A stretch of DNA of 64,000 bases from assembly GCA_030280995.1 (NCBI GenBank), contig JASXTE010000002.1, forward strand, positions 8,510,183 through 8,574,182, given 5' to 3'. Position 1 is the first letter of the stretch; every line of letters begins with the position of its first letter. Positions 1-64,000 of the stretch are shown here, piece after piece. The DNA comes from Hemileia vastatrix (Eukaryota; Basidiomycota; Pucciniomycetes; Pucciniales; Zaghouaniaceae). Position numbers and translations under genes: made by a program. The notes under the pieces are model-generated. The model worked only from the letters and a program-made list of their open reading frames with translations, made no database searches and was not told the DNA's origin.

Positions 1-2296
1 TTATCTTTTTCATAAGAGATTGAAACTGTTGAAATAACACTATACTTAGGTGTTGTGTCCACTTTTTCAAAAATACACATTTCTAACAACATTTTAATGT
101 TGTCTTCAATGTCTTTCTTTTTTGCAGAAGCTGGGTAAGGTCTCTTTTTCAAGCTGCCAGGAATATTATCCAGATCACCACTTAAAGAGATTATCATCTC
201 ATGGTCTTTGACCAATCCTAGTTCATTTGAACCATGAGCAAATTCCATAGGATAAGATTTTATTAATATCAAAATATTTCTTTCTTCAATTTTTGAGAGA
301 CGAGGACTGAAAGAGGCTTTTTGGATTTCATTTTCCAATTCTAGCACTTCAGAGGTAGTTCTTCCACCTTGTAGTTGTTCTTCTTTAAGAGAAATGGAAT
401 AAACTGAATTTTCAGAGCAAATCTTGAATTTTCTTTTCCCATTTATGCCTATAGTGAAGAAACTATTTTCAGGATCTAGTTTGATGCAAAATTTGGTCAA
501 TAAGTCATTGCCAATAATAAACCAATTACTACAATTATTATTATCCATTACCACAAATTCACACACTGCTCTTACTTATCCATTATGATATTTAAAGAAT
601 ACAGCTGTTTTGTATTTTCCAATTGGATTTAATACTGAACCAAAACCCCTCCAGTTCTTTGTCTGTACAGGTTCTAGTTTTTCTTTATACTTACCATCAA
701 GTTTCATTAATGTGTGAATAGAAACTACACTACCTGCAGCCCCAGTGACAAGAATGGCATTCATTTCCTTTCCACATATAATAACTGGCGCTCTAATAGG
801 TGTGATTTTGTAAGTATCATGAGATACATATTTGATAATTTCAGCTTCTTCAATGGAAGTTAAAGTTGTATTTGTATGAGTTATTGCATCATTCAGGAAC
901 ATATTATCCTGTTCTAATACATATATCTCATTTTCATCATCACTGTAAGAAATTTTACTTTTCCAATCCTCTCTAGATTCCTCCTTTTCATCTTCTTTAC
1001 TACTTTGTTCAGAATATTGTGAGTTTTCAATAACATTTATTCTTTTCTTACAAGTATTACCTTTAGCCCAAGGTTCATTACATTTGTAGCAAGTGTTATT
1101 TTCTTGTCTTTTAGGGACAAGGGGAGCTGAAGGTTTTTTCTTCTCCACTGGTAACTTTTTTGTAGTATGTTTTACTATCTCAAAACTTTGCTTGTAACTA
1201 TTATACCTGGTTTCATATTTGTGGTTCAATAATATATCATTTCATATATTAATAAACCCACAAGTATCTCTGATGGTTTCAGTTCTAGCTACAATAATGT
1301 CTCTGACTGACATAGGCAATTTATATATTATTTTTTCTTTCCACTCATCATAATCCTTTTTGGATCCATGGCTTTCATTATTTTTATTAAATTCATTAAA
1401 AATACCATGGTTTTATCTCCAGCATTTGAATTATATCTGGATTTTTTATACAATCTTTGTTGAGTGATTCTAAATTTTGGGCCACCAAATTGCCTTTTAA
1501 TTAGTGCCTTCCATTCATTCCAGGAGTAGTTAATTCCCTCACTCAATACAGATTTAAACCATAATAAGGCAACATCTGTAAATAAAGATATCAATTTTGA
1601 TGTAATTTCTTCATCAGGAAATTTGTATGAAAATTTTAAGTTATCAATTCTCTGAATGAATTGTTGCCAATCAGATTTCTAATCCCCGTCAAAAGAAGGG
1701 TACTGATCTAACTTAGGCCAGTTCTTTTCGTTTGTTTTTGCTTTCCAAACCTGAGGAATATTAAGTAACTCACTTACTTTAGAAAGATGATTCTTTATTT
1801 CATCCTTTACTGATTTTTTATTCTCAGAGCCCATGACACTATGTTCATGTTCAATCATTGGTTTATCATCTGAGTGTTTCATAAAAACTGGTACTCTTTC
1901 CACATAAGAAGTATTATCTTTTAATTTATCAGTATTATTTGAAATGCTAGCTATTTCAATTTCTACTCTTTGTAACCCATCTTTTATTACAGGTACATGA
2001 GTTAAGGTATCATTCACATTTGAAAAAGACAATTTTACACATCCCTCTATGGTAGCCATAATATTCTGACAATTTTCCAACTTATTTTCTAAATTTTTAA
2101 TATCAGAGTTTAATCTTTTGTTTTCATTGATTAATTCATTATTTGAATTCTCAATAATTTTTAACCTATTGGCTGTTGTACTCAATGATTGTGTGAGGTT
2201 TAATAACACACTTTCTGTATTATTGTTTGAATCTCTAGAGAATTCTTCCAATTTTTCAATTCTTAATAATAATTTACTAATTATTTTTGATTCCAT
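1..2296 (-). pseudogene. element 1 gag-protease-RT polyprotein, broken
   Basis: The reading runs from an ATG at 2296 (MESKIISKLLLRIEKLEEF) through a coiled-coil Gag. It meets an in-frame TAG near 1678, then the retrotransposon-Gag core (DVALLWFKSVL, tryptophan intact), and shifts frame before 1229. Next comes a zinc-knuckle remnant CYKCNEPWAKGNTC, where the expected His is Asn, and a protease motif LVTGA in which the catalytic Asp of LDTGA is Val. A TAA at 574-576 replaces a Tyr codon. The RT N-terminal extension (LKKRPYPAS...) continues to base 1. Homology is judged against copies 2 and 3. The copy cannot encode active protease. Confidence 0.8.
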
Positions 2297-2668
2297 TGGA
2301 TTTTATTTTAGAAAAAATTTAATTTTTTCTGTCTCCAATTCAGAAGACTCATCATCAGGTTCAAAATTTAATTCATCTGGTTCCATTTTTTATGTTAATA
2401 GAATTTTGCTGGTGGTCAATAAAACTATGTACATTGTCCTCATTTAAAGACAAGTTTAACATGTTATTTTCAAATGAATAATTTTTTAAATCCTTATCAA
2501 TTATATCTAATAACTCTCTATCACTTTCATTACCTATAAGTAATTCTTGTTAGGATTATATAATTGATCTTGAGAAGATGGATGACTTACCAAGGTCTTA
2601 TTCCATTTCCCCTGCTTCTCATTGGCTTTCCCCTGTAAGGGTTACTGCTGGAGCCCTGCTGTTGAGGG
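2297..2668 (-). other. element 1 spacer between leader ORF B and gag
   Basis: In copies 2 and 3 this interval is the end of ORF A and the start of the gag frame. Here it is degraded and AT-rich, with no ORF that can be tied to those copies. Confidence 0.4.
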
Positions 2669-2995
2669 TTATTTTAGTTTTGGGCATACCAATCCCACTT
2701 TCATTTGCTTACAGTAATTTGTTTGGTCCTCCTCTTGGGCTGGAGGAGTGGCTATGGAACTGTTAGATGCAACTGTTGTTGGTTGAGCCTTTATTTCCAC
2801 TAGAGATTGATTGACTTCTATGAAACGCTGAGCTGATCCTTTCTCCAGATTGTTTATCTGGTCTACTATGTTGTTTACTCTTATTGTTAAGGTGTTCAGT
2901 AGAGTGGGTAGGGAGTGAATTTTCTCTTGTAAAGTATTTCTTTTTTTCTTTATTGATACCTGTTTTAACAGTTTTTCCCTTTCCTCCAGAGACAT
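2669..2995 (-). pseudogene. overlapping leader ORF B of element 1 (coiled-coil)
   Basis: It starts MSLEEREKLLKQVSIKK with a true ATG at 2995 and lies in the +1 frame relative to ORF A (130 bases downstream of its ATG). The N-terminus aligns closely with MSIEEKDALLKKITIKK of ORF B in copy 3, and the rest gives a leucine/isoleucine heptad-like helix followed by a Gln/Pro-rich tail. Keeping both the peptide and the relative frame in a diverged element argues that this overlap is real coding and not a shadow. Function unknown; probably a structural Gag-associated coiled coil. Confidence 0.6.
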
Positions 2996-3125
2996 TTTTT
3001 GAGTGTTGCTGTTTGTCGTGGAAGTTTAGCCCTCCATTTGAATGTCCTGTAACAGGTCTTTTAGCTCTAGGTCTTAAGCTATAAGGTTTTGCCTTATTAC
3101 TCACAATATCATTGTTGTCACACAT
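2763..3125 (-). pseudogene. leader ORF A of element 1 (gag N-terminal, YxxRxR motif)
   Basis: The first ATG after the LTR on the minus strand is at 3125. The ORF is basic and low in complexity, with a YSLRPRAK motif followed by GH..GG. This matches the YNTRSKA...GHHHGG segment of ORF A in copies 2 and 3, so it is the homologous first ORF of the family. From 2995 it is overlapped in the +1 frame by ORF B. It ends at a stop at 2763, without the long tail seen in copy 3. No catalytic domain is recognisable. The basic composition would fit an RNA-binding Gag extension, but that is inference. Confidence 0.55.
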
Positions 3126-3807
3126 TTTTATGTGGAATTTAATCAAAGAATTGAAATTTGAGATCTTAAAACTTCAAAAAGAGTTTTATCAGTATTTAAA
3201 AATACCACTGAAGACAATTTTATTACTTACTTGTAGGTATTAAGTGAATTTATAAGTGCCAAAAGTCAAAAATGCTTTCATGTGGTAACTTGATTTAACT
3301 GGTCTACAATATGTAGCCATGATTTTATGTTTAAAAAAGAAAATCTGTCACTAAGATTTTTTCTAAATATTTAATGAATTTTACAAACCAATAAAAAGGG
3401 ATTAATAGTCCTGTTAAAATAAAACAATTAATGAGTTTTTATTAACTGGTTTATTATCTGCAAAGACCACAAATTTAATTGGTCTATCAACAGACTCCCA
3501 CTAATAATAATTTAATGTAAAATTAGTAGTAAAAAGTTTTATCTACAATTATCACAAAATTAATTGGTCTATTGACAGATTCCCACTAATAACAATTTTA
3601 TGTTAAATTAGTGGTAAAATTGTTGATTCAATATAACAATTTTATTATATACCTGGGCTTCTTTTTCTGAAATCACTATATAAGTTACCCCAACCTGTTG
3701 TAATTATCCAAATATTTCTATAGGGATTTTATTTAGTTGTAGCCTCTTTTTTGAATTTTTACTAACTGGAAGATAACCAACAGAATTCTTGAGGAAAGGT
3801 CCCCAAT
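3126..3807 (-). other. leader region of element 1 (no gene)
   Basis: Untranslated stretch between the LTR and the first leader ORF of element 1. Its LTR-proximal bases (3793-3807) read on the minus strand ATTGGGGACCTTTCC, a candidate primer-binding site two bases inside the LTR. Bases 3450-3620 hold a short imperfect duplication around AATTGGTCTAT...ACAGA.TCCCACTAATAA. No ORF of note. Confidence 0.6.
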
Positions 3808-5225
3808 CGTCAGGCTGAGTTCAAGTAGAGAGACATGAACTAGCTTGGATGGTCAGTTGTCTAGAAGATTTTAATGGTCCTATATGAATACTGTATCAAA
3901 AAATCCAATAAGTATTAAAATGTAACTCAATATAAGGGTCTCAGTAATTTTAATTTCACTAATTATATATGGTTTACAATTTTATAGTTGGTAGAAAAAT
4001 ACATTTAATACATTCAGATACTATTCAAAGACTTTATAAGTACTATTGATATGCATTTTAATTTTATTGGTTATATGTTTAATTGTAATGATAAAGAATG
4101 TAGAAAACAAGACCAAAAACCCCCTCATTTTATACACAATTACTTCCCCAATGACCCCCTTGATTTACCAGCTCTATACCCAGTTGATCATGCCTCATTC
4201 CAGCTAATAGACATGTCCAGAAACAAAAAGAGTGACCAGTAAAATAATTAAAATGATATCACCCGCCAAAATCCTGTAGTAATAGGGATAATCCATCAAA
4301 AATAAAGAATAAGCAAAAAAGAGAGTATATGTGTATTATACATTGAAATATAAGACTAAAAAGGGAAAATTACGCTAATTATTACTAAATATTAAGGGAT
4401 ATTAACTGTAGATGTTGGGGCTAATCATGATATTATACTACAGGAAATCCTCATTCAAAAATAACCAAAATTGACTGAGAAACCTTCCAAAAAGCCAATA
4501 AAGGGCGTGAGATGTGGGGTAACTACATGCAGTCCTTGGAAGGTGCTTTCACGGGTCAATCCTTGACTAATTTAGGCAAATTTAAGTGTGGTAGCAAATT
4601 AAAGTGCCAATATTGAGGTTATTAATGAAATTAGTGCATATAAAGAGGGTCAATGAATTTATAATTAAGCTAGGACACTAAATAAGCCTCTGTTGCCTAT
4701 TTTAGTGTGTTTCCCCATATTGGGTGTAGAATTTGGGGTAATCATAGTGTGAAAATGCTAACTTTGCTAAAAATGAAGCTATTCACATGGGAAAAATGCA
4801 GGCAGTATGTGGCCAGTACACAGAAGCCATTTCTGGAATAAAAAACACCAAATTTGAAAAGTTTTATTTTTATGCATTTTAGTAGCCAAATCAATAGTCC
4901 TAATTAAGACAAATTGATCTGTCAAAGAGCATTTTAATATTATTAAATTTATAGCGCATATAATCAACTTTTAAGTGATTTAAAGCGCATTTCTTGTTTT
5001 TTACATAAAACAATGAAAAAAACAGCTTTAAGTCTACTTAAACATTATTTAGCCTTATATTTAAAGTTCTTAAGATTATCCTAATATATTAAAAATCAAT
5101 ATTAAGTAAATAAGACTTATAAAAAGTTTATATATGCATGTATATAAGGTGTGATAATGGCATATTTTGTATATTATCATAAATTTACTTATGTATACTA
5201 TTTGTGTACTCTAATTTATTGCTCC
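3808..5225 (-). repeat. 5' LTR of element 1, main part
   Basis: This is the larger piece of the element 1 LTR; the first 77 bases (minus sense) lie at 14078-14154 beyond the inserted copy 2. It matches, in reverse complement, the solo LTR at 48617-50117, for example the block around 4800-4870. The inner end reads TGACG on the minus strand (CA mutated to CG) and is followed by ATTGGGGACCTTTCC, which resembles the primer-binding region of copies 2 and 3. Confidence 0.85.
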
Positions 5226-6402
5226 TGTCAGCCTAAACATCTTTAGGACTGAGTATTTCTTATTCTTAAAATAAGATAACCTTAAGTAAATTAAGCTTAT
5301 ATCTTAAAAATAAGGTTAAAATAATAATATATATTATTTTATTATATATATATATAATTATTATTCTATTATATAACTTATAATAGTTTAAATAGCTTAT
5401 CCATGGCCTAATATTATTTATTAAGGTGTTAATGGAGTAATAATATACTTATCTTAAGTGATATGAAGTAATTATTGACATACATAAGCTTATATGTATA
5501 CATAAATCTCATATTCAGTAAAATATGCAGTATATTATGTATATTTAGGTATATAAGTGGGTTTTAGCCCCTTAATAGCCTATAACCTTTGTTTTTCTGC
5601 TTATTTTAGGTCATATGGACGAAATCATTGGACTCACAACGCCTACAGAAGCACAGACACCTATATCAGGCACATACACCCAGTTTGGACAACTAAAATT
5701 ACTTCCTTGGATGGTTATTCATGGATATATGGGTTGGAAGGATATTTCTGGGTTAATGTGGATGCTTAGGGATGTTATTGGGGGCTTGGACATTTTATTT
5801 GTTTCCTTTATATGCTTTTGGTTTCATTAAATCTCTTTTTGATTGTTTATTTTACCTGTTTCTTTATGGTATCCGCTTTTATCTGGATTTTCTATTTATG
5901 GTATGGATCTGTGTTATTATTAATAGTGATGGAGGGTCCTTACTGGAGGTCTGGGTGTTGAAACTGCTTGAAGTGGACGCCATGGGGAGGTGATGGGCCC
6001 TCACAGTGCTGTAATTGCTGGGGATAGCAGTGACATCATCTGGATTGAAGGTCTGTGCACTCCAGTGGATTTGGGTATAAGTAAGAAGGGATTTTGACGG
6101 TTATTTATCATCATTCAATTACTAAAACTCCAATAAACACTACTATACAATTATTAAAATCTAGAAATATATTATAAAGCCATTATAAATTGATATTATC
6201 TTTATATAGGCTATAACTATATTTTATTCATCTATTTTCCACCACTAGCACGCATTTAAATCCAAGTATTGTGAGTTTTATTTGAGTATAACTATTTTAT
6301 TAGTCTTCCCCTGAGGTTTAATAGCTAAATCATTTATCAAAAAGTAGTAGGACCATAAATAAACACTATTATATCATACTTATATACTAGACTATACTGA
6401 CA
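5226..6402 (+). repeat. 5' LTR of copy 2
   Basis: 1177 bp, starting TGTCAGCCTAAACATC and ending ACTGACA. Very AT-rich except for a segment around 5600-6080. That segment begins with a pyrimidine tract and AG (near 5608) resembling a 3' splice site and then holds an ATG-initiated ORF; in this copy an extra base around 5805 splits it into two overlapping pieces (5615-5830 and 5772-5993). Confidence 0.95.
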
Positions 6403-6404
6403 AT

Positions 6405-6417
6405 TGGGGGTCTTTCC
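6405..6417 (+). other. candidate primer-binding site, copy 2
   Basis: TGGGGGTCTTTCC begins two bases after the LTR CA end. The TGG start would pair with a tRNA CCA end. The same sequence follows the copy 3 LTR, and a close variant follows the element 1 LTR. The primer tRNA was not identified. Confidence 0.6.
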
Positions 6418-6911
6418 TTATATTTTACTTATTATTTAGTATAAGCCTTGGGACGTGATTTTTACTTAGTACAGCTCAAAATAACAAAATATTTGGGTCT
6501 ACTGCATATTACTGGGTCATAATAACTCAGTGATTGCGGAAAAGAACCCTTAAAATAATTGTACTAATTTTTTATTATAAAAATTAGATATTTACAGTAG
6601 TAACTGTACCCAATATAAACCCAATTTCACTTGGTGTTTGGACACCAATATAACACCCAATTAAATTGGTATTTGGTTAAAGCTTAATAAGCTACTTATT
6701 AACCCTTATAAAGGTCTAGTTGAACTTATTATTATATTTTTAAAAGATTTTTTTGAATTTTTCTTATAATTTATTTAAATAAATAAATATATAAATTCAG
6801 GGTAAGCTCCATTGCTTTTTTATTAGTAATATAATTGCTAATATCTTTTGTCTACTAATTCCATAGAGTTTTTCCTTTTTGTAGACGTAAAATATTGTTA
6901 TTCTTTACATT
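6418..6911 (+). other. copy 2 leader, no gene
   Basis: AT-rich untranslated leader between primer-binding site and ORF A, nearly the same as 35990-36482 in copy 3. It contains the paired phrases CCAATATAAACCCAATT and CCAATATAACACCCAATT. No coding signal. Confidence 0.6.
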
Positions 6912-7535
6912 ATGAGTGCTCCCCAGGACAGTGTAAGTGAAAAGCCTGCTTATAATACCAGGTCTAAAGCTAACAAAAACTTTCCAGGACATCACCATGG
7001 AGGGTCAATGATACCCCCAGGCAGAAAGCATTAGTATAGAGGAAAAGGACGCCCTCTTAAAAAAGATAACTATAAAAAAGATGTCTCCTCCTCTTCAGGA
7101 TCAACTGTCCCACCTGGCCAAACAGGTTCTGAAGCTGGAGGAATCAAAATCACTCATGTTCAAAGAGGTAGAGCAGTTGCAAAACAATTGCAAGGTAGGG
7201 CTTCAGCAGATTAATCAGGCATTGGCAGAATTAAAGGGAGGCCAGCCCAGTCAGTCAAATCAGCAACCCCCTATCCAAGGCGGGTCAACTCACTCCCAGG
7301 AGAAAATCCTGGTAGAAAAATGGAAATGGGACTGGTTTCATCAACAGTGGACAAGCCACAGTTGCAACAGGGATCCACCATCTCATCTGACTTCCTCAGC
7401 TCACCCTTACAAAGGAAAAAAGCGCCAAAAATTAGGACTTGCAACCATCCCATGGTAAGTAGATTACCCTCTCAGATTGAACATAATACTGATAATTACA
7501 ATATAGGTAATTCTATTGATGTTAAATCTGTGTAA
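6912..7535 (+). pseudogene. leader ORF A of copy 2, interrupted by TAG
   Basis: The ATG at 6912 opens the same frame as the 207-residue ORF A of copy 3, with YNTRSKA and GHHHGG motifs. Here a G-to-T change at 7032 turns GAG into TAG (7031-7033) and truncates the product to 40 residues. The frame then stays open to the TAA at 7533-7535, at the same place where copy 3 stops. The same substitution also removes the ATG (to ATT) that starts the conserved part of the overlapping ORF B. Beyond 7535 the frame continues directly into gag. Confidence 0.65.
7081..7458 (+). CDS. overlapping leader ORF B of copy 2 (coiled-coil)
   Basis: In the +1 frame relative to ORF A. The first remaining ATG is at 7081, after loss of the upstream ATG at 7030 (now ATT). 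The product has a helical stretch with leucine and glutamine heptads (residues about 8-50), then a Gln/Pro-rich linker and a basic Trp-containing tail. It matches ORF B of copy 3 almost residue for residue and, at its open upstream extension, element 1 as well. Function unknown; an independent Gag-like or accessory structural protein is the simplest guess. It could be read by leaky scanning or a +1 shift from ORF A. Confidence 0.5.
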   Translation: MSPPLQDQLSHLAKQVLKLEESKSLMFKEVEQLQNNCKVGLQQINQALAELKGGQPSQSNQQPPIQGGSTHSQEKILVEKWKWDWFHQQWTSHSCNRDPPSHLTSSAHPYKGKKRQKLGLATIPW

Positions 7536-7586
7536 AAAATAGAGGAGGATTTAAGAAATTTAGGTTTTAGAGTAGATACACCTGAC

Positions 7587-10500
7587 TTGTCATTTGTCCA
7601 CAATAACAGTACTATTTATAATGATAATACAGTTAACCCTCAGTTGCAACCACCTACTAGTGAGATGAGAAGTTCACAGGAGAGTGAGAGAATTGAAAAG
7701 GAGGACATGGAATATTTTAACAATAATCCAACTGTCCATAGGATTGTTTCAGCATTGTGGAATAGAATGACTGATTGTGAGGAACAGACAGTTAAGCTCA
7801 CTAGTGATACAATTTCATCCTTGACATTAAACATTTCTCAATTAGCAACACGTAACAAAGAATTAGAGAAAGAACATTTGTCTCTAGCTCTTAAATATGA
7901 TTCATTGAGTAATAAATATAATGACCTTTCAAACAAATTCTGTGAGTTAGAAAAATTATATGAAACACATTTATTAAAAACTGAATCAAGAACAAAGTTA
8001 TCTTTTGCCCAGACAAATCAAAGTGTCTCTGAGTTGCTACAAAGATTAACTAAAGTTGAGATTGAAACTGCCAATCTACTAATGAACCAGGATAATCATA
8101 AGTATAATCAATATAATAATAATCCTTTCATTGGCAAAAGTGAATCTCATTCCTTCCCTATACCACCACAATTAAAACCATCTGGTGGTAGTGTCAAATC
8201 TGAAAATGTAAGTCACAAATCTGTGCAGGAGGAAATACAAGACCATTTATCAAAAGTGAATGAGTTGTTTAATTTACCTAAGATTAGTGAGATAAAATCC
8301 AATCAGAAAAACTGGCCTAAGATAGATCAGTACCCAACTTATGATGGGGAAGCCAGCTCTGATTGGCAACATTTTATTCAAAGAATTGACAACTTAAAAT
8401 TCTCATATAAGTTACCAGATGAAGAAATAACATCAAAATTAATTTCTTTATTAAAGGATGTTGCTTTATTATGATTTGAAGCTGTCTTAACTGAGGGTAG
8501 AGACTACTCTTGGGCTGAATGGAAACAACTTATTGAAAAACAATTTGGAGGTTCTAAATTTAGGCTTACTCAGCAGAGACTTTATGAGAAGACTAGGTAT
8601 AATCCGTTGAATGGTGACAAACCTATGGTATTTTTAATGACTTTAAACAAAATATTAAAATCCATTGAGCCTCATATGGATTTTAACTTATGGAAAGATA
8701 AGATAATATATAAATTACCTATATCTGTTAGAGACATTGTTGTAGCTAGAACATTAAATGTTACTGAATATTCTGACTTTATTAATATTTGCAATGAAAT
8801 ATTATTAAATCATAAGTATGAATCAAGGTATTCCACTTATAAACAAAATGTTGAACCTGTAAAAACTCAGAATTCAAAAACACTTCAGGAGAAGCAGAAA
8901 AAACCTACTGCACCTGTAGTACCTAAAAAGTATGAAACAAATACTAGTTATAAGTGTAACAAACCTTGGGTCAAAGGTCACAAATGTGAGAAAAACATAA
9001 ATATTGTTGAAAATCAATGTGAATCTGAAACTGAAACTGAGAAAATTAAAGAATCAAGTGATTATGACAGCAATATCTCATATAGTGATGAAAATGAAGT
9101 CTGTATGTTGGAAGATGATTTGTCCATCTTTGAAAATCCAATATTAAATATGGACTCAAATGAATCTTTAATGAATTTTGAGGATGCTGAAATCATTAAG
9201 GATATACAAGCTGATAACTTTAGAATGACACCTATCACGGTTCCAGCTATCATTTCTGGTGAAAATGTTAATATAGTACTGGACACAGGAGCTGCTAGTT
9301 CTGTTGTTTCCACTAATACATTACAGAAAATTGATAGTGAATATAAGTCTAAGCTTGAGCCACTTCAAAGTAAAAATTGGAGAGGTTTTGGATCAGTGCT
9401 ACACCCCATTGGTAAATACAAAGCTGCTGTTTTCTTTAAACACCAACATGGTTATGTAAGGGTAACTTGTGACTTTGTGGTAATGGATAATACTAACTGT
9501 AGTAACTTTTTTATCATTGTAAATGATATTCTGACTAAACTTGGTGTAAAATTAGACCCTGCTAATAACAATTTTACAATTGGAATGAATGGTAAAAGGA
9601 AATTTAAAATAAACTCTTTTAACACAGTCTTACACATTGAGTCAGTAACAAATTCCCCGTGTAAAGGAAGAGAATCCAATAAAATGGAACTTCTGGAAAC
9701 AGAAATTTCAAAAGCATCATTTGGCACTCAGATAAGTAAAGCTGAGAAAGATAATATTTTGGAATTAATTAAAGCTTTTCCAATGGCTTTTGCACATGGT
9801 ACAAATGAACTTGGCCTTGTAAAAGATCATGAAATGAAGATTAGTTTAACCTGTGATATGGATAATATTCCTGCTAGTCTTAAAAAGAAACCATACCCTG
9901 CTTCACCAATGAAGAGGAAAGACATAGAGGATAATATTAAGATGTTATTAAAAATGAACATTCTTGAGAAATTTGAAACTAAACCAAAATATTGTGTAAT
10001 ATCACCAGTGCTAATTTCTTATGAACAAGATAAAGGAAGACTGTGCGGTGATTATAGAGCATTAAATACATTTACAGTAGATGATATTTATCACTTGCCA
10101 AGGATGGCCTCTATACATGCTACCCTTAAAGGTGCTTAATATATAAGTTGCCTAGATGGAAATAAAGGGTACCATCAAATTCCTGTTGAAAAGAATTCAC
10201 AGAAATTTTTGTTGATAACAACACACATGGGAATTTATAAGTATGTCAGAATGCCATTTGGACCAAAAAATGCTCCATCAGTATTTCAGAAGTTAATGGA
10301 TATAACATTCCATAATGAAATTATTGAGGGATGGTTAATGGTATACATTGATGACATCATAGTGTTCTCAAAAACTTATGATGAACACTTAATCCATTTA
10401 AGGAAAGTATTTCAAAAAATGGATGAAATAAAAATGACCCTTGAATTGAAAAAATGTAAATTTAGGTTTGAATCTTTAAAAGTGCTTGGTCATATTGTAT

Positions 10501-12779
10501 CTGGCTTACAAATATGTGTAGACCAAAATAAAGTGGCTGCAATAAAGAATATTGGCATTCCTCAAAATGTAAAGGATGTACAATCTTTTCTTAGAATGTG
10601 TGGTTATTATAGACAATATATAAAAAACTACCAATCAATTGCTGCACCACTGACCACACTGATAAAGAAATCAGAAGCTTTCATTTGGAATAATGAAAGA
10701 CAACAAGCTTTTGATAAGTTGAAAGAATTTTTAATGACAGCTTCTATCTTGGTTTTACCAGATTTCCAATTACCTTTTGTATTATATACAGATGCAATTT
10801 TCATTGGACTGGGTGCTGCTTTGCATCAACAACAACTTATTGAAGGAAAAATGTCAGAAGTAGTAATCTGCTATATTTCACGTACTCTGAGAAGTGGTGA
10901 ATTGAAATATGGTGCTACTCAACTTGAATGTTTGGCAGTAGTATGGGCTCTTGAGAAGCTACATTATTACCTTGAAGACCAAAAATTTGAGTTAATAACT
11001 GACTGTAGTGCAGTTAAGTCACTCTTAAACATGAAAACTCCTAATAGACACATGTTGAGATGGCAATTAGCTGTACAAGAATACAGAGGCCGGATGACTT
11101 TTACACATAGAGCAGGAACCTTGCACTCTAATGTAGATCTGTTATCTAGAGTACCTCTGCCTAATAATGATGATAATCCTGCTTATGTTCCTGAGTCAGA
11201 GATTATTAACATTTATGGCATTTATATTGTAGATCTTGAGGATGAATTTATGCAATCAATTCTTGATAATTATAATTCAGATCCTGACTTGAGTAAATTA
11301 ACTACAATATTAAATGATCCATCTAATGCTTCAATGAATGTTTTAATAAAAACATTACCAATTAAGTATAAAGAGGCATTAGAAAAAGGAAAATTTTCCA
11401 TTGATGATGGTTTTATATATTACAGGAAAAAATTAAGTAATGTAATTGTAATTCCCCCTTCAATGAAGGAGTTAATGTTAAGTATATGTCATGATGATAT
11501 ATTAGCAGGTCATTTTGACTACCATAAAACATTAACCAGAGTAAAAAACACAGCTTGGTGGATTAACATGTCTGAGGATGTTCAGAAATATGTTGAAACA
11601 TGTGATTCTTGTCAAAAATCTAAAAGATTAACAGGAAAAAGAGCTGGTTTATTACAACAAATTGAGCAACCAAAAGCTCCATGGGAAATCATTAACATGG
11701 ACTTTGTAACAGGTTTGCCAATAGCAGGGCATAAGAGTTATAACTCCTTCTGGGTAATAGTAGATAGATTTACAAAGATGTGTAAATGTATTCCTACCCA
11801 CAAAGAGGTTTCTGCAAAGGACTTAGCTTTTTTATGGTGGACACAAATGTTAAATATAGCAGGTTTCCCCAAAGCAATAGTTTCTGACAGAGATCCTAAA
11901 TTTACTTCTGAGTTCTGGACATTACTTATGGATGTTTCAGGGTGTCAATTAAAACTTTCTACAGCACACCATCCACAGAGTGATGGGCTAGCAGAAAGAA
12001 TGATACAAACTTTAGAAGATATGATAAGAAGATATTGTGCTTTTGGTCTTAATTTTAAAGACAATGACAAATTCACGCATGATTGGGTAACCCTTATCCC
12101 AGGTTTTGAATTTGCATACAATAGTACAGTACATTCTGTCACTGGCAAGAAGCCATTTGAGTTGTGGTTGGGTTATGTACCTAATACCCCTGCTAAAACT
12201 CTTAATAAGTTACCTAGATTGGATATCCATCCAGGTACTAAATCTTTTCTTCAAATGCAGGAATTATGCAGAAAACATGCTCAAGAATGTATAAATAAGG
12301 CGTTTGAGTATGAAAAGAAAAGATGGGATAAAGCCCATAAAGAACAAATGTTCAAAGAGGGTGATGAAGTCCTTATTTCCACACTACATTTCAATTTAAA
12401 TGGTAATGTTAAATTGAAGGATCCATTCATTGGACCATTTGTAGTTAAAAAGATGGTTGGTAATAATGCTGTTGAGGTTATTCTATATGCACCATATGAT
12501 AGAAAACATCCAGTATTTCCTATTTCCCTTATAAAACCATACCATTCTAATGATACTGCTCTATTTCCAAGAAGATCAGGAAGGCATAAACAGCAACCTG
12601 AAGAAATAGTTGAAAAGGCAGAAATTGAAAAGATACTTAAAAAGAGACACCTTACTAAAGAAAAGGGAGTTGAGTATCTATTAAGATTTAAAAATAAATC
12701 AAGTGAATATGACCAGTGGATTACAGAAAATGAAATCTCTGATCTTAAAAATCTCTTGAAAAAATTTAAATCTAAATGA
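7587..12779 (+). pseudogene. gag-pol polyprotein of copy 2 (three stops, otherwise complete)
   Basis: One frame encodes the whole polyprotein, with stops at 8472 (TGA where element 1 has TGG) and 10137 (TAA; copy 3 has AAA), plus the TAA at 7533 just upstream. The first gag ATG is at 7665. Domains in order: coiled-coil Gag (about 7665-8330); Gag core (8330-8640); a zinc knuckle lacking its first Cys (near 8945); aspartic protease LDTGA at 9279; RT with YIDD at 10344-10355; RNase H (about 10790-11130); integrase zinc finger HDDILAGH...CDSCQ (about 11490-11615); integrase core with Asp in MDFVTG and SDRDPKF and Glu in AERMIQ; and a C-terminal chromodomain-like segment ending ..WITENEISDL. All catalytic motifs are present. 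Confidence 0.92.
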
Positions 12780-12888
12780 TACTGTTCATTCAGTATATGT
12801 AGTATAAAATTATTTTTTTATTTTTATTTTTTATTATTTCACTCCTTAGTTTTAATTAAAATGTCTTAACATTTTTTATTGTTTTTTT

Positions 12889-12901
12889 GGGGGTGAGGGA
12901 G
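12889..12901 (+). other. polypurine tract of copy 2
   Basis: GGGGGTGAGGGAG lies directly before the 3' LTR TGTCAGCC and after a T-run, as expected for the plus-strand primer of an LTR element. Confidence 0.85.
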
Positions 12902-14077
12902 TGTCAGCCTAAATATCCTTAGGATTGAGTATTTCTTATGCTTAAAATAAGATAACCTTAAGTAAATTAAGCTTATATCTTAAAAATAAGGTTAAAATAA
13001 TAATATATATTATTTTATTATATATATATATAATTATTATTCTATTATATAACTTATAATAGTTTAAATAGCTTATCCATGGCCTAATATTATTTATTAA
13101 GGTGTTAATGGAGTAATAATATACTTATCTTAAGTGATATGAAGTAATTATTGACATACATAAGCTTATATGTATACATAAATCTCATATTCAGTAAAAT
13201 ATGCAGTATATTATGTATATTTAGGTATATAAGTGGGTTTTAGCCCCTTAATAGCCTATAACCTTTGTTTTTCTGCTTATTTTAGGTCATATGGACGAAA
13301 TCAGTGGACTCACAACGCCTACAGAAGCACAGACACCTATATCAGGCACATACACCCAGTTTGGACAACTAAAATTACTTCCTTGGATGGTTATTCATGG
13401 ATTTATGGGTTGGAAGGATATTTCTGGGTTAATGTGGATGCTTAGGGATGTTATTGGGGGCTTGGAGATTTTATTTGTTTCTTTATATGCTTTTGGTTTC
13501 ATTAAATCTCTTTTTGATTGTTTATTTTACCTGTTTCTTTATGGTATCCGCTTTTATCTGGGTTTTCTATTTATGGTATGGATCTGTGTTATTATTAATA
13601 GTGATGGAGGGTCCTTACTGGAGGTCTGGGTGTTGAAACTGCTTGAAGTGGACGCCATGGGGAGGTGATGGGCCTTCACAGTGCTGTAATTGCTGGGGAT
13701 AGCAGTGACATCATCTGGATTGAAGGTCTGTGCACTCCAGTGGATTTGGGTATAAGTAAGAAGGGATTTTGATGGTTATTTATCATCATTCAATTACTAC
13801 AACTCCAATAAACACTACCATACAATTATTAACATTTAGAAATATATTATAAAGCCATTTTAAATTGATATTATCTTTATATAGGCTATAACTATATTTT
13901 ATTCATCTATTTTCCACCACTAGCACGCATTTAAATCCAAGTATTGTGAGTTTTATTTGAGTATAACTATTTTATTAGTCTTCCCCTGAGGTTTAATAAC
14001 TAAATCATTTATCAAAAAGTAGTAGGACCATAAATAAACACTATTATATCATACTTATATACTAGACTATACTGACA
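12902..14077 (+). repeat. 3' LTR of copy 2
   Basis: 1176 bp, TGTCAGCC...ACTGACA. It differs from the 5' LTR by scattered substitutions, so the insertion is not recent. Unlike the 5' LTR, it keeps an uninterrupted 125-codon ORF at 13291-13668. Confidence 0.95.
13291..13668 (+). CDS. ORF inside the LTR, predicted membrane protein, unproven
   Basis: The ATG at 13291 follows TTTTTCTGCTTATTTTAG, a good 3' splice-site look-alike. The 125-residue product begins MDEISGLTTPTEAQTPISG and has a strongly hydrophobic, Phe/Leu-rich middle (about residues 55-100) that could span a membrane once or twice. Base composition is less AT-rich than the rest of the LTR. The same segment is split by frameshifts in the 5' LTR of copy 2 and in both LTRs of copy 3, so if it ever was a gene, only this LTR keeps it whole. 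It may also be fortuitous. Confidence 0.3.
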   Translation: MDEISGLTTPTEAQTPISGTYTQFGQLKLLPWMVIHGFMGWKDISGLMWMLRDVIGGLEILFVSLYAFGFIKSLFDCLFYLFLYGIRFYLGFLFMVWICVIINSDGGSLLEVWVLKLLEVDAMGR

Positions 14078-14154
14078 GCTCCCATGTATATTCCATGTGT
14101 TTAACATAACTTATAAGTACTTTTTACTCAGTACTGGGGATATCCAGTCTGAAA
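14078..14154 (-). repeat. 5' LTR of element 1, outer end
   Basis: Outer 77 bases of the element 1 LTR, starting with the second copy of the GCTCC target duplication of copy 2. It matches in reverse complement the first bases of the solo LTR at 48617. The terminal TGTCAG is mutated to TTTCAG (read here as CTGAAA at 14149-14154). Confidence 0.8.
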
Positions 14155-14541
14155 ATAGCTGTGTTTTTTTAATGTTTAAGCTGTACTTTAATTATTTAAA
14201 TATTTCCAAAATCTATTTTCTAGATACCCAGTTACCTCCCGACAGTCAAAACTTGCTACTAGCATGGATGAAACTAACAAAAAACCAATAATTTATTCAT
14301 TTTTTTCAGTGACAAAAATGCAGTAAGTTCATTACACTAAATGGAGCTGACCAAGAAGTCAAGGGATGCTATGTACATCAAACCGCTTGGATGAAACACC
14401 AACAAGTAGAAAGCTCCTTTATTGAATCTTTCCAAAATCTCAATATTTTGAAATCCAAGAATATGGTTGATTTTCCCAAGGCTATAAGGTTTCAACTCCT
14501 AATGAAAATTTTAATATTATTAATGAAAAATCAATCTCACT
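14155..14541. other. intergenic or transposon relic, no gene
   Basis: AT-rich sequence between the element 1 LTR and the MITE at 14542. It may be the 5' flank of the decayed Tnp2 transposon downstream. No coding region recognised. Confidence 0.4.
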
Positions 14542-14802
14542 CACCACACAATATGGGGGGAAGACTTGCTAGAAAGTCCACAACCTTGGACCCAAACTCA
14601 CCAAAGATTGAACACACATTGAGCTATTGATAAAGGAACTATACAATCAGGGATGAACACCACTCAGAAGAACAGTTTTAGGTGGGTGTTAAAGTAGAGT
14701 TCAGTATGGGTTCAGTATGAGTTCAGTCTGAGTTCCATCTGAGTTCCATCTGAGTTCAGGTTATGGACTTGCTAGCAAGTCCACCCCCTATATTGCATAG
14801 TG
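14542..14802. mobile_element. CACTA-type MITE, copy i (261 bp)
   Basis: Ends CACCACACAATATGGGGGG / CCCCCTATATTGCATAGTG are inverted repeats starting CAC(C/T)A. It is flanked by a perfect 3-bp duplication ACT (14539-14541 and 14803-14805). A perfect 18-bp palindrome GGACTTGCTAGCAAGTCC lies at 14765-14782 just inside the right end; the left counterpart is mutated. The interior has a short tandem series of (T)GAGTTC(AG/CA)-type decamers. CACTA start, 3-bp duplication and subterminal repeats point to the CACTA superfamily. Confidence 0.85.
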
Positions 14803-14848
14803 ACTGTGTATGGTACCTTTAACTTTCAACTTATATTAACTGGCTGAT

Positions 14849-17400
14849 TTGTTCTTGTTTGTCTTAGGTCATATCCTTGGATTCATTGCCTGGCTAAGTC
14901 GTGTTTTTGGTGTCAGTAGAAAGAAGATGATTTATATTATTCAGTACATCTCCAACATTGTCAGAAAATGCTGCAATCTTCCACCTGAAGTTGACCTCAT
15001 ATCACAGATCCCAAAAGACATCTGTAAAGCTACCACCAGACAAAGAATAAATCCCAAAATACAAAAATTTGTTTTCTGCCCAAAATTTCACTGCTTGTAC
15101 CATCCTGATATTTCCTCTGATAAGTGTGGCTAGCAATCTATACAAAAATCTGCTGTTTGCAATGAAAACCTCTTTCAAAAATAAAACCCACCTGACAAAT
15201 TGTTGCTTAATACTGAAAATGAGAATCTTCAAAGTTTACAAAAACCTAAAATGTGCTTTGTTCTTCAAATTTTTAGTGACTGGCTCAGCTGGCTTCTTGG
15301 CTTATCAAATGTGGAGAAAAAAATTGAAAAGTGAGCTAACCATTTGGCTGAAACAATGGATGGAAAAATACATGATTATCTTTAATCAAATGCATGCAAG
15401 GGGCTGTTGATTGATATGCCTGCTAAAAACAAGAACATTCTGGACCTCAACTTAGATTTTTCATTGTTTTTGGATTGGTAAAACCCCTACGGTAACAAAA
15501 TTTTGGGAGAAATAGTATCAATAGGTGTTTCTGCAATGTATTGTCTAAATCTACCACCATTAATGTGCCATAAGAGTCAATATACCTTTCTTGCAGATAT
15601 TATTCCAGCTTCTAATCAACCTGATATGGCAACCATCAGTAATGTTCTCCATTCTTTAGTAGATATGTTACTTGAAATAGATAAATGGATTAATATTAAA
15701 ATTCACCTGTTCCCAAATGGAAGAACTGTGTTAGCTAAATTGGCAGCTTTAATTGGAAACATTGTGGAAACACATAAAGTTGGCGGATTCTCATCTCATT
15801 CCTAATCAAAGCCCTGCTCATGGTGTCATATAGATAAATCCAATATTAAAAAAATAAGTGTCAGTGAAAAGAGAAATAGGGAAAATACTCTTTTTACTTC
15901 TCATTAGTGGAAAGATGCATGTACTTTTTCTGAACAGTCAAGATTAACTCGGGAAACTGGATTGAGATGGTCTGAACTTAGTTGACTCAGTTACTGGGAT
16001 CCTGTTAATTCAATTGTTCTGGGTATAGTTCACAAATGGTATGAAGGTGTACTCAGTCATCACTTTTGAGATTGTTGGAATTACAAACCTAGAAACAAAA
16101 TGTATCATAAAGGTGCATTAGATGGATCAGCTACTGAGTATGAATCAAGTGAGAGTGAAGCTAGTAGCTCAATTGGAATATTGAATGTAACTTACAATAA
16201 ATCACAACAGAAAAATATTCTTGAAGCAATTGGAGAAATTGTGGCAACTAATGGTATAGTCCCATTGCCTAAAGGGGTTGGAACAGCTAAAAATGGGAAG
16301 TTGAAAGCTTGTGAATGGATGACTCTATTTTCCATTGATCTACTGTTAGCCTGGCTTGATACAATACTAGATGGAATCAATTTTTTTGGTCAGTTACATG
16401 AAGAGCAATTACATATCCAAAAATTCTGTGCAATTTTTGAATGCACAAAAATAGTTAATTCAAAAGAGGTAACTGCTGATATGCCCAAACAATTTTCAGA
16501 TAGATATGCAGAATACATGAGTACATAAAAAATTCTATGGGAGGGACTATGCCATCTTCCTAATAATCACTATTCCTGGCACATTTCAGAACAATTTAGC
16601 TGATGGGGTCCTCTGGTAAGTATTTCAGAATTCCATGGTGAGTGATTGATTGAAATACTTCAAAAAAAAACAAGAAAAAATGTTAGTAATTATTTTTTTA
16701 ATTTAAAAAAAATATTTTCTGTTTTCAATTAATAGCTGAAATGTCAACAACAGTAATTAATCGATTTATTTAACTTCAAAGACTGATGGGGAAGATTTTT
16801 CTAAATGACATGGATGATCAATCAGGAAGCCATAAACCTATTGGGAAAAAAATAGCATTGACTGGTCAGCTCTACAATAATATACTGGATTATTATAGAA
16901 GTTAAGAACCTAACCATTGCCATTATTCTGAATTCCCGCACCCTGAAGGATCAAAAATTCTAAATCAGTGGGGGATGGAGCTTAAAGGCCTTAAATTAGA
17001 TAATGGCAGCTATATTTCAAAGAATAAAACAAATAACTATTGTGAATTTTTTGTTAATGTCAAACAAGAATTCGCAAAGGTAGTTAAAGTGGTAAAGGTA
17101 CTTGGTGAAGAAGAAAGGATAGTAGTTTGCATCAATGTCATGGATAAAGTGCATGAAAATAACAAAATTAGTGAAATATTCAAATTTTTAGGAGTGTATA
17201 AAAGGGCTTTCAAAGGGGCTGGTGATATTAAGGTTGTAAGTAAAAGAATAATAACTGGCCCAGTGGCCTATGGAACACTGGGTCAATATTTTTTGGGGGT
17301 TAAAAGATGCTCAATACTATTGAGACCATTACAAAAATTTATGTCCACTACTGCATATTTCATGGATAAAGACAATATAGAATTGGAAATAGATTTTTGA
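14849..17400 (+). pseudogene. Tnp2-type CACTA transposase, decayed
   Basis: Several plus-strand pieces in different frames line up, in order, with the Tnp2-like transposases of basidiomycete CACTA transposons. They are an N-terminal segment (14849-15133) with CCPK-like FCPKFHCLYHP and a final CG; a segment near 15440-15520 reading LDFSLFLDW.NPYGNK; MYCLNLPPLM...FLADIIPASNQP (15533-15620); the GFSSHS end at 15803; GKLKACEWMTLF (about 16296-16330); a LPNNH..WHI piece near 16550; and a C-terminal ORF 16975-17400. Stops and frameshifts separate the blocks, so no functional enzyme can be made. Family assignment is by remembered motifs. Confidence 0.7.
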
Positions 17401-17654
17401 GTTGTTATTTCATTAAATTTTACTTTCATTTGAATTTTTATTAGCTAATAAATTTGATAAATTGTTACAGTTATAAAATACAGAGTGATATTGAAGTGGT
17501 GTAGCGGTTTATAAGATGAAGACATATATATATTACTAGATTCAAATAAAACTAGGAGAGAGGATTTGTCAGTGGCAGAAAAAATTGGTGTTTTTAAGAT
17601 AAATTAGTGGACATGCTACATGTTTATGAAAATGGTGAGACTACTTTCCATAAA
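17401..17654. other. AT-rich spacer, no gene
   Basis: Between the Tnp2 relic and the 63-bp repeat block. No ORF or structure stands out. Confidence 0.4.
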
Positions 17655-18312
17655 AAATATACAGAACAGTGAGAACTACAAATTAGGATTTTCTGCACTT
17701 TCACGCTCCTGGAGTTCTCTGGCTCCTGAAAATAAGAATTAAAAATTAGGTTTTTCTACATTTTGACGCTCATGGGGTTTTCTGTTTCCTGAAACATTTT
17801 CTAGCCTAATTATATGTATTAAATTTTGAAACAATAACTATGTTTTTAGTTGCATTTAGCCTGTTGAGCTTCATGGGTGAGCCATTTTTTACCATTTTCC
17901 AATATCTCAAGCCGAAACACTACAGGTTAATGAAAATTGCAAGACTATTTTCCTTAAAAAATATGCAGAACTTTCAAATAAACTTAAAATAGTTGATAAT
18001 TATTTTCTACCGTGAGTGAGAACTACAAATTAGGATTTCCTACACTTTCATGCTCATGGGGTTCTCTGGCTCCTGAAAATGAGAATTACAAATTAGGATT
18101 TTCTACACTTTCACACTCATGGGGTTCTCTGGCTCCTGAGAATGAAAATTGAAAATTAGGATGTTCTACATTTTCACACTCATAGGGTTCTCTGGCTCCT
18201 GAAAAATTTTCTAGCCTAATTATATTAAATTTTAAAACAATAAATATGTTTTTAGTTGCTTTTAGCCTGTTTAGCTTCACAGACAAGCCATTTTTTACTA
18301 TTTTCCAATATC
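17655..18312. repeat. 63-bp repeats in two clusters within a larger direct duplication
   Basis: Five imperfect units of about 63 bp carry AAATTAGGAT(T)TTCTAC and GTTCTCTGGCTCCTGAAAA. Two are adjacent near 17660-17785 and three near 18019-18208. Each cluster is followed by the same roughly 105-bp tail (TTTTCTAGCCTAATTATAT...CCATTTTTTAC.ATTTTCCAATATCT), so the whole block is a tandem duplication with internal amplification. The minus-strand ORF over 18086-18286 is only the repeat read through (SFSGAREPHECE repeats) and probably not a gene. Confidence 0.8.
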
Positions 18313-19230
18313 TTGAGACCTTTTTTAACTGTCAATCTAAAATAATCTGTTTATTAGTATCTTCAAACTAGTTGCCCTGAAAAATTAAGATAGTAATTAT
18401 TATTTTAGTTATTCATTTGAAAATAAATAAATTATTGCATGGTTTATGTTTTTTAACTGCAAATGGTGAGCATATAATTTCCTTAAATTAAATTCAAATA
18501 TTGCAGATCAACTCAAAACATTCCATTGTATTATTATTATCATACTAGCACACTCATATTTCCTTGAAATTAGTACAAACTTCATTCCTTTTTTGAAATT
18601 TCTATTTACCCACTATTCCATCTAATTTTTTTTAGCTAAATCAGATAGGTTATTGAGCTATTTGTTTATACTGACCTTCTATATTTTCTTTGTTATTCAT
18701 TCAGAATGCTCTAAATTAGCCCCTGGTTTGTGTTTTTTCATATTTCTACATACATTTTCGTCATTGATTGTCTTATTCTCCTGCTATATATAAGCTTCAC
18801 ACTTCCACCTCAATTTATTTTCCATTTATAAGCTATCTGATATTAAATATATATATAATAATCCTTGAAAAAAATAGAAATTTGGCAAAAAATTTAAAAT
18901 TATTTTTGTAAAAGTTATTGCACATTATCATATATGGAGGAAATAAAATATCAGCAGTATATACTTCCTATTCATAACTCTACATATATTAACCACATTA
19001 TGATTGTCCTTCTTGATTTTCTCAATGTATATTCACAACTCACTTCACCCTTTTATTTTTGATAAATGACATTATACTCATTGAACACCATGCTACTCTA
19101 AAACAAATTTATCATGACTTAACATATCAATATACCAGATAGTGTTATATTTATCAATTTACCAATTAGACAAAAATCCACCATGTAAACCCATTTCAAA
19201 ACCATTTTCATCCTTGGGCTCTTTCTTTAT
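18313..19230. other. AT-rich intergenic stretch
   Basis: No coding, RNA or repeat feature could be supported. It forms the 3' flank of the minus-strand gene that ends at 19231. Confidence 0.4.
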
Positions 19231-19590
19231 TTATCTTGAATCCATCATTTCAGTATCTTGCATGTCATTTAGGGTAAAGTCATCCAATTGATTTTCATCA
19301 TTTTCTGAATCATCATCATTACTTTCCGACTCTTCACTCAAATCCACCTCTTCACTTACCTCTGAGCTACTATGAAGACTGACCCTTCCACCATAATTGC
19401 TTGGATTTTCATTATTTTCATCAATTTCTTCCTCAAAGTCATCTTCATTTACTTCTTCATGACCAAAATTGTAATCTTTTTTAGCAGGGTCCCAATATTT
19501 TTCAGTGAACTTCTTATCGTTTAGCTTTTCATCAGGATGTTATTTTCCTTGAATGGATTTGAGCAGATCAGGCAAAAATGCTACCTTGTT

Positions 19591-19851
19591 CACTACGCAA
19601 TATAGGGGGTGGACTTGCTAGCAAGTCCTCAACCTGAACTCAGATGGAACTCAGATGGAACTCAGACTGAACTCAGACTGAACCCATACTGAACTCTACT
19701 TGAACACCCACCTAAAACTGTTCTGCTGAGTGGTGTTCATCCCTGATTGTATGGTTCCTTTATCAATAGCTCAATGTGTGTTCAATCTATGGTGAGTTTG
19801 GGTCCAAGGTTGCGGACTTGCTAGCAAGTCTGCCCCCCATATTGTGTGGTG
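19591..19851. mobile_element. CACTA-type MITE, copy ii (261 bp), inside the gene
   Basis: Ends CACTACGCAATATAGGGGG / CCCCCCATATTGTGTGGTG, perfect 3-bp duplication GTT (19588-19590 and 19852-19854). The palindrome GGACTTGCTAGCAAGTCC is at 19611-19628; the right one has a single mismatch. It lies in the last exon of the minus-strand gene, and removing it with one GTT rejoins the reading frame on both sides. Confidence 0.9.
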
Positions 19852-20754
19852 GTTGATGTTGGCTAAATTTTCCTTCTGAGAAAGAAGTAAATTTTTATAC
19901 CATTCAGGGTCATAAAAGTCAATAGGCAATCCTTTTGAGGCTTTTGGAAATGCACTTTCTTTAAGATCTTTTACTTGAGTGCGTGTACAGCGTTTTTTGT
20001 GTTTTCATTCAATCTTTTCATTCTTCTTCATTTTGGAATCCTAACAGCAAAAGAAAATATTGGCAGCTTCAGAATGGTAAGGCAAGTATTTGACTAAATA
20101 GGTGTTTTTTTTTAGGATTATACTCATCATCACTATGAGCTTGAAGGCAGTCTATTAATTCTCTATAACAAAGAGGAAATTTATTATTAATTGCAAACTT
20201 GAATCATGCATCACGAAGCTGTATGATAAAAAAAAAGTAAGTATTATTATTTTTAGATTTTACGGAGAATACTTACCCTTTGCCAAGCCTTTTGTATAAC
20301 CTTTTTTTCCTCATCTTGATCATGCTTGCCTTTATTTTAAGACTCAGTCGCATAGCGCCTAGCCTTCTTGAAGTGAACATAATGATCATAAGCCTGTTGA
20401 AGAAGGCTGTAGCTGTCCATGTGGTCTTTCTTGATATTCATATATCTGTAAGTGTTTCTGATTAATTCTTGACAAAAGGTCATGAGTGCACTAATTCTGC
20501 AAGTCTTGTTATAGATTAAATCCCGCTATTCATCAAAGTTGGGAGCCCAACAATGGATGCCAAGTTTTGCCAGAGAAGAATGCATATACATCAATATAAA
20601 CTCAGATATATAAACCATACAATTGCCAATTTTCTTATTGAAAGCCTTCAAGTCTCTCAGGACTTCAAATTTTACTTTTTCAATCAGCTCAGCACATTTG
20701 TTGTTTGAAAGGGTATTTTTAATTTGATTGGTGGATGAAATTCAGTGACAGAAT

Positions 20755-21309
20755 TAAAGCAACTCTATCCTTTTGATAATAAGAAGAAGCAGATATTAAT
20801 ACAATGATCTTCTCATAAGGATGGTCTCTTGCCGCTGTTACCTAATAATAAAAATTAAATAATAATATTTAGCAAGAGAAAAGACCAGATAACAGCTAAA
20901 TACAAATTCCAGCTTTTTGATAATAAAAAGAAGCAGATATTAATACGATGATCTGCTCTTAAGGATGGTTTATTTCCACTGTTACCTAATTACAACAATT
21001 ATAAAACAATAAAATAAAATTTATAAGAAATAGTCAATGTTAACAAATAACTAAACCTGACATAATAATAAAAATTAAATAATAATATTGAGTGAGAGAA
21101 AAGACAGGCAAAGAGAAAGGACATAGCCCAGTATATAAGTTAGAATCTCGCTCAATATCAAAATAGATATGATTGAATAGTAATAGAAAAGAATGTCAAC
21201 AGAAGAAAGAAGAAGGAAACATTTTCTTAAAGATGTCACGTCAATCTCTACATGTATCAAATTAGACATATCAAGAACAAAAATAGAAAATAAATCACAC
21301 GTTCTTACA
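20755..21309 (-). repeat. copia 3' LTR
   Basis: 555 bp. It contains two copies of a roughly 75-bp unit with TTTTGATAATAA(A/G)AAGAAGCAGATATTAATAC; the 5' LTR has three. LTR length therefore varies by internal repeat number. The pol frame runs on through this LTR to a stop at 21075. Confidence 0.85.
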
Positions 21310-24300
21310 CCCCTCTTGCTATCAATCATATCTCCTAAGCCAATTTTCTTCACAAAAATTTTAAATTTCTCTTTACTAAGAGCCTTGGTGAAAATATCAG
21401 CTATCATGTCTGTTGAAGGTGTGTATTGAAGGTCAATTTTACCATTAGATAATTGTTCCTGTATCCAGTGAAAATGAATTTCAATATGTTTAGTACGAGC
21501 ATGATACATGGGATTTTTGTACAATGCAATACAACCTTGGTTATTGGAAAATAATTTTGAAGATGATTTTCAGTCAAAACCTAAATTGCTGAAGAGTGTT
21601 TTCATCCATATTGCTTCTTGAGCAGCATCAACTGTGGCTTTTGATTCAGCTTCAGTAGTACTGAGTGAGACTCTTGGTTGTTCTTTACATTGCCAACTGA
21701 TTGCAGTTCTATTGATGATGAAAACATAATCAGTGGTTGAACGCCGAGTAACCAGACATCCAGCCCAGTATGCATCAGCAAAGCTGTTGGTAAAGAATGA
21801 ATATAATGACCTTCATTAACAAAAGAAGTATCAGAGTGAAAAGATAAAGACAATTCTATTGTACCTTTGAGATAATGAAGCACCCTTTTGAATGATATCC
21901 AGTGTTTGATACCAGGAGCATTCAGGTGTTGAGCAAGTTGACTATTGATAAATGTGATGTCAGGTCGTGTTGCTTGTGTGATATAGTTCAATCTTCCAAC
22001 AGCTCTTTGATAATTGACATTCATTTGTGAGAATGCCTTGATTTCATCTTCAGTAGCTGGTACTAATTGAGTATTCATTTGCATCGGAGTAATTGAAGGT
22101 TTGTAATCCAAAATATCATAAGATGAAAGCAGATCTCTAATTTATTGATCTTGACATAAGGACAAGGTTCCATTAGCACAATTTCTTGTTACCCTCATGC
22201 CAAGTATAAACTTTGCATCTCCTAGATCCTCCATGTCGAATTTGGATTGAATTGCTTCATTAAACCAAGAAATATCTTTGCCAAATATTGACAAGTTGTC
22301 AACATGTACATGAACATAACATGGATGTGTTGAACTATCATGAATAAACAGGCAAGGGTCCACAGCTGAAGGATAAAAATTAAGTGAGTAAAATAATGTT
22401 ATTAATTCAGTGTACTAGCATCTGGAGGCTTGCTTCAGTCCATAAAGGGGGCATTTCAGCAGGAAGACCAGTTTCTTAAAGTTTGGTGGTTTATCCATAC
22501 CCAATGGGAAGTTCATAAATACTTCCTTGTCTGGTTTAACATATAAAAAGGCCCCTTTGACATCCATTTGTATGAAATCCCAATATTCTCTAGTGGCTAG
22601 ACTGATAAGCACGCGCAGAGTTGTTAGACAACCAGTAGGTGCAAAAGTTTCAAAATAATTGATTCCAGGCTTCTGAGAGCAACCTTGTGCGTAAAGTCGG
22701 GCTTTATATTTTTGAATGTTTCCATCCGCATCTCTTTTAATCTCGAAAACCCATACGGAACCAATAGTAGATGCATCAGGTGGTCGTTCAACAATTTCAT
22801 AGACACATTGATCTTTGATCATGTTCAATTCTTGATTTATTGCTTCATGCCATGAATCACCATCTTAACAATTGATTTCTTCAAAGTAAGTAAGAGGGTC
22901 TGACAAATTTAAGCTTGGAACATCATCATGAGTTGAATGTGAATTGATCAATTCTGTTGAGGATAGATAAGACTTGATTTCAATGGCTGAATTTAACTTT
23001 CTTGGAACTCTACGTCTACCAGCTTCAATTATGTTATTTGGATCAATTGATGAATTAATATCTTTTGGTGCTATATCGGGAGTCAACTGATAATCCCAAA
23101 ATCTATTTATATTCACAGGACCTTTTTAAACTGGCTCTTTGGTTTGATTATCACAAAGAGGTGAGACTGTTTTATTCTGATTCAAAATTTCAGGTGAAAA
23201 GGAAATAGTTTCATCCACAAAAATCTCTGAAAGTTGTGAGTTTGTTGTCAAATCTTGGAGAGGAAAAAATAATTCATCAAAAACAACATTGTGGGAGTAA
23301 ATAATTGCCCTATTATCAAGCTGAAGTAGACAATAAGAAGTCATGTCTTATGCATAACCAAGAAAGCAGCAACTGATGGATTTTGGATGAAATTTTCCAC
23401 CTCTCTTTGATTTATAAATCAATGCATATGCCACACAGCCAAAAACTTTAAGATGATCAATTTTTGGGTCTTTGCCAAATTGCGAATTGTAAGGGGTTTC
23501 AAAATTTATTGAAGATGGGGGCAATCGATTTTCCAGATAAACTGCTGTGTTGACGGCTTCTCCCCAAAATTCTATTGGCATTTTTGCATGAAAAAGGATT
23601 GCTTTTGCCATTTCAGTAGTTATCCTATTTCCATGTCCCGCAATGGGATTTTGTTGTGGTGTGTAAGGAGAGGTAGCAATAATCTTAAACCCATCTTTAA
23701 CACTCAGATCATTAAAATTTTTATTTATAAATTCACTACCGCCATCACACACAAAGTTTGCAATTTTATTATTTGAGATATTTTCAATTTGACTTTTAAA
23801 TTGCAAAAACGTTTTGAACATATCAGATTTATGAGATAAAAGAAAAACAAAGCAATATGATGTAAAAGAGTCTGTGATTTTGAAAATAATAAGATGCTCC
23901 TCCATAAGAGGGTGGGGAGATCTTTCCACTAAGATCACAGTGTAAGTACTCTAAAAATCGGGACCCTCTAGGTATGACACCAGTGAATGGACTATGGCAG
24001 TGTTTTGAATTTACACAGGGTTCACAAAAGTCAAGAATGCTGGTAAATGTAAAGCCAATTTTGGATTGAATCTTGTCTAAGTATTGTGAATTATGATGCC
24101 CTAATCTATAGTTCCAGAGAGTTTTTGAGCTTGACACAATGAGAGATTTTGAAGAGGGAACAAGTTGCTCACCAAAATCCGCATTGATAACTATAAGACC
24201 TTCATCCTCATCCCAATAGCCATCAAGTATGACTTTGTTAGACTTTGTGATGGTCATGTAACCATTGGCATCCACCTGTTGATGACATCGACAAGTAATG

Positions 24301-25520
24301 AATGGACCAATGCCAATTAAATTTTGGCTTATCTCCAGAACATGTAAGCAATCGGTCAATGTGATTACTTCTCTAGAAGTGACTAGGTTGATAGAACCTT
24401 TTCCTGTGCTATAGATTATCATGCCATTACCAAGTTTTATGGGACAAAAAAATCGAGAGTAAGATTTAAAATGAGACCGTTGTTTTATCATGTGGACAGT
24501 AGCTCCACTATCAAAAATGAGTTGTTTTGTTGAATGAGTTGATATGTTTGCTTTGAAGATCTTAGCTGGTCCGCAACTAATTTTGGCATGTACTTCGTCA
24601 TCAGCCTTTGAGGCACCCACCAAATTTTGATTCTTTTTCTTTTCAGGATGTAATTGAAAGCAGTCCTCCTCTGAGTGTTTGGCTTTTGGGTTGTGCTTTC
24701 CATCAGGACAAAATTCCCATTTTGGTTTTTGATTTGGTTTTGCCTTATTAAGTAGAGCAGAAGTAGAGCCAGTAGGGTTTTCAGACTCAATTTTGGTTGA
24801 TAGACAGGCCAATCGTGAAAGTATATTAGACACAGACAAATGAGTTTGAGTCACCTCACAAGCGTGTAAAATTAATGCCTTATGCGTGGAATAACAATCA
24901 GGCAATTTCCTCAGAAGTCAATGAGCTTTGTTTTCACTTTCAATCAACACACCCACTGAACCCAATTCATTAATCCTAGTCCTGAGATCATTAACAAATC
25001 CCATAAGGTTTCCTTCATGACATTTAACATCATGATATTGGGCAAAGATTGAAGCATGATTGGACGCATCGGCAGCGGTGTATTTATCAGTTAATTTCTT
25101 CCAAATCTGCCACGGTTTGTCCATATCATTATCAGTAACAAAAGCAGCAATATTGGCCGCATCAAGTTTTGAAATGATAACATTAGTGACTTTATCAGCC
25201 CTCTTTTAAAATTCCAATTTGACACTTTGAGCGGCATCCTGCAGCAGCTGAGGTTTGAGACCAAAAACAAGATTCTTTAAATCTTGATAAGTTAAAAGCG
25301 CTCTCATTTGAATTCTCCATTCATGGAAGCTGCTGAGGCTAAGAACAGGAATATTTCTGAGAGTTTCACCTGGAGATTCAGTGGTTGAATCAATAATTGG
25401 TGGTGATGTGGGTCAAGCAGTATTAAAGCTATCAGAAGATTTATCAGTAGAATTTGAAGGCACTGGTGACGGTATAGTAAATGAATAGTTTGATGAAATT
25501 AACTTGGACGCTGGGCCCAT
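21075..25520 (-). pseudogene. copia gag-pol polyprotein, broken
   Basis: The gag ATG is at 25520, only four bases inside the 5' LTR (MGPASKLISSNYSF). Gag is interrupted by TGA and TAA codons. It is followed by a zinc knuckle CPDGKHNPKAKHSEEDC (about 24690), protease FDSGATVHM (about 24510), pre-integrase HH-CC region LGHHNSQ...CEPCVNSKH (about 24090-23990), integrase core with FVCDGGSEF and SPYTPQQN (about 23755-23650), RT start VWVFEIKRD and FIQMDVKGAF (about 22760-22540), the RT active-site region HVDNLSIFG (about 22290; the usual DD reads DN), and RNase H ending HIEIHFHWIQEQL (about 21480). At least seven frame breaks lie between these blocks. Confidence 0.88.
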
Positions 25521-25524
25521 AACC

Positions 25525-27084
25525 TAAAGCAACTCTATCCTTTTGATAATAAAAAGAAGCAGATATTAATATGATGATCTGCTCTTAAGGATGGTCTCTT
25601 TCTGCTGTTACCTTTTGACAATAAAAAGAAGCAGATATTAATACAATGATCTGCTCTTAAGGATGGTCTCTTGCCGCTGTTACCTAATAATAAAAATTAA
25701 ATAATAATATTGAGCAAGAGAAAAGACCAGATAACAGCTTAGTACAAATTCCAATCTTTTGATAATAAAAAGAAACAGATATAAATACGATGATCTTCTC
25801 TTAAAGATGGTCTCTTTCTGCTGTTACCTAGTTGCAACAATTATAAAACAATAAAATAAAATTAATAAGAAATAGTCAATGTTAACAAATAACTAAACCT
25901 GACCTAATAATAAAAATTAAATAATAATATTGAGCAAGAGAAAAGACGGACAAAAAGAAAGGGCATAGCCCAGTATTTAAGTTAGAATCTTGCTCAATAT
26001 CAAAATAGATATGATTGAATAGTAATAGACAAGAACGTCAACAGAAGAAAGAAGAAGTAAACATGTTCTTACAGATGTCACATCAATATCTACATGTATC
26101 AAATTAGACATATCAAGAACAAAAACAGAAAATAAATCACACGTTGTGGTGATCCGAACCTGGGTAGGCCTTTGGAGTGCATTTTTGGGGGTATTTGGTA
26201 TGTAGGGTGTTATTAGTGGATTTTTTCATCTTTAGGTGGTATTTAGTAGTGTTTATGGAGGCTTAAGTTAGGGTCACTTATTATTTCTCAGCTTAATGTC
26301 CTTTCTTTTCTCTTCATTTTGGTATCCCTTATGGGTGGTTACCTTGTTTTATAGGGTAGTTATGGTGTTGTTATTGGTATTTATCGGATGTTTATTGCTT
26401 AGTGGTGCTTATGTAGGCTTAAGCTAGGGTCACTTATTATGTCTCAGCTTATTTTCCTTCATTTTATTTTCATTTTGGTATGTCTTATGTGTGTTTATCT
26501 TGTTTATTAGTGAAGTTATGGGTTTTTAGGGTTTTTTAGGGTTTTTATGGGTTGTATGGGTGTTTTAGGGCCTAGAAGCGGCCTGCCCGCCCCCAAGCGG
26601 CCTGCCTGCCCCTAAGCGGATCCTCCTCCAAGCGGCCTGGCTGCCTGGGCACTGGGAAGGCGCTATAATGCACTTATATGCATGAAAAAGGCTGGGAAAG
26701 CTGGATTTTGGCTGGGGAATTGGTCAGGGTGGTCTGTGCGCTGGCTGTATGATGCGTGTGTGGGAAGATTTTTAGGGGAATCACCTTATCTCTTTACTCA
26801 TCGCCTCTCTGTTCCTCACTGTCTCATTGGCTTGTGTTTTGTTGGAATATATTACTTTTCATTTCAACTCTTTCTGGTAGTCTGTCTGGGACTATTATCT
26901 TCACTTTTAAAGAGGTCAAGAGTGTTTAATTAGAGGGTCTAGAAAACAGATCTCCAATTTGCTGCAACAGGTAAATCTCACTTGTTTTTCTTAAGGGACA
27001 GGGGATTCTCTCTCTGGTTTTTCTCCAACTCGCTTGGTCAAGGCCTATAGCTAGTACTATAGGATTGTCTACAACGTTCTTACA
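25525..27084 (-). repeat. copia 5' LTR, interrupted
   Basis: LTR sequence covers 25525-26145 and resumes at 27079-27084 after the solo LTR and its duplicated ACGTT. The pre-insertion sequence ...CACACGTTCTTACA then matches the end of the 3' LTR at 21309. Three internal ~75-bp repeat units. Confidence 0.85.
26146..27073 (+). mobile_element. solo LTR (family S), plus orientation
   Basis: About 930 bp, GTGGTGATCC...TTGTCTACA, flanked by perfect ACGTT at 26141-26145 and 27074-27078; with a one-base shift the ends read TG..CA-like. It is more GC-rich than its surroundings and includes four copies of an AAGCGG-containing short repeat at 26575-26640 (AAGCGGCCTGCC-type). A divergent copy lies in opposite orientation at 29150-30251. 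No internal retroelement genes, hence solo. The 83-residue ORF at 26682 is inside the LTR and is not considered a gene. Confidence 0.75.
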
Positions 27085-27689
27085 AGAATTCCCTTTGCTC
27101 ATTTGGGTTTGATAATGGTGGAACAGCACAAGTTTCAAAAAGGCCCCACAAAAGTCTAATATGGAAAAAAAGTGCATCTTTAAGAATAATGAAGGTAAGT
27201 TTATGAGTTAAGGAATCAAATAGCTTATAATGGAACAACTTACTTTTGTTTTTTCAAACCCATCAGGCTATTCATGTATAATCATTTGCATTGGGTTTTT
27301 TTTGAAGACAAGGCAGGAGAGTTTGATTTGATTGATTTGGTATTGTTCCTTGGAGTCTTTGGTGAGTGGGTGGGTCTTTGAAATTTTTCTGGCCTCGGTG
27401 GGTTAGTTGGAACTGGAGTGGAGGTAGAATCTGCAGCTTGTTTTCTTGTACCTTTGCTACTTTCTTGATTTTTAGAAGCTTATTTGGATGCAAATGCCTT
27501 TTTCTTTCCTTTTAACTTTTCCTTTGCTGATATAGATTTTTGAAGCTCTAAATTTTTGACTTTGTCCATCAGGTGTGCAATAACGTGGTCCCATTGAGTT
27601 AAACTTTCTTGGAGTGAAAGAAATTGTGATTGAACATCATTGGCTTGAAGGTTATTATACACATTTCTTAAGTCTAAAGGTTCTCCCAT

Positions 27690-27887
27690 CTTAAGTAAAA
27701 AGCTTGTGTAGTTTTGTATAGATGTTTTTTAGATTTTTGTGACGAAGTATTGGGGAAAGAAGGATTGTGTACTTTGGATCAGGGAAATATGGATATATAT
27801 AGATATATATTTGCTTTTGTGCTACTTATCTTAGTAGGGTGTAATTCTAAAAAAATTTCATTTAATGAATGTTAGATATTTAGTTTA
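27690..27887 (-). promoter_or_regulatory. upstream region of the broken gene
   Basis: AT-rich 5' flank of the minus-strand gene, with ATATATATC-type TATA-like runs at 27790-27815. It was separated from further upstream sequence by the MITE at 27888. Tentative. Confidence 0.3.
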
Positions 27888-28774
27888 CACCACGCAATAT
27901 AGGGGGAGGACTTGCTAGCAAGTCCGCAACTTGAAGTCAGATGGAAATCAGATGGAACTCAGACTGAAGTAATACTGAACTTTCACTTGAAGTATCACAC
28001 AAATAACAATGGTTCTATATTGAAAACATAGTGAAAGTGTGAGGATAACTGAATGGAAGCCAGAAAAAATCATTCCATGAGTCTACTCAATGCAAAGTAT
28101 TTTTTGAAACAGCTTATTAAAATAATACTTTATTAAATTAATTTGATCAATAAAAATTGATTGACAATATTGCAATTCTTAAATACAATAATTTTATTAA
28201 AAAATTTCAGATTACATATAAAAAAAATCAGTGACTTTTTCTATTACTTACAACTGTTTTTACAGAATTGAAAACTATGTTTCAGCTAATATTTTATGGA
28301 AGTGAACTCTGTTCTTCGCCCAAAGAACAGAGTTCATCCTCCTATTTTCACACTCTGTTTGCACCAATCTCCATCCCTTTCAATTCTATCAACACATGCT
28401 TGTCTTCCCTTCCCATGCCTTTCGCTATCCTCCCAGCCCCATTGTATGCCATCCTCTTTTGATCCCCATTTCACCCCTCTCAACCTCTCCCAGACCCTTT
28501 TCTTCATTTAAAATGCCTCGGAACCCTTAATCTTCCCTTCCAACTCTTTCCCAACCTTTTCGCTACCCCATACACCCTTCCTCACCCCTCTCTCCAGCCT
28601 TTCCAGCCCTTGTAGCCCCATTTGTGTTCACATGAGCTTCAAGGTGTGTTCAAAGTAAATTCAATACTTCTTCATGATGGTTTCATCACTTCCTCAATGT
28701 GTGCTCAAAAAGATATGAATTAGGGTTCAAGGTTGCGGACTTGCTAGCAAGTCCGCCCCCCATATTGCGTGGTG
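27888..28774. mobile_element. CACTA-type MITE, long form, copy iv (887 bp)
   Basis: Ends CACCACGCAATATAGGGGG / CCCCCCATATTGCGTGGTG, perfect 3-bp duplication TTA (27885-27887 and 28775-28777), and the 18-bp palindrome GGACTTGCTAGCAAGTCC near both ends (27908-27925 and near 28736-28753). The ends match the 261-bp copies, but the interior is longer and includes a pyrimidine-rich tract (28340-28600) and a perfect 14-bp-stem hairpin at 28303-28336. It has no transposase. Confidence 0.88.
28303..28336. repeat. perfect hairpin, 14-bp stem, 6-base loop
   Basis: TGAACTCTGTTCTT and AAGAACAGAGTTCA flank the loop CGCCCA inside MITE copy iv. The stem repeats the GAACTC motif that is tandemly arrayed in the short MITEs. 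Confidence 0.8.
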
Positions 28775-29149
28775 TTAGTTGAGTCAATAACAGACTAAAG
28801 CAGTGCACTTTTATGTCAATGCCACATTGTTTCTCTCAAAGACATAATTAGTCCTATTGAAGTTGGATGACAAATTATTTAATTATGCAGGCAATAAATT
28901 GAAAATGAGATATCATCTTAGTTACCATGAGATGATGTGAGCCCACATAGCAACATATGAGCTTGGCTTTAGCTGACGTGGCACCCTTCCCCCACATCAG
29001 CTCCTTGTTGGCGCAACATGAGGTTAGTTTTGTCGGCTGTTTGCACCTGGTGTGACATAAACCTAGTCAGAAAATCTTTAGAAAATCCTGACTTTGCACA
29101 AACCTTTTTGAATATAGCTGTAATGTTTTTTTTAAAAAAATTCTCATGG
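28775..29149. other. unannotated spacer
   Basis: Between MITE iv and the second solo LTR. A short GC-richer stretch (28975-29060) contains GCTGACGTGGC and CCCACATCAGC, which pair imperfectly. No gene seen. Confidence 0.4.
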
Positions 29150-30251
29150 TGTAGACAATCCTATAGTACTAGCTATAGGCCTTGACCAAGGGAGTTGGAG
29201 AAAACCCAGAGAGAAAATCCCCTGTCCCTTTAGAAAAGTATAAAGTGAGATTTACCTGCTACAGTAAATTGGTTCCTGTTGCTAAAGCCCCTTTTCAAAC
29301 ACACTTGACTGCCTGATCAGCCAAGGAAGTAGTCTCCAGACAGACTACCAAACCAAAGAACTGAAATATAGACCAATGTCCACACCAGAGAAAGCAATGA
29401 TACTTGATGTAGGTTGAAAATCCACACCAGAGACAGCAATAATACTTGATATAGCTTGCAAGACTACACCAGAGAAAGCAGTTGCCAAAGTTGAGTTAAA
29501 TGAAAAACTAACCTTGCAACAAACACAGCCAATTGTGGCCAAAAAACAGTGAAAACTGAGTGAGTAACATAGATATCACCTCTGGATGGTTGTATGATAA
29601 TTAAAGTTGTCCCACACTATCTTATTCACTATATACACACAGACCACTATCTAAGAGCCCATTCACACCAACAAATTTGGCGTTTCTGAGTGCCAAATTG
29701 CATAAAACCCCTCTAGAAACGCTTCCCAGCCTTCTAGCACTGAGGCGGGCAGTCTGCCTGATGTCGGGAGGCCCGCCTGAGGCAGCCGGACCACCCTGAA
29801 GCCAGAAAACCACCAAAAACCTCAAAAAATACCCAAAATACTTAGAAAAACAAACTACGACTACTAAAACCTTTAAAACACATAATAAGGCTATAACTAC
29901 ATTGTGACATGAAACTTAGAGAAAAATTAGCCCATTCTAATGGTACTAAGCACTTAACCCTAAGACTTGAGGTTAGCCTGTAAAACACAAAAAACAAAAT
30001 TAAACAGCAATCTTTTAAAATGAAAAATGAGAAATAATCCCTTGAATACTTAGAATGTGAAAAATGTCATCAAAACATAAAATATAGAGAAAAACTGGGG
30101 CTATCTAATGGTAATACCCACATCCCCGAAATCCCAATATTTGCCAAATAATTCCTGAAAAACACCCAATTATTAAACAATGCCATTTAAGACATATTAA
30201 AACAACGCCAAATAGACCAACAAAGGGCACCGCTAATGTTGGAAGACCACA
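29150..30251 (-). mobile_element. solo LTR (family S), minus orientation
   Basis: Reverse-oriented, diverged relative of 26146-27073. Shared landmarks include the block TATAGGATTGTCTACA / its reverse at 29150-29170, GGCCTATAGCTAGTACTATAG, the exon-like GATTTACCTGCTACAG stretch and a GGCCCGCCT-rich core. It is flanked by ATGGT at 29146-29150 and 30252-30256, with a one-base ambiguity at the ends. No internal domain sequence adjoins it, so it is a second independent solo LTR. Confidence 0.7.
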
Positions 30252-30273
30252 ATGGTTGCAAATGATTTTTCTT

Positions 30274-30397
30274 GTTGGTATAGTGATATAGACAAGTTAG
30301 GTTAGGTCACAACTTGGCCACATGTATATAGTATTGTACTGTAACCTTCTCTTCCTATATACCTTTTGGCATAAGAGAAAACAGACACTGACTCACA
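30274..30397 (+). repeat. possible short LTR (TGTTGG...CTCACA)
   Basis: A 124-bp segment starts TGTTGGTATAG and ends ACTCACA, with a TATATA box and CTATATAC inside, like a small copia or TRIM LTR. No target duplication and no second LTR were found, so this is only a suggestion. Confidence 0.3.
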
Positions 30398-30407
30398 GGT
30401 CTGGGGT

Positions 30408-31040
30408 TGATAATGTTTGGCAACAGGTAAGTGGAACTCTAGGACACAGTGGACAACAAGGACACGGGGACAAAGGAAAGGACAATGGAATAATTACCTG
30501 ATAATGTTTGGCAACAGGTAAGTGGAACTCTAGGACACAGTGGACAAAAAAGACACGGGGATGAAGGAAAGGACAATGGACTGGATAATAAATCAAAGAT
30601 AAAGATATGTTAAATTAATGATTAAGAATGAGGAAGGAAGAAGTAGATGTAAAGTACTAGACATTGCTTTAGTAGAGCATACGTACATAATTACCTGATA
30701 ATGTTTGGCAACAGGTAAGTGGAACTCTAGGACACAGTGGACAACAAGGACACGGGGACGAAGGAAAGGACAATGGACTGGATGATAAATCAAAGATAAA
30801 GATATGTTAAATTAATAATTAAGAATAAGGAAAGAAGAAGTAGATGTAAAGTACTAGACATTGCTTTAGTAGAGCATACGTACATAATTACCTGATAATG
30901 TTTGGCAACAGGTAAGTGGAACTCTAGGACACAGTGGACAACAAGGACACGGGGACGAAGGAAAGGACAATGGACTGGATGATAAATCAAAGATAAAGAT
31001 ATGTTAAATTAATAATTAAGAATAAGGAAAGAAGAAGTAG
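30408..31040. repeat. 197-bp tandem repeat array
   Basis: A short 89-bp unit at 30408-30496 is followed by units repeating every 197 bp (landmark CTGATAATGTTTGGCAACAG at about 30499, 30692 and 30893). The last is truncated by other sequence near 31040. Minus-strand 66-codon ORFs recur every 197 bp merely because of the repeat. Unit-to-unit identity is very high between the last two units. Confidence 0.9.
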
Positions 31041-31329
31041 ATGGGGACAACGGTGGTATTTCCCCATCTATATATGTGCTTAGTGTGGTATCATTAAGTT
31101 AGGTTTAAGCAAAGGGTGTATAAGCGGTGTATCTATATATATATATATATATTTCAAGTAAATAATTAGTTGATAGATCTAGTAGAAAATTATGTGTATA
31201 ACTATAAAATAGAGAAGTGCTACTGAGTAGGTCTTACTTCAACAGGGGTTACGGAACAATATTTCTTACACCTACTTTTCTAGCACTTATTTTTCTTGCA
31301 CTTACTTTTCTTACATTTATTTTTCTGAC
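31041..31329. other. spacer between two tandem arrays
   Basis: Holds a GATGGGGA...TCCCCATC inverted repeat at about 31041-31070 and a (TA)n run near 31135-31150. No gene. Confidence 0.4.
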
Positions 31330-31790
31330 CTTATGTCCCTCACTAAAATATTCCCAACTTGCGTATGGATATCCCTATCAGGGATATCTTACTTGGTGCG
31401 TAGTGTCTGTGGCGTAGCTGACGAGTTTAACTTCGGTTCACTCCGGACGAAGCGCTGACAGTGCTACCATACATTTCACACCAAGCTTTTTGGGTCTAGC
31501 TGTACTTGGTGCGTAGTGTGATGTCCCTCCCTACAATATCCCCAACTCGTGCATGGATTTCCCCATTAGGGATATCTTACTTGGTGCGTAGTGTCTGTGG
31601 CGTAGCTGACGAGTCTAACTTCGGTTCACTCCGGACGAAGCGCTGACAGTGCTACCATACATTTCACACCAAGCTTTTTGGGTCTAGCTGTACTTGGTGC
31701 GTAGTGTGATGTCCCTCCCTACAATATCCCCAACTCGTGCATGGATTTCCCCATCGGGGATATCTTACTTGCTGCGCAGTAGAAAACCTA
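31330..31790. repeat. 188-bp GC-richer tandem repeat
   Basis: The landmark GGGATATCTTACTTG recurs at 31381, 31569 and 31757, a period of 188 bp, giving two complete units and partial ones at the sides. Each unit contains ACTTGGTGCGTAGTGT twice and a structured core, CTGACGAGT...AACTTCGGTT...GGACGAAGCGC. The composition is clearly different from the AT-rich neighbourhood. Confidence 0.9.
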
Positions 31791-32007
31791 GTTGCCACTT
31801 AAACTTCCTTCAACTTCCCACTAATTACCTGTACTACACATCAGTTTAAAACTTGTATATAATATATATAGCATTCCCCCCGCATTTTCTCTTCGTTATC
31901 TCATTATTAAAAAAACAAGTATCAAACTTGGTTATCTAACACAATAGCTTTGTTGCCATCTGTTATTAAGTCTGATCAGTAAATACCAAATAAGTTATAT
32001 CACAAGG
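31791..32007 (+). promoter_or_regulatory. putative promoter and 5' UTR of the secreted-protein gene
   Basis: A TATATAATATATATA box at about 31856-31870 is followed by a pyrimidine-rich stretch (CATTCCCCCCGCATTTTCTCTTCG), a typical fungal transcription start context, roughly 130 bases before the ATG at 32008. No other ORF intervenes. Confidence 0.5.
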
Positions 32008-32800
32008 ATGGATTTCAAAAGCAAAATTAGCTTTTTTCTTCGCTTTTTATCTTTGAGTAGCATTTTTCTCGTAGCTCCAGTTGTATCCAACCCGCCCAAT
32101 GTTCCACGAGATCCTCCACGAACCTGTACCAACATTTTGGTCCCTGTTTACGGTCAAAACAATTTCCGTAAGCTTTGTCGATCCGTGATTTATTTCTCAC
32201 CATTTTCTGACCAAGTATAAATATTCCTTCATATATATCACTAAAGAATGCGATGAGAGAGGCTTTGGATACACCTGTTTGACATGTATGAATAAGCCTG
32301 ATAGTAAGTGTGGATGCGCAATATCCCCAAAGAAAAAACAGTTTTGTTTTGTAAAACTAAAGATATTTCATATTATATATTGAAAAAAAACTTTAAAACA
32401 AAAGGACTACCAGTTGCGAGTGGATGCAAGCGTTATACGCAAAACAGGAATTGGGAAGGGCCCCTTGATCCGAAACCAGCCGTCAACAACCTACCTATTG
32501 ATTCATATTCTGTGGTGAACAAGGTTGTGTGTAAGTAGCAAAAAATCCAGATGTGTCTTATCACTGCCTTTATTTCAGCTTCAGCTTTCTAATTAATTCA
32601 CCGTGAAAAATAGATGCCGTAGGACGTTTTGATAACCAGTCCTACAATTGTCAGAGTCTTGATCACCCGGGCGGTAAGTGACCTTTACCATTCACTTTTT
32701 TTTCTTTCAATTACTTATCTTCTTGTTTTTAATTTGTATCATATTTTTCTGCCTGACTGGTCTTCCGAATCCAACAGTCTGTGATCACTGTTTTCATTAA
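32008..32800 (+). CDS. small secreted cysteine-rich protein, five exons (effector-like)
   Basis: My splice model is exons 32008-32167, 32247-32303, 32405-32530, 32614-32673 and 32778-32800, with introns of 79, 101, 83 and 104 bp. All introns are GT...AG; three donors are GTAAGT and the first is GTAAGC. Every intron interrupts the frame after the first base of a codon (phase 1). The product is 141 residues. A signal peptide covers roughly residues 1-27 (basic start, then FLRFLSLSSIFLVAPVV). The mature part has eight cysteines (40, 55, 64, 67, 80, 127, 136, 139), including two CxxC motifs, enough for four disulfides. No family is recognised. An apoplastic or effector-like secreted protein is plausible but inferred. 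It lies in the one stretch largely free of transposon genes. Confidence 0.7.
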
Positions 32801-33515
32801 ATTGGGTGATCACGTGACTCTCCGCCTCGCCTCTTACAATTGCATTTAGGTCAGTTAAGTGATAGATTAGTTTACTAGGACAGTCAGAAATTATAAGTCC
32901 AGGATGGTTGTGGCGTTTGTCTGGATAGATGGTTCATCGAAAATTTTTAAAGATCGTCAAGGACATGCACCAAAAAATAAATTCAGGCACTTGATGGCAG
33001 ATGCCGATTCCTAACTTTGATGTAAATCTGGTTTGGCTCCTGTAACATTTCTGCTTAGCCTACACATTAAACACTGAGCTTACCAGTTCGTGCGGCATCA
33101 CATTTGAGTTCGTCTTGAATAAAAAATGAATTTGGGGATTGCCACCTGCAAGAAGACACTAGGTTTTTTTTGTGATGAAGCCAATTCAAAATTTTTGATA
33201 AAAACAAACAGATTCACCAGTAACTTGCCTCTCACCAATTGACACTTATTTTCTACTCTTTTCCTTGCTATTGATTGTCCAGTTCTTTATAACAGGGTGT
33301 CTCAAACATAGCAAATCAGCCATTAGAAAATCTCATTTTTTTCAATCGAAAAAATAGCTAATAAAATTTAAATTATGATGATTTTTACCATTGAAAATCC
33401 TTTTTTTGATGACTTAATATGGAGGGGGTTCCTATTTTTTCATGACTAAAAATGGATTTAATGTATTTACACATTGTTAGATTTTAGGGTTAAAAAAGGG
33501 TGAAGATAAAGCAAC
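32801..33515. other. 3' flank of the secreted-protein gene, no gene
   Basis: Mixed-composition sequence with no supported ORF, probably 3' UTR and intergenic. It ends where the AATAACTC repeats begin. Confidence 0.4.
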
Positions 33516-33992
33516 CACAGGGACTAACTCAACCTAGGCGAAGATATAGAGCTGGTGAACCAGCGGGGAATAACTCAACCTGGTAAAGATGAAGTGAATT
33601 GGGTAATAACTCAACCAAATGAATTGAAAAGACATAGGGAATAATTCTACCCAATAAAAATGATGAGGTGGGGAATAACTCCACCAAACTTGAAAATGTG
33701 GTGAGGAATAACTCTACTCCACTTTTATGACACAGGCAATAACTCTACCCAATAGGGGGTATCAATGTTAGAAATTTGTAATAATTTAAAAGGTATTTCA
33801 TACCACAAAAAGAAAGCCACAAACTTAAGATTATTTCTCAGTAAAAATGTATTTTAGGGGCAAAATATGGCATATTTTAAAAAATAATCATGGTTGATTT
33901 GGTGGAAAGAAGAGGTATTTTGAAATGGAAGATTTCTAACTTTGATACCCCCTTATATGATTATGAGGCAGGGAGCAACTCTACCCAAATTT
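33516..33992. repeat. dispersed GGGAATAACTC(A/T)ACC short repeats
   Basis: Eight variants of GG(G/T/C)AATAACTC.ACC occur at about 33521, 33571, 33604, 33639, 33672, 33706, 33735 and, beyond the MITE at 33754-33953, 33977. Spacing is 28-50 bp and the intervening bases differ. This looks like a row of binding sites or the subterminal array of an unrecognised transposon. Confidence 0.65.
33754..33953. mobile_element. Harbinger-type MITE (200 bp)
   Basis: Ends AGGGGGTATCAATGTTAGAAAT / ATTTCTAACTTTGATACCCCCT are the same terminal inverted repeats as those of the two Harbinger elements in the window. It has no coding capacity. A clean target duplication is not visible (AAT on the left, TAT on the right), and it splits the AATAACTC repeat array. 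Confidence 0.75.
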
Positions 33993-34577
33993 ATAATATG
34001 ATTATGATGTGAGGTGGGACAAAGGATCACAGGGCTGGTAATAATTAGATAGCAACAAGGATCATAACAGTTTCATTAGCAATTGGCTATAATGAGTGTA
34101 ACATAGGGACTAGGTTAGAAAAAATGGATAGTAACTTTATCTGGTATTAATTAGATAGGAACAAGGATGGCAATTAGGGCAGAATGTCACAATCCTCATA
34201 TACTAGCTAATTATCACCAGTGTTAGGTTTCAAGTATAAAACTAGGGTTGTTGATGTATTAAACAGATTTGTTGTAAATATATGTGTATGTATTTATGTG
34301 TACAATATATATATATATATTTAAGGGATAACATGATTGTATGAACAAGTGATGATTAGCCATCAATAAATGAATAACAATAAAAGGAAGTGGTTCAAAA
34401 GAGACAACTAACAGAAAACTACTCCAAAAAGTAATCATGGAATAGTCAAGACTAGAATTAATAAAAATAATTGTATGAACCAGCAGAGCCAATAGTTCTG
34501 GCACACATTTGTTATGTTTGAGACCCCATAATATATTTCCTATCTTCCCATGTACCTACTATTTTTTCTCATCTTTT
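33993..34577. other. AT-rich stretch before element 4
   Basis: No coding feature. A TATATATATA run lies at 34308-34320. Homology with the gypsy family begins at about 34578; upstream of that the 5' part of element 4, including its 5' LTR and most of gag, is missing. Confidence 0.4.
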
Positions 34578-34795
34578 GTGAGAAGAGAATAAAAAATATT
34601 GAACAACCAGATGAACCAGTAGATGATTACATAATTCCTCTATCTGAGAATTCTTCTAGTGATTATAAAAACAATATTTCTTACAGTGACAACAAGTACC
34701 AAGAAGTTTATATGTTGGAAAATGACAAATATCTTCTTGAACATAAAAAATTTTAAATATTGATTCATTGATTGATATTGAAGAAGCTGAAATAG
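34578..34795 (+). pseudogene. element 4 block 1: gag C-terminus
   Basis: Starts at the zinc-knuckle remnant (CEKRIKNIEQ) and includes NISYSDNKYQEVYMLEND, which parallels NISYSDENEVCMLEDD of copies 2 and 3. The block ends at the copy 3 insertion inside the EEAEI motif, which continues at 43647 after the AATAG duplication. Confidence 0.75.
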
Positions 34796-35972
34796 TGTCA
34801 GCCTAAATATCCTTAGGACTGAGTGTTTCTTATGTTTAAAATAAGATAACCTTAAGTAGATTAAGCTTATATCTTAAAAAGAAGGTTAAAATAATAATAT
34901 ATATTATTTTATTATATATATATATAATTATTATTCTATTATATAACTTATAATAGTTTAAATAGTTTATCCATGGCCTAATAATACTTATTAAGGTGTT
35001 AATGGAGTCATAATATACTTATCTTAAGTGATATGAAGTAATTATTGACATACATAAGCTTATATGTATACATAAATCTCATATTCAGTAAAATATGCAG
35101 TATATTATGTATATTTAGGTATATAAGTGGGTTTTAGCACCTTAATAGCCTATAACCTTTGTTTTTCTGCTTATTTTAGCTCATATGGACGAAATCAGTG
35201 GACTCACAACGCCTACAGAAGCATAGACACCTATATCAGGCACATACACCCAGTTTGGACAACTAAAATTACTTCCTTGGATGGTTATTCACGGATTTAT
35301 GGGTTGGAAGGATATTTCTGGGTTAATGTGGATGCTTGGGGATGTTATTGGGGGCTTGGAAATTTTATTTGTTTCTTTTATATGCTTTTAGTTTCATTAA
35401 ATCTCTTTTTGATTGTTTATTTTACCTGTTTCTTTATGGTATCCGCTTTTATCTGGGTTTTCTATTTATGGTATGGATCTGTGTTATTATTAATAGTGAT
35501 GGAGGGTCCTTACTGGAGGTCTGGGTGTTGAAACTTCTTGAAGTGGACGCCATGGGGAGGTGATGGGCCATCACAGTGCTTTAATTGCTGGGGATAGCAG
35601 TGACATCATCTGGATTGAAGGTCTGTGCACTCCAGTGGATTTGGGTATAAGTAAGAAGGGATTTTGACGGTTATTTATCATCATTCAATTACTACAACTC
35701 CAATAAACACTACTATACAATTATTAACCTTTAGAAATATAATATAAAGCCACTATAAATTGATATTATCTTTATATAAGCTATAATTATATTTTATTCA
35801 TCTATTTTCCACCACTAGCACGCATTTAAATCCAAGTATTGTGAGTTTTATTTGAGTATAACTATTTTATTAGTCTTCCCCTGAGGTTTAATCACTAAAT
35901 CATTTATCAATAAGTAGTAGGATCATAAATAAACACTATTATATCATACTTATATACTAGACTATACTGACA
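34796..35972 (+). repeat. 5' LTR of copy 3
   Basis: TGTCAGCCTAAATATCC...ACTGACA, followed by the TGGGGGTCTTTCC primer-binding candidate at 35975-35987. It shares the diagnostic GGACTGAGTGTTTCTTATGTTT with the 3' LTR of the same copy. The internal membrane-type ORF is split here. Confidence 0.95.
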
Positions 35973-35987
35973 ATTGGGGGTCTTTCC

Positions 35988-36482
35988 TTATATTTTACTT
36001 ATTATTTAGTATAAGCCTTGGGACGTGATTTTTACTTTAGTACAACTAAAAATAACCAAATATTTGGGTCTGCTGCATATTAGTGGGTCATCATAACTCA
36101 GTGATTGCGGAAAAGAACCCTTATAATAATTGTACTAATTTTTTATCATAAAAATTAGGTATTTACAGTAGTAACTGTATCCAATATAAACCCAATTTCA
36201 CTTGGTATTTGGACACCAATATAACACCCAATTAAATTGGTATTTGGTTAAAGCTTGGTAAGCTACTTATTCACCCTTATAGAGGTCTAGTTAAACTTAT
36301 TATTATATTTTTAACAGATTTTTTTGAATTTTTCTTATAATTTATTTAAATAAATAAAGATATAAATTCAGGGTAAGCTCCATTGCTTTTTTATTAGTAA
36401 TATAATTGCTAATATCTTTTGTCTACTAATTCCATAGAGTTTTTTCCTTTTGTAGACGTAAAATATTGTTATTCTTAAAAAT
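35988..36482 (+). other. copy 3 leader, no gene
   Basis: Same AT-rich leader as in copy 2 (6418-6911), with only scattered substitutions. No coding signal. Confidence 0.6.
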
Positions 36483-37106
36483 ATGAGTGCTCCCCAGGAC
36501 AGTGTAAGTGAAAAGCCTGCTTATAATACCAGGTCTAAAGCTAACAAAAACTTTCCAGGACATCACCATGGAGGGTCAACAATACCCCCAGGTAGAAAGC
36601 ATGAGTATAGAGGAAAAGGACGCCCTCTTAAAAAAGATAACTATAAAAAAGACGTCTCCTCCTATTCAGGATCAACTGTCCCACCTGGCCAAACAGGTTC
36701 TGAAGCTGGAGGAATCAAAATCACTCATGTTCAAAGAGGTAGAGCAGTTGCAAAACAATTGCAAGGTAGGGTTTCAGCAGATGAATCAGGCATTGGCAGA
36801 ATTAAAGGGAGGCCAGCCCAGTCAGTCAAATCAGCAACCCCCTATCCAAGGAGGGTCAACTCACTCCCAGGAGAAAATCCTGGTAGACAAATGGAAATGG
36901 GACTGGTTTCATCAACAGTGGACAAGCCACAGTTGCAACAGGGATCCACCATCTCATCTGACTTCCTCAGCTCACCCTTACAAAGGAAAAAAGCGCCAAA
37001 AATCAGGACTGGCAACCATCCCATGGTAAGTAGATTACCCTCTCAGATTGAACATAATACTGATAATTACAATATAGGTAATTCTATTGATGTTAAATCT
37101 GTGTAA
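36483..37106 (+). CDS. leader ORF A of copy 3 (207 aa, basic)
   Basis: ATG at 36483. Intact ORF: N-terminus MSAPQDSVSEKPAYNTRSKA, a GHHHGG segment, then a long Gly/Lys/Arg/Ser-rich, probably disordered region. It stops at TAA 37104-37106. The frame immediately after the TAA stays open into gag (K I E E D L R N L ...) for about 43 codons before the first gag ATG at 37236, so readthrough would give a fused product. From 36568 to 37029 it overlaps ORF B in the +1 frame. A role as an RNA-binding Gag extension is inferred from composition and position. Confidence 0.65.
   Translation: MSAPQDSVSEKPAYNTRSKANKNFPGHHHGGSTIPPGRKHEYRGKGRPLKKDNYKKDVSSYSGSTVPPGQTGSEAGGIKITHVQRGRAVAKQLQGRVSADESGIGRIKGRPAQSVKSATPYPRRVNSLPGENPGRQMEMGLVSSTVDKPQLQQGSTISSDFLSSPLQRKKAPKIRTGNHPMVSRLPSQIEHNTDNYNIGNSIDVKSV
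36568..37029 (+). CDS. overlapping leader ORF B of copy 3 (coiled-coil)
   Basis: First ATG at 36568, second at 36601, where similarity with element 1 begins (MSIEEKDALLKKITIKK). It is in the +1 frame relative to ORF A. Predicted features: a helical Leu/Gln-heptad region (about 25-75 residues in), a Gln/Pro-rich linker, and a basic tail containing KWKWDWFHQQW. Element 1 keeps the same peptide start in the same relative frame although the nucleotides have diverged strongly, which supports true coding. Function unknown. Initiation by leaky scanning past the ORF A ATG, or a +1 shift, would be needed. Confidence 0.6.
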   Translation: MEGQQYPQVESMSIEEKDALLKKITIKKTSPPIQDQLSHLAKQVLKLEESKSLMFKEVEQLQNNCKVGFQQMNQALAELKGGQPSQSNQQPPIQGGSTHSQEKILVDKWKWDWFHQQWTSHSCNRDPPSHLTSSAHPYKGKKRQKSGLATIPW

Positions 37107-37157
37107 AAAATAGAGGAGGATTTAAGAAATTTAGGTTTTAGAGTAGATACACCTGAC

Positions 37158-40100
37158 TTGTCTTTTGTCCACAATAACAGTACTATTTACAATGATAATA
37201 CAGTTAACCCTCAGTTGCAACCACCTACTAGTGAGATGAGAAGTTCACAGGAGAGTGAGAGAATTGAAAAGGAAGACATGGAGTATTTTAACAATAATCC
37301 AACTGTCCATAGAATTGTTCCAGCATTGTGGAATAGAATGACTGATTGTGAGGAACAGACAGTTAAGCTCACTAGTGATACAATTTCATCCTTGACATTA
37401 AACATTTCTCAATTAGCAACACGTAACAAAGAATTAGAGAAAGAACATTTTTCTCTAACTCTTAAATATGATTCATTGAGTAATAAATATAATGATCTTT
37501 CAAACAAATTCTGTGAGTTAGAAAAATTATACGAAACACATTTATTAAAAACTGAATCAAGAACAAAGTTATCTTTTGCCCAGACAAATCAAAGTGTCTC
37601 TGAGTTGCTACAAAGATTAACTAAAGTTGAGATTGAAACTGCCAATCTACTAATGAACCAGGATAATCATAAGTATAATCAATATAATAATAATCCTTTC
37701 ATTGGCAAAAGTGAATCTCATTCCTTCCCTGTACCACCACAATTAAAACCATCTGGTGGTAGTTTCAAATCTGAAAATGTAAGTCACAAATACGTGCAGG
37801 AAGAAATACAAGACCATTTATCAAAAGTAAATGAGTTGTTGAATTTACCTAAGATTAGTGAGATAAAATCCAATCAGAAAGACCGGCCTAAGATAGATCA
37901 GTACCCAACTTATGATGGGGAAGCCAGCTCTGATTGGCAACATTTTATTCAAAGAATTGACAACTTGAAATTCTCATATAAGTTACCAGATGAAGAGATA
38001 ACATCAAAATTAATTTCTTTATTAAAGGATGTTGCTTTATTATGATTTGAAGCTGTCTTAACTGAGGGTAGAGACTACTCTTGGGCTGAATGGAAACAAC
38101 TTATTGAAAAACAATTTGGAGGTTCTAAATTTAGGCTTACTCAGCAGAGACTTTATGAGAAGACTAGGTATAATCCGTTGAATGGTGACAAACCTATGGT
38201 ATTTTTAATGACTTTAAAAAAATATTAAAATCCATTGAGCCTCATATGGATTTTAACTTATGGAAAGATAAGATAATATATAAATTACCTATATCTTTCA
38301 GAGACATTGTTGTAGCTAGAACATTAAATGTTACTGAATATTCTGACTTTATTAATATTTGCAATGAAATATTATTAAACCATAAGTATGAATCAAGGTA
38401 TTCCACTTATAAACAAAATGTTGAACCTGTAAAAACTCAGAATTCAAAAACACTTCAGGAGAAGCAGAAAAAACCTACTGCACCTGTAGTACCTAAAAAG
38501 TATGAAACAAATACTAGTTATAAGTGTAACAAACCTTGGGTCAAAGGTCACAAATGTGAGAAAAACATAAATATTGTTGAAAATCAATGTGAATCTGAAA
38601 CTGAAACTGAAAAAAGTAAAGAATCAAGTGATTATGACAGCAATATCTCATATAGTGATGAAAATGAAGTCTGTATGTTGGAAGATGATTTGTCAATCTT
38701 TGAAAATCCAATATTAAATATGGACTCAAATGAATCTTTAATGAATTTTGAGGATGCTGAAATCATTAAGGATATACAAGCTGATAACTTTAGAATGACA
38801 CCTATCACGGTTCCAGTTATCATTTATGGTGAAAATGTTAATATAGTACTGGACACAGGAGCTGCTGGTTCTGTTGTTTCCACTAATACATTACAGAAAA
38901 TTGATAGTGAATATAAGTTTAAGCTTGAACCACTTCAAAATAAAAATTGGAGAGGTTTTGGATCAGTGCTACACCCCATTGGTAAATACAAAGCTTCTGT
39001 TTTCTTTAAACACCAACATGGTTAAGTGAGGGTAACTTGTGACTTTGTAGTAATGAATAATACTAACTGTAGTAACTGTTTTATCATTGGAAATAATATT
39101 CTGACTAAACTTGGTGTAAAATTAGACCCTGCTAATAACAAATTTACAATTGGCATGAATGGTAAAAGGAAATTTAAAATAAATTCTTTTAACACAGTCT
39201 TACACATTGAGTCAGTAACAAATTCCCCGTGTAAAGGAAGAGAATCCAATGAGATGGAACTTCTGGAAACAGAAATTTCAAAAGCATCATTTGGCACTCA
39301 GATAAGTAAAGCTGAGAAAGATAATATTTTGGAATTAATTAAAGCTTTTCCAATGGCTTTTGCACATGGTACAAATGAACTTGGCCTTGTAAAAGATCAT
39401 GAAATGAAGATTAGTTTAACCTGTGATATGGATAATATTCCTGCTAGTCTTAAAAAGAAACCATACCCTGCTTCACCAATGAAGAGGAAAGACATAGAGA
39501 TAATATTAAGATGTTATTACAAATGAACATTCTTGAGAAGGTTGAAACTACACCAAAATATTGTGTAATATCACCAGTGCTAATTTCTTATGAACAAGAT
39601 AAAGCAAGACTGTGCAGTGATTATAGAGCATTTAATACATTTACAGTAGATGATATTTATCCCTTGCCAAGGATTGCCTCTATACATGCTACCCTTAAAG
39701 GTGCTAAATATATAAGTTGCCTAGATGGAAATAAAGGGTACCATCAAATTCCTGTTGAAAAGAATTCACAGAAATTTTTGTTGATAACAACACACATGGG
39801 AATTTATAAGTATGTCAAAATGCCATTTGGACCAAAAAATGTCCATCAGTATTTCAGAAGTTAATGGATATAACATTCCATAATGAAATTATTGAGGGAT
39901 GGTTAATGGTATACATTGATGACATCATAGTGTTCTCAAAAACTTATGATGAACACTTAATCCATTTAAGGAAAGTATTTCAAAAAATGGATGAAATAAA
40001 AATGACCCTTGAATTGAAAAAATGTAAATTTAGGTTTGAATCTTTAAAAGTGCTTGGTCATATTGTATCTGGCTTACAAATATGTGTAGACCAAAATAAA

Positions 40101-42347
40101 GTGGCTGCAATAAAGAATATTGGCATTCCTCAAAATGTAAAGGATGTACAATCTTTTCTTAGAATGTGTGGTTATTATAGACAATATATAAAAAACTACC
40201 AATCAATTGCTGCACCACTGACCACACTGATAAAGAAATCAGAAGCTTTCATTTGGAATAATGAAAGACAACAAGCTTTTGATAAGTTGAAAGAATTTTT
40301 AATGACAGCTTCTATCTTGGTTTTACCAGATTTCCAATTACCTTTTGTATTATATACAGATGCAATTTTCATTGGACTGGGTGCTGCTTTGCATCAACAA
40401 CAACTTATTGAAGGAAAAATGTCAGAAGTAGTAATCTGCTATATTTCACGTACTCTGAGAAGTGGTGAATTGAAATATGGTGCTACTCAACTTGAATGTT
40501 TGGCAGTAGTATGGGCTCTTGAGAAGCTACATTATTACCTTGAAGACCAAAAATTTGAGTTAATAACTGACTGTAGTGCAGTTAAGTCACTCTTAAACAT
40601 GAAAACTCCTAATAGACACATGTTGAGATGGCAATTAGCTGTACAAGAATACAGAGGCCGGATGACTTTTACACATAGAGCAGGAACCTTGCACTCTAAT
40701 GTAGATCTGTTATCTAGAGTACCTCTGCCTAATAATGATGATAATCCTGCTTATGTTCCTGAGTCAGAGATTATTAACATTTATGGCATTTATATTGTAG
40801 ATCTTGAGGATGAATTTATGCAATCAATTCTTGATAATTATAATTCAGATCCTGACTTGAGTAAATTAACTACAATATTAAATGATCCATCTAATGCTTC
40901 AATGAATGTTTTAATAAAAACATTACCAATTAAGTATAAAGAGGCATTAGAAAAAGGAAAATTTTCCATTGATGATGGTTTTATATATTACAGGAAAAAA
41001 TTAAGTAATGTAATTGTAATTCCCCCTTCAATGAAGGAGTTAATGTTAAGTATATGTCATGATGATATATTAGCAGGTCATTTTGACTACCATAAAACAT
41101 TAACCAGAGTAAAAAACACAGCTTGGTGGATTAACATGTCTGAGGATGTTCAGAAATATGTTGAAACATGTGATTCTTGTCAAAAATCTAAAAGATTAAC
41201 AGGAAAAAGAGCTGGTTTATTACAACAAATTGAGCAACCAAAAGCTCCATGGGAAATCATTAACATGGACTTTGTAACAGGTTTGCCAATAGCAGGGCAT
41301 AAGAGTTATAACTCCTTCTGGGTAATAGTAGATAGATTTACAAAGATGTGTAAATGTATTCCTACCCACAAAGAGGTTTCTGCAAAGGACTTAGCTTTTT
41401 TATGGTGGACACAAATGTTAAATATAGCAGGTTTCCCCAAAGCAATAGTTTCTGACAGAGATCCTAAATTTACTTCTGAGTTCTGGACATTACTTATGGA
41501 TGTTTCAGGGTGTCAATTAAAACTTTCTACAGCACACCATCCACAGAGTGATGGGCTAGCAGAAAGAATGATACAAACTTTAGAAGATATGATAAGAAGA
41601 TATTGTGCTTTTGGTCTAAATTTTAAAGACAATGACAAATTCACGCATGATTGGGTAACCCTTATCCCAGGTTTTGAATTTGCATACAATAGTACAGTAC
41701 ATTCTGTCACTGGCAAGAAGCCATTTGAGTTGTGGTTGGGTTATGTACCTAATACCCCTGCTAAAACTCTTAATAAGTTACCTAGATTGGATATCCATCC
41801 AGGTACTAAATCTTTTCTTCAAATGCAGGAATTATGCAGAAAACATGCTCAAGAATGTATAAATAAGGCGTTTGAGTATGAAAAGAAAAGATGTGAAAAA
41901 GCCCATAAAGAACAAATGTTCAAAGAGGGTGATGAAGTCCTTATTTCCACACTACATTTCAATTTAAATGGTAATGTTAAATTGAAGGATCGATTCATTG
42001 GACCATTTGTAGTTAAAAAGATGGTTGGTAATAATGCTGTTGAGGTTATTCTATATGCACCATATGATAGAAAACATCCAGTATTTCCTATTTCCCTTAT
42101 AAAACCATACCATTCTAATGATACTGCTCTATTTCCAAGAAGATCAGGAAGGCATAAACAGCAACCTGAAGAAATAGTTGAAAAGGCAGAAATTGAAAAG
42201 ATACTTAAAAAGAGACACCTTACTAAAGAAAAGGGAGTTGAGTATCTATTAAGATTTAAAAATAAATCAAGTGAATATGACCAGTGGATTACAGAAAATG
42301 AAATCTCTGATCTTAAAAATCTCTTGAAAAAATTTAAATCTAAATGA
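37158..42347 (+). pseudogene. gag-pol polyprotein of copy 3, three frameshifts
   Basis: Same domain series as copy 2. It is broken by the TGA at 38043-38045 (shared with copy 2), a 1-bp deletion near 38218, a TAA at 39023-39025, and 1-bp deletions near 39499 and 39851. The three deletions together restore the original frame, so 39864-42347 is one open 827-codon stretch holding YIDD RT, RNase H, integrase and chromodomain. Protease LDTGA is intact (near 38850). The downstream half is almost identical to copy 2, while the upstream half differs by about 2 percent. Confidence 0.92.
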
Positions 42348-42457
42348 TACTGTTCATTCAGTATATGTAGTATAAAATTATTTTTTTATTTTTATTTTTT
42401 ATTATTTCACTCCTTAGTTTTAATTAAAATGCCTTAACATTTTTTATTGTTTTTTTT

Positions 42458-42469
42458 GGGGTGAGGGAG
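42458..42469 (+). other. polypurine tract of copy 3
   Basis: GGGGTGAGGGAG directly before the 3' LTR; one G shorter than in copy 2. Confidence 0.8.
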
Positions 42470-43646
42470 TTTCAGCCTAAATATCCTTAGGACTGAGTGT
42501 TTCTTATGTTTAAAATAAGATAACCTTAAGTAAATTAAGCTTATATCCTAAAAATAAGGTTAAAATAATAATATATATTATTTTATTATATATATATATA
42601 ATTATTATTCTATTATATAACTTATAATAGTTTAAATAGCTTATCCATGGCCTAATATTATTTATTAAGGTGTTAATGGAGTAATAATATACTTATCTTA
42701 AGTGATATGAAGTAATTATTGACATACATAAGCTTATATGTATACATAAATCTCATATTCAGTGAAATATGCAGTATATTATGTATATTTAGGTATATAA
42801 GTGGGTTTTAGCCCCTTAATAGCCTATAACCTTTGTTTTTCTGCTTATTTTAGGTCATATGGACGAAATCAGTGGACTCACAACGCCTACAGAAGCATAG
42901 ACACCTATATCAGGCGCATACACCCAGTTTTGACAACTAAAATTACTTCCTTGGATGGTTATTCACGGATTTATGGGTTGGAAGGATATTTCTGGGTTAA
43001 TGTGGATGCTTGGGTATGTTATTGGGGGCTTGGACATTTTATTTTTTTCCTTTATATGTTTTTAGTTTCATTAAATCTCTTTTTGATTGTTTATTTTACC
43101 TGTTTCTTTATGGTATCCGCTTTTATCTGGGTTTTCTATTTATGGTATGGATCTGTGTTATTATTAATAGTGATGGAGGGTCCTTACTGGAGGTCTGGGT
43201 GTTGAAACTGCTTGAAGTGGACGCCATGGGGAGGTGATGGGCCCTCACAGTGCTGTAATTGCCGGGGATAGCAGTGACATCATCTGGATTGAAGGTCTGT
43301 GCACTCCAGTGGATTTGGGTATAAGTAAGGAGGGATTTTGACGGTTATTTATCATCATTCAATTACTACAACTCCAACAAACACTACTATACAATTATTA
43401 ACCTTTAGAAATATATTATAAAGCCACTATAAATTGATATTATCTTTATATAATCTATAATTATATTTTATTCATCTATTTTCCACCACTAGCACGCATT
43501 TAAATCCAAGTATTGTGAGTTTTATTTGAGTATAACTATTTTATTAGTCTTCCCCTGAGGTTTAATCACTAAATCATTTATCAATAAGTAGTGGGATCAT
43601 AAATAAACACTATTATATCATACTTATATACTAGACTATACTGACA
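42470..43646 (+). repeat. 3' LTR of copy 3
   Basis: TTTCAGCC...ACTGACA; the terminal TG is mutated to TT. Followed by the AATAG target duplication. Confidence 0.95.
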
Positions 43647-44475
43647 AATAGTAAGAGATATTGATAGTGAATCTAATGTCATAACACCAATCAACGTACC
43701 TTTTATAATAAAAAGGAAGAAATCGGATCTGATGTTGGATACTGGTGCTGGATGAAGTTTAGTATCTTCAAAAGCATTGGCTATTGTTGATAAATACTAT
43801 GAGAGTAAATTTCAACCCATGGAAAATACATATTGGAAAGGATATGGTTCAGTATTAAACCACAGAGGAAAATATAGAACCAAAATCTTTTTAAAGTATA
43901 GCCATGTCTTTGTAAGAGCTGTATGTGAATTTCTTGTCATGAATGGTGAAAATTTAAGTAATTTTTTATGATGGAAAATGATATCATAACAAAATTTGGT
44001 ATAGGATTAGATCCAGTTAAACAATTTTTCACCATGAGTTAGACAGAAATTTTTTTTAAAATCACCATAGCTCAACTGATGAAATAATTTTTTACTCTTG
44101 ATAAAATAAAAGGTAAAAAAACTGATTAAATAAATGAATTAAATAATGAAATTAAAAAAGCATCGTTTGAAGAGCTGTTGGAAGATATTCATAAGGACTC
44201 AATATTGAAATTAATTCAATCTTTTCTAATGAGCTTTTCAAATGGAAAATATAAGTTGGGATTGGTTGTGGATCATGAAATGAAACTTTATTTAACATGT
44301 AACTTAGATGAGATATCATACAGTCCAGAAAATAAAACCTTATTCTGATTCTCCTTCTATAAGGAAGGATATTGAAAATAATATTTCAACCTTGAAAAAA
44401 TGACCAACACTGAAAAATTTGATGTAACACCTAAATATTAAGTTATCTCACTTTCTTTAATATCATATGAGAAAC
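43647..44475 (+). pseudogene. element 4 block 2: protease to RT start
   Basis: Resumes after the AATAG duplication with the protease region (LMLDTGAG then a stop where Ser is expected) and YWKGYGSVLNHRGKY, matching NWRGFGSVLHPIGKY of copies 2 and 3. Next comes the acidic linker and the KLGLVVDHEMKL segment. Many stops and frameshifts. It ends at GAGAAAC near 44475, where the unclassified insertion begins. Confidence 0.75.
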
Positions 44476-45740
44476 TTCATCCAGGCTATACCAAGAGTCA
44501 AGTAAAATCTTATGATAAATTAAAATAAGAGAAAAATTGGATTTAAATATATTCAAATTAAATATTTTATTAAAATAAAATTATATAACAATATTTTTTA
44601 AATAAATTTTTATATTAAATTTATTATTATATATACTGTATATGCATTTAAATACAATATAAAAATATATTCTATAAAAAGGTTAGTATATCTTATGCAC
44701 TTTATGATTATAAATTAATAATTAATTTATTTCAAATTATTATAAGTAGTAACATTAACTTATAATGTAATTAATTAATTATTTAAGTATACATATTAAG
44801 TCATAAAAATAAAGTTCTTTACAAAGTTATTGGGCACTCTTTGGACTCACTATAGGGTAAATGAATCAATAAATAAATAAATACATAAATAAATAAGTTA
44901 AAACAAGTAAAAACACTCAAATTGATTAATTTAATAAAATAGTACTTTTATTAAAATACTTACTTGTTTAAATTTAAATTATTATTAAGCTAGTACAAGT
45001 GGCTAATCTACTTACTCAATATTGTTTCAAACTATATTAACTAAGTATATAAAATTGCAAGTCAAAATTATTATAATTTTCTTGCTTCACTAAAAATTGA
45101 GTTTCTACAATACAACAAAAATGTAACATGTTTTGTGATTAATATAGTTACTTTTTTTTCTGTTTTTTACAAAATCAGTATCCTAGTTAAATTAGTACAT
45201 TGTTACAGGGTTTAAAGGTATGGATACATCAGGTTCTTTAATTCTGTTTTTGTAAATAGTTACACAGCAACCCTTATTTCTTTTTACACTTCATTTTAAT
45301 TATTTCCTTTCTTTTATTCTGTATATACACTTAGTAACATCTCAGAGGGCCTCATTTTCCTATTTAAAGGCTTTGGCTTCTCACTTTGTAGTCCTCATTA
45401 CTTACAATACTTTACAATTTACAATTTACATACTTATTTTTCAAATATAAGTTCTTTTCTATCAATTTTATTATAGTTTTTAACATACTAAAATTAACAA
45501 ATAACTCTATATAAAAGGTTTCAGTAAGAGTGGTTTGATTTTTTATAATTTTTATTGTAATAGTAGTAGAGAAAATAAAAATACTTACTTGTTGAAATCA
45601 AATTGTTACATCCACAAGTTGTTCTTGTTAAATTCCTTATCTTCCTTATTAAATCTTGTATTTAGTTGCTGTTGTTCTTGTTTTCTTCTTAGTTACTTTT
45701 TCCCCTCCTCTTTCTGTTGTATTTTCCTTCTTCTTCTAGA
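44476..45740. mobile_element. unclassified 1.27-kb insertion in element 4
   Basis: Element 4 breaks at GAAAC (44471-44475) and resumes at CAAAC (45741-45745), suggesting a short duplication of AAAC. The insert is extremely AT-rich in its first half. Its second half has CCTATTTAAAGGCTTTGGC at about 45358-45376, like a promoter of a solo LTR, but the ends are not a clear TG...CA. No credible gene; the ORF at 45535-45795 straddles the junction. Confidence 0.5.
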
Positions 45741-46927
45741 CAAACATCTGAAAAGAAAGATAAAGCAAAATCATGTGGGTATTATAGAGCCCTAAATACT
45801 CATATACTTGATGATATTTATCCTTTACCCAGGATTAACTTAATAGATGCTACACTGCAAGGAGAAAAGTATATAAGTTTTTTTGGATGGAAATAAAGGA
45901 TATTAGAAAATATCTGTTGAAAATAATTCACAAAATATTCTGTTCATGTCCACTCCTATGGGTTTTAAAAATATATTAGGATGCATTTTCAACCTCAGAA
46001 TGCCCCATCTTTATTTCAAAAATAAATATATAATACATTCCATGAGGAGAAAATGGAAGGATAGATAATTGGGTATATTGATGACATCATTATATTCTCA
46101 CCAAATTTTGAGTATCACTTATATCAACTGAGTAAAGTATTCCAAAAAAAATGGATGAGATAAATATGAAGTTTTATTTTAAGAAATGTAAATTTTGATT
46201 TCATTATTTAAAAGTATTTAGCCATGTTGTCTCAGGTTTAAAAATATGTGTTGAGCAGAACAAAGTGACTGCTATTCAGCTAGTCAATGCCCCAAAAAAT
46301 TTAAAGGAAGTGAAAATTATTTTGGGTATGCTTTTTTACTACAGAAAATATATTAAGAATGATCAAGTATTGGCTGGACGTTTAACAAAATTTATTATTA
46401 AGGATGAAGCTTTTGTCTGGAATAATGAAGGAAAAAGATTTTATAATAACTTTAAGAAATTCTTTGTTTCTTCTTCAATATTTGGATTACCAGATTTTAA
46501 TCAACCATTTGTTTTTTATTCTGATTCAAGATTTGCTGCACTGAGTGCTTCCCTTCACCAAAAAATGGTCATCAGTAATAAATTTTCTGAGGTATTAATC
46601 TTTTATACTTCAAGAACTTTTAGAAAGAGAGAGTTTAATTATGGAGCTAATCAACTGTAACTTTTGAAATTTGGGTGACCTTTGGATAAATTACATTATT
46701 ACTTAGAAGACCAAAAAGTTGAACTGGTAACTGATTTCAATGCTGTAAAATCATTTTTAAATATGAAAACTCAAAATAAGATAAGAGCATATTTATATTG
46801 AAACTGGATGCACAAGAGTACAGAAGAAGAATGACAACCCAATTCATAGGTCTCGAAATATGCATTCCAATGTATATATGATTTCTAGATTACCATTTCC
46901 AAATAAATGATTTTTTACCCATATATT
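45741..46927 (+). pseudogene. element 4 block 3: RT and RNase H
   Basis: SCGYYRALNTHILDDIYPL continues the RT, followed by a GYIDDIIIFS-like active-site region (about 46074-46095) and an open 131-codon piece at 46265-46660 covering the RT connection and RNase H start (FVFYSDSRFAALSASLHQK). Frequent stops elsewhere. It ends at the first Harbinger insertion (TTA/ATT at 46925-46928). Confidence 0.8.
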
Positions 46928-47373
46928 AGGGGGTATCAATGTTCAGGGATCCACAATTAGGTATCAGGGATCTTTTTCCCTGGGATCAGAAATTATTAAT
47001 TGCAGAAGATTCTTATCCACTAGCTCCAGGTCTGGTGGATAAGGAATCCATGATAATGCATTATCCTGCCTCTTATACCCAATTTCTGTTCCTAATTTCT
47101 GATACCAAACTCATCACCTCCATGATTGATTTGTAAGCAAGTCACATGACATATAATTTCAGATGCCATTCTTATGTGTCTCTTCACTCTATGCTACTTA
47201 ATTTTGGTGGCAAACACATAACATTTTTTCTCATCCTTATGTGTTTCTTCACTATATTATACTAAATTTTTGTAGCAAACACATAACATTTTTTTCTATC
47301 TACACACCCCACCTGCTCATTTGGTGGCAAATTTCCACTTCCCACTCATCACCTAAACCTTCTATGGAAAAAA

Positions 47374-48569
47374 ATGAAGCACCTCTCGACTAGGAAGAAA
47401 CTTCACTCAGCTATTAATTCTATCACTTTATTTTTAGCCACTGACTCTGATTCTGACTATGGTTTGGAAGGCACATTAGCTTATATGTCATTTCTTTCCA
47501 AAAAGCATTACATCATCCTAAGGGGGCCAAATCTTTATCATGATCCCATATATGATCTTGCCTAAATTCTTGAAATTCCTCATTTAAACTTCAAAAACCT
47601 TTTTCAAACTTTCTCAACTCATCTCCAATCATCCTATCTTCCATAATAATTCCCATAACAAACAGCATGATACTAACTTTCAACTTACTGTTGCACTATG
47701 TTACTTTGGTTAAAATGTAAATGGTTCTGCTGTAAGACATTTAGATAATCTCTTTACCATAGGATATGATACCACGATATTATACACCAAGTGCTGCATG
47801 ATTTCTATCCTTTCTCTCAAGTCTCAAACACTTGCTTGGCCAACTCCACAACAGCAACTTGAATCCTCTCAAGTAATGCAAGCCAAAGGTTTTGTCAAAA
47901 GCCTGCTCATGATGGAAACCATTATTTTGTTTTCAAAAAAAGGTTTCTTCAAAATGTTCTCCAATTTCACATCTTTCATAAACTAACTTATTATCTTCTT
48001 TGTAGATACTCTATTGCAGTTCAACTTGTCTTTTACTTCAAAAAAAAGTTTATTGCTTTTCATAGTGGCTGCCCTGGCTCATGTCATGACTCTTCTGTCT
48101 TCCAAAGAATGAGGATTTCTCAAATTCCTGACTCATATTTGACAAATCTCAGTACCTCCTCTCAGACTCAACACATGCAAGTGGAAAGTACATTATACCT
48201 GCTTTCTGTAGTACAAATTTAGAAAATGACCCCAAAACCACCTTTAATTATCACCTTGCCCAATCAAGAGTGCGGATTGAACATGCTATTGGGATTTTAA
48301 AGGGAAGATTTTCTAGTCTCCAGGAGCTCAGAATCCAATTTCCAAAAAAATTGAAAATAAAAACTGAAAATCATTGGATAATGACTTGCGTTATACTCCA
48401 CAATATCCTAGCTGACTTAAAGGATGAGTGGAATGATCTTTATGAAGAAGAGGATCCTGAACCAGCTCTGGCTCTCCCCTCCCTCGAATCACAAAACATT
48501 CATGCAACTGGCATATGCTCTGTCATTATGCCGATCACCCTCCACCATTTTGACACACAACCCTTTTAA
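47374..48569 (+). pseudogene. PIF/Harbinger transposase of element 1, decayed
   Basis: Starts MKHLSTRKKLHSAINSITLF. It shares with Harbinger 2 the segments YHDPIYDLA, QTLAWPTPQQ.LESSQVMQA, the intron near 47938-47996, HSGCPGSCHDSSVFQRM (frame-shifted in part), and the catalytic-Glu region QSRVRIEHAIGILKGRFSSL, which is intact here. The block with the first catalytic Asp is damaged. Stops and indels make it nonfunctional. Confidence 0.8.
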
Positions 48570-48616
48570 GTTTTTTTATTTCATACTCTCCAAATGTCCA
48601 CTTTTTATACTATATT

Positions 48617-50117
48617 TGTCAGCCTGAATATCTCCAGGACTGAGTAAAAAGTAACTATAAGTTATGTTAAACACATGAACTATACATGGGAATAATAAAT
48701 GAGAGTACACAAATAGTATACATAAGTAAAATTATGATAATACACAAAAAATGCCATTATAACACCTTATATACACGCATATATCCACCTTTTATAGGTC
48801 TTATGTACTTAATATTAAGTTGGAGTATGTTAGGGTAATCTTAAGAACCTTAAGTATAAGGCTACATAATTTTTAAGTACACTTAAAGCTGTTATATTCA
48901 TTGTTTTATGCAAAAAACAAGAAATGCGCTTTATTTCACTTAAAAGTTGACTATATGCGCTATAAAATTGAGAATATCAAAATTGCGCTTTGACAGATCA
49001 ATTGGGCTCATTTAGAACTATTGATTTGGCTATTTAAATGCATAAAAATAACACTTTTCAAATTTGGTGTTTTTTATGCCAGAAATGGCTTCTGTGTACT
49101 GGCCACATACTGCCTGCTTTTTTCCCGTGTGAATAGCTTCATTTTTAGCAAAGTTAGCTTTTTTCACACTATAATTACCCCACATTCTACGCCCACTGTG
49201 GGGAAACACACTAAAATAGGCGACAGGCGCTTATTTAGTGTCCTAGCTTAATTAATAATGCATTGACCTTATTTATATGCACTAATTTCATTAATAACCT
49301 CACTCTTGGCACTTTATTTCATCACCACGCTTAAATTTGCCTAATTTTAGTCAAGGATTTACCCGTGCAAGCGCCTGCCAAGAACTGCATGTAGTTACCC
49401 CACATCTCACGCTCTTTTTTAAGTTTTTGGGTGGTTTCTCAGTCAATTTTGGTTATTTTTGAATGGGAATTTCACGTAGTATAATGTCAGGATTAGCCCC
49501 ATTATTTCTACAGTCAATCCCCCTTATTATTAAGCTATTATTAACCTTAAAAAGTCTCCTTTAGTCTTTAATATTATTGTTTTATACGCATATACTCTCT
49601 TTTTGTCTTTTTCTTTAATTTTGATGGATTTCCCTTATTATTACAGGATTTTGGCGGTTGTTACTCTTCTAATTATGTCATGGGTTACTGGGAATGTTGA
49701 TGGGCATGTCTATTAGTTGTTTAGAGGCGTCATTAACTGTGTATTGGGTGGTACATCAAGGGAATCATTGGGGAACTCAGTGTGTATAAAAGGAGGAGGT
49801 TTTTGAGTTGTATTTCTTCATTCTTTATCATTACAATTCAACCCATATAACCAAATAAATTACAATACATATCAATTAGTACTTCTATAAGACTTTTGAA
49901 TAGTATCTAAATTAAATAATCTATTTTTCTACCAACTACAAAGATTGTAAGCCATATATAAGACTAGTGAGAATTATATTACTGAGACCTTTATATTTGA
50001 TTATATTTTACAACTTAGTGGATTAAAACTACAGTATTCATATAGGACCATTAAAATCTTCTAGACAACTGACTATTCAAGCTAGTTCACGTCCTTGTAC
50101 TTGACCTTTGCCTGAAA
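48617..50117 (+). mobile_element. solo LTR of the element 1 gypsy family (1501 bp)
   Basis: TGTCAGCCTGAATATC...CCTGAAA, perfect 5-bp duplication ATATT (48612-48616 and 50118-50122). It is the reverse-complement relative of the interrupted LTR at 3808-5225/14078-14154. The empty site is seen in Harbinger 2 near 57520 (TACTTTATTCACTTGG), which confirms both the borders and that the LTR came after the Harbinger duplication event. Confidence 0.9.
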
Positions 50118-50576
50118 ATATTCACTTGGCTCGGTGTTTTTGTTTTTTGAATATTCATTTTCATTTTGAATTTACAAGAAATATCTCCTTTTTGGATGTC
50201 TGATTTGTTTTCATTTTCCAGCTTAACATGAAAGCACATATGTTCTGAAATCGCATATTTTTTCACTGTTTTTTTCATTCATCCCTCATATCCATTTCCT
50301 CCTATCCTCAAACATCCCTAAAACAATTTGGTTTCACATATTTTATCATCTCATCACTCCAGGTAAGTCATTTTACTCATTTCTTTTGATTTTTTGTTTG
50401 CTAATTATAATTTTTTTTCTGTTTTCTTTTTTTTGTAAGTGGTTCTTTTTGTGGTTCTCAAGGTTAAATTAACTCCCTTTTTTTGTTCTTTCTCTCCCTT
50501 CTTTCTCTTTTTTTTACTTTCCATCATTCCCTCTTTATCCCTCCTTGGCCTGGTCATGATCCCACCTGTTTGGTGT
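50118..50576 (+). other. Harbinger 1 spacer between transposase and Tet-like gene
   Basis: Corresponds to 57523-57960 of Harbinger 2 (for instance CACTTGG, the GAATATTCATTTT phrase and TCTCCAGGTAAGTCATTTTA). Pyrimidine-rich; it may include 5' untranslated exons of the oxygenase gene, as the conserved CAG|GTAAGT at about 50361 hints. No ORF is assigned. Confidence 0.5.
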
Positions 50577-51250
50577 GCTCATCACCACCTTTCCCTTCTC
50601 TTTGGCTGCCTCTCACCCCCCTTTCCTTCCTCCTTTGCTGCCTTAAACCCCCCTTTTCCCCCTATTACTCCCTCAAACCCCCCTTTTCCTCCCCCCTATT
50701 ACTCCCTCAACACCCCTACACCTGCTTCAAACCTTCCCTATAACCCCCTCAAAACCACCCCTCAAACCACCCCTATACCCACTTCAAAGCCCCCCCTATA
50801 GCCTCCTCATATCCCCCACACCTGTATCAAACCACCCCCCTCATCACTACTTACTTATTAACAAACAATTGATAACAATTGTTCATTAACTAATAAACAA
50901 TTAAAAGCAATTGTTTGTTAATATAATGAATATGAAGGAGGGGGTAAGGGGGATTTGGGGAGTTTTCAGGAGGGGTTTGGAAGAGGTTTGGGGGGTTTTA
51001 AGCGTGTGCAGGTGGGGATTGAGGGAGGGGGGGTTTAAGTGTGTGTAGGTGGGGATTGAGGGGGGGATCAAAGGGGATTGGGAGAGGGTTTGGGGTAGTG
51101 TTTTGGAGTGGTTTGATGAGGGTTTGTGGTGATCTTGGAGAGGGTTTGGGGGGTATTTTGGTGGTGTTTGGTGAGGATTTTGTGGGCTTTGGAGGGAATT
51201 TAGAATGTGCTTTGGAGATTTTTTTCAAGGGGAGAAAGGGGACTAAAAAG
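50577..51250. repeat. C-rich then G-rich low-complexity block around a CAATTG palindrome
   Basis: About 260 bases of C-runs (CCCCCCTTTTCC-type, 50590-50850) are followed by TTGTTTGTTAATA/TATTAACAAACAA-type inverted repeats with AACAATTGTT at 50858-50922. About 320 bases of G-runs (GGGGTTTGG, GGGGATTGAGGG) follow, 50937-51250. The two arms are roughly inverted. The block is missing from the matching position of Harbinger 2. The proline-rich ORFs here are composition artefacts. Confidence 0.75.
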
Positions 51251-51524
51251 GGAGTAATGAAAACAAAAATAGAAAACATTTACAGGGATCAATGAGGGTG
51301 CAATTTAAAAATTGAAAGAAATGTTTTATTAATATTTAATTTTTTTTTCTCTTTTTTGTCCAGAATTAACCAAAAAAAAACTTGTCAAATTGAAGTAAAT
51401 AAACAATTATTCTTATTTAATATTTGATGAAAATCTTAATGGTTATTTAATTTAAATTGTGTGAATTATTAATTATTTTTTTTAAAAAAAATTGACATTT
51501 TTTTGACCAGTAAATAATAAATTT

Positions 51525-51925
51525 TTCAGAAAAAAAATTTCTGTTTATTCTGATTCAAGACCTACGCCTCTATCCTTATCATTATCTTCTTTATCATCTT
51601 CTTTGATTTCAAATTCATTTCAATGATCAAAAAAAAATTCAGAAAATTTGTCAAAAAATTAAAATTCATTCAAAAAAATATCAGAAAATAAAATTTCTGT
51701 TTATTCTGATTCAAGCCTTACACCCCTATATTCATAATTATCTTCTTTATTATCTTTTTTGATTTCAACTTCATTTCAATCATGAAAAAAAAAATTCAGA
51801 AAAATTGTCCAAAAATGAAAATTCATCAAAAAAAATTTCAGAAAAAAAAATGTCTATTTCTTCTGATTCAAGCCTTGTACCTCTATCTTCATCTTCTTTG
51901 ATTTATACTTCTTTTCAATCTTCTT
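51525..51925 (+). repeat. three tandem ~160-bp units at the start of the Tet-like gene
   Basis: TCAGAAAAAAAAATTTCTGTTTATTCTGATTCAAG-type units occur at about 51529, 51690 and 51838. The third one is open (MSISSDSSLVPLSSSSLIY). They appear to be duplications of the serine-rich N-terminal coding segment. Confidence 0.7.
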
Positions 51926-53027
51926 CAAAACCTTTAACAATAAAAAATGATGATCAAACTTATCAATGTAAAAGATATTTAAGAAAGAAAATTCACTTGG
52001 ATCTTCTATTTGGCCATATATCAAACAACAAGTATTTCAAAACTAAAGTCAATAAAAAAGATAAATATCCCAGGAAGTTACTAGAAGATATTGAATATCT
52101 AACCAAATTAGGAGGTGATGAAGTTAAGGTAGTATTCAGTAATACTTTTAAAACTTAAATTATTTACAAAAATCATTCTTTTGATGGAGTAAAAGATGAA
52201 TCCTTTAATAACTATCTGATCTCATCTCTATACTATATCAAATGGCTTTGGTTTGATTACAAATTAAAAATAAGAATTTGTTGGGTGGTATCATGATTGG
52301 TTTTGGATGGAGACCAGAATCAATTAAAGTTTATTCTCTTGGTAAGTCAAATTTTTTTTGTTTTCATTCTTAATATACTTCACTTATTTAATTTTATAGG
52401 CATCTATTCATTATTTATAAATTTATCTAAAGTGGGAAAAATAATGATTTTCAATTATGGGACTCCTTACCTTCTTTAATTCCTTTCTGGCTCTATGACT
52501 CAAAAAACTCTGTAACAAAGCCTTTGAAACCAATCATGAACTTGAAATCAGAGTTGGGATTCCAAATTGGTGTGACTCCAAGTAGGAATAGATTAGCAGG
52601 GATTATCTCTTATTATCTAATGCTATAATTACCCATTCTGGTTTTCATAACAAGATTCATACTGATAAGAATGACACCAAATACCATACTTTTGGGGATT
52701 TTCTCTTATATTAATCCTATTACTGGACAACCTACTCCTTCCCCAGCTAAAATAAAAGGTCATGGGTTATAATTTCTGTATCACAACTGTATAATCAACT
52801 TTGGATTGGGAACTGGAATAACCAAAACTATTTGGAACTCTTCTAAGGATAATCACCAAACAACAAAAGCTCCCCCTGGCTTCAAATCTTGTCATGACTT
52901 TACTCATTTTGGCTGCTCCTTCCAAGTTAGTCAAAAACTAATCCAAAAAATCAACAAGGTAAAAAAATATGGTAAAAGTTATAAATTTAATAAAACTTTA
53001 AGTATATCTAAAAAGTATGGGGATTAG
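51805..53027 (+). pseudogene. Tet/JBP-like 2OG-Fe(II) oxygenase in Harbinger 1, decayed
   Basis: A serine-rich N-terminal ORF (51805-52158) is followed by broken core sequence. VGIPNWCDSK and ITHSGFHNKIHTDKNDTKY (about 52555-52680) hold the HxD iron-binding pair as HTD. An open piece from 52806 reads GTGITKTIWNSSKDNHQ...FTHFGCSFQVS, with the distal His. Frameshifts separate these parts. The order and motifs match the better preserved copy in Harbinger 2, so the gene belongs to the transposon and is not a chance neighbour. The reading stops at the exon end KINK|GTAAAA. Confidence 0.7.
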
Positions 53028-53586
53028 TAAAGTCATCAAATATTTTTTATTCTTTCATAAATTTTAAATAATTAAATCTGATATTTAAACTTACTAAACT
53101 AAAGAAATGGGCCAACAACCTTGTGTTGCATATGAGGTAATCATTATAAAGTTAATTTGTTTCATGGGGTTCATCTTTCCTATACCTGTGGAAAGTCCCA
53201 ACATTAGTTTATAGACTTAGTCTGCATTTTGGCTTGAGGAATTGACATTACTTTAAAACTAGTAAGTTTGAGATATCTTATTTATTTATTTATTAATTTA
53301 TGGAATTATCTTAAATTTTGGTGATTTTCACCCCTTACTTCAATTAAATGCAGGGGAGGGTATTGCCAAATTTTTAAAACATATATAAAGTCTTGTTTAC
53401 TTAGCTGAATTTGAAAAGAAAATTTAATGATTTGAATGTAAAGATGAAAAAATGTATGAGTTTTTCAAATTTTTGCAAAAAAAATTATCTAGGATAAATA
53501 TATTTAAAAAGTCAGCACATATGAAATTATCACCAAAAAGAAATATAAAAAAATTAATTTAACCAAACAAAAAACTAATCTAAAAT
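53028..53586. other. Harbinger 1 region after the Tet-like gene
   Basis: Short exon-like pieces shared with Harbinger 2 occur here: GCCAACAACCTTGTGTTGCATATGAG|GTAATC near 53110, and CCTATACCTGTGGAAAGTCCCAA near 53180. A single copy of the CACCCCTTACTTCAA..AATGCAGGGGAGGGTATTGCCAAA unit (about 53330) follows; that unit is amplified in Harbinger 2. The final exons of the oxygenase may lie here. Confidence 0.45.
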
Positions 53587-53847
53587 CACTACGCAATATA
53601 GGGGGTGGACTTGCTAGCAAGTCCTCAACCTGAACTCAGATGGAACTCAGATGGAACTCAGACTGAACTCATACTGAACCCATACTGAACTCTACTTGAA
53701 CACCCACCTAAAACTGTTCTGCTGAGTGGTGTTCATCCCTGATTGAATGGTTCCTTTATCAATAGCTCAATGTGTGTTCAATCTATGGTGAGTTTGGGTC
53801 CAAGGTTGCGGACTTGCTAGCAAGTCCGCCCCCCATATTGTGTGGTG
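53587..53847. mobile_element. CACTA-type MITE, copy iii (261 bp), in Harbinger 1
   Basis: Nearly identical to copy ii (19591-19851), perfect 3-bp duplication AAT (53584-53586 and 53848-53850), both 18-bp palindromes intact (53607-53624 and near 53811-53828). Inserted after the Harbinger copy had formed. Confidence 0.92.
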
Positions 53848-54094
53848 AATGTTGCAATAAAGTGTCTCAAATATCAGTGAGGAGTGTGTGCTGAGAATTG
53901 ATTATTAGCTTTAATGCATTCTATCAAGAAAACTTTAAAAATGAAATAAAAAAAAACTAGTTAACAAAAATTTTCATTAAGAAATCGATTTCCTCAATAG
54001 ATTTATTAGCTTTAACACATTCTCTCAAGAAATCTTTCTTTTTTAAACCATCTTCAAGTTGATACTTGAGTTTTATTTGATCCAATAGAAAATT

Positions 54095-55069
54095 TTACTC
54101 TAGAGCCTTTTCCCCTTTCTTTATCTTGAATTTCTTCACCTCCAAGTCATGTGCCCTCTTATCCCTCTTTAAAGAAAGCTCAAATTTCTTCTCCTCCAAG
54201 TCTTTTACCCTCCCATCTCTCTGTAAAGAAAGATTGAATTTCTTCTCCTCCAAGTTTGGTGCCCTATCATCCCTTTGTAAAGAGAACTTGTATTGTTTCT
54301 TTTGAACATTGGGAGTATCTCTTGCAAATTCAACTTTACCTAGAGTAAAAAGGAATATTAACAAAAGAAAAGAAAAGCTCACCTAATTATTAACAGGTAT
54401 GCTATCACTTACCAGATTCAAGTTTCTCCAGAAAATCATCAATGGAAGAAAAAGGGGTTTGGGAAAAACTATCTCTGATTTGCTTTCTATGACTGTTGAA
54501 ATTAAAAGTAGTTGATTGTCTTTGCTTTTTTTAGAGGTAACATTTTCCTCTTCATCATTGATGCTGGCTTCAGACTCACTTGCTTGAGGATCTTGGTTTC
54601 ATTCATTAGCCTTTCTAGAAATAAACATAACAAAACAACTAGACAAGAAATAAAAACTTACTGTAGTGGGATTGCATTGGTTTATATCACCATAAGGATT
54701 TATTGGAAAGCTATCTATATTTATTGAATTTAGAACAGGGGAGGCTTGAGTGGAGGAGGAGGATTGGAAAAGATTTGTTTTGAAATCATGTTTGGAGATA
54801 TAATCTTCACCATCAAAAATGTTGGCAGGATTAACAACAGCTTGCTCTCCAAAAATAGCATCCATCTCTTTAAAGTATGAAAATAGAGATTCAAGTTTAT
54901 CACCTATGGATTTCATGCCCTTACTGATATTGATGTTGGTAATACCAAAAAATAGTAGAAAATGAAAGTGTCTTTGCCTTTGTGTATTTGCCTCTGTAAT
55001 TCTTGAAACGTTCAGACATCTGATTATGCAAAAGATAAATCCTTCCTTTTCTCTTATTTTGTAATTCAT
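54095..55069 (-). pseudogene. Harbinger 1 Myb-like / coiled-coil accessory protein, decayed
   Basis: Two minus-strand ORFs. The upstream one (55069-54599) contains SKGMKSIGDKLESLFSYF then EMDAIFGEQAVVNPANIF, the conserved second half of the DNA-binding region, and DGEDYISKHD. The downstream one (54382-54095) has three 18-residue repeats of the type KF.LSLQRDGR..DLEEK. Same arrangement as in Harbinger 2, but with the N-terminal helices frame-shifted. Confidence 0.65.
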
Positions 55070-55620
55070 TGGCCATTAGAAGATAGCCATTGACTTTTGA
55101 TGCAGGGCCTGTCCTACTTTAGTTGCATTATCAGTACCAAAACAAGAATCATAATTAATTTTTATTTTTAGCCAGTTGATAAGTATGAGATGATCATCTT
55201 TTTTTTTGTTGAAAAGTCATTTATTTCTCAGCTGAGCAGGTGAATGAGGGAGTAATGGGATTTGATGAACAACTGGGGGAAGGCTGCCTTTGAGAAGATC
55301 TATGATGACAAGACATGTTGAGATATTTAAAGATGAAAAGGAGAAGGAAAAAACGGATGAGATGGGGAGGGGTTTTGAATGGAAATGAATAGACAGGATG
55401 GGAGTGTGCAGAAAGTTAGGGAGGCTGGCACATCTAGAAAGTTGTCCAAGATGTGGTTATGAAAAATAGAGGATAAAAATTTTGGATAGAGGTGACAATT
55501 GACACGTAAAAGGTCTAATAACCCAATTAATAGCAAAAATAATTGTGGAAGATAATTGGGGTATAATCATTTTTATCCACAATTAATTTAATTTTGTATT
55601 GGTCAACATTGATACCCCCT

Positions 55621-55828
55621 ATTTTTAGTATATATTTCTGAAATGGAAGAAGAATCAATAAAATTCATTTTAGTTTCATATGAAAAATAATTTGAGTTTA
55701 AAAATTATCAAAAATTCTTAATGACCCAAAAAATACATCAATACAACCCTTAATAAAGACTTTTCCTCAGAAGTACTAAAGTGCTTTATAAGAAGGGAAT
55801 TTCTCCATTGAAGATAGATATATTCATT
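55621..55828 (+). pseudogene. element 4 block 4: RNase H to integrase linker
   Basis: Only 208 bases between the two Harbinger elements. Read forward it gives EMEEESIKFIL..YEK and VLYKKGISPLKID, matching DLEDEFMQSILDNYN and EALEKGKFSIDD of copy 2. This shows that both Harbingers sit in the same old gypsy element. Confidence 0.7.
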
Positions 55829-55912
55829 AGGGGGTAACAATGTTCAGGGATCCGCAATTAGGGATCAGGAATTTTTTTTTCCAGGATCAGACATTATTAA
55901 TTGCGGAAGATT

Positions 55913-55944
55913 CTTATCCACTAGCCCCGGGGCTAGTGGATAAG
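55913..55944. repeat. perfect 32-bp palindrome near the left end of Harbinger 2
   Basis: CTTATCCACTAGCCCC followed directly by its reverse complement. The same place in Harbinger 1 (about 47012-47044) has a mutated version. Around it are CCGCAATTA and TAATTGCGG motifs, which recur as CCGCAATTAATTTAATTGCGG at 61868-61888 near the right end. Likely transposase or accessory-protein binding sites. Confidence 0.8.
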
Positions 55945-56208
55945 GAATCCACAATAATGCATTATCCCACCTCTTAAACCCCAATTTCCATTCCTAATTC
56001 CTGATCCCAAACTCATCTCATCCATGATGGATTTGAAAGAAAGTCACATGACTCATAATTGCTAATGCCATCCTTAAGTCTTTCCTCACTCTATGCTACT
56101 TAATTTTGGTGGCGAAAACTTAAGCTTTTTTTCTATCTACACACCCCAACTGCACATTTGGCGGTGAATTCCCACTTCCCTCATCACTTAACCCTTCCAC
56201 CGGCAACA

Positions 56209-57471
56209 ATGAAACACCTCTCTACTAGGAAGCTACTTCACTCAACAATGAATGCTATCACTTTTCTTTTAGTTCTTTACTATAAATCTGACTCTGATTT
56301 GGAAGATGCTTTAGCTTATATGTGTTTTCTTTCCAAAAAGTGTTACATCATCACCAGGGGGCCAAATCTTTATCATGATCCCTGATATGATCTGGCCTCC
56401 ATTCTCAAGATTCCTCATTTAAACTTCACACAACTTTTTAGAACTTCTCCCGATTCTTTCTTCAAACTTTATCAACTCATTTCTGAACATCCTATCTTCC
56501 ATAACAATTCTCATAACAAACAGCGTAATACTGCCATCCAACTTGCTGTTGCTCTATGTCGCTTTGGCTCAAATGTAAATGGTGCTTCCATAAGACGTTT
56601 GGATAATCTCTTTAACATAGGATATGGTACCGTGATATTATACACCAAGCGCTGTATGATTGCTATCCTTTCCCTCAAGTCTCAAACTCTTGCTTGGCCA
56701 ACTCCAGAACAGCGACTTGAATCCTCTCAAGTAATGCAAGCTGAAGGTTTCCCTGGCTGTGTAGGATTTTTTGATGGCACAACTATACCTTTGAGTCAAA
56801 AGCCTGCTCATGATGGCAACTATTACTTTGATCGCAAAAAAAGGTTTCTTCCAAATCTTCTCCAAGTTCTCATCTTTTACAATCTAACTTTTTATCTTCT
56901 TTCTAGATACTCTATTGCCGTTCAACTTGTATGTGATCTCAATAAAAAATTTATTGCTTTTAACAGTGGCTGCCCTGGATCATGTCATGACTCTTCCATC
57001 TTCCAAAGAATGAGTATTTCTCAATCCCCTGACTCATACTTTGACAAATCTCAGTACCTCCTTGCAGACTCAGCATATGCAAGTGGAAAGTACATTATAC
57101 CTGCTTTCCGTGGTGCAACTTCAGAAAATGACCCCAAAACTTCCTTTAATTATCACCTTGCACAATCAAGAGTACAAATTGAACATGCTATAGGTATTTT
57201 AAAAGGATGATTTTCTAGTCTTCGGGAGCTCAGAATCCAATTTCAAAAAAAATTGGAGATCAAAACTGCAAATCATTGGATCTTGACTTGCGTAATACTC
57301 CACAATATTCTAGCTGATTTAAAGGATGAGTGGAATGATCTTTATGAAGAAGAGGATCCTGAACCACCACCGGCACTCCCCTCCCTTGATTCACAAATCA
57401 TTCAATCAACTGGAATACGTTCCATTATAATGCCAATTACTCTCCAACATTTCACTTTGCAATGCTTTTAA
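56209..57471 (+). pseudogene. PIF/Harbinger DDE transposase of Harbinger 2
   Basis: Nuclease of the HARBI1/PIF type, expected to cut at the inverted repeats. True ATG at 56209 (MKHLSTRKLLHSTMNAITFL). Catalytic triad: Asp in GCVGFFDGTTIPLSQ (about 56769), Asp in LLADSAYASGKYIIPAF (about 57067), Glu in SRVQIEHAIGILKG (about 57182). An intron at 56844-56906 (63 bp, GT...TAG) joins FDRKKR to YSIAVQLVCD, as the family alignment demands. TGA codons at about 56383 (Ile in Harbinger 1) and 57208 (Arg in Harbinger 1) break the frame. It ends at 57471. Near complete but probably inactive unless the stops are suppressed. Confidence 0.85.
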
Positions 57472-58311
57472 TTTTTAATTTTTACGTTTTCATACTTTCT
57501 AAATGTCCTCTTTGTGTACTTTATTCACTTGGTTTTGTATTTTGGTTTGTTGAATATTCATTTTGATTTTGAATTTACAGTGAATATCTTTTTTTTGGAT
57601 GGCTCATTGGTTTTCTTTCACCAGCTCAGCATGAAATCGCATATTTTCTGAAATTGCATATTTTGTCAGTGATTTTTTTTTTCATTCATCCCTCATATCC
57701 TTTTCCTATTCTCCTCCAACATCCTTCAAACAATTTGGTTTCATTCATTTTGTCATCTCATCTCTCCAGGTAAGTCATTTTATTCTTTTTTTTGATTTTT
57801 TGATTACTAATTATAATTTTTTTTGTTTTTTTCTGTTTATTTTTTTTTATCTAAATTTTTTTTGTAAGTGGTTATTTTGGATTTCAATGGTATAATTAAC
57901 CTTTTTTTTCTCTCCCTCTTTACTTTATTTTTTAGCTCCATCACCCTACTCTTCATCCCTCCTTGGCATTGTCATTATCCCCCCTTTCCCTTATTTCACT
58001 TTTTTTTGGCTCCATTTCATTGAAACACATACATTGCACATTCTTTATGCATTTCACTTACTCCATATACAATTTCCCCACAATTCCAACATCAATCTTT
58101 CTCACTCTATTTTTCCTACTTTTCAATCAAGGTAAGTTTCATCTCCTTTTTTTCATGCCTATATGATATCTCATTCCTTTTATGAAAACTTCATACTTAA
58201 ATATATGTATGACTCTTATCTGGATAACAGTGAACTTATAAAACTCCTTTTGATCTCATCTTCATTACCACTTTTCAGGTTTTTGTAAAATTTTGAAAAT
58301 CAGACTCGGAA
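57472..58311 (+). other. Harbinger 2 spacer, possible 5' exons of the oxygenase gene
   Basis: AT- and pyrimidine-rich. Contains TCTCCAG|GTAAGTCATTTTAT near 57768 and CAATCAAG|GTAAGTTTCATCTCC near 58125, both good splice donors, so noncoding or short coding 5' exons may lie here. No ORF assigned. Confidence 0.4.
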
Positions 58312-58625
58312 TTAGGGTTAGGTTTATTCAAATCTAATGTTCTTTTTACTGAAGATTCTCCTGAAGGCTACCTTTTATTTCCTGCAAACAGATTTGAATT
58401 TGATTCAGTGGTTGCTGAGATATTGACAGTTAAAGCTGAGCCTTTTTTTCAATTTAAATTTTTATTTCATTTTTTTATGTAATTAATTAGGGTTAGGTTT
58501 ATTTAAATCACATATCCTTTAACTGAAGATTCTAATAAAGCATATCTTTCATTTCCCACAAACAGGTTTGAATTAGGTTCAGTGGTTGCTGAGATTTTGA
58601 CCTTTGAAGTTGAGCCTTTTTTCCA
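58312..58625 (+). repeat. duplicated coding-like segment upstream of the Tet-like domain
   Basis: Two direct copies about 178 bp apart (starting AGGGTTAGGTTTATT near 58313 and 58491). The first is open and reads GLGLFKSNVLFTEDSPEGYL then NRFEFDSVVAEILTVKAEPF. The second has TEDSNKAYLSFPTNRFELGS and SVVAEILTFEVEPFFQ in a shifted frame. The differences keep the peptide similar, which suggests a duplicated exon of the oxygenase N-terminus. Confidence 0.55.
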
Positions 58626-58708
58626 AATTTCACTCGTCTTATTTCACATTTTTATATTGCATATTTAGAGGATAAGGATTCTGAAACTCTTATATGATTA
58701 TTATCTAG

Positions 58709-59268
58709 GCATATATTTGTTGGTCAAGAATATCACTAAAGCTCAAAAAGATGAAGTTTTTCGCTTATGGGACACTCTACCTTCCTTTGACTCTTTTCTT
58801 GCTTTTCGACTCAAAAAGCTCTGTAATAAAGAATTTGAAGAAAATCATGAACTTGCAACCAAAGTTGGAATACCGAATTGGTGTGACTTCAAATGGGAAG
58901 ATATCAGCCACGAATATCTTTTATTTTCTAATGTTATTATCACTCATTCTGGATTCCACAATAGGATTCATATTGATAGGAATGATGCCAATTTTCTTAC
59001 TTTTGGTATATTCTCATATATCAATCCGATAACTGGCCACCCAATACCATCTCCAGCTAAAATCGAAGTACATGGTTTATATTTTCCAGACCACCGGTGC
59101 ATCATTGATTTTGGTTTGGGAAATGGTATCATCAAAACTATTTGGAATTCATCTAAGGATAATCATCAAACGACCAAAGCTCCTCCTGGTTTGGAATCCT
59201 GTCAAGATTTCACACATTTTGGTTGCTCATTTCAAATCAGTAATAATTTGATAAAAAGAATCAATAAG
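58709..59268 (+). CDS. Tet/JBP-like 2OG-Fe(II) dioxygenase domain, core exon, in Harbinger 2
   Basis: Open core exon, from a TATCTAG acceptor (58708) to a GTAAAG donor (59269); about 186 codons. Enzymes of this family oxidise 5-methylpyrimidines in DNA using iron and 2-oxoglutarate. Numbering from 58717: FRLWDTLPSFDSFLAFRLKK near the start; GIPNWCDFKW at 51-60; ITHSGFHNRIHIDRNDANFL with the HxD pair His85 and Asp87; FGIFSYINPITG; GLYFPDHRCIIDFG at 120-133; KTIWNSSKDNHQ with the distal iron-ligand candidate His150; and FTHFGCSFQIS at 165-175, where I would expect an Arg for 2-oxoglutarate but see His167. The overall pattern matches Tet-like proteins of rust fungi as I remember them. The first and last exons are uncertain. 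Confidence 0.75.
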
Positions 59269-59600
59269 GTAAAGTTATTCGATTTAAAAAAACTTTATCT
59301 AGATCAAAAAAGTATGGGGATTAGAGTTGTCATCGAAAATTTTATATTTTTTCATAAATTTTTAATAAATATTTTTATATATCAATTTTCTCAATTAATG
59401 TGATGAGCCAACGACCTTTGGTTGTATAACAGGTAATCATGATAACATTTATTTGTTTGATTTGTGAGGTTCCTCTTGCCTATACCTGTAGAAAGTCCCA
59501 AACTTTTGTTTCTAGACTTGGTCTGCATTTTGGCTTGAGGAATTGTCATCACTATAAACTAGGGAAATTGATATATATTAGATATTGATTTAATAATTTA
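59269..59600 (+). other. downstream exon-like pieces of the Tet-like gene
   Basis: The frame stays open without homology to 59403, then come short segments conserved with Harbinger 1: CCAACGACC near 59407, CCTATACCTGTAGAAAGTCCCAAA near 59481 and TTGGTCTGCATTTTGGCTTGAGG near 59518. Probable last exons, not resolvable by eye. Confidence 0.4.
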
Positions 59601-59616
59601 TGGATTTATATTAAAT

Positions 59617-60060
59617 TTAGATGACTTCCACCCCTTACTTCAATAAAATTCAGGGGGGGGGTATTGCCAAATTTTCAAATCTGACATGTGAAATTGATGA
59701 CTTAGAAAAATTTTGGTGATACCCACCCCTTGCTTCAATAAAATGCAGGGGAGAGTATTGCCAATTTTTTAAAACAGATATAGAATTTTTTTGACTTGTA
59801 AATATTTTGGTGATACCCATCCCTTACTTCAATAAAATTTATGGGGGGTTTTGCCAAAATTTCTTATAAGACTTGTGTAATTCTTGACATGTAAGAATTT
59901 TTGGGATACCAGTAAAATGCAGGAGGTAGTAAAGCCAAATTTTCATATAAGACTTTCAAGATTCATGATATGAAAGAATTTTTGTGATACCCACCCCTTA
60001 CTTCAAAAAAATCCAGGGGTGGAGGAACGTCAAATTTTCAAAGGAGACATGAAAATTTTA
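59617..60060. repeat. five ~95-bp tandem repeats in Harbinger 2
   Basis: Units start GAT(A)CCCACCCCTTACTTCAATAAAAT.CAGGGG near 59617, 59717, 59812, 59906 (deleted start) and 59986. Harbinger 1 has one copy at about 53330. Amplified noncoding sequence between the convergent genes. Confidence 0.8.
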
Positions 60061-60278
60061 TTTAAAAAAAGTGGGAGAGTAATGAAATAAAGGAAATTAT
60101 TGGAAATTTTATGTACAAATAAATATGAACAGTTGAAGTGTGAGAGAAATAAAAAAAACTAGTCATCCAACAATCTCTTTAAATGTTCACTTTCCTCAAC
60201 AGATTTATTAGCTTTAACACATTCTATCAAGAAATCTTTCTTTTTGGAATTTTCTTCATGATCAAACTTATATTTCAT

Positions 60279-61559
60279 CTACTCTAATAGGTTTTGATGT
60301 TCGAGTGTTTTCTCCTCTTTTTTTGATTTTTCAATACTTAGAGTTAACTCAAACTTCTTCTCCTCCAAATCTTGGGCCCGACCATCTTTCTGTAAAGAGA
60401 GCTTGTACTTCCTCTCCTCCAAATCTTGGGCCTGATCATCCTTCCGTAAAGAGAGATTGTACTTCCTCTCTTCCAAATCTTGTAGCCTATCATCCCTCCT
60501 TAAAGAGAGCTCATATTTTTGCTTTTCAAACTTTAGAGTCTCTTTAGCAGCTTCCACTTGTTCTAGAGTGATAAGCAATGTTAACAATAAGTAGAAGAAA
60601 AGCAGAGTAAAGTATTAATAGGTATGGTATCACTTACCAGCATCACGTTTCTTTAAAAATTGTTCCATAGACAAAAAAGGGGTTTGTGATGAAGTATCAC
60701 TTTTTTGTCTTCTTTGGGAGTGGAAATTTAGACTACTTGAAGCCCTTTGCTTTTTGTTCAACATAGCATTTTCCTCCTCATCATTGTCACTAGCTTTAGA
60801 CTCAGTTGATTGTGGGTCCTGGGCTTGTTCATCAGCCTTTTAAGAAATAAGAAAATCTAAGTAAATAAAAAAAAGTATTGATAAGATAAAAGAAAAAAAA
60901 CAGACCTGAGTTAGATTGGGTTGGGTTAAATCGCCAATAGGATCAATAGCAAAGCTATCTAGGTTCGTAGAATCTAGAAGAGGGGAGGCTTGAGTGGAGG
61001 AAGAGGATGGGAAAAGATTTGCTTTGACATCATGTTCGGAGATAGGATCTTCACCATCCAACATGTTTACAGGATTAACATCGGCTCGCTCTCCAAAAAT
61101 TTCATCCATCTCTTTAAAGTAAGGACATAAAGTTTCAAGTTTATCGTCTATGGATTTTATGCCCTTAGTTATATCATTGTCAGTAACCTCAAAACCAGTG
61201 GAAGATGAAAGAGCCTTTTCCTTCTTGTATTTTGCTCGATAATGCTTGAATTTTTCAGACATCTGTTTAGGCAAAAGATCAATCCTTCCCTTGGTCTTAT
61301 TCCGTAATTCATTTGCCATTAGAAGATAGCCATTAACTTTTGATGCGGGGGGCCCTCCTACTTTAGTGGCATACTCAGTACCAAAACAAGAATCATAGTT
61401 AGATTTGGTTTTCAGCCAGTTGATAAGAATGAGATGTTCATCTTTTTTTAATTGAACAGTCTTTTATTTCTCGGCTGAGCAGGGGAAAGAGGAAGTAGTG
61501 GGAATTGAAGAACAACTGGGTGATGGCTGCCTTTGAGAAGATCTAGGATGACGAGGCAT
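60279..61559 (-). pseudogene. Harbinger 2 Myb/SANT-like and coiled-coil accessory protein
   Basis: Convergent to the other genes. Exon a runs from an ATG at 61559 (MPRHPRSSQRQPSPSCSS) or a later one at 61319 to 60906; exon b 60836-60638; exon c 60562-60279; introns 69 and 75 bp (GT...AG). Exon a encodes a trihelix-like domain, LILINWLKTKSNYDSCFG through MANELRNKTKGRIDLLPKQM, then the family hallmark CPYFKEMDEIFGERADVNP. Exon b is acidic and serine-rich. Exon c holds 18-residue charged repeats (KY.LSLRKDD.AQDLEER, three clear copies) predicted as coiled coil. PIF/Harbinger elements usually encode such a Myb-like DNA-binding partner of the transposase. An in-frame TAA near 61467 is also present in Harbinger 1, so the true start or splicing is unclear. 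Confidence 0.7.
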
Positions 61560-61910
61560 GTTATTATAAATGAAGATGAAAAGGAGCAGAAACAAGCAGA
61601 TGAGATAGCGAGATGAAAAGGAGCAGAATCAAATAGATGAAATGGGGAGAAATTCTGAGCAGATAGAATGAACAGGATGGGATGAGAATGGAAGTGCGCA
61701 GCAAGGTAGAAGGCTGGGATATCCAGAAAGTTGTCCAAGATGTGGTTATGAAATATTGAGAATAAAAATGTCAGATAAGATGTGAACATTGACACATAAA
61801 GTGTCTAATAAACCAATTATTAGCAAAAATAATTGTGGAAGATAATTGGGGTATGCAGATTATTTTCCGCAATTAATTTAATTGCGGATTGGTCAACATT
61901 GATACCCCCT

Positions 61911-63290
61911 ATTAAAGGAGGAAGCTCATTAATGTAACATTCATTTCCTTTTAAATAGAGGAAATTATTTTGAAAATTTTCCATGATGAAATATCAGCTG
62001 GGCATTTTGATCTAAAAAACACTAAGAAGACCAAAAAATACAGAAAAGTGGATTAATATTTCCAAAGAAGAAAGGTTTTTAGTTGAATCCTGCCATTATT
62101 TCAAGAAGAATAAAAGAATTGTTAGTAAGAGAGCATTATTTATGCAAAAAATCAAAGACTTAATAAAAATAAAAATAATTAACACGGACTTTTCTACTTA
62201 TTTTCTTGCTGCTGAAGAGGAGATTTCCAATTCACTATTATATTATTGTAGATATATTTATAAGAATGTGTAGATTAACTCCAACTCATAAAGAGTTTTA
62301 CACAAGATAATTGGATTTCTATGGTGGTTAAATATGTTTAACTCAGAAGCATATCCAATAGCTATTATCTTTGAAATAGATCCTCAGTTTACTTCTTAAT
62401 TTTGAATAAAACTTATGGATATTTGTGGTTTTGAATTAAAATTTTCAACTGCCCATCAACCTCAAACTGATGGATCAGCTGAGTGAAAAAATTAATACAT
62501 TAGAAGACATGATAAGAAAATATTGTGCTTTTGGGCTAGAATATAAGAGCAATGAATGATTTTCTAATGATTGGATAGTCATATTTCCTGGTCGATAGTT
62601 CTCCTATAGCAGTACTGTTAATTCAGTGACTGAAGGGAAAAATTTGGAGCTCTTCCTTGGCAATGTATCAAACACTCCTGCTCAATTTTTTAATAATAAT
62701 TCATGAAAGATTGATACTCATCCTGCTGCTAAATATTTTCTTCAAATTAAATAATAATGCAGGAAACATGCAAATAATTTTTTCAAAAATCTTTTGAATA
62801 TAAAGAAATAATATGAGATAAATCTCATAAATATTGCACTTTTAATGAAGGAGATCAAGTATTAACATTTACAGTAAATTTTAATATATAAGGTAACAAT
62901 AAATTAAAAGATCTTTTTATTGGACCTTCTATTTTTAAAATAATTATTGGAAATAATGCACTTGAAGTCTTATTGTATTCTCCTTATGATAGAATAATCT
63001 TCTGCTTTAACTTTCATTATTGAAACCTTATAAATTTAATGATGATTTATTTCCAGAAAGATGAAGGCTCAAAGAGGTTCCTTTAGAAATAAATGAAAAT
63101 AATGATATTTAGAAATTTATAAATAAAAGAAATCTCAAAAGACAAAAGGGTACAGAGTATTCAAAAAGATATAAAGGAAAACTTACTGAAGTTGAAAGAT
63201 GGATAACTGAAAAAGATATCAACAATTTACAAACAATTTTTAATAAATTCATAAGAAAAAATTATAATATTTTTCTATTGTTTTTCTTAG
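61911..63290 (+). pseudogene. element 4 block 5: integrase and chromodomain
   Basis: Resumes directly after Harbinger 2. HDEISAGHFDLKNT (about 61982-62020) is the integrase zinc-finger start, followed by C..C remnants, a TAHQPQTDGSAE-type catalytic-Glu region (about 62450-62485), a YSSTVNSVTEGKN..EL.LG block (about 62600-62660), and a C-terminal chromodomain-like EYSKRYKGKLTEVERWITEKD (about 63150-63215). Many stops. The chromodomain tail confirms chromovirus affiliation. Confidence 0.8.
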
Positions 63291-64000
63291 ATTGAGGGAG
63301 TTTCAGCCAGAAGATATGAATAAAAAGAATAAAAACATTAGTTTTTATCACTTATTTCAAATATTTTATATTAATTACTATCTCACTTAAGCAAAACAAA
63401 ATGTAGGAAATTAAATTCACACATAGAAGGCTTTTGATTACTTGGGATGAGATATTTAGAGTATATATGAATAAAGAATTGAAATGAGTAGAAAAACCCT
63501 GGGGTGTGAATAAAGATATTCACCTAATAAGTATTTTTTTTGGAAATTCCATCTAAAAAAATTTAATAGAATAAATAACTCATTTATGTACTTGTCATTT
63601 TTCCATTTTATATATTTTCTACTGTTCTTTCTTTTCACTCTATGACATGAAATAATTTTATGTACTATTGTATTCACAATGATAATAAATATAAAAGGAG
63701 GAAAAAAATGTGGGAAAGAATCAGATTTTTACAATATAAACAAATCATATTATTAATTTATTCTATAAATAAATAATATTCTTGAAATAGTGTATTTAAA
63801 TAATAACATATTTTGAGTCACTACTATGGTATTCAAAAAATAACACTTAAACTTTATTCATTTTCAAAAAATCCAGAAAATAATTATAAAAAATCAGGAC
63901 ATATTTATATTCTACATACCTCTAGTAAGCCCTGATACCCTTTCTTTCCTTGAGGTATTGATTTCAATAAATAAGTACACAAGTTATTGTATATAAATTT
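63291..64000 (+). repeat. polypurine tract and 3' LTR of element 4 (continues beyond window)
   Basis: ATTGAGGGAG at 63291-63300 is the polypurine tract. TTTCAGCCAGAAGATATG at 63301 begins the LTR and shares TTTCAGCC with the 3' LTR of copy 3. The LTR end lies outside the window. The minus-strand ORF at 63456-63677 lies inside the LTR and is not considered a gene. Confidence 0.65.

What the first reader, a model, noticed from the sequence alone, without database searches (positions are those of the whole stretch)
55829..61910. PIF/Harbinger transposon carrying a Tet/JBP-like DNA dioxygenase
Between inverted repeats with target duplications lie a DDE transposase, a Tet-like 2OG-Fe(II) oxygenase core with HxD and distal His, and a Myb-like gene. 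Tet/JBP genes in basidiomycetes are known to be linked with KDZ-type transposons (established); I do not know of a description in a Harbinger. An enzyme able to oxidise methylated bases inside the element could counter methylation of the element or mark its insertion sites (inference).
Basis: partly seen in the sequence, partly recalled or inferred. Interest (0 to 1): 0.88.

Follow-up and report, generated by a model that had tools for sequence, protein, structure and literature searches.

The report
Harbinger transposon with swappable TET gene
A family of jumping genes in what is likely a rust fungus carries, in some copies, a gene predicted to encode a TET-type DNA-oxidising enzyme; that pairing was already published in 2025, but the copies in this genome show a three-base target duplication, and less diverged, likely younger, sister copies lack the enzyme gene.

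Summary
The anatomy is real. 55829-61910 is a PIF/Harbinger element with 16-bp inverted repeats, a DDE transposase, a Tet-like 2OG-Fe(II) oxygenase exon (PF20515, E 9e-27, HxD and distal His) and an opposite-strand gene with a weak Myb/SANT match. It is not new in kind: Kojima (Dec 2025, PMC12730594) described TET+ Harbinger elements (PHISTA) in six rust species. This copy is broken. New here, from the 748-Mb host genome: (1) 12 of 12 elements seen with both ends have matching 3-bp flanks (7 ATT, 5 AAT): the duplication is AWT, as in Pangu (ANT), not PHISTA's TA; (2) 7 of 8 third-gene proteins match Myb_DNA-bind_4, weakly; (3) the slot between transposase and third gene varies: of 20 copies chosen by transposase, 7 show TET, 11 run past the slot without it, 2 are undecided; (4) TET-less groups are the least diverged; (5) on a shared 640-nt stretch CpG mutation excess is about equal with and without TET, so no lasting protection of the carrier is visible. 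Mechanism, inferred: cut-and-paste element with an optional TET gene that would act against silencing in trans.

The parts
55826..55828 (.). target duplication ATT, 5' side
   Evidence: matches 61911-61913; 12 of 12 elements seen with both ends have matching AWT flanks
55829..55844 (+). 5' terminal inverted repeat
56209..57471 (+). transposase gene (DDE: D 56773, D 56935, E 57181); intron-like 63-nt in-frame insert about 56844-56906; in-frame stops at 56383 and 57208
   Evidence: DDE_Tnp_4; alignment with homologues; positions; homologues 53-54% in Puccinia
57985..58707 (+). segment between transposase and oxygenase exon, without alignable counterpart in the neighbouring copy E1; holds a tandem pair (58341-58455, 58515-58629)
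58708..59271 (+). Tet-like 2OG-Fe(II) oxygenase exon; HxD 58969-58977, distal His 59164
   Evidence: PF20515 9e-27, profile 50-211 of 211
60330..60590 (-). third gene, coiled-coil-like repeat exon (54-nt units)
61076..61463 (-). third gene, Myb/SANT-like domain; stop at 61464 in this copy
   Evidence: PF13837 1.8e-4, below cut-off; 7 of 8 family members match at E up to 1
61895..61910 (-). 3' terminal inverted repeat
61911..61913 (.). target duplication ATT, 3' side
46928..55620 (+). second, older element E1 with same ends and gene order; its oxygenase has stops

Best explanation
By its transposase the element is a PIF/Harbinger-type DNA transposon, likely of a rust fungus and expected to move by cut-and-paste, that carries a Tet-like oxygenase gene in a variable slot between its transposase and its Myb/SANT-like gene; the enzyme is predicted to oxidise methylated cytosine and would thereby ease silencing of the family. 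Shown: ends, 3-bp AWT duplication, gene order, the HxD/His motif, TET-bearing and TET-less copies with transposases of one family. Inferred: the transposase, helped by the Myb-like protein binding the ends, inserts at A-W-T; the oxygenase acts in trans on many copies, which would explain how TET-less copies could spread. The copy in the finding is itself broken and would move only with help.
For: Pfam matches; DDE residues in alignment with Puccinia, Austropuccinia and other homologues; 12 of 12 TET-chosen loci hold the genes in order, 9 of 12 with both ends in view; matching AWT flanks in 12 of 12 elements seen with both ends: those 9, the two in the window, one TET-less copy; 19 of 30 oxygenase exons stop-free, HxD in 26 of 30, distal His in 30 of 30, omega 0.39 (0.26-0.63); omega 0.37 (0.25-0.67) over 13 elements; TET seen in 7 of 20 and missing past the slot in 11 of 20 transposase-chosen copies, 2 undecided.
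Against: No activity, transcript or methylation data. Omega values are biased low: copies were picked by protein similarity, and the 12 full loci came from stop-free rows. Pfam positions 1-45 or so of the oxygenase are not matched, and the 5' exon of this form is unknown; another form in the family has an upstream exon that Pfam does not recognise. The structure model was useless (pLDDT 32.6) and no solved TET was found by sequence. The Myb match is below Pfam's cut-off wherever a score was printed. The TET-bearing elements themselves show strong CpG mutation excess, and on the shared 640 nt the excess does not differ with TET. TET-less groups are the least diverged.
Confidence: 0.72

Rival explanations
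1. It is an ordinary member of Kojima's PHISTA lineage (TA duplication, third protein without Myb/SANT), and the differences seen here are only in how the ends and domains were called.
For: Transposase 53-54% identical to Puccinia proteins; same three genes; TA next to GGGGG..CCCCC in all 12 elements, because AWT|A and T|AWT always give TA.
Against: The middle base of the duplication agrees on both sides in 12 of 12 (7 ATT, 5 AAT), which a TA duplication does not predict; Myb_DNA-bind_4 found in 7 of 8 third proteins, weakly.
Confidence: 0.45
2. The oxygenase is a passenger: captured, tolerated and lost without serving the element.
For: TET-less copies with the same kind of transposase are common in the sample and least diverged; one form, including this copy, has no recognisable N-terminal exon; equal CpG mutation excess with and without TET on the shared stretch.
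Against: Omega below 1 and HxD/His mostly kept; between E1 and E2 the exon has 26 of 44 fourfold sites changed but only 50 of 370 first and second positions, meaning long purifying selection before E1 decayed.
Confidence: 0.25
3. The oxygenase serves the host, not the element.
For: Only that TET/JBP enzymes can act widely in a genome (Kojima's discussion, for other fungi).
Against: 12 of 12 fetched loci are inside the element; at least 150 places in the genome, 44 of 150 with stops (counted by eye).
Confidence: 0.03

Closest known systems
PHISTA, TET+ PIF/Harbinger of Pucciniales (Kojima 2025, PMC12730594)
   Same: Harbinger-type DDE transposase, TET/JBP gene and a third gene inside one element; rust-type transposase; TET- relatives also reported
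   Different: PHISTA is defined by TA duplications and its third protein is said to lack Myb/SANT; here a 3-bp AWT duplication and a weak Myb/SANT match. Sequences of the published families could not be compared
Pangu group of PHIS (Han et al. 2015, PMC4482050)
   Same: 5'-ANT-3' duplication and termini starting AG
   Different: no TET mentioned in the passages and section read; that paper's Pangu section found no known motif in the second ORF, while its discussion lists Myb/SANT; clade membership of this transposase not tested
Dileera/KDZ, hAT7, IS3EU, EnSpm, ESTA, Helitron TET+ elements (Kojima 2025)
   Same: TET gene in a rust DNA transposon
   Different: other transposases

Membership tests
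PIF/Harbinger (PHIS) superfamily | DDE transposase of the DDE_Tnp_4 type | tested here: met
   2.3e-19 in this copy; 4.8e-25 and 2e-25 over the full 158 positions in two open copies
PIF/Harbinger (PHIS) superfamily | second gene with Myb/SANT domain | tested here: inconclusive
   7 of 8 proteins match PF13837 at E up to 1, best 6.7e-4, below cut-off where a score was printed; no convincing solved-structure match
PHISTA | TA target duplication | tested here: not met
   3-bp AWT in 12 of 12; TA is contained in every junction; no empty site was examined
PHISTA | TET/JBP gene inside the ends | tested here: met
   this copy, E1 and 12 of 12 TET-chosen loci; absent past the slot in 11 of 20 transposase-chosen copies
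PHISTA | transposase falls in the PHISTA clade | not tested
Pangu | ANT duplication | tested here: met
   AAT or ATT in 12 of 12; definition
Pangu | termini starting AG or GG | tested here: met
   AGGGGG (one end AGGGAA in L043)
Pangu | transposase in the Pangu clade | not tested
   no labelled reference set at hand
TET/JBP dioxygenases | match to a Tet-like 2OG-Fe(II) profile | tested here: met
   PF20515 9e-27, positions 50-211; 6.9e-30, positions 46-211, in another copy
TET/JBP dioxygenases | HxD...H metal site | tested here: met
TET/JBP dioxygenases | double-stranded beta-helix fold | tested here: inconclusive
   model pLDDT 32.6
TET/JBP dioxygenases | oxidation of 5-methylcytosine | not testable with these tools
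   needs biochemistry
KDZ transposons | KDZ transposase | tested here: not met
   Pfam at E up to 1 gives only DDE_Tnp_4, DDE_Tnp_1 and Plant_tran

The most novel reading that the evidence does not exclude
The slot between transposase and Myb-like gene is an exchange site: TET genes are swapped in, cut short and dropped within one family, and TET-less siblings now spread as cheaters on a TET enzyme supplied in trans by other copies, a public good inside one transposon family. The same data would mean that PHISTA's TA duplication is really a 3-bp ANT one, moving TET+ Harbingers next to Pangu.
Probability: 0.3. Interest if true: 0.65.

Novelty: new variant of a known kind. Interest (0 to 1): 0.45.

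Why it matters
Transposon-borne TET enzymes are a proposed way for mobile DNA to undo silencing; I know of no test of it inside one family (no search was made for that point alone). Here one genome holds TET-bearing and TET-less copies with closely similar transposases and, where both ends were seen, the same ends, which is a natural comparison: methylation, expression and copy number of the two kinds can be read from existing data types. The 3-bp duplication also asks for a second look at how the published TET+ Harbinger group was delimited.

Tried and rejected
Chance repeat: rejected by shuffles. KDZ element: rejected, transposase is DDE_Tnp_4. TET homologues in the protein database: none at E 1e-3 among 25 candidates, although that database holds rust proteins. 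Viral contigs: none by protein; one stretch with the terminal motif (L001) showed no relative of the genes at tblastn E below 0.1, taken as chance. Solved structures: no TET hit, ferritins at E 0.23 or worse; third protein none or one unrelated chain at 0.76. AlphaFold without alignment: unusable for the oxygenase, poor for the Myb-like domain (pLDDT 49.3); no fold search was run on them. NCBIfam: only IS5_4 at 25 bits, under its cut-off. The first dN/dS run over 30 loci was wrong because minus-strand loci were not turned; it is replaced. In one search the rows for the oxygenase and the Myb domain are artefacts (an E2 deletion; a length not divisible by three), corrected. My first reading was a TA duplication; the second batch of loci overturned it. 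E1 and E2 alone suggested that E2 had the family's usual oxygenase gene; searches show a longer form with an upstream exon.
Full report
What is there. The stretch 55829-61910 starts and ends with a 16-bp inverted repeat (one mismatch) flanked by ATT on both sides. Inside lie, on the + strand, a DDE transposase (56209-57471; DDE_Tnp_4 2.3e-19) and an exon of a Tet-like 2OG-Fe(II) oxygenase (58708-59271; PF20515 9e-27), and on the - strand a gene with a weak Myb/SANT match (9e-4, under Pfam's cut-off) and a coiled-coil-like repeat exon. The oxygenase keeps HxD (58969) and a distal His (59164); the transposase keeps D, D and E (alignment).

This copy is broken: transposase stops at 56383 and 57208, a stop at 61464 near the start of the third gene, and 13 bp fewer at the end of the oxygenase exon than in the 12 other aligned copies. 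Three of 13 aligned copies, this one included, have a stop at the 57208 codon; the transposase stretch 56386-57468 is open in 5 of 13 and the Myb-like stretch in 6 of 13. So less damaged copies exist.

A second copy, E1 (46928-55620), lies 208 bp upstream with the same ends, flanks ATT/ATT and the same gene order. Its oxygenase is decayed. Between E1 and E2 the oxygenase exon differs at 26 of 44 fourfold sites, against 38 of 151 in transposase and Myb-like part (Fisher 5e-5; with the coiled-coil exon added 43 of 163, 1e-4), while four non-coding parts differ at 229 of 1387 sites. Against E1, E2 and the 12 other copies all show the same: 54-62% of fourfold sites changed in the oxygenase, 8-28% in the transposase, 17-28% in the Myb-like part. 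The exon in the two elements is therefore older than the elements around it, which points to exchange of the TET gene (inference); upstream of it the two elements show only short chance-like matches.

Whole genome. The window lies in a 748-Mb assembly. The oxygenase exon gave 150 scored places out of 15,581 first-look candidates, at 87-100% identity; counted by eye, 106 of 150 have no stop. From this list I fetched 12 loci at greater length, all from stop-free rows. Twelve of 12 contain transposase, oxygenase and third gene in the same order (L037 has only part of the transposase); 9 of 12 show both ends; of the other three, L040 was cut by the stretch fetched, and L033 and L037 lack the 5' part. 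Of the 30 best oxygenase places (this copy included), 19 are stop-free, 26 keep HxD and 30 the distal His; omega is 0.39 (bootstrap 0.26-0.63). Over 13 elements omega is 0.37 (0.25-0.67) for the oxygenase, 0.49-0.75 for four pieces of the transposase, three of them with intervals that include 1, and 0.53 (0.36-0.70) for the Myb-like part. These values are biased towards conservation of the oxygenase because the copies were found by its protein sequence.

Target duplication. The 9 loci with both ends plus E1 and E2 have matching 3-bp flanks: ATT/ATT in six, AAT/AAT in five. A twelfth element, without TET, has ATT/ATT. If only TA were duplicated, the middle base would agree on both sides in all 12 with a chance of about 1 in 792 (worked out by hand from 7 ATT and 5 AAT). 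So the duplication is 3 bp, AWT, and the element begins with A and ends with T; TA appears at every junction as a by-product. No empty site was examined.

Reverse test. A search with the transposase gave 141 scored places out of 15,517 candidates, 133 without stops by eye. I fetched 3 kb downstream of 20 of these 141, spread down the list. With tblastn at E 1e-5, TET is seen in 7 of 20; 11 of 20 reach sequence downstream of the TET position without any TET (10 of them with parts of the third gene); 2 of 20 show neither. One of these two carries a reading frame that in other copies lies upstream of TET. In the 9 of 11 TET-less copies that I looked at, the slot holds short repeats instead. One TET-less copy was seen with both ends, 4,970 bp apart, its transposase as a match and everything downstream of it; about 330 bp upstream of the transposase match were not fetched. 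A further form has TET with an upstream exon ending in ...GFGWRPGFVKGYSLG; in the one such copy compared, the oxygenase exon is 93.7% identical to that of E2 and 76.5% to that of E1, so E2's form looks like one that lost or exchanged its upstream exon.

Does carrying TET protect the carrier? In the 13 TET-bearing elements C-to-T differences are 19.2% at CpG against 2.5% at other C, more at TCG (25.3%) than at other CpG (16.2%), as expected of methylated CpG. On the same 640 nt the CpG:other ratio is 13.8 and 16.8 in two TET-bearing groups (13 and 4 copies) and 14.6 and 15.9 in two TET-less groups (6 and 4 copies, 10 of the 11). Over longer stretches, which are not the same in the four groups, it is 7.7 and 9.0 with TET and 19.8 and 8.3 without; the 19.8 would fit protection, but the stretches differ. 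This is a weak test; it gives no clear support for lasting cis protection and does not bear on trans action. Pairwise divergence on the same 640 nt is 2.8% and 2.1% with TET, 0.7% and 0.5% without; over the longer stretches 4.5% and 3.0% against 0.75% and 1.25%. The least diverged copies seen lack TET. Copies were picked by similarity to E2's proteins, so this needs an unbiased count.

Third protein. Seven of 8 proteins (five other copies, this copy, two metagenome homologues) match Myb_DNA-bind_4 at E up to 1, best 6.7e-4. No match passed the cut-off where scores were printed. I call it Myb/SANT-like, not Myb/SANT.

What is known. Of Kojima 2025 (PMC12730594) I saw the abstract, passages, the results up to the start of section 3.2.1, section 3.4, the methods, the figure legends and the first part of the discussion. 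It reports 15 TET+ Harbinger families in five Puccinia species and Austropuccinia psidii, names the lineage PHISTA after TA duplications, states that the third proteins lack Myb/SANT, notes TET- relatives and transfer of TET genes between elements, and proposes escape from methylation silencing. Its supplements and figures were not open to me. In the rows listed by four paper searches (20 of 160, 10 of 4,968, 2 of 2 and 10 of 11) no other title describes TET in a Harbinger; those papers were not opened, and the library lacks most subscription journals. Han et al. 2015 (PMC4482050; passages and one section) define Pangu by ANT duplications and termini usually starting AG or GG, which this family meets; its clade was not tested.

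Verdict. The finding is real but its claim to be new is not: TET+ Harbingers are published.

Noticed in passing
7012-12779 and 36462-42347: Two Gypsy-type retrotransposon copies 98.7% identical, yet with CpG observed/expected of only 0.08-0.09, against 0.31 in E2 and 0.14 in E1: young elements already poor in CpG.
   Followed up: partly
33754-33953: A 200-bp element with the same terminal core but other inner sequence, possibly a non-autonomous relative; its flanks (AAT and TAT) do not match.
   Followed up: partly
48616-50119: About 1.5 kb inside E1 that E2 lacks, 84% similar to 3810-5220 on the other strand: likely a nested insertion.
   Followed up: no
G000, oxygenase listing: Of 44 listed oxygenase places with a stop, 37 have a TGA (counted by eye), in keeping with loss of CpG in CGA codons (inference).
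   Followed up: no
L035:7133-8000, L034:1-484: Further fragments of the same family lie beside complete copies, as E1 lies beside E2 (L034 was turned in that script).
   Followed up: no
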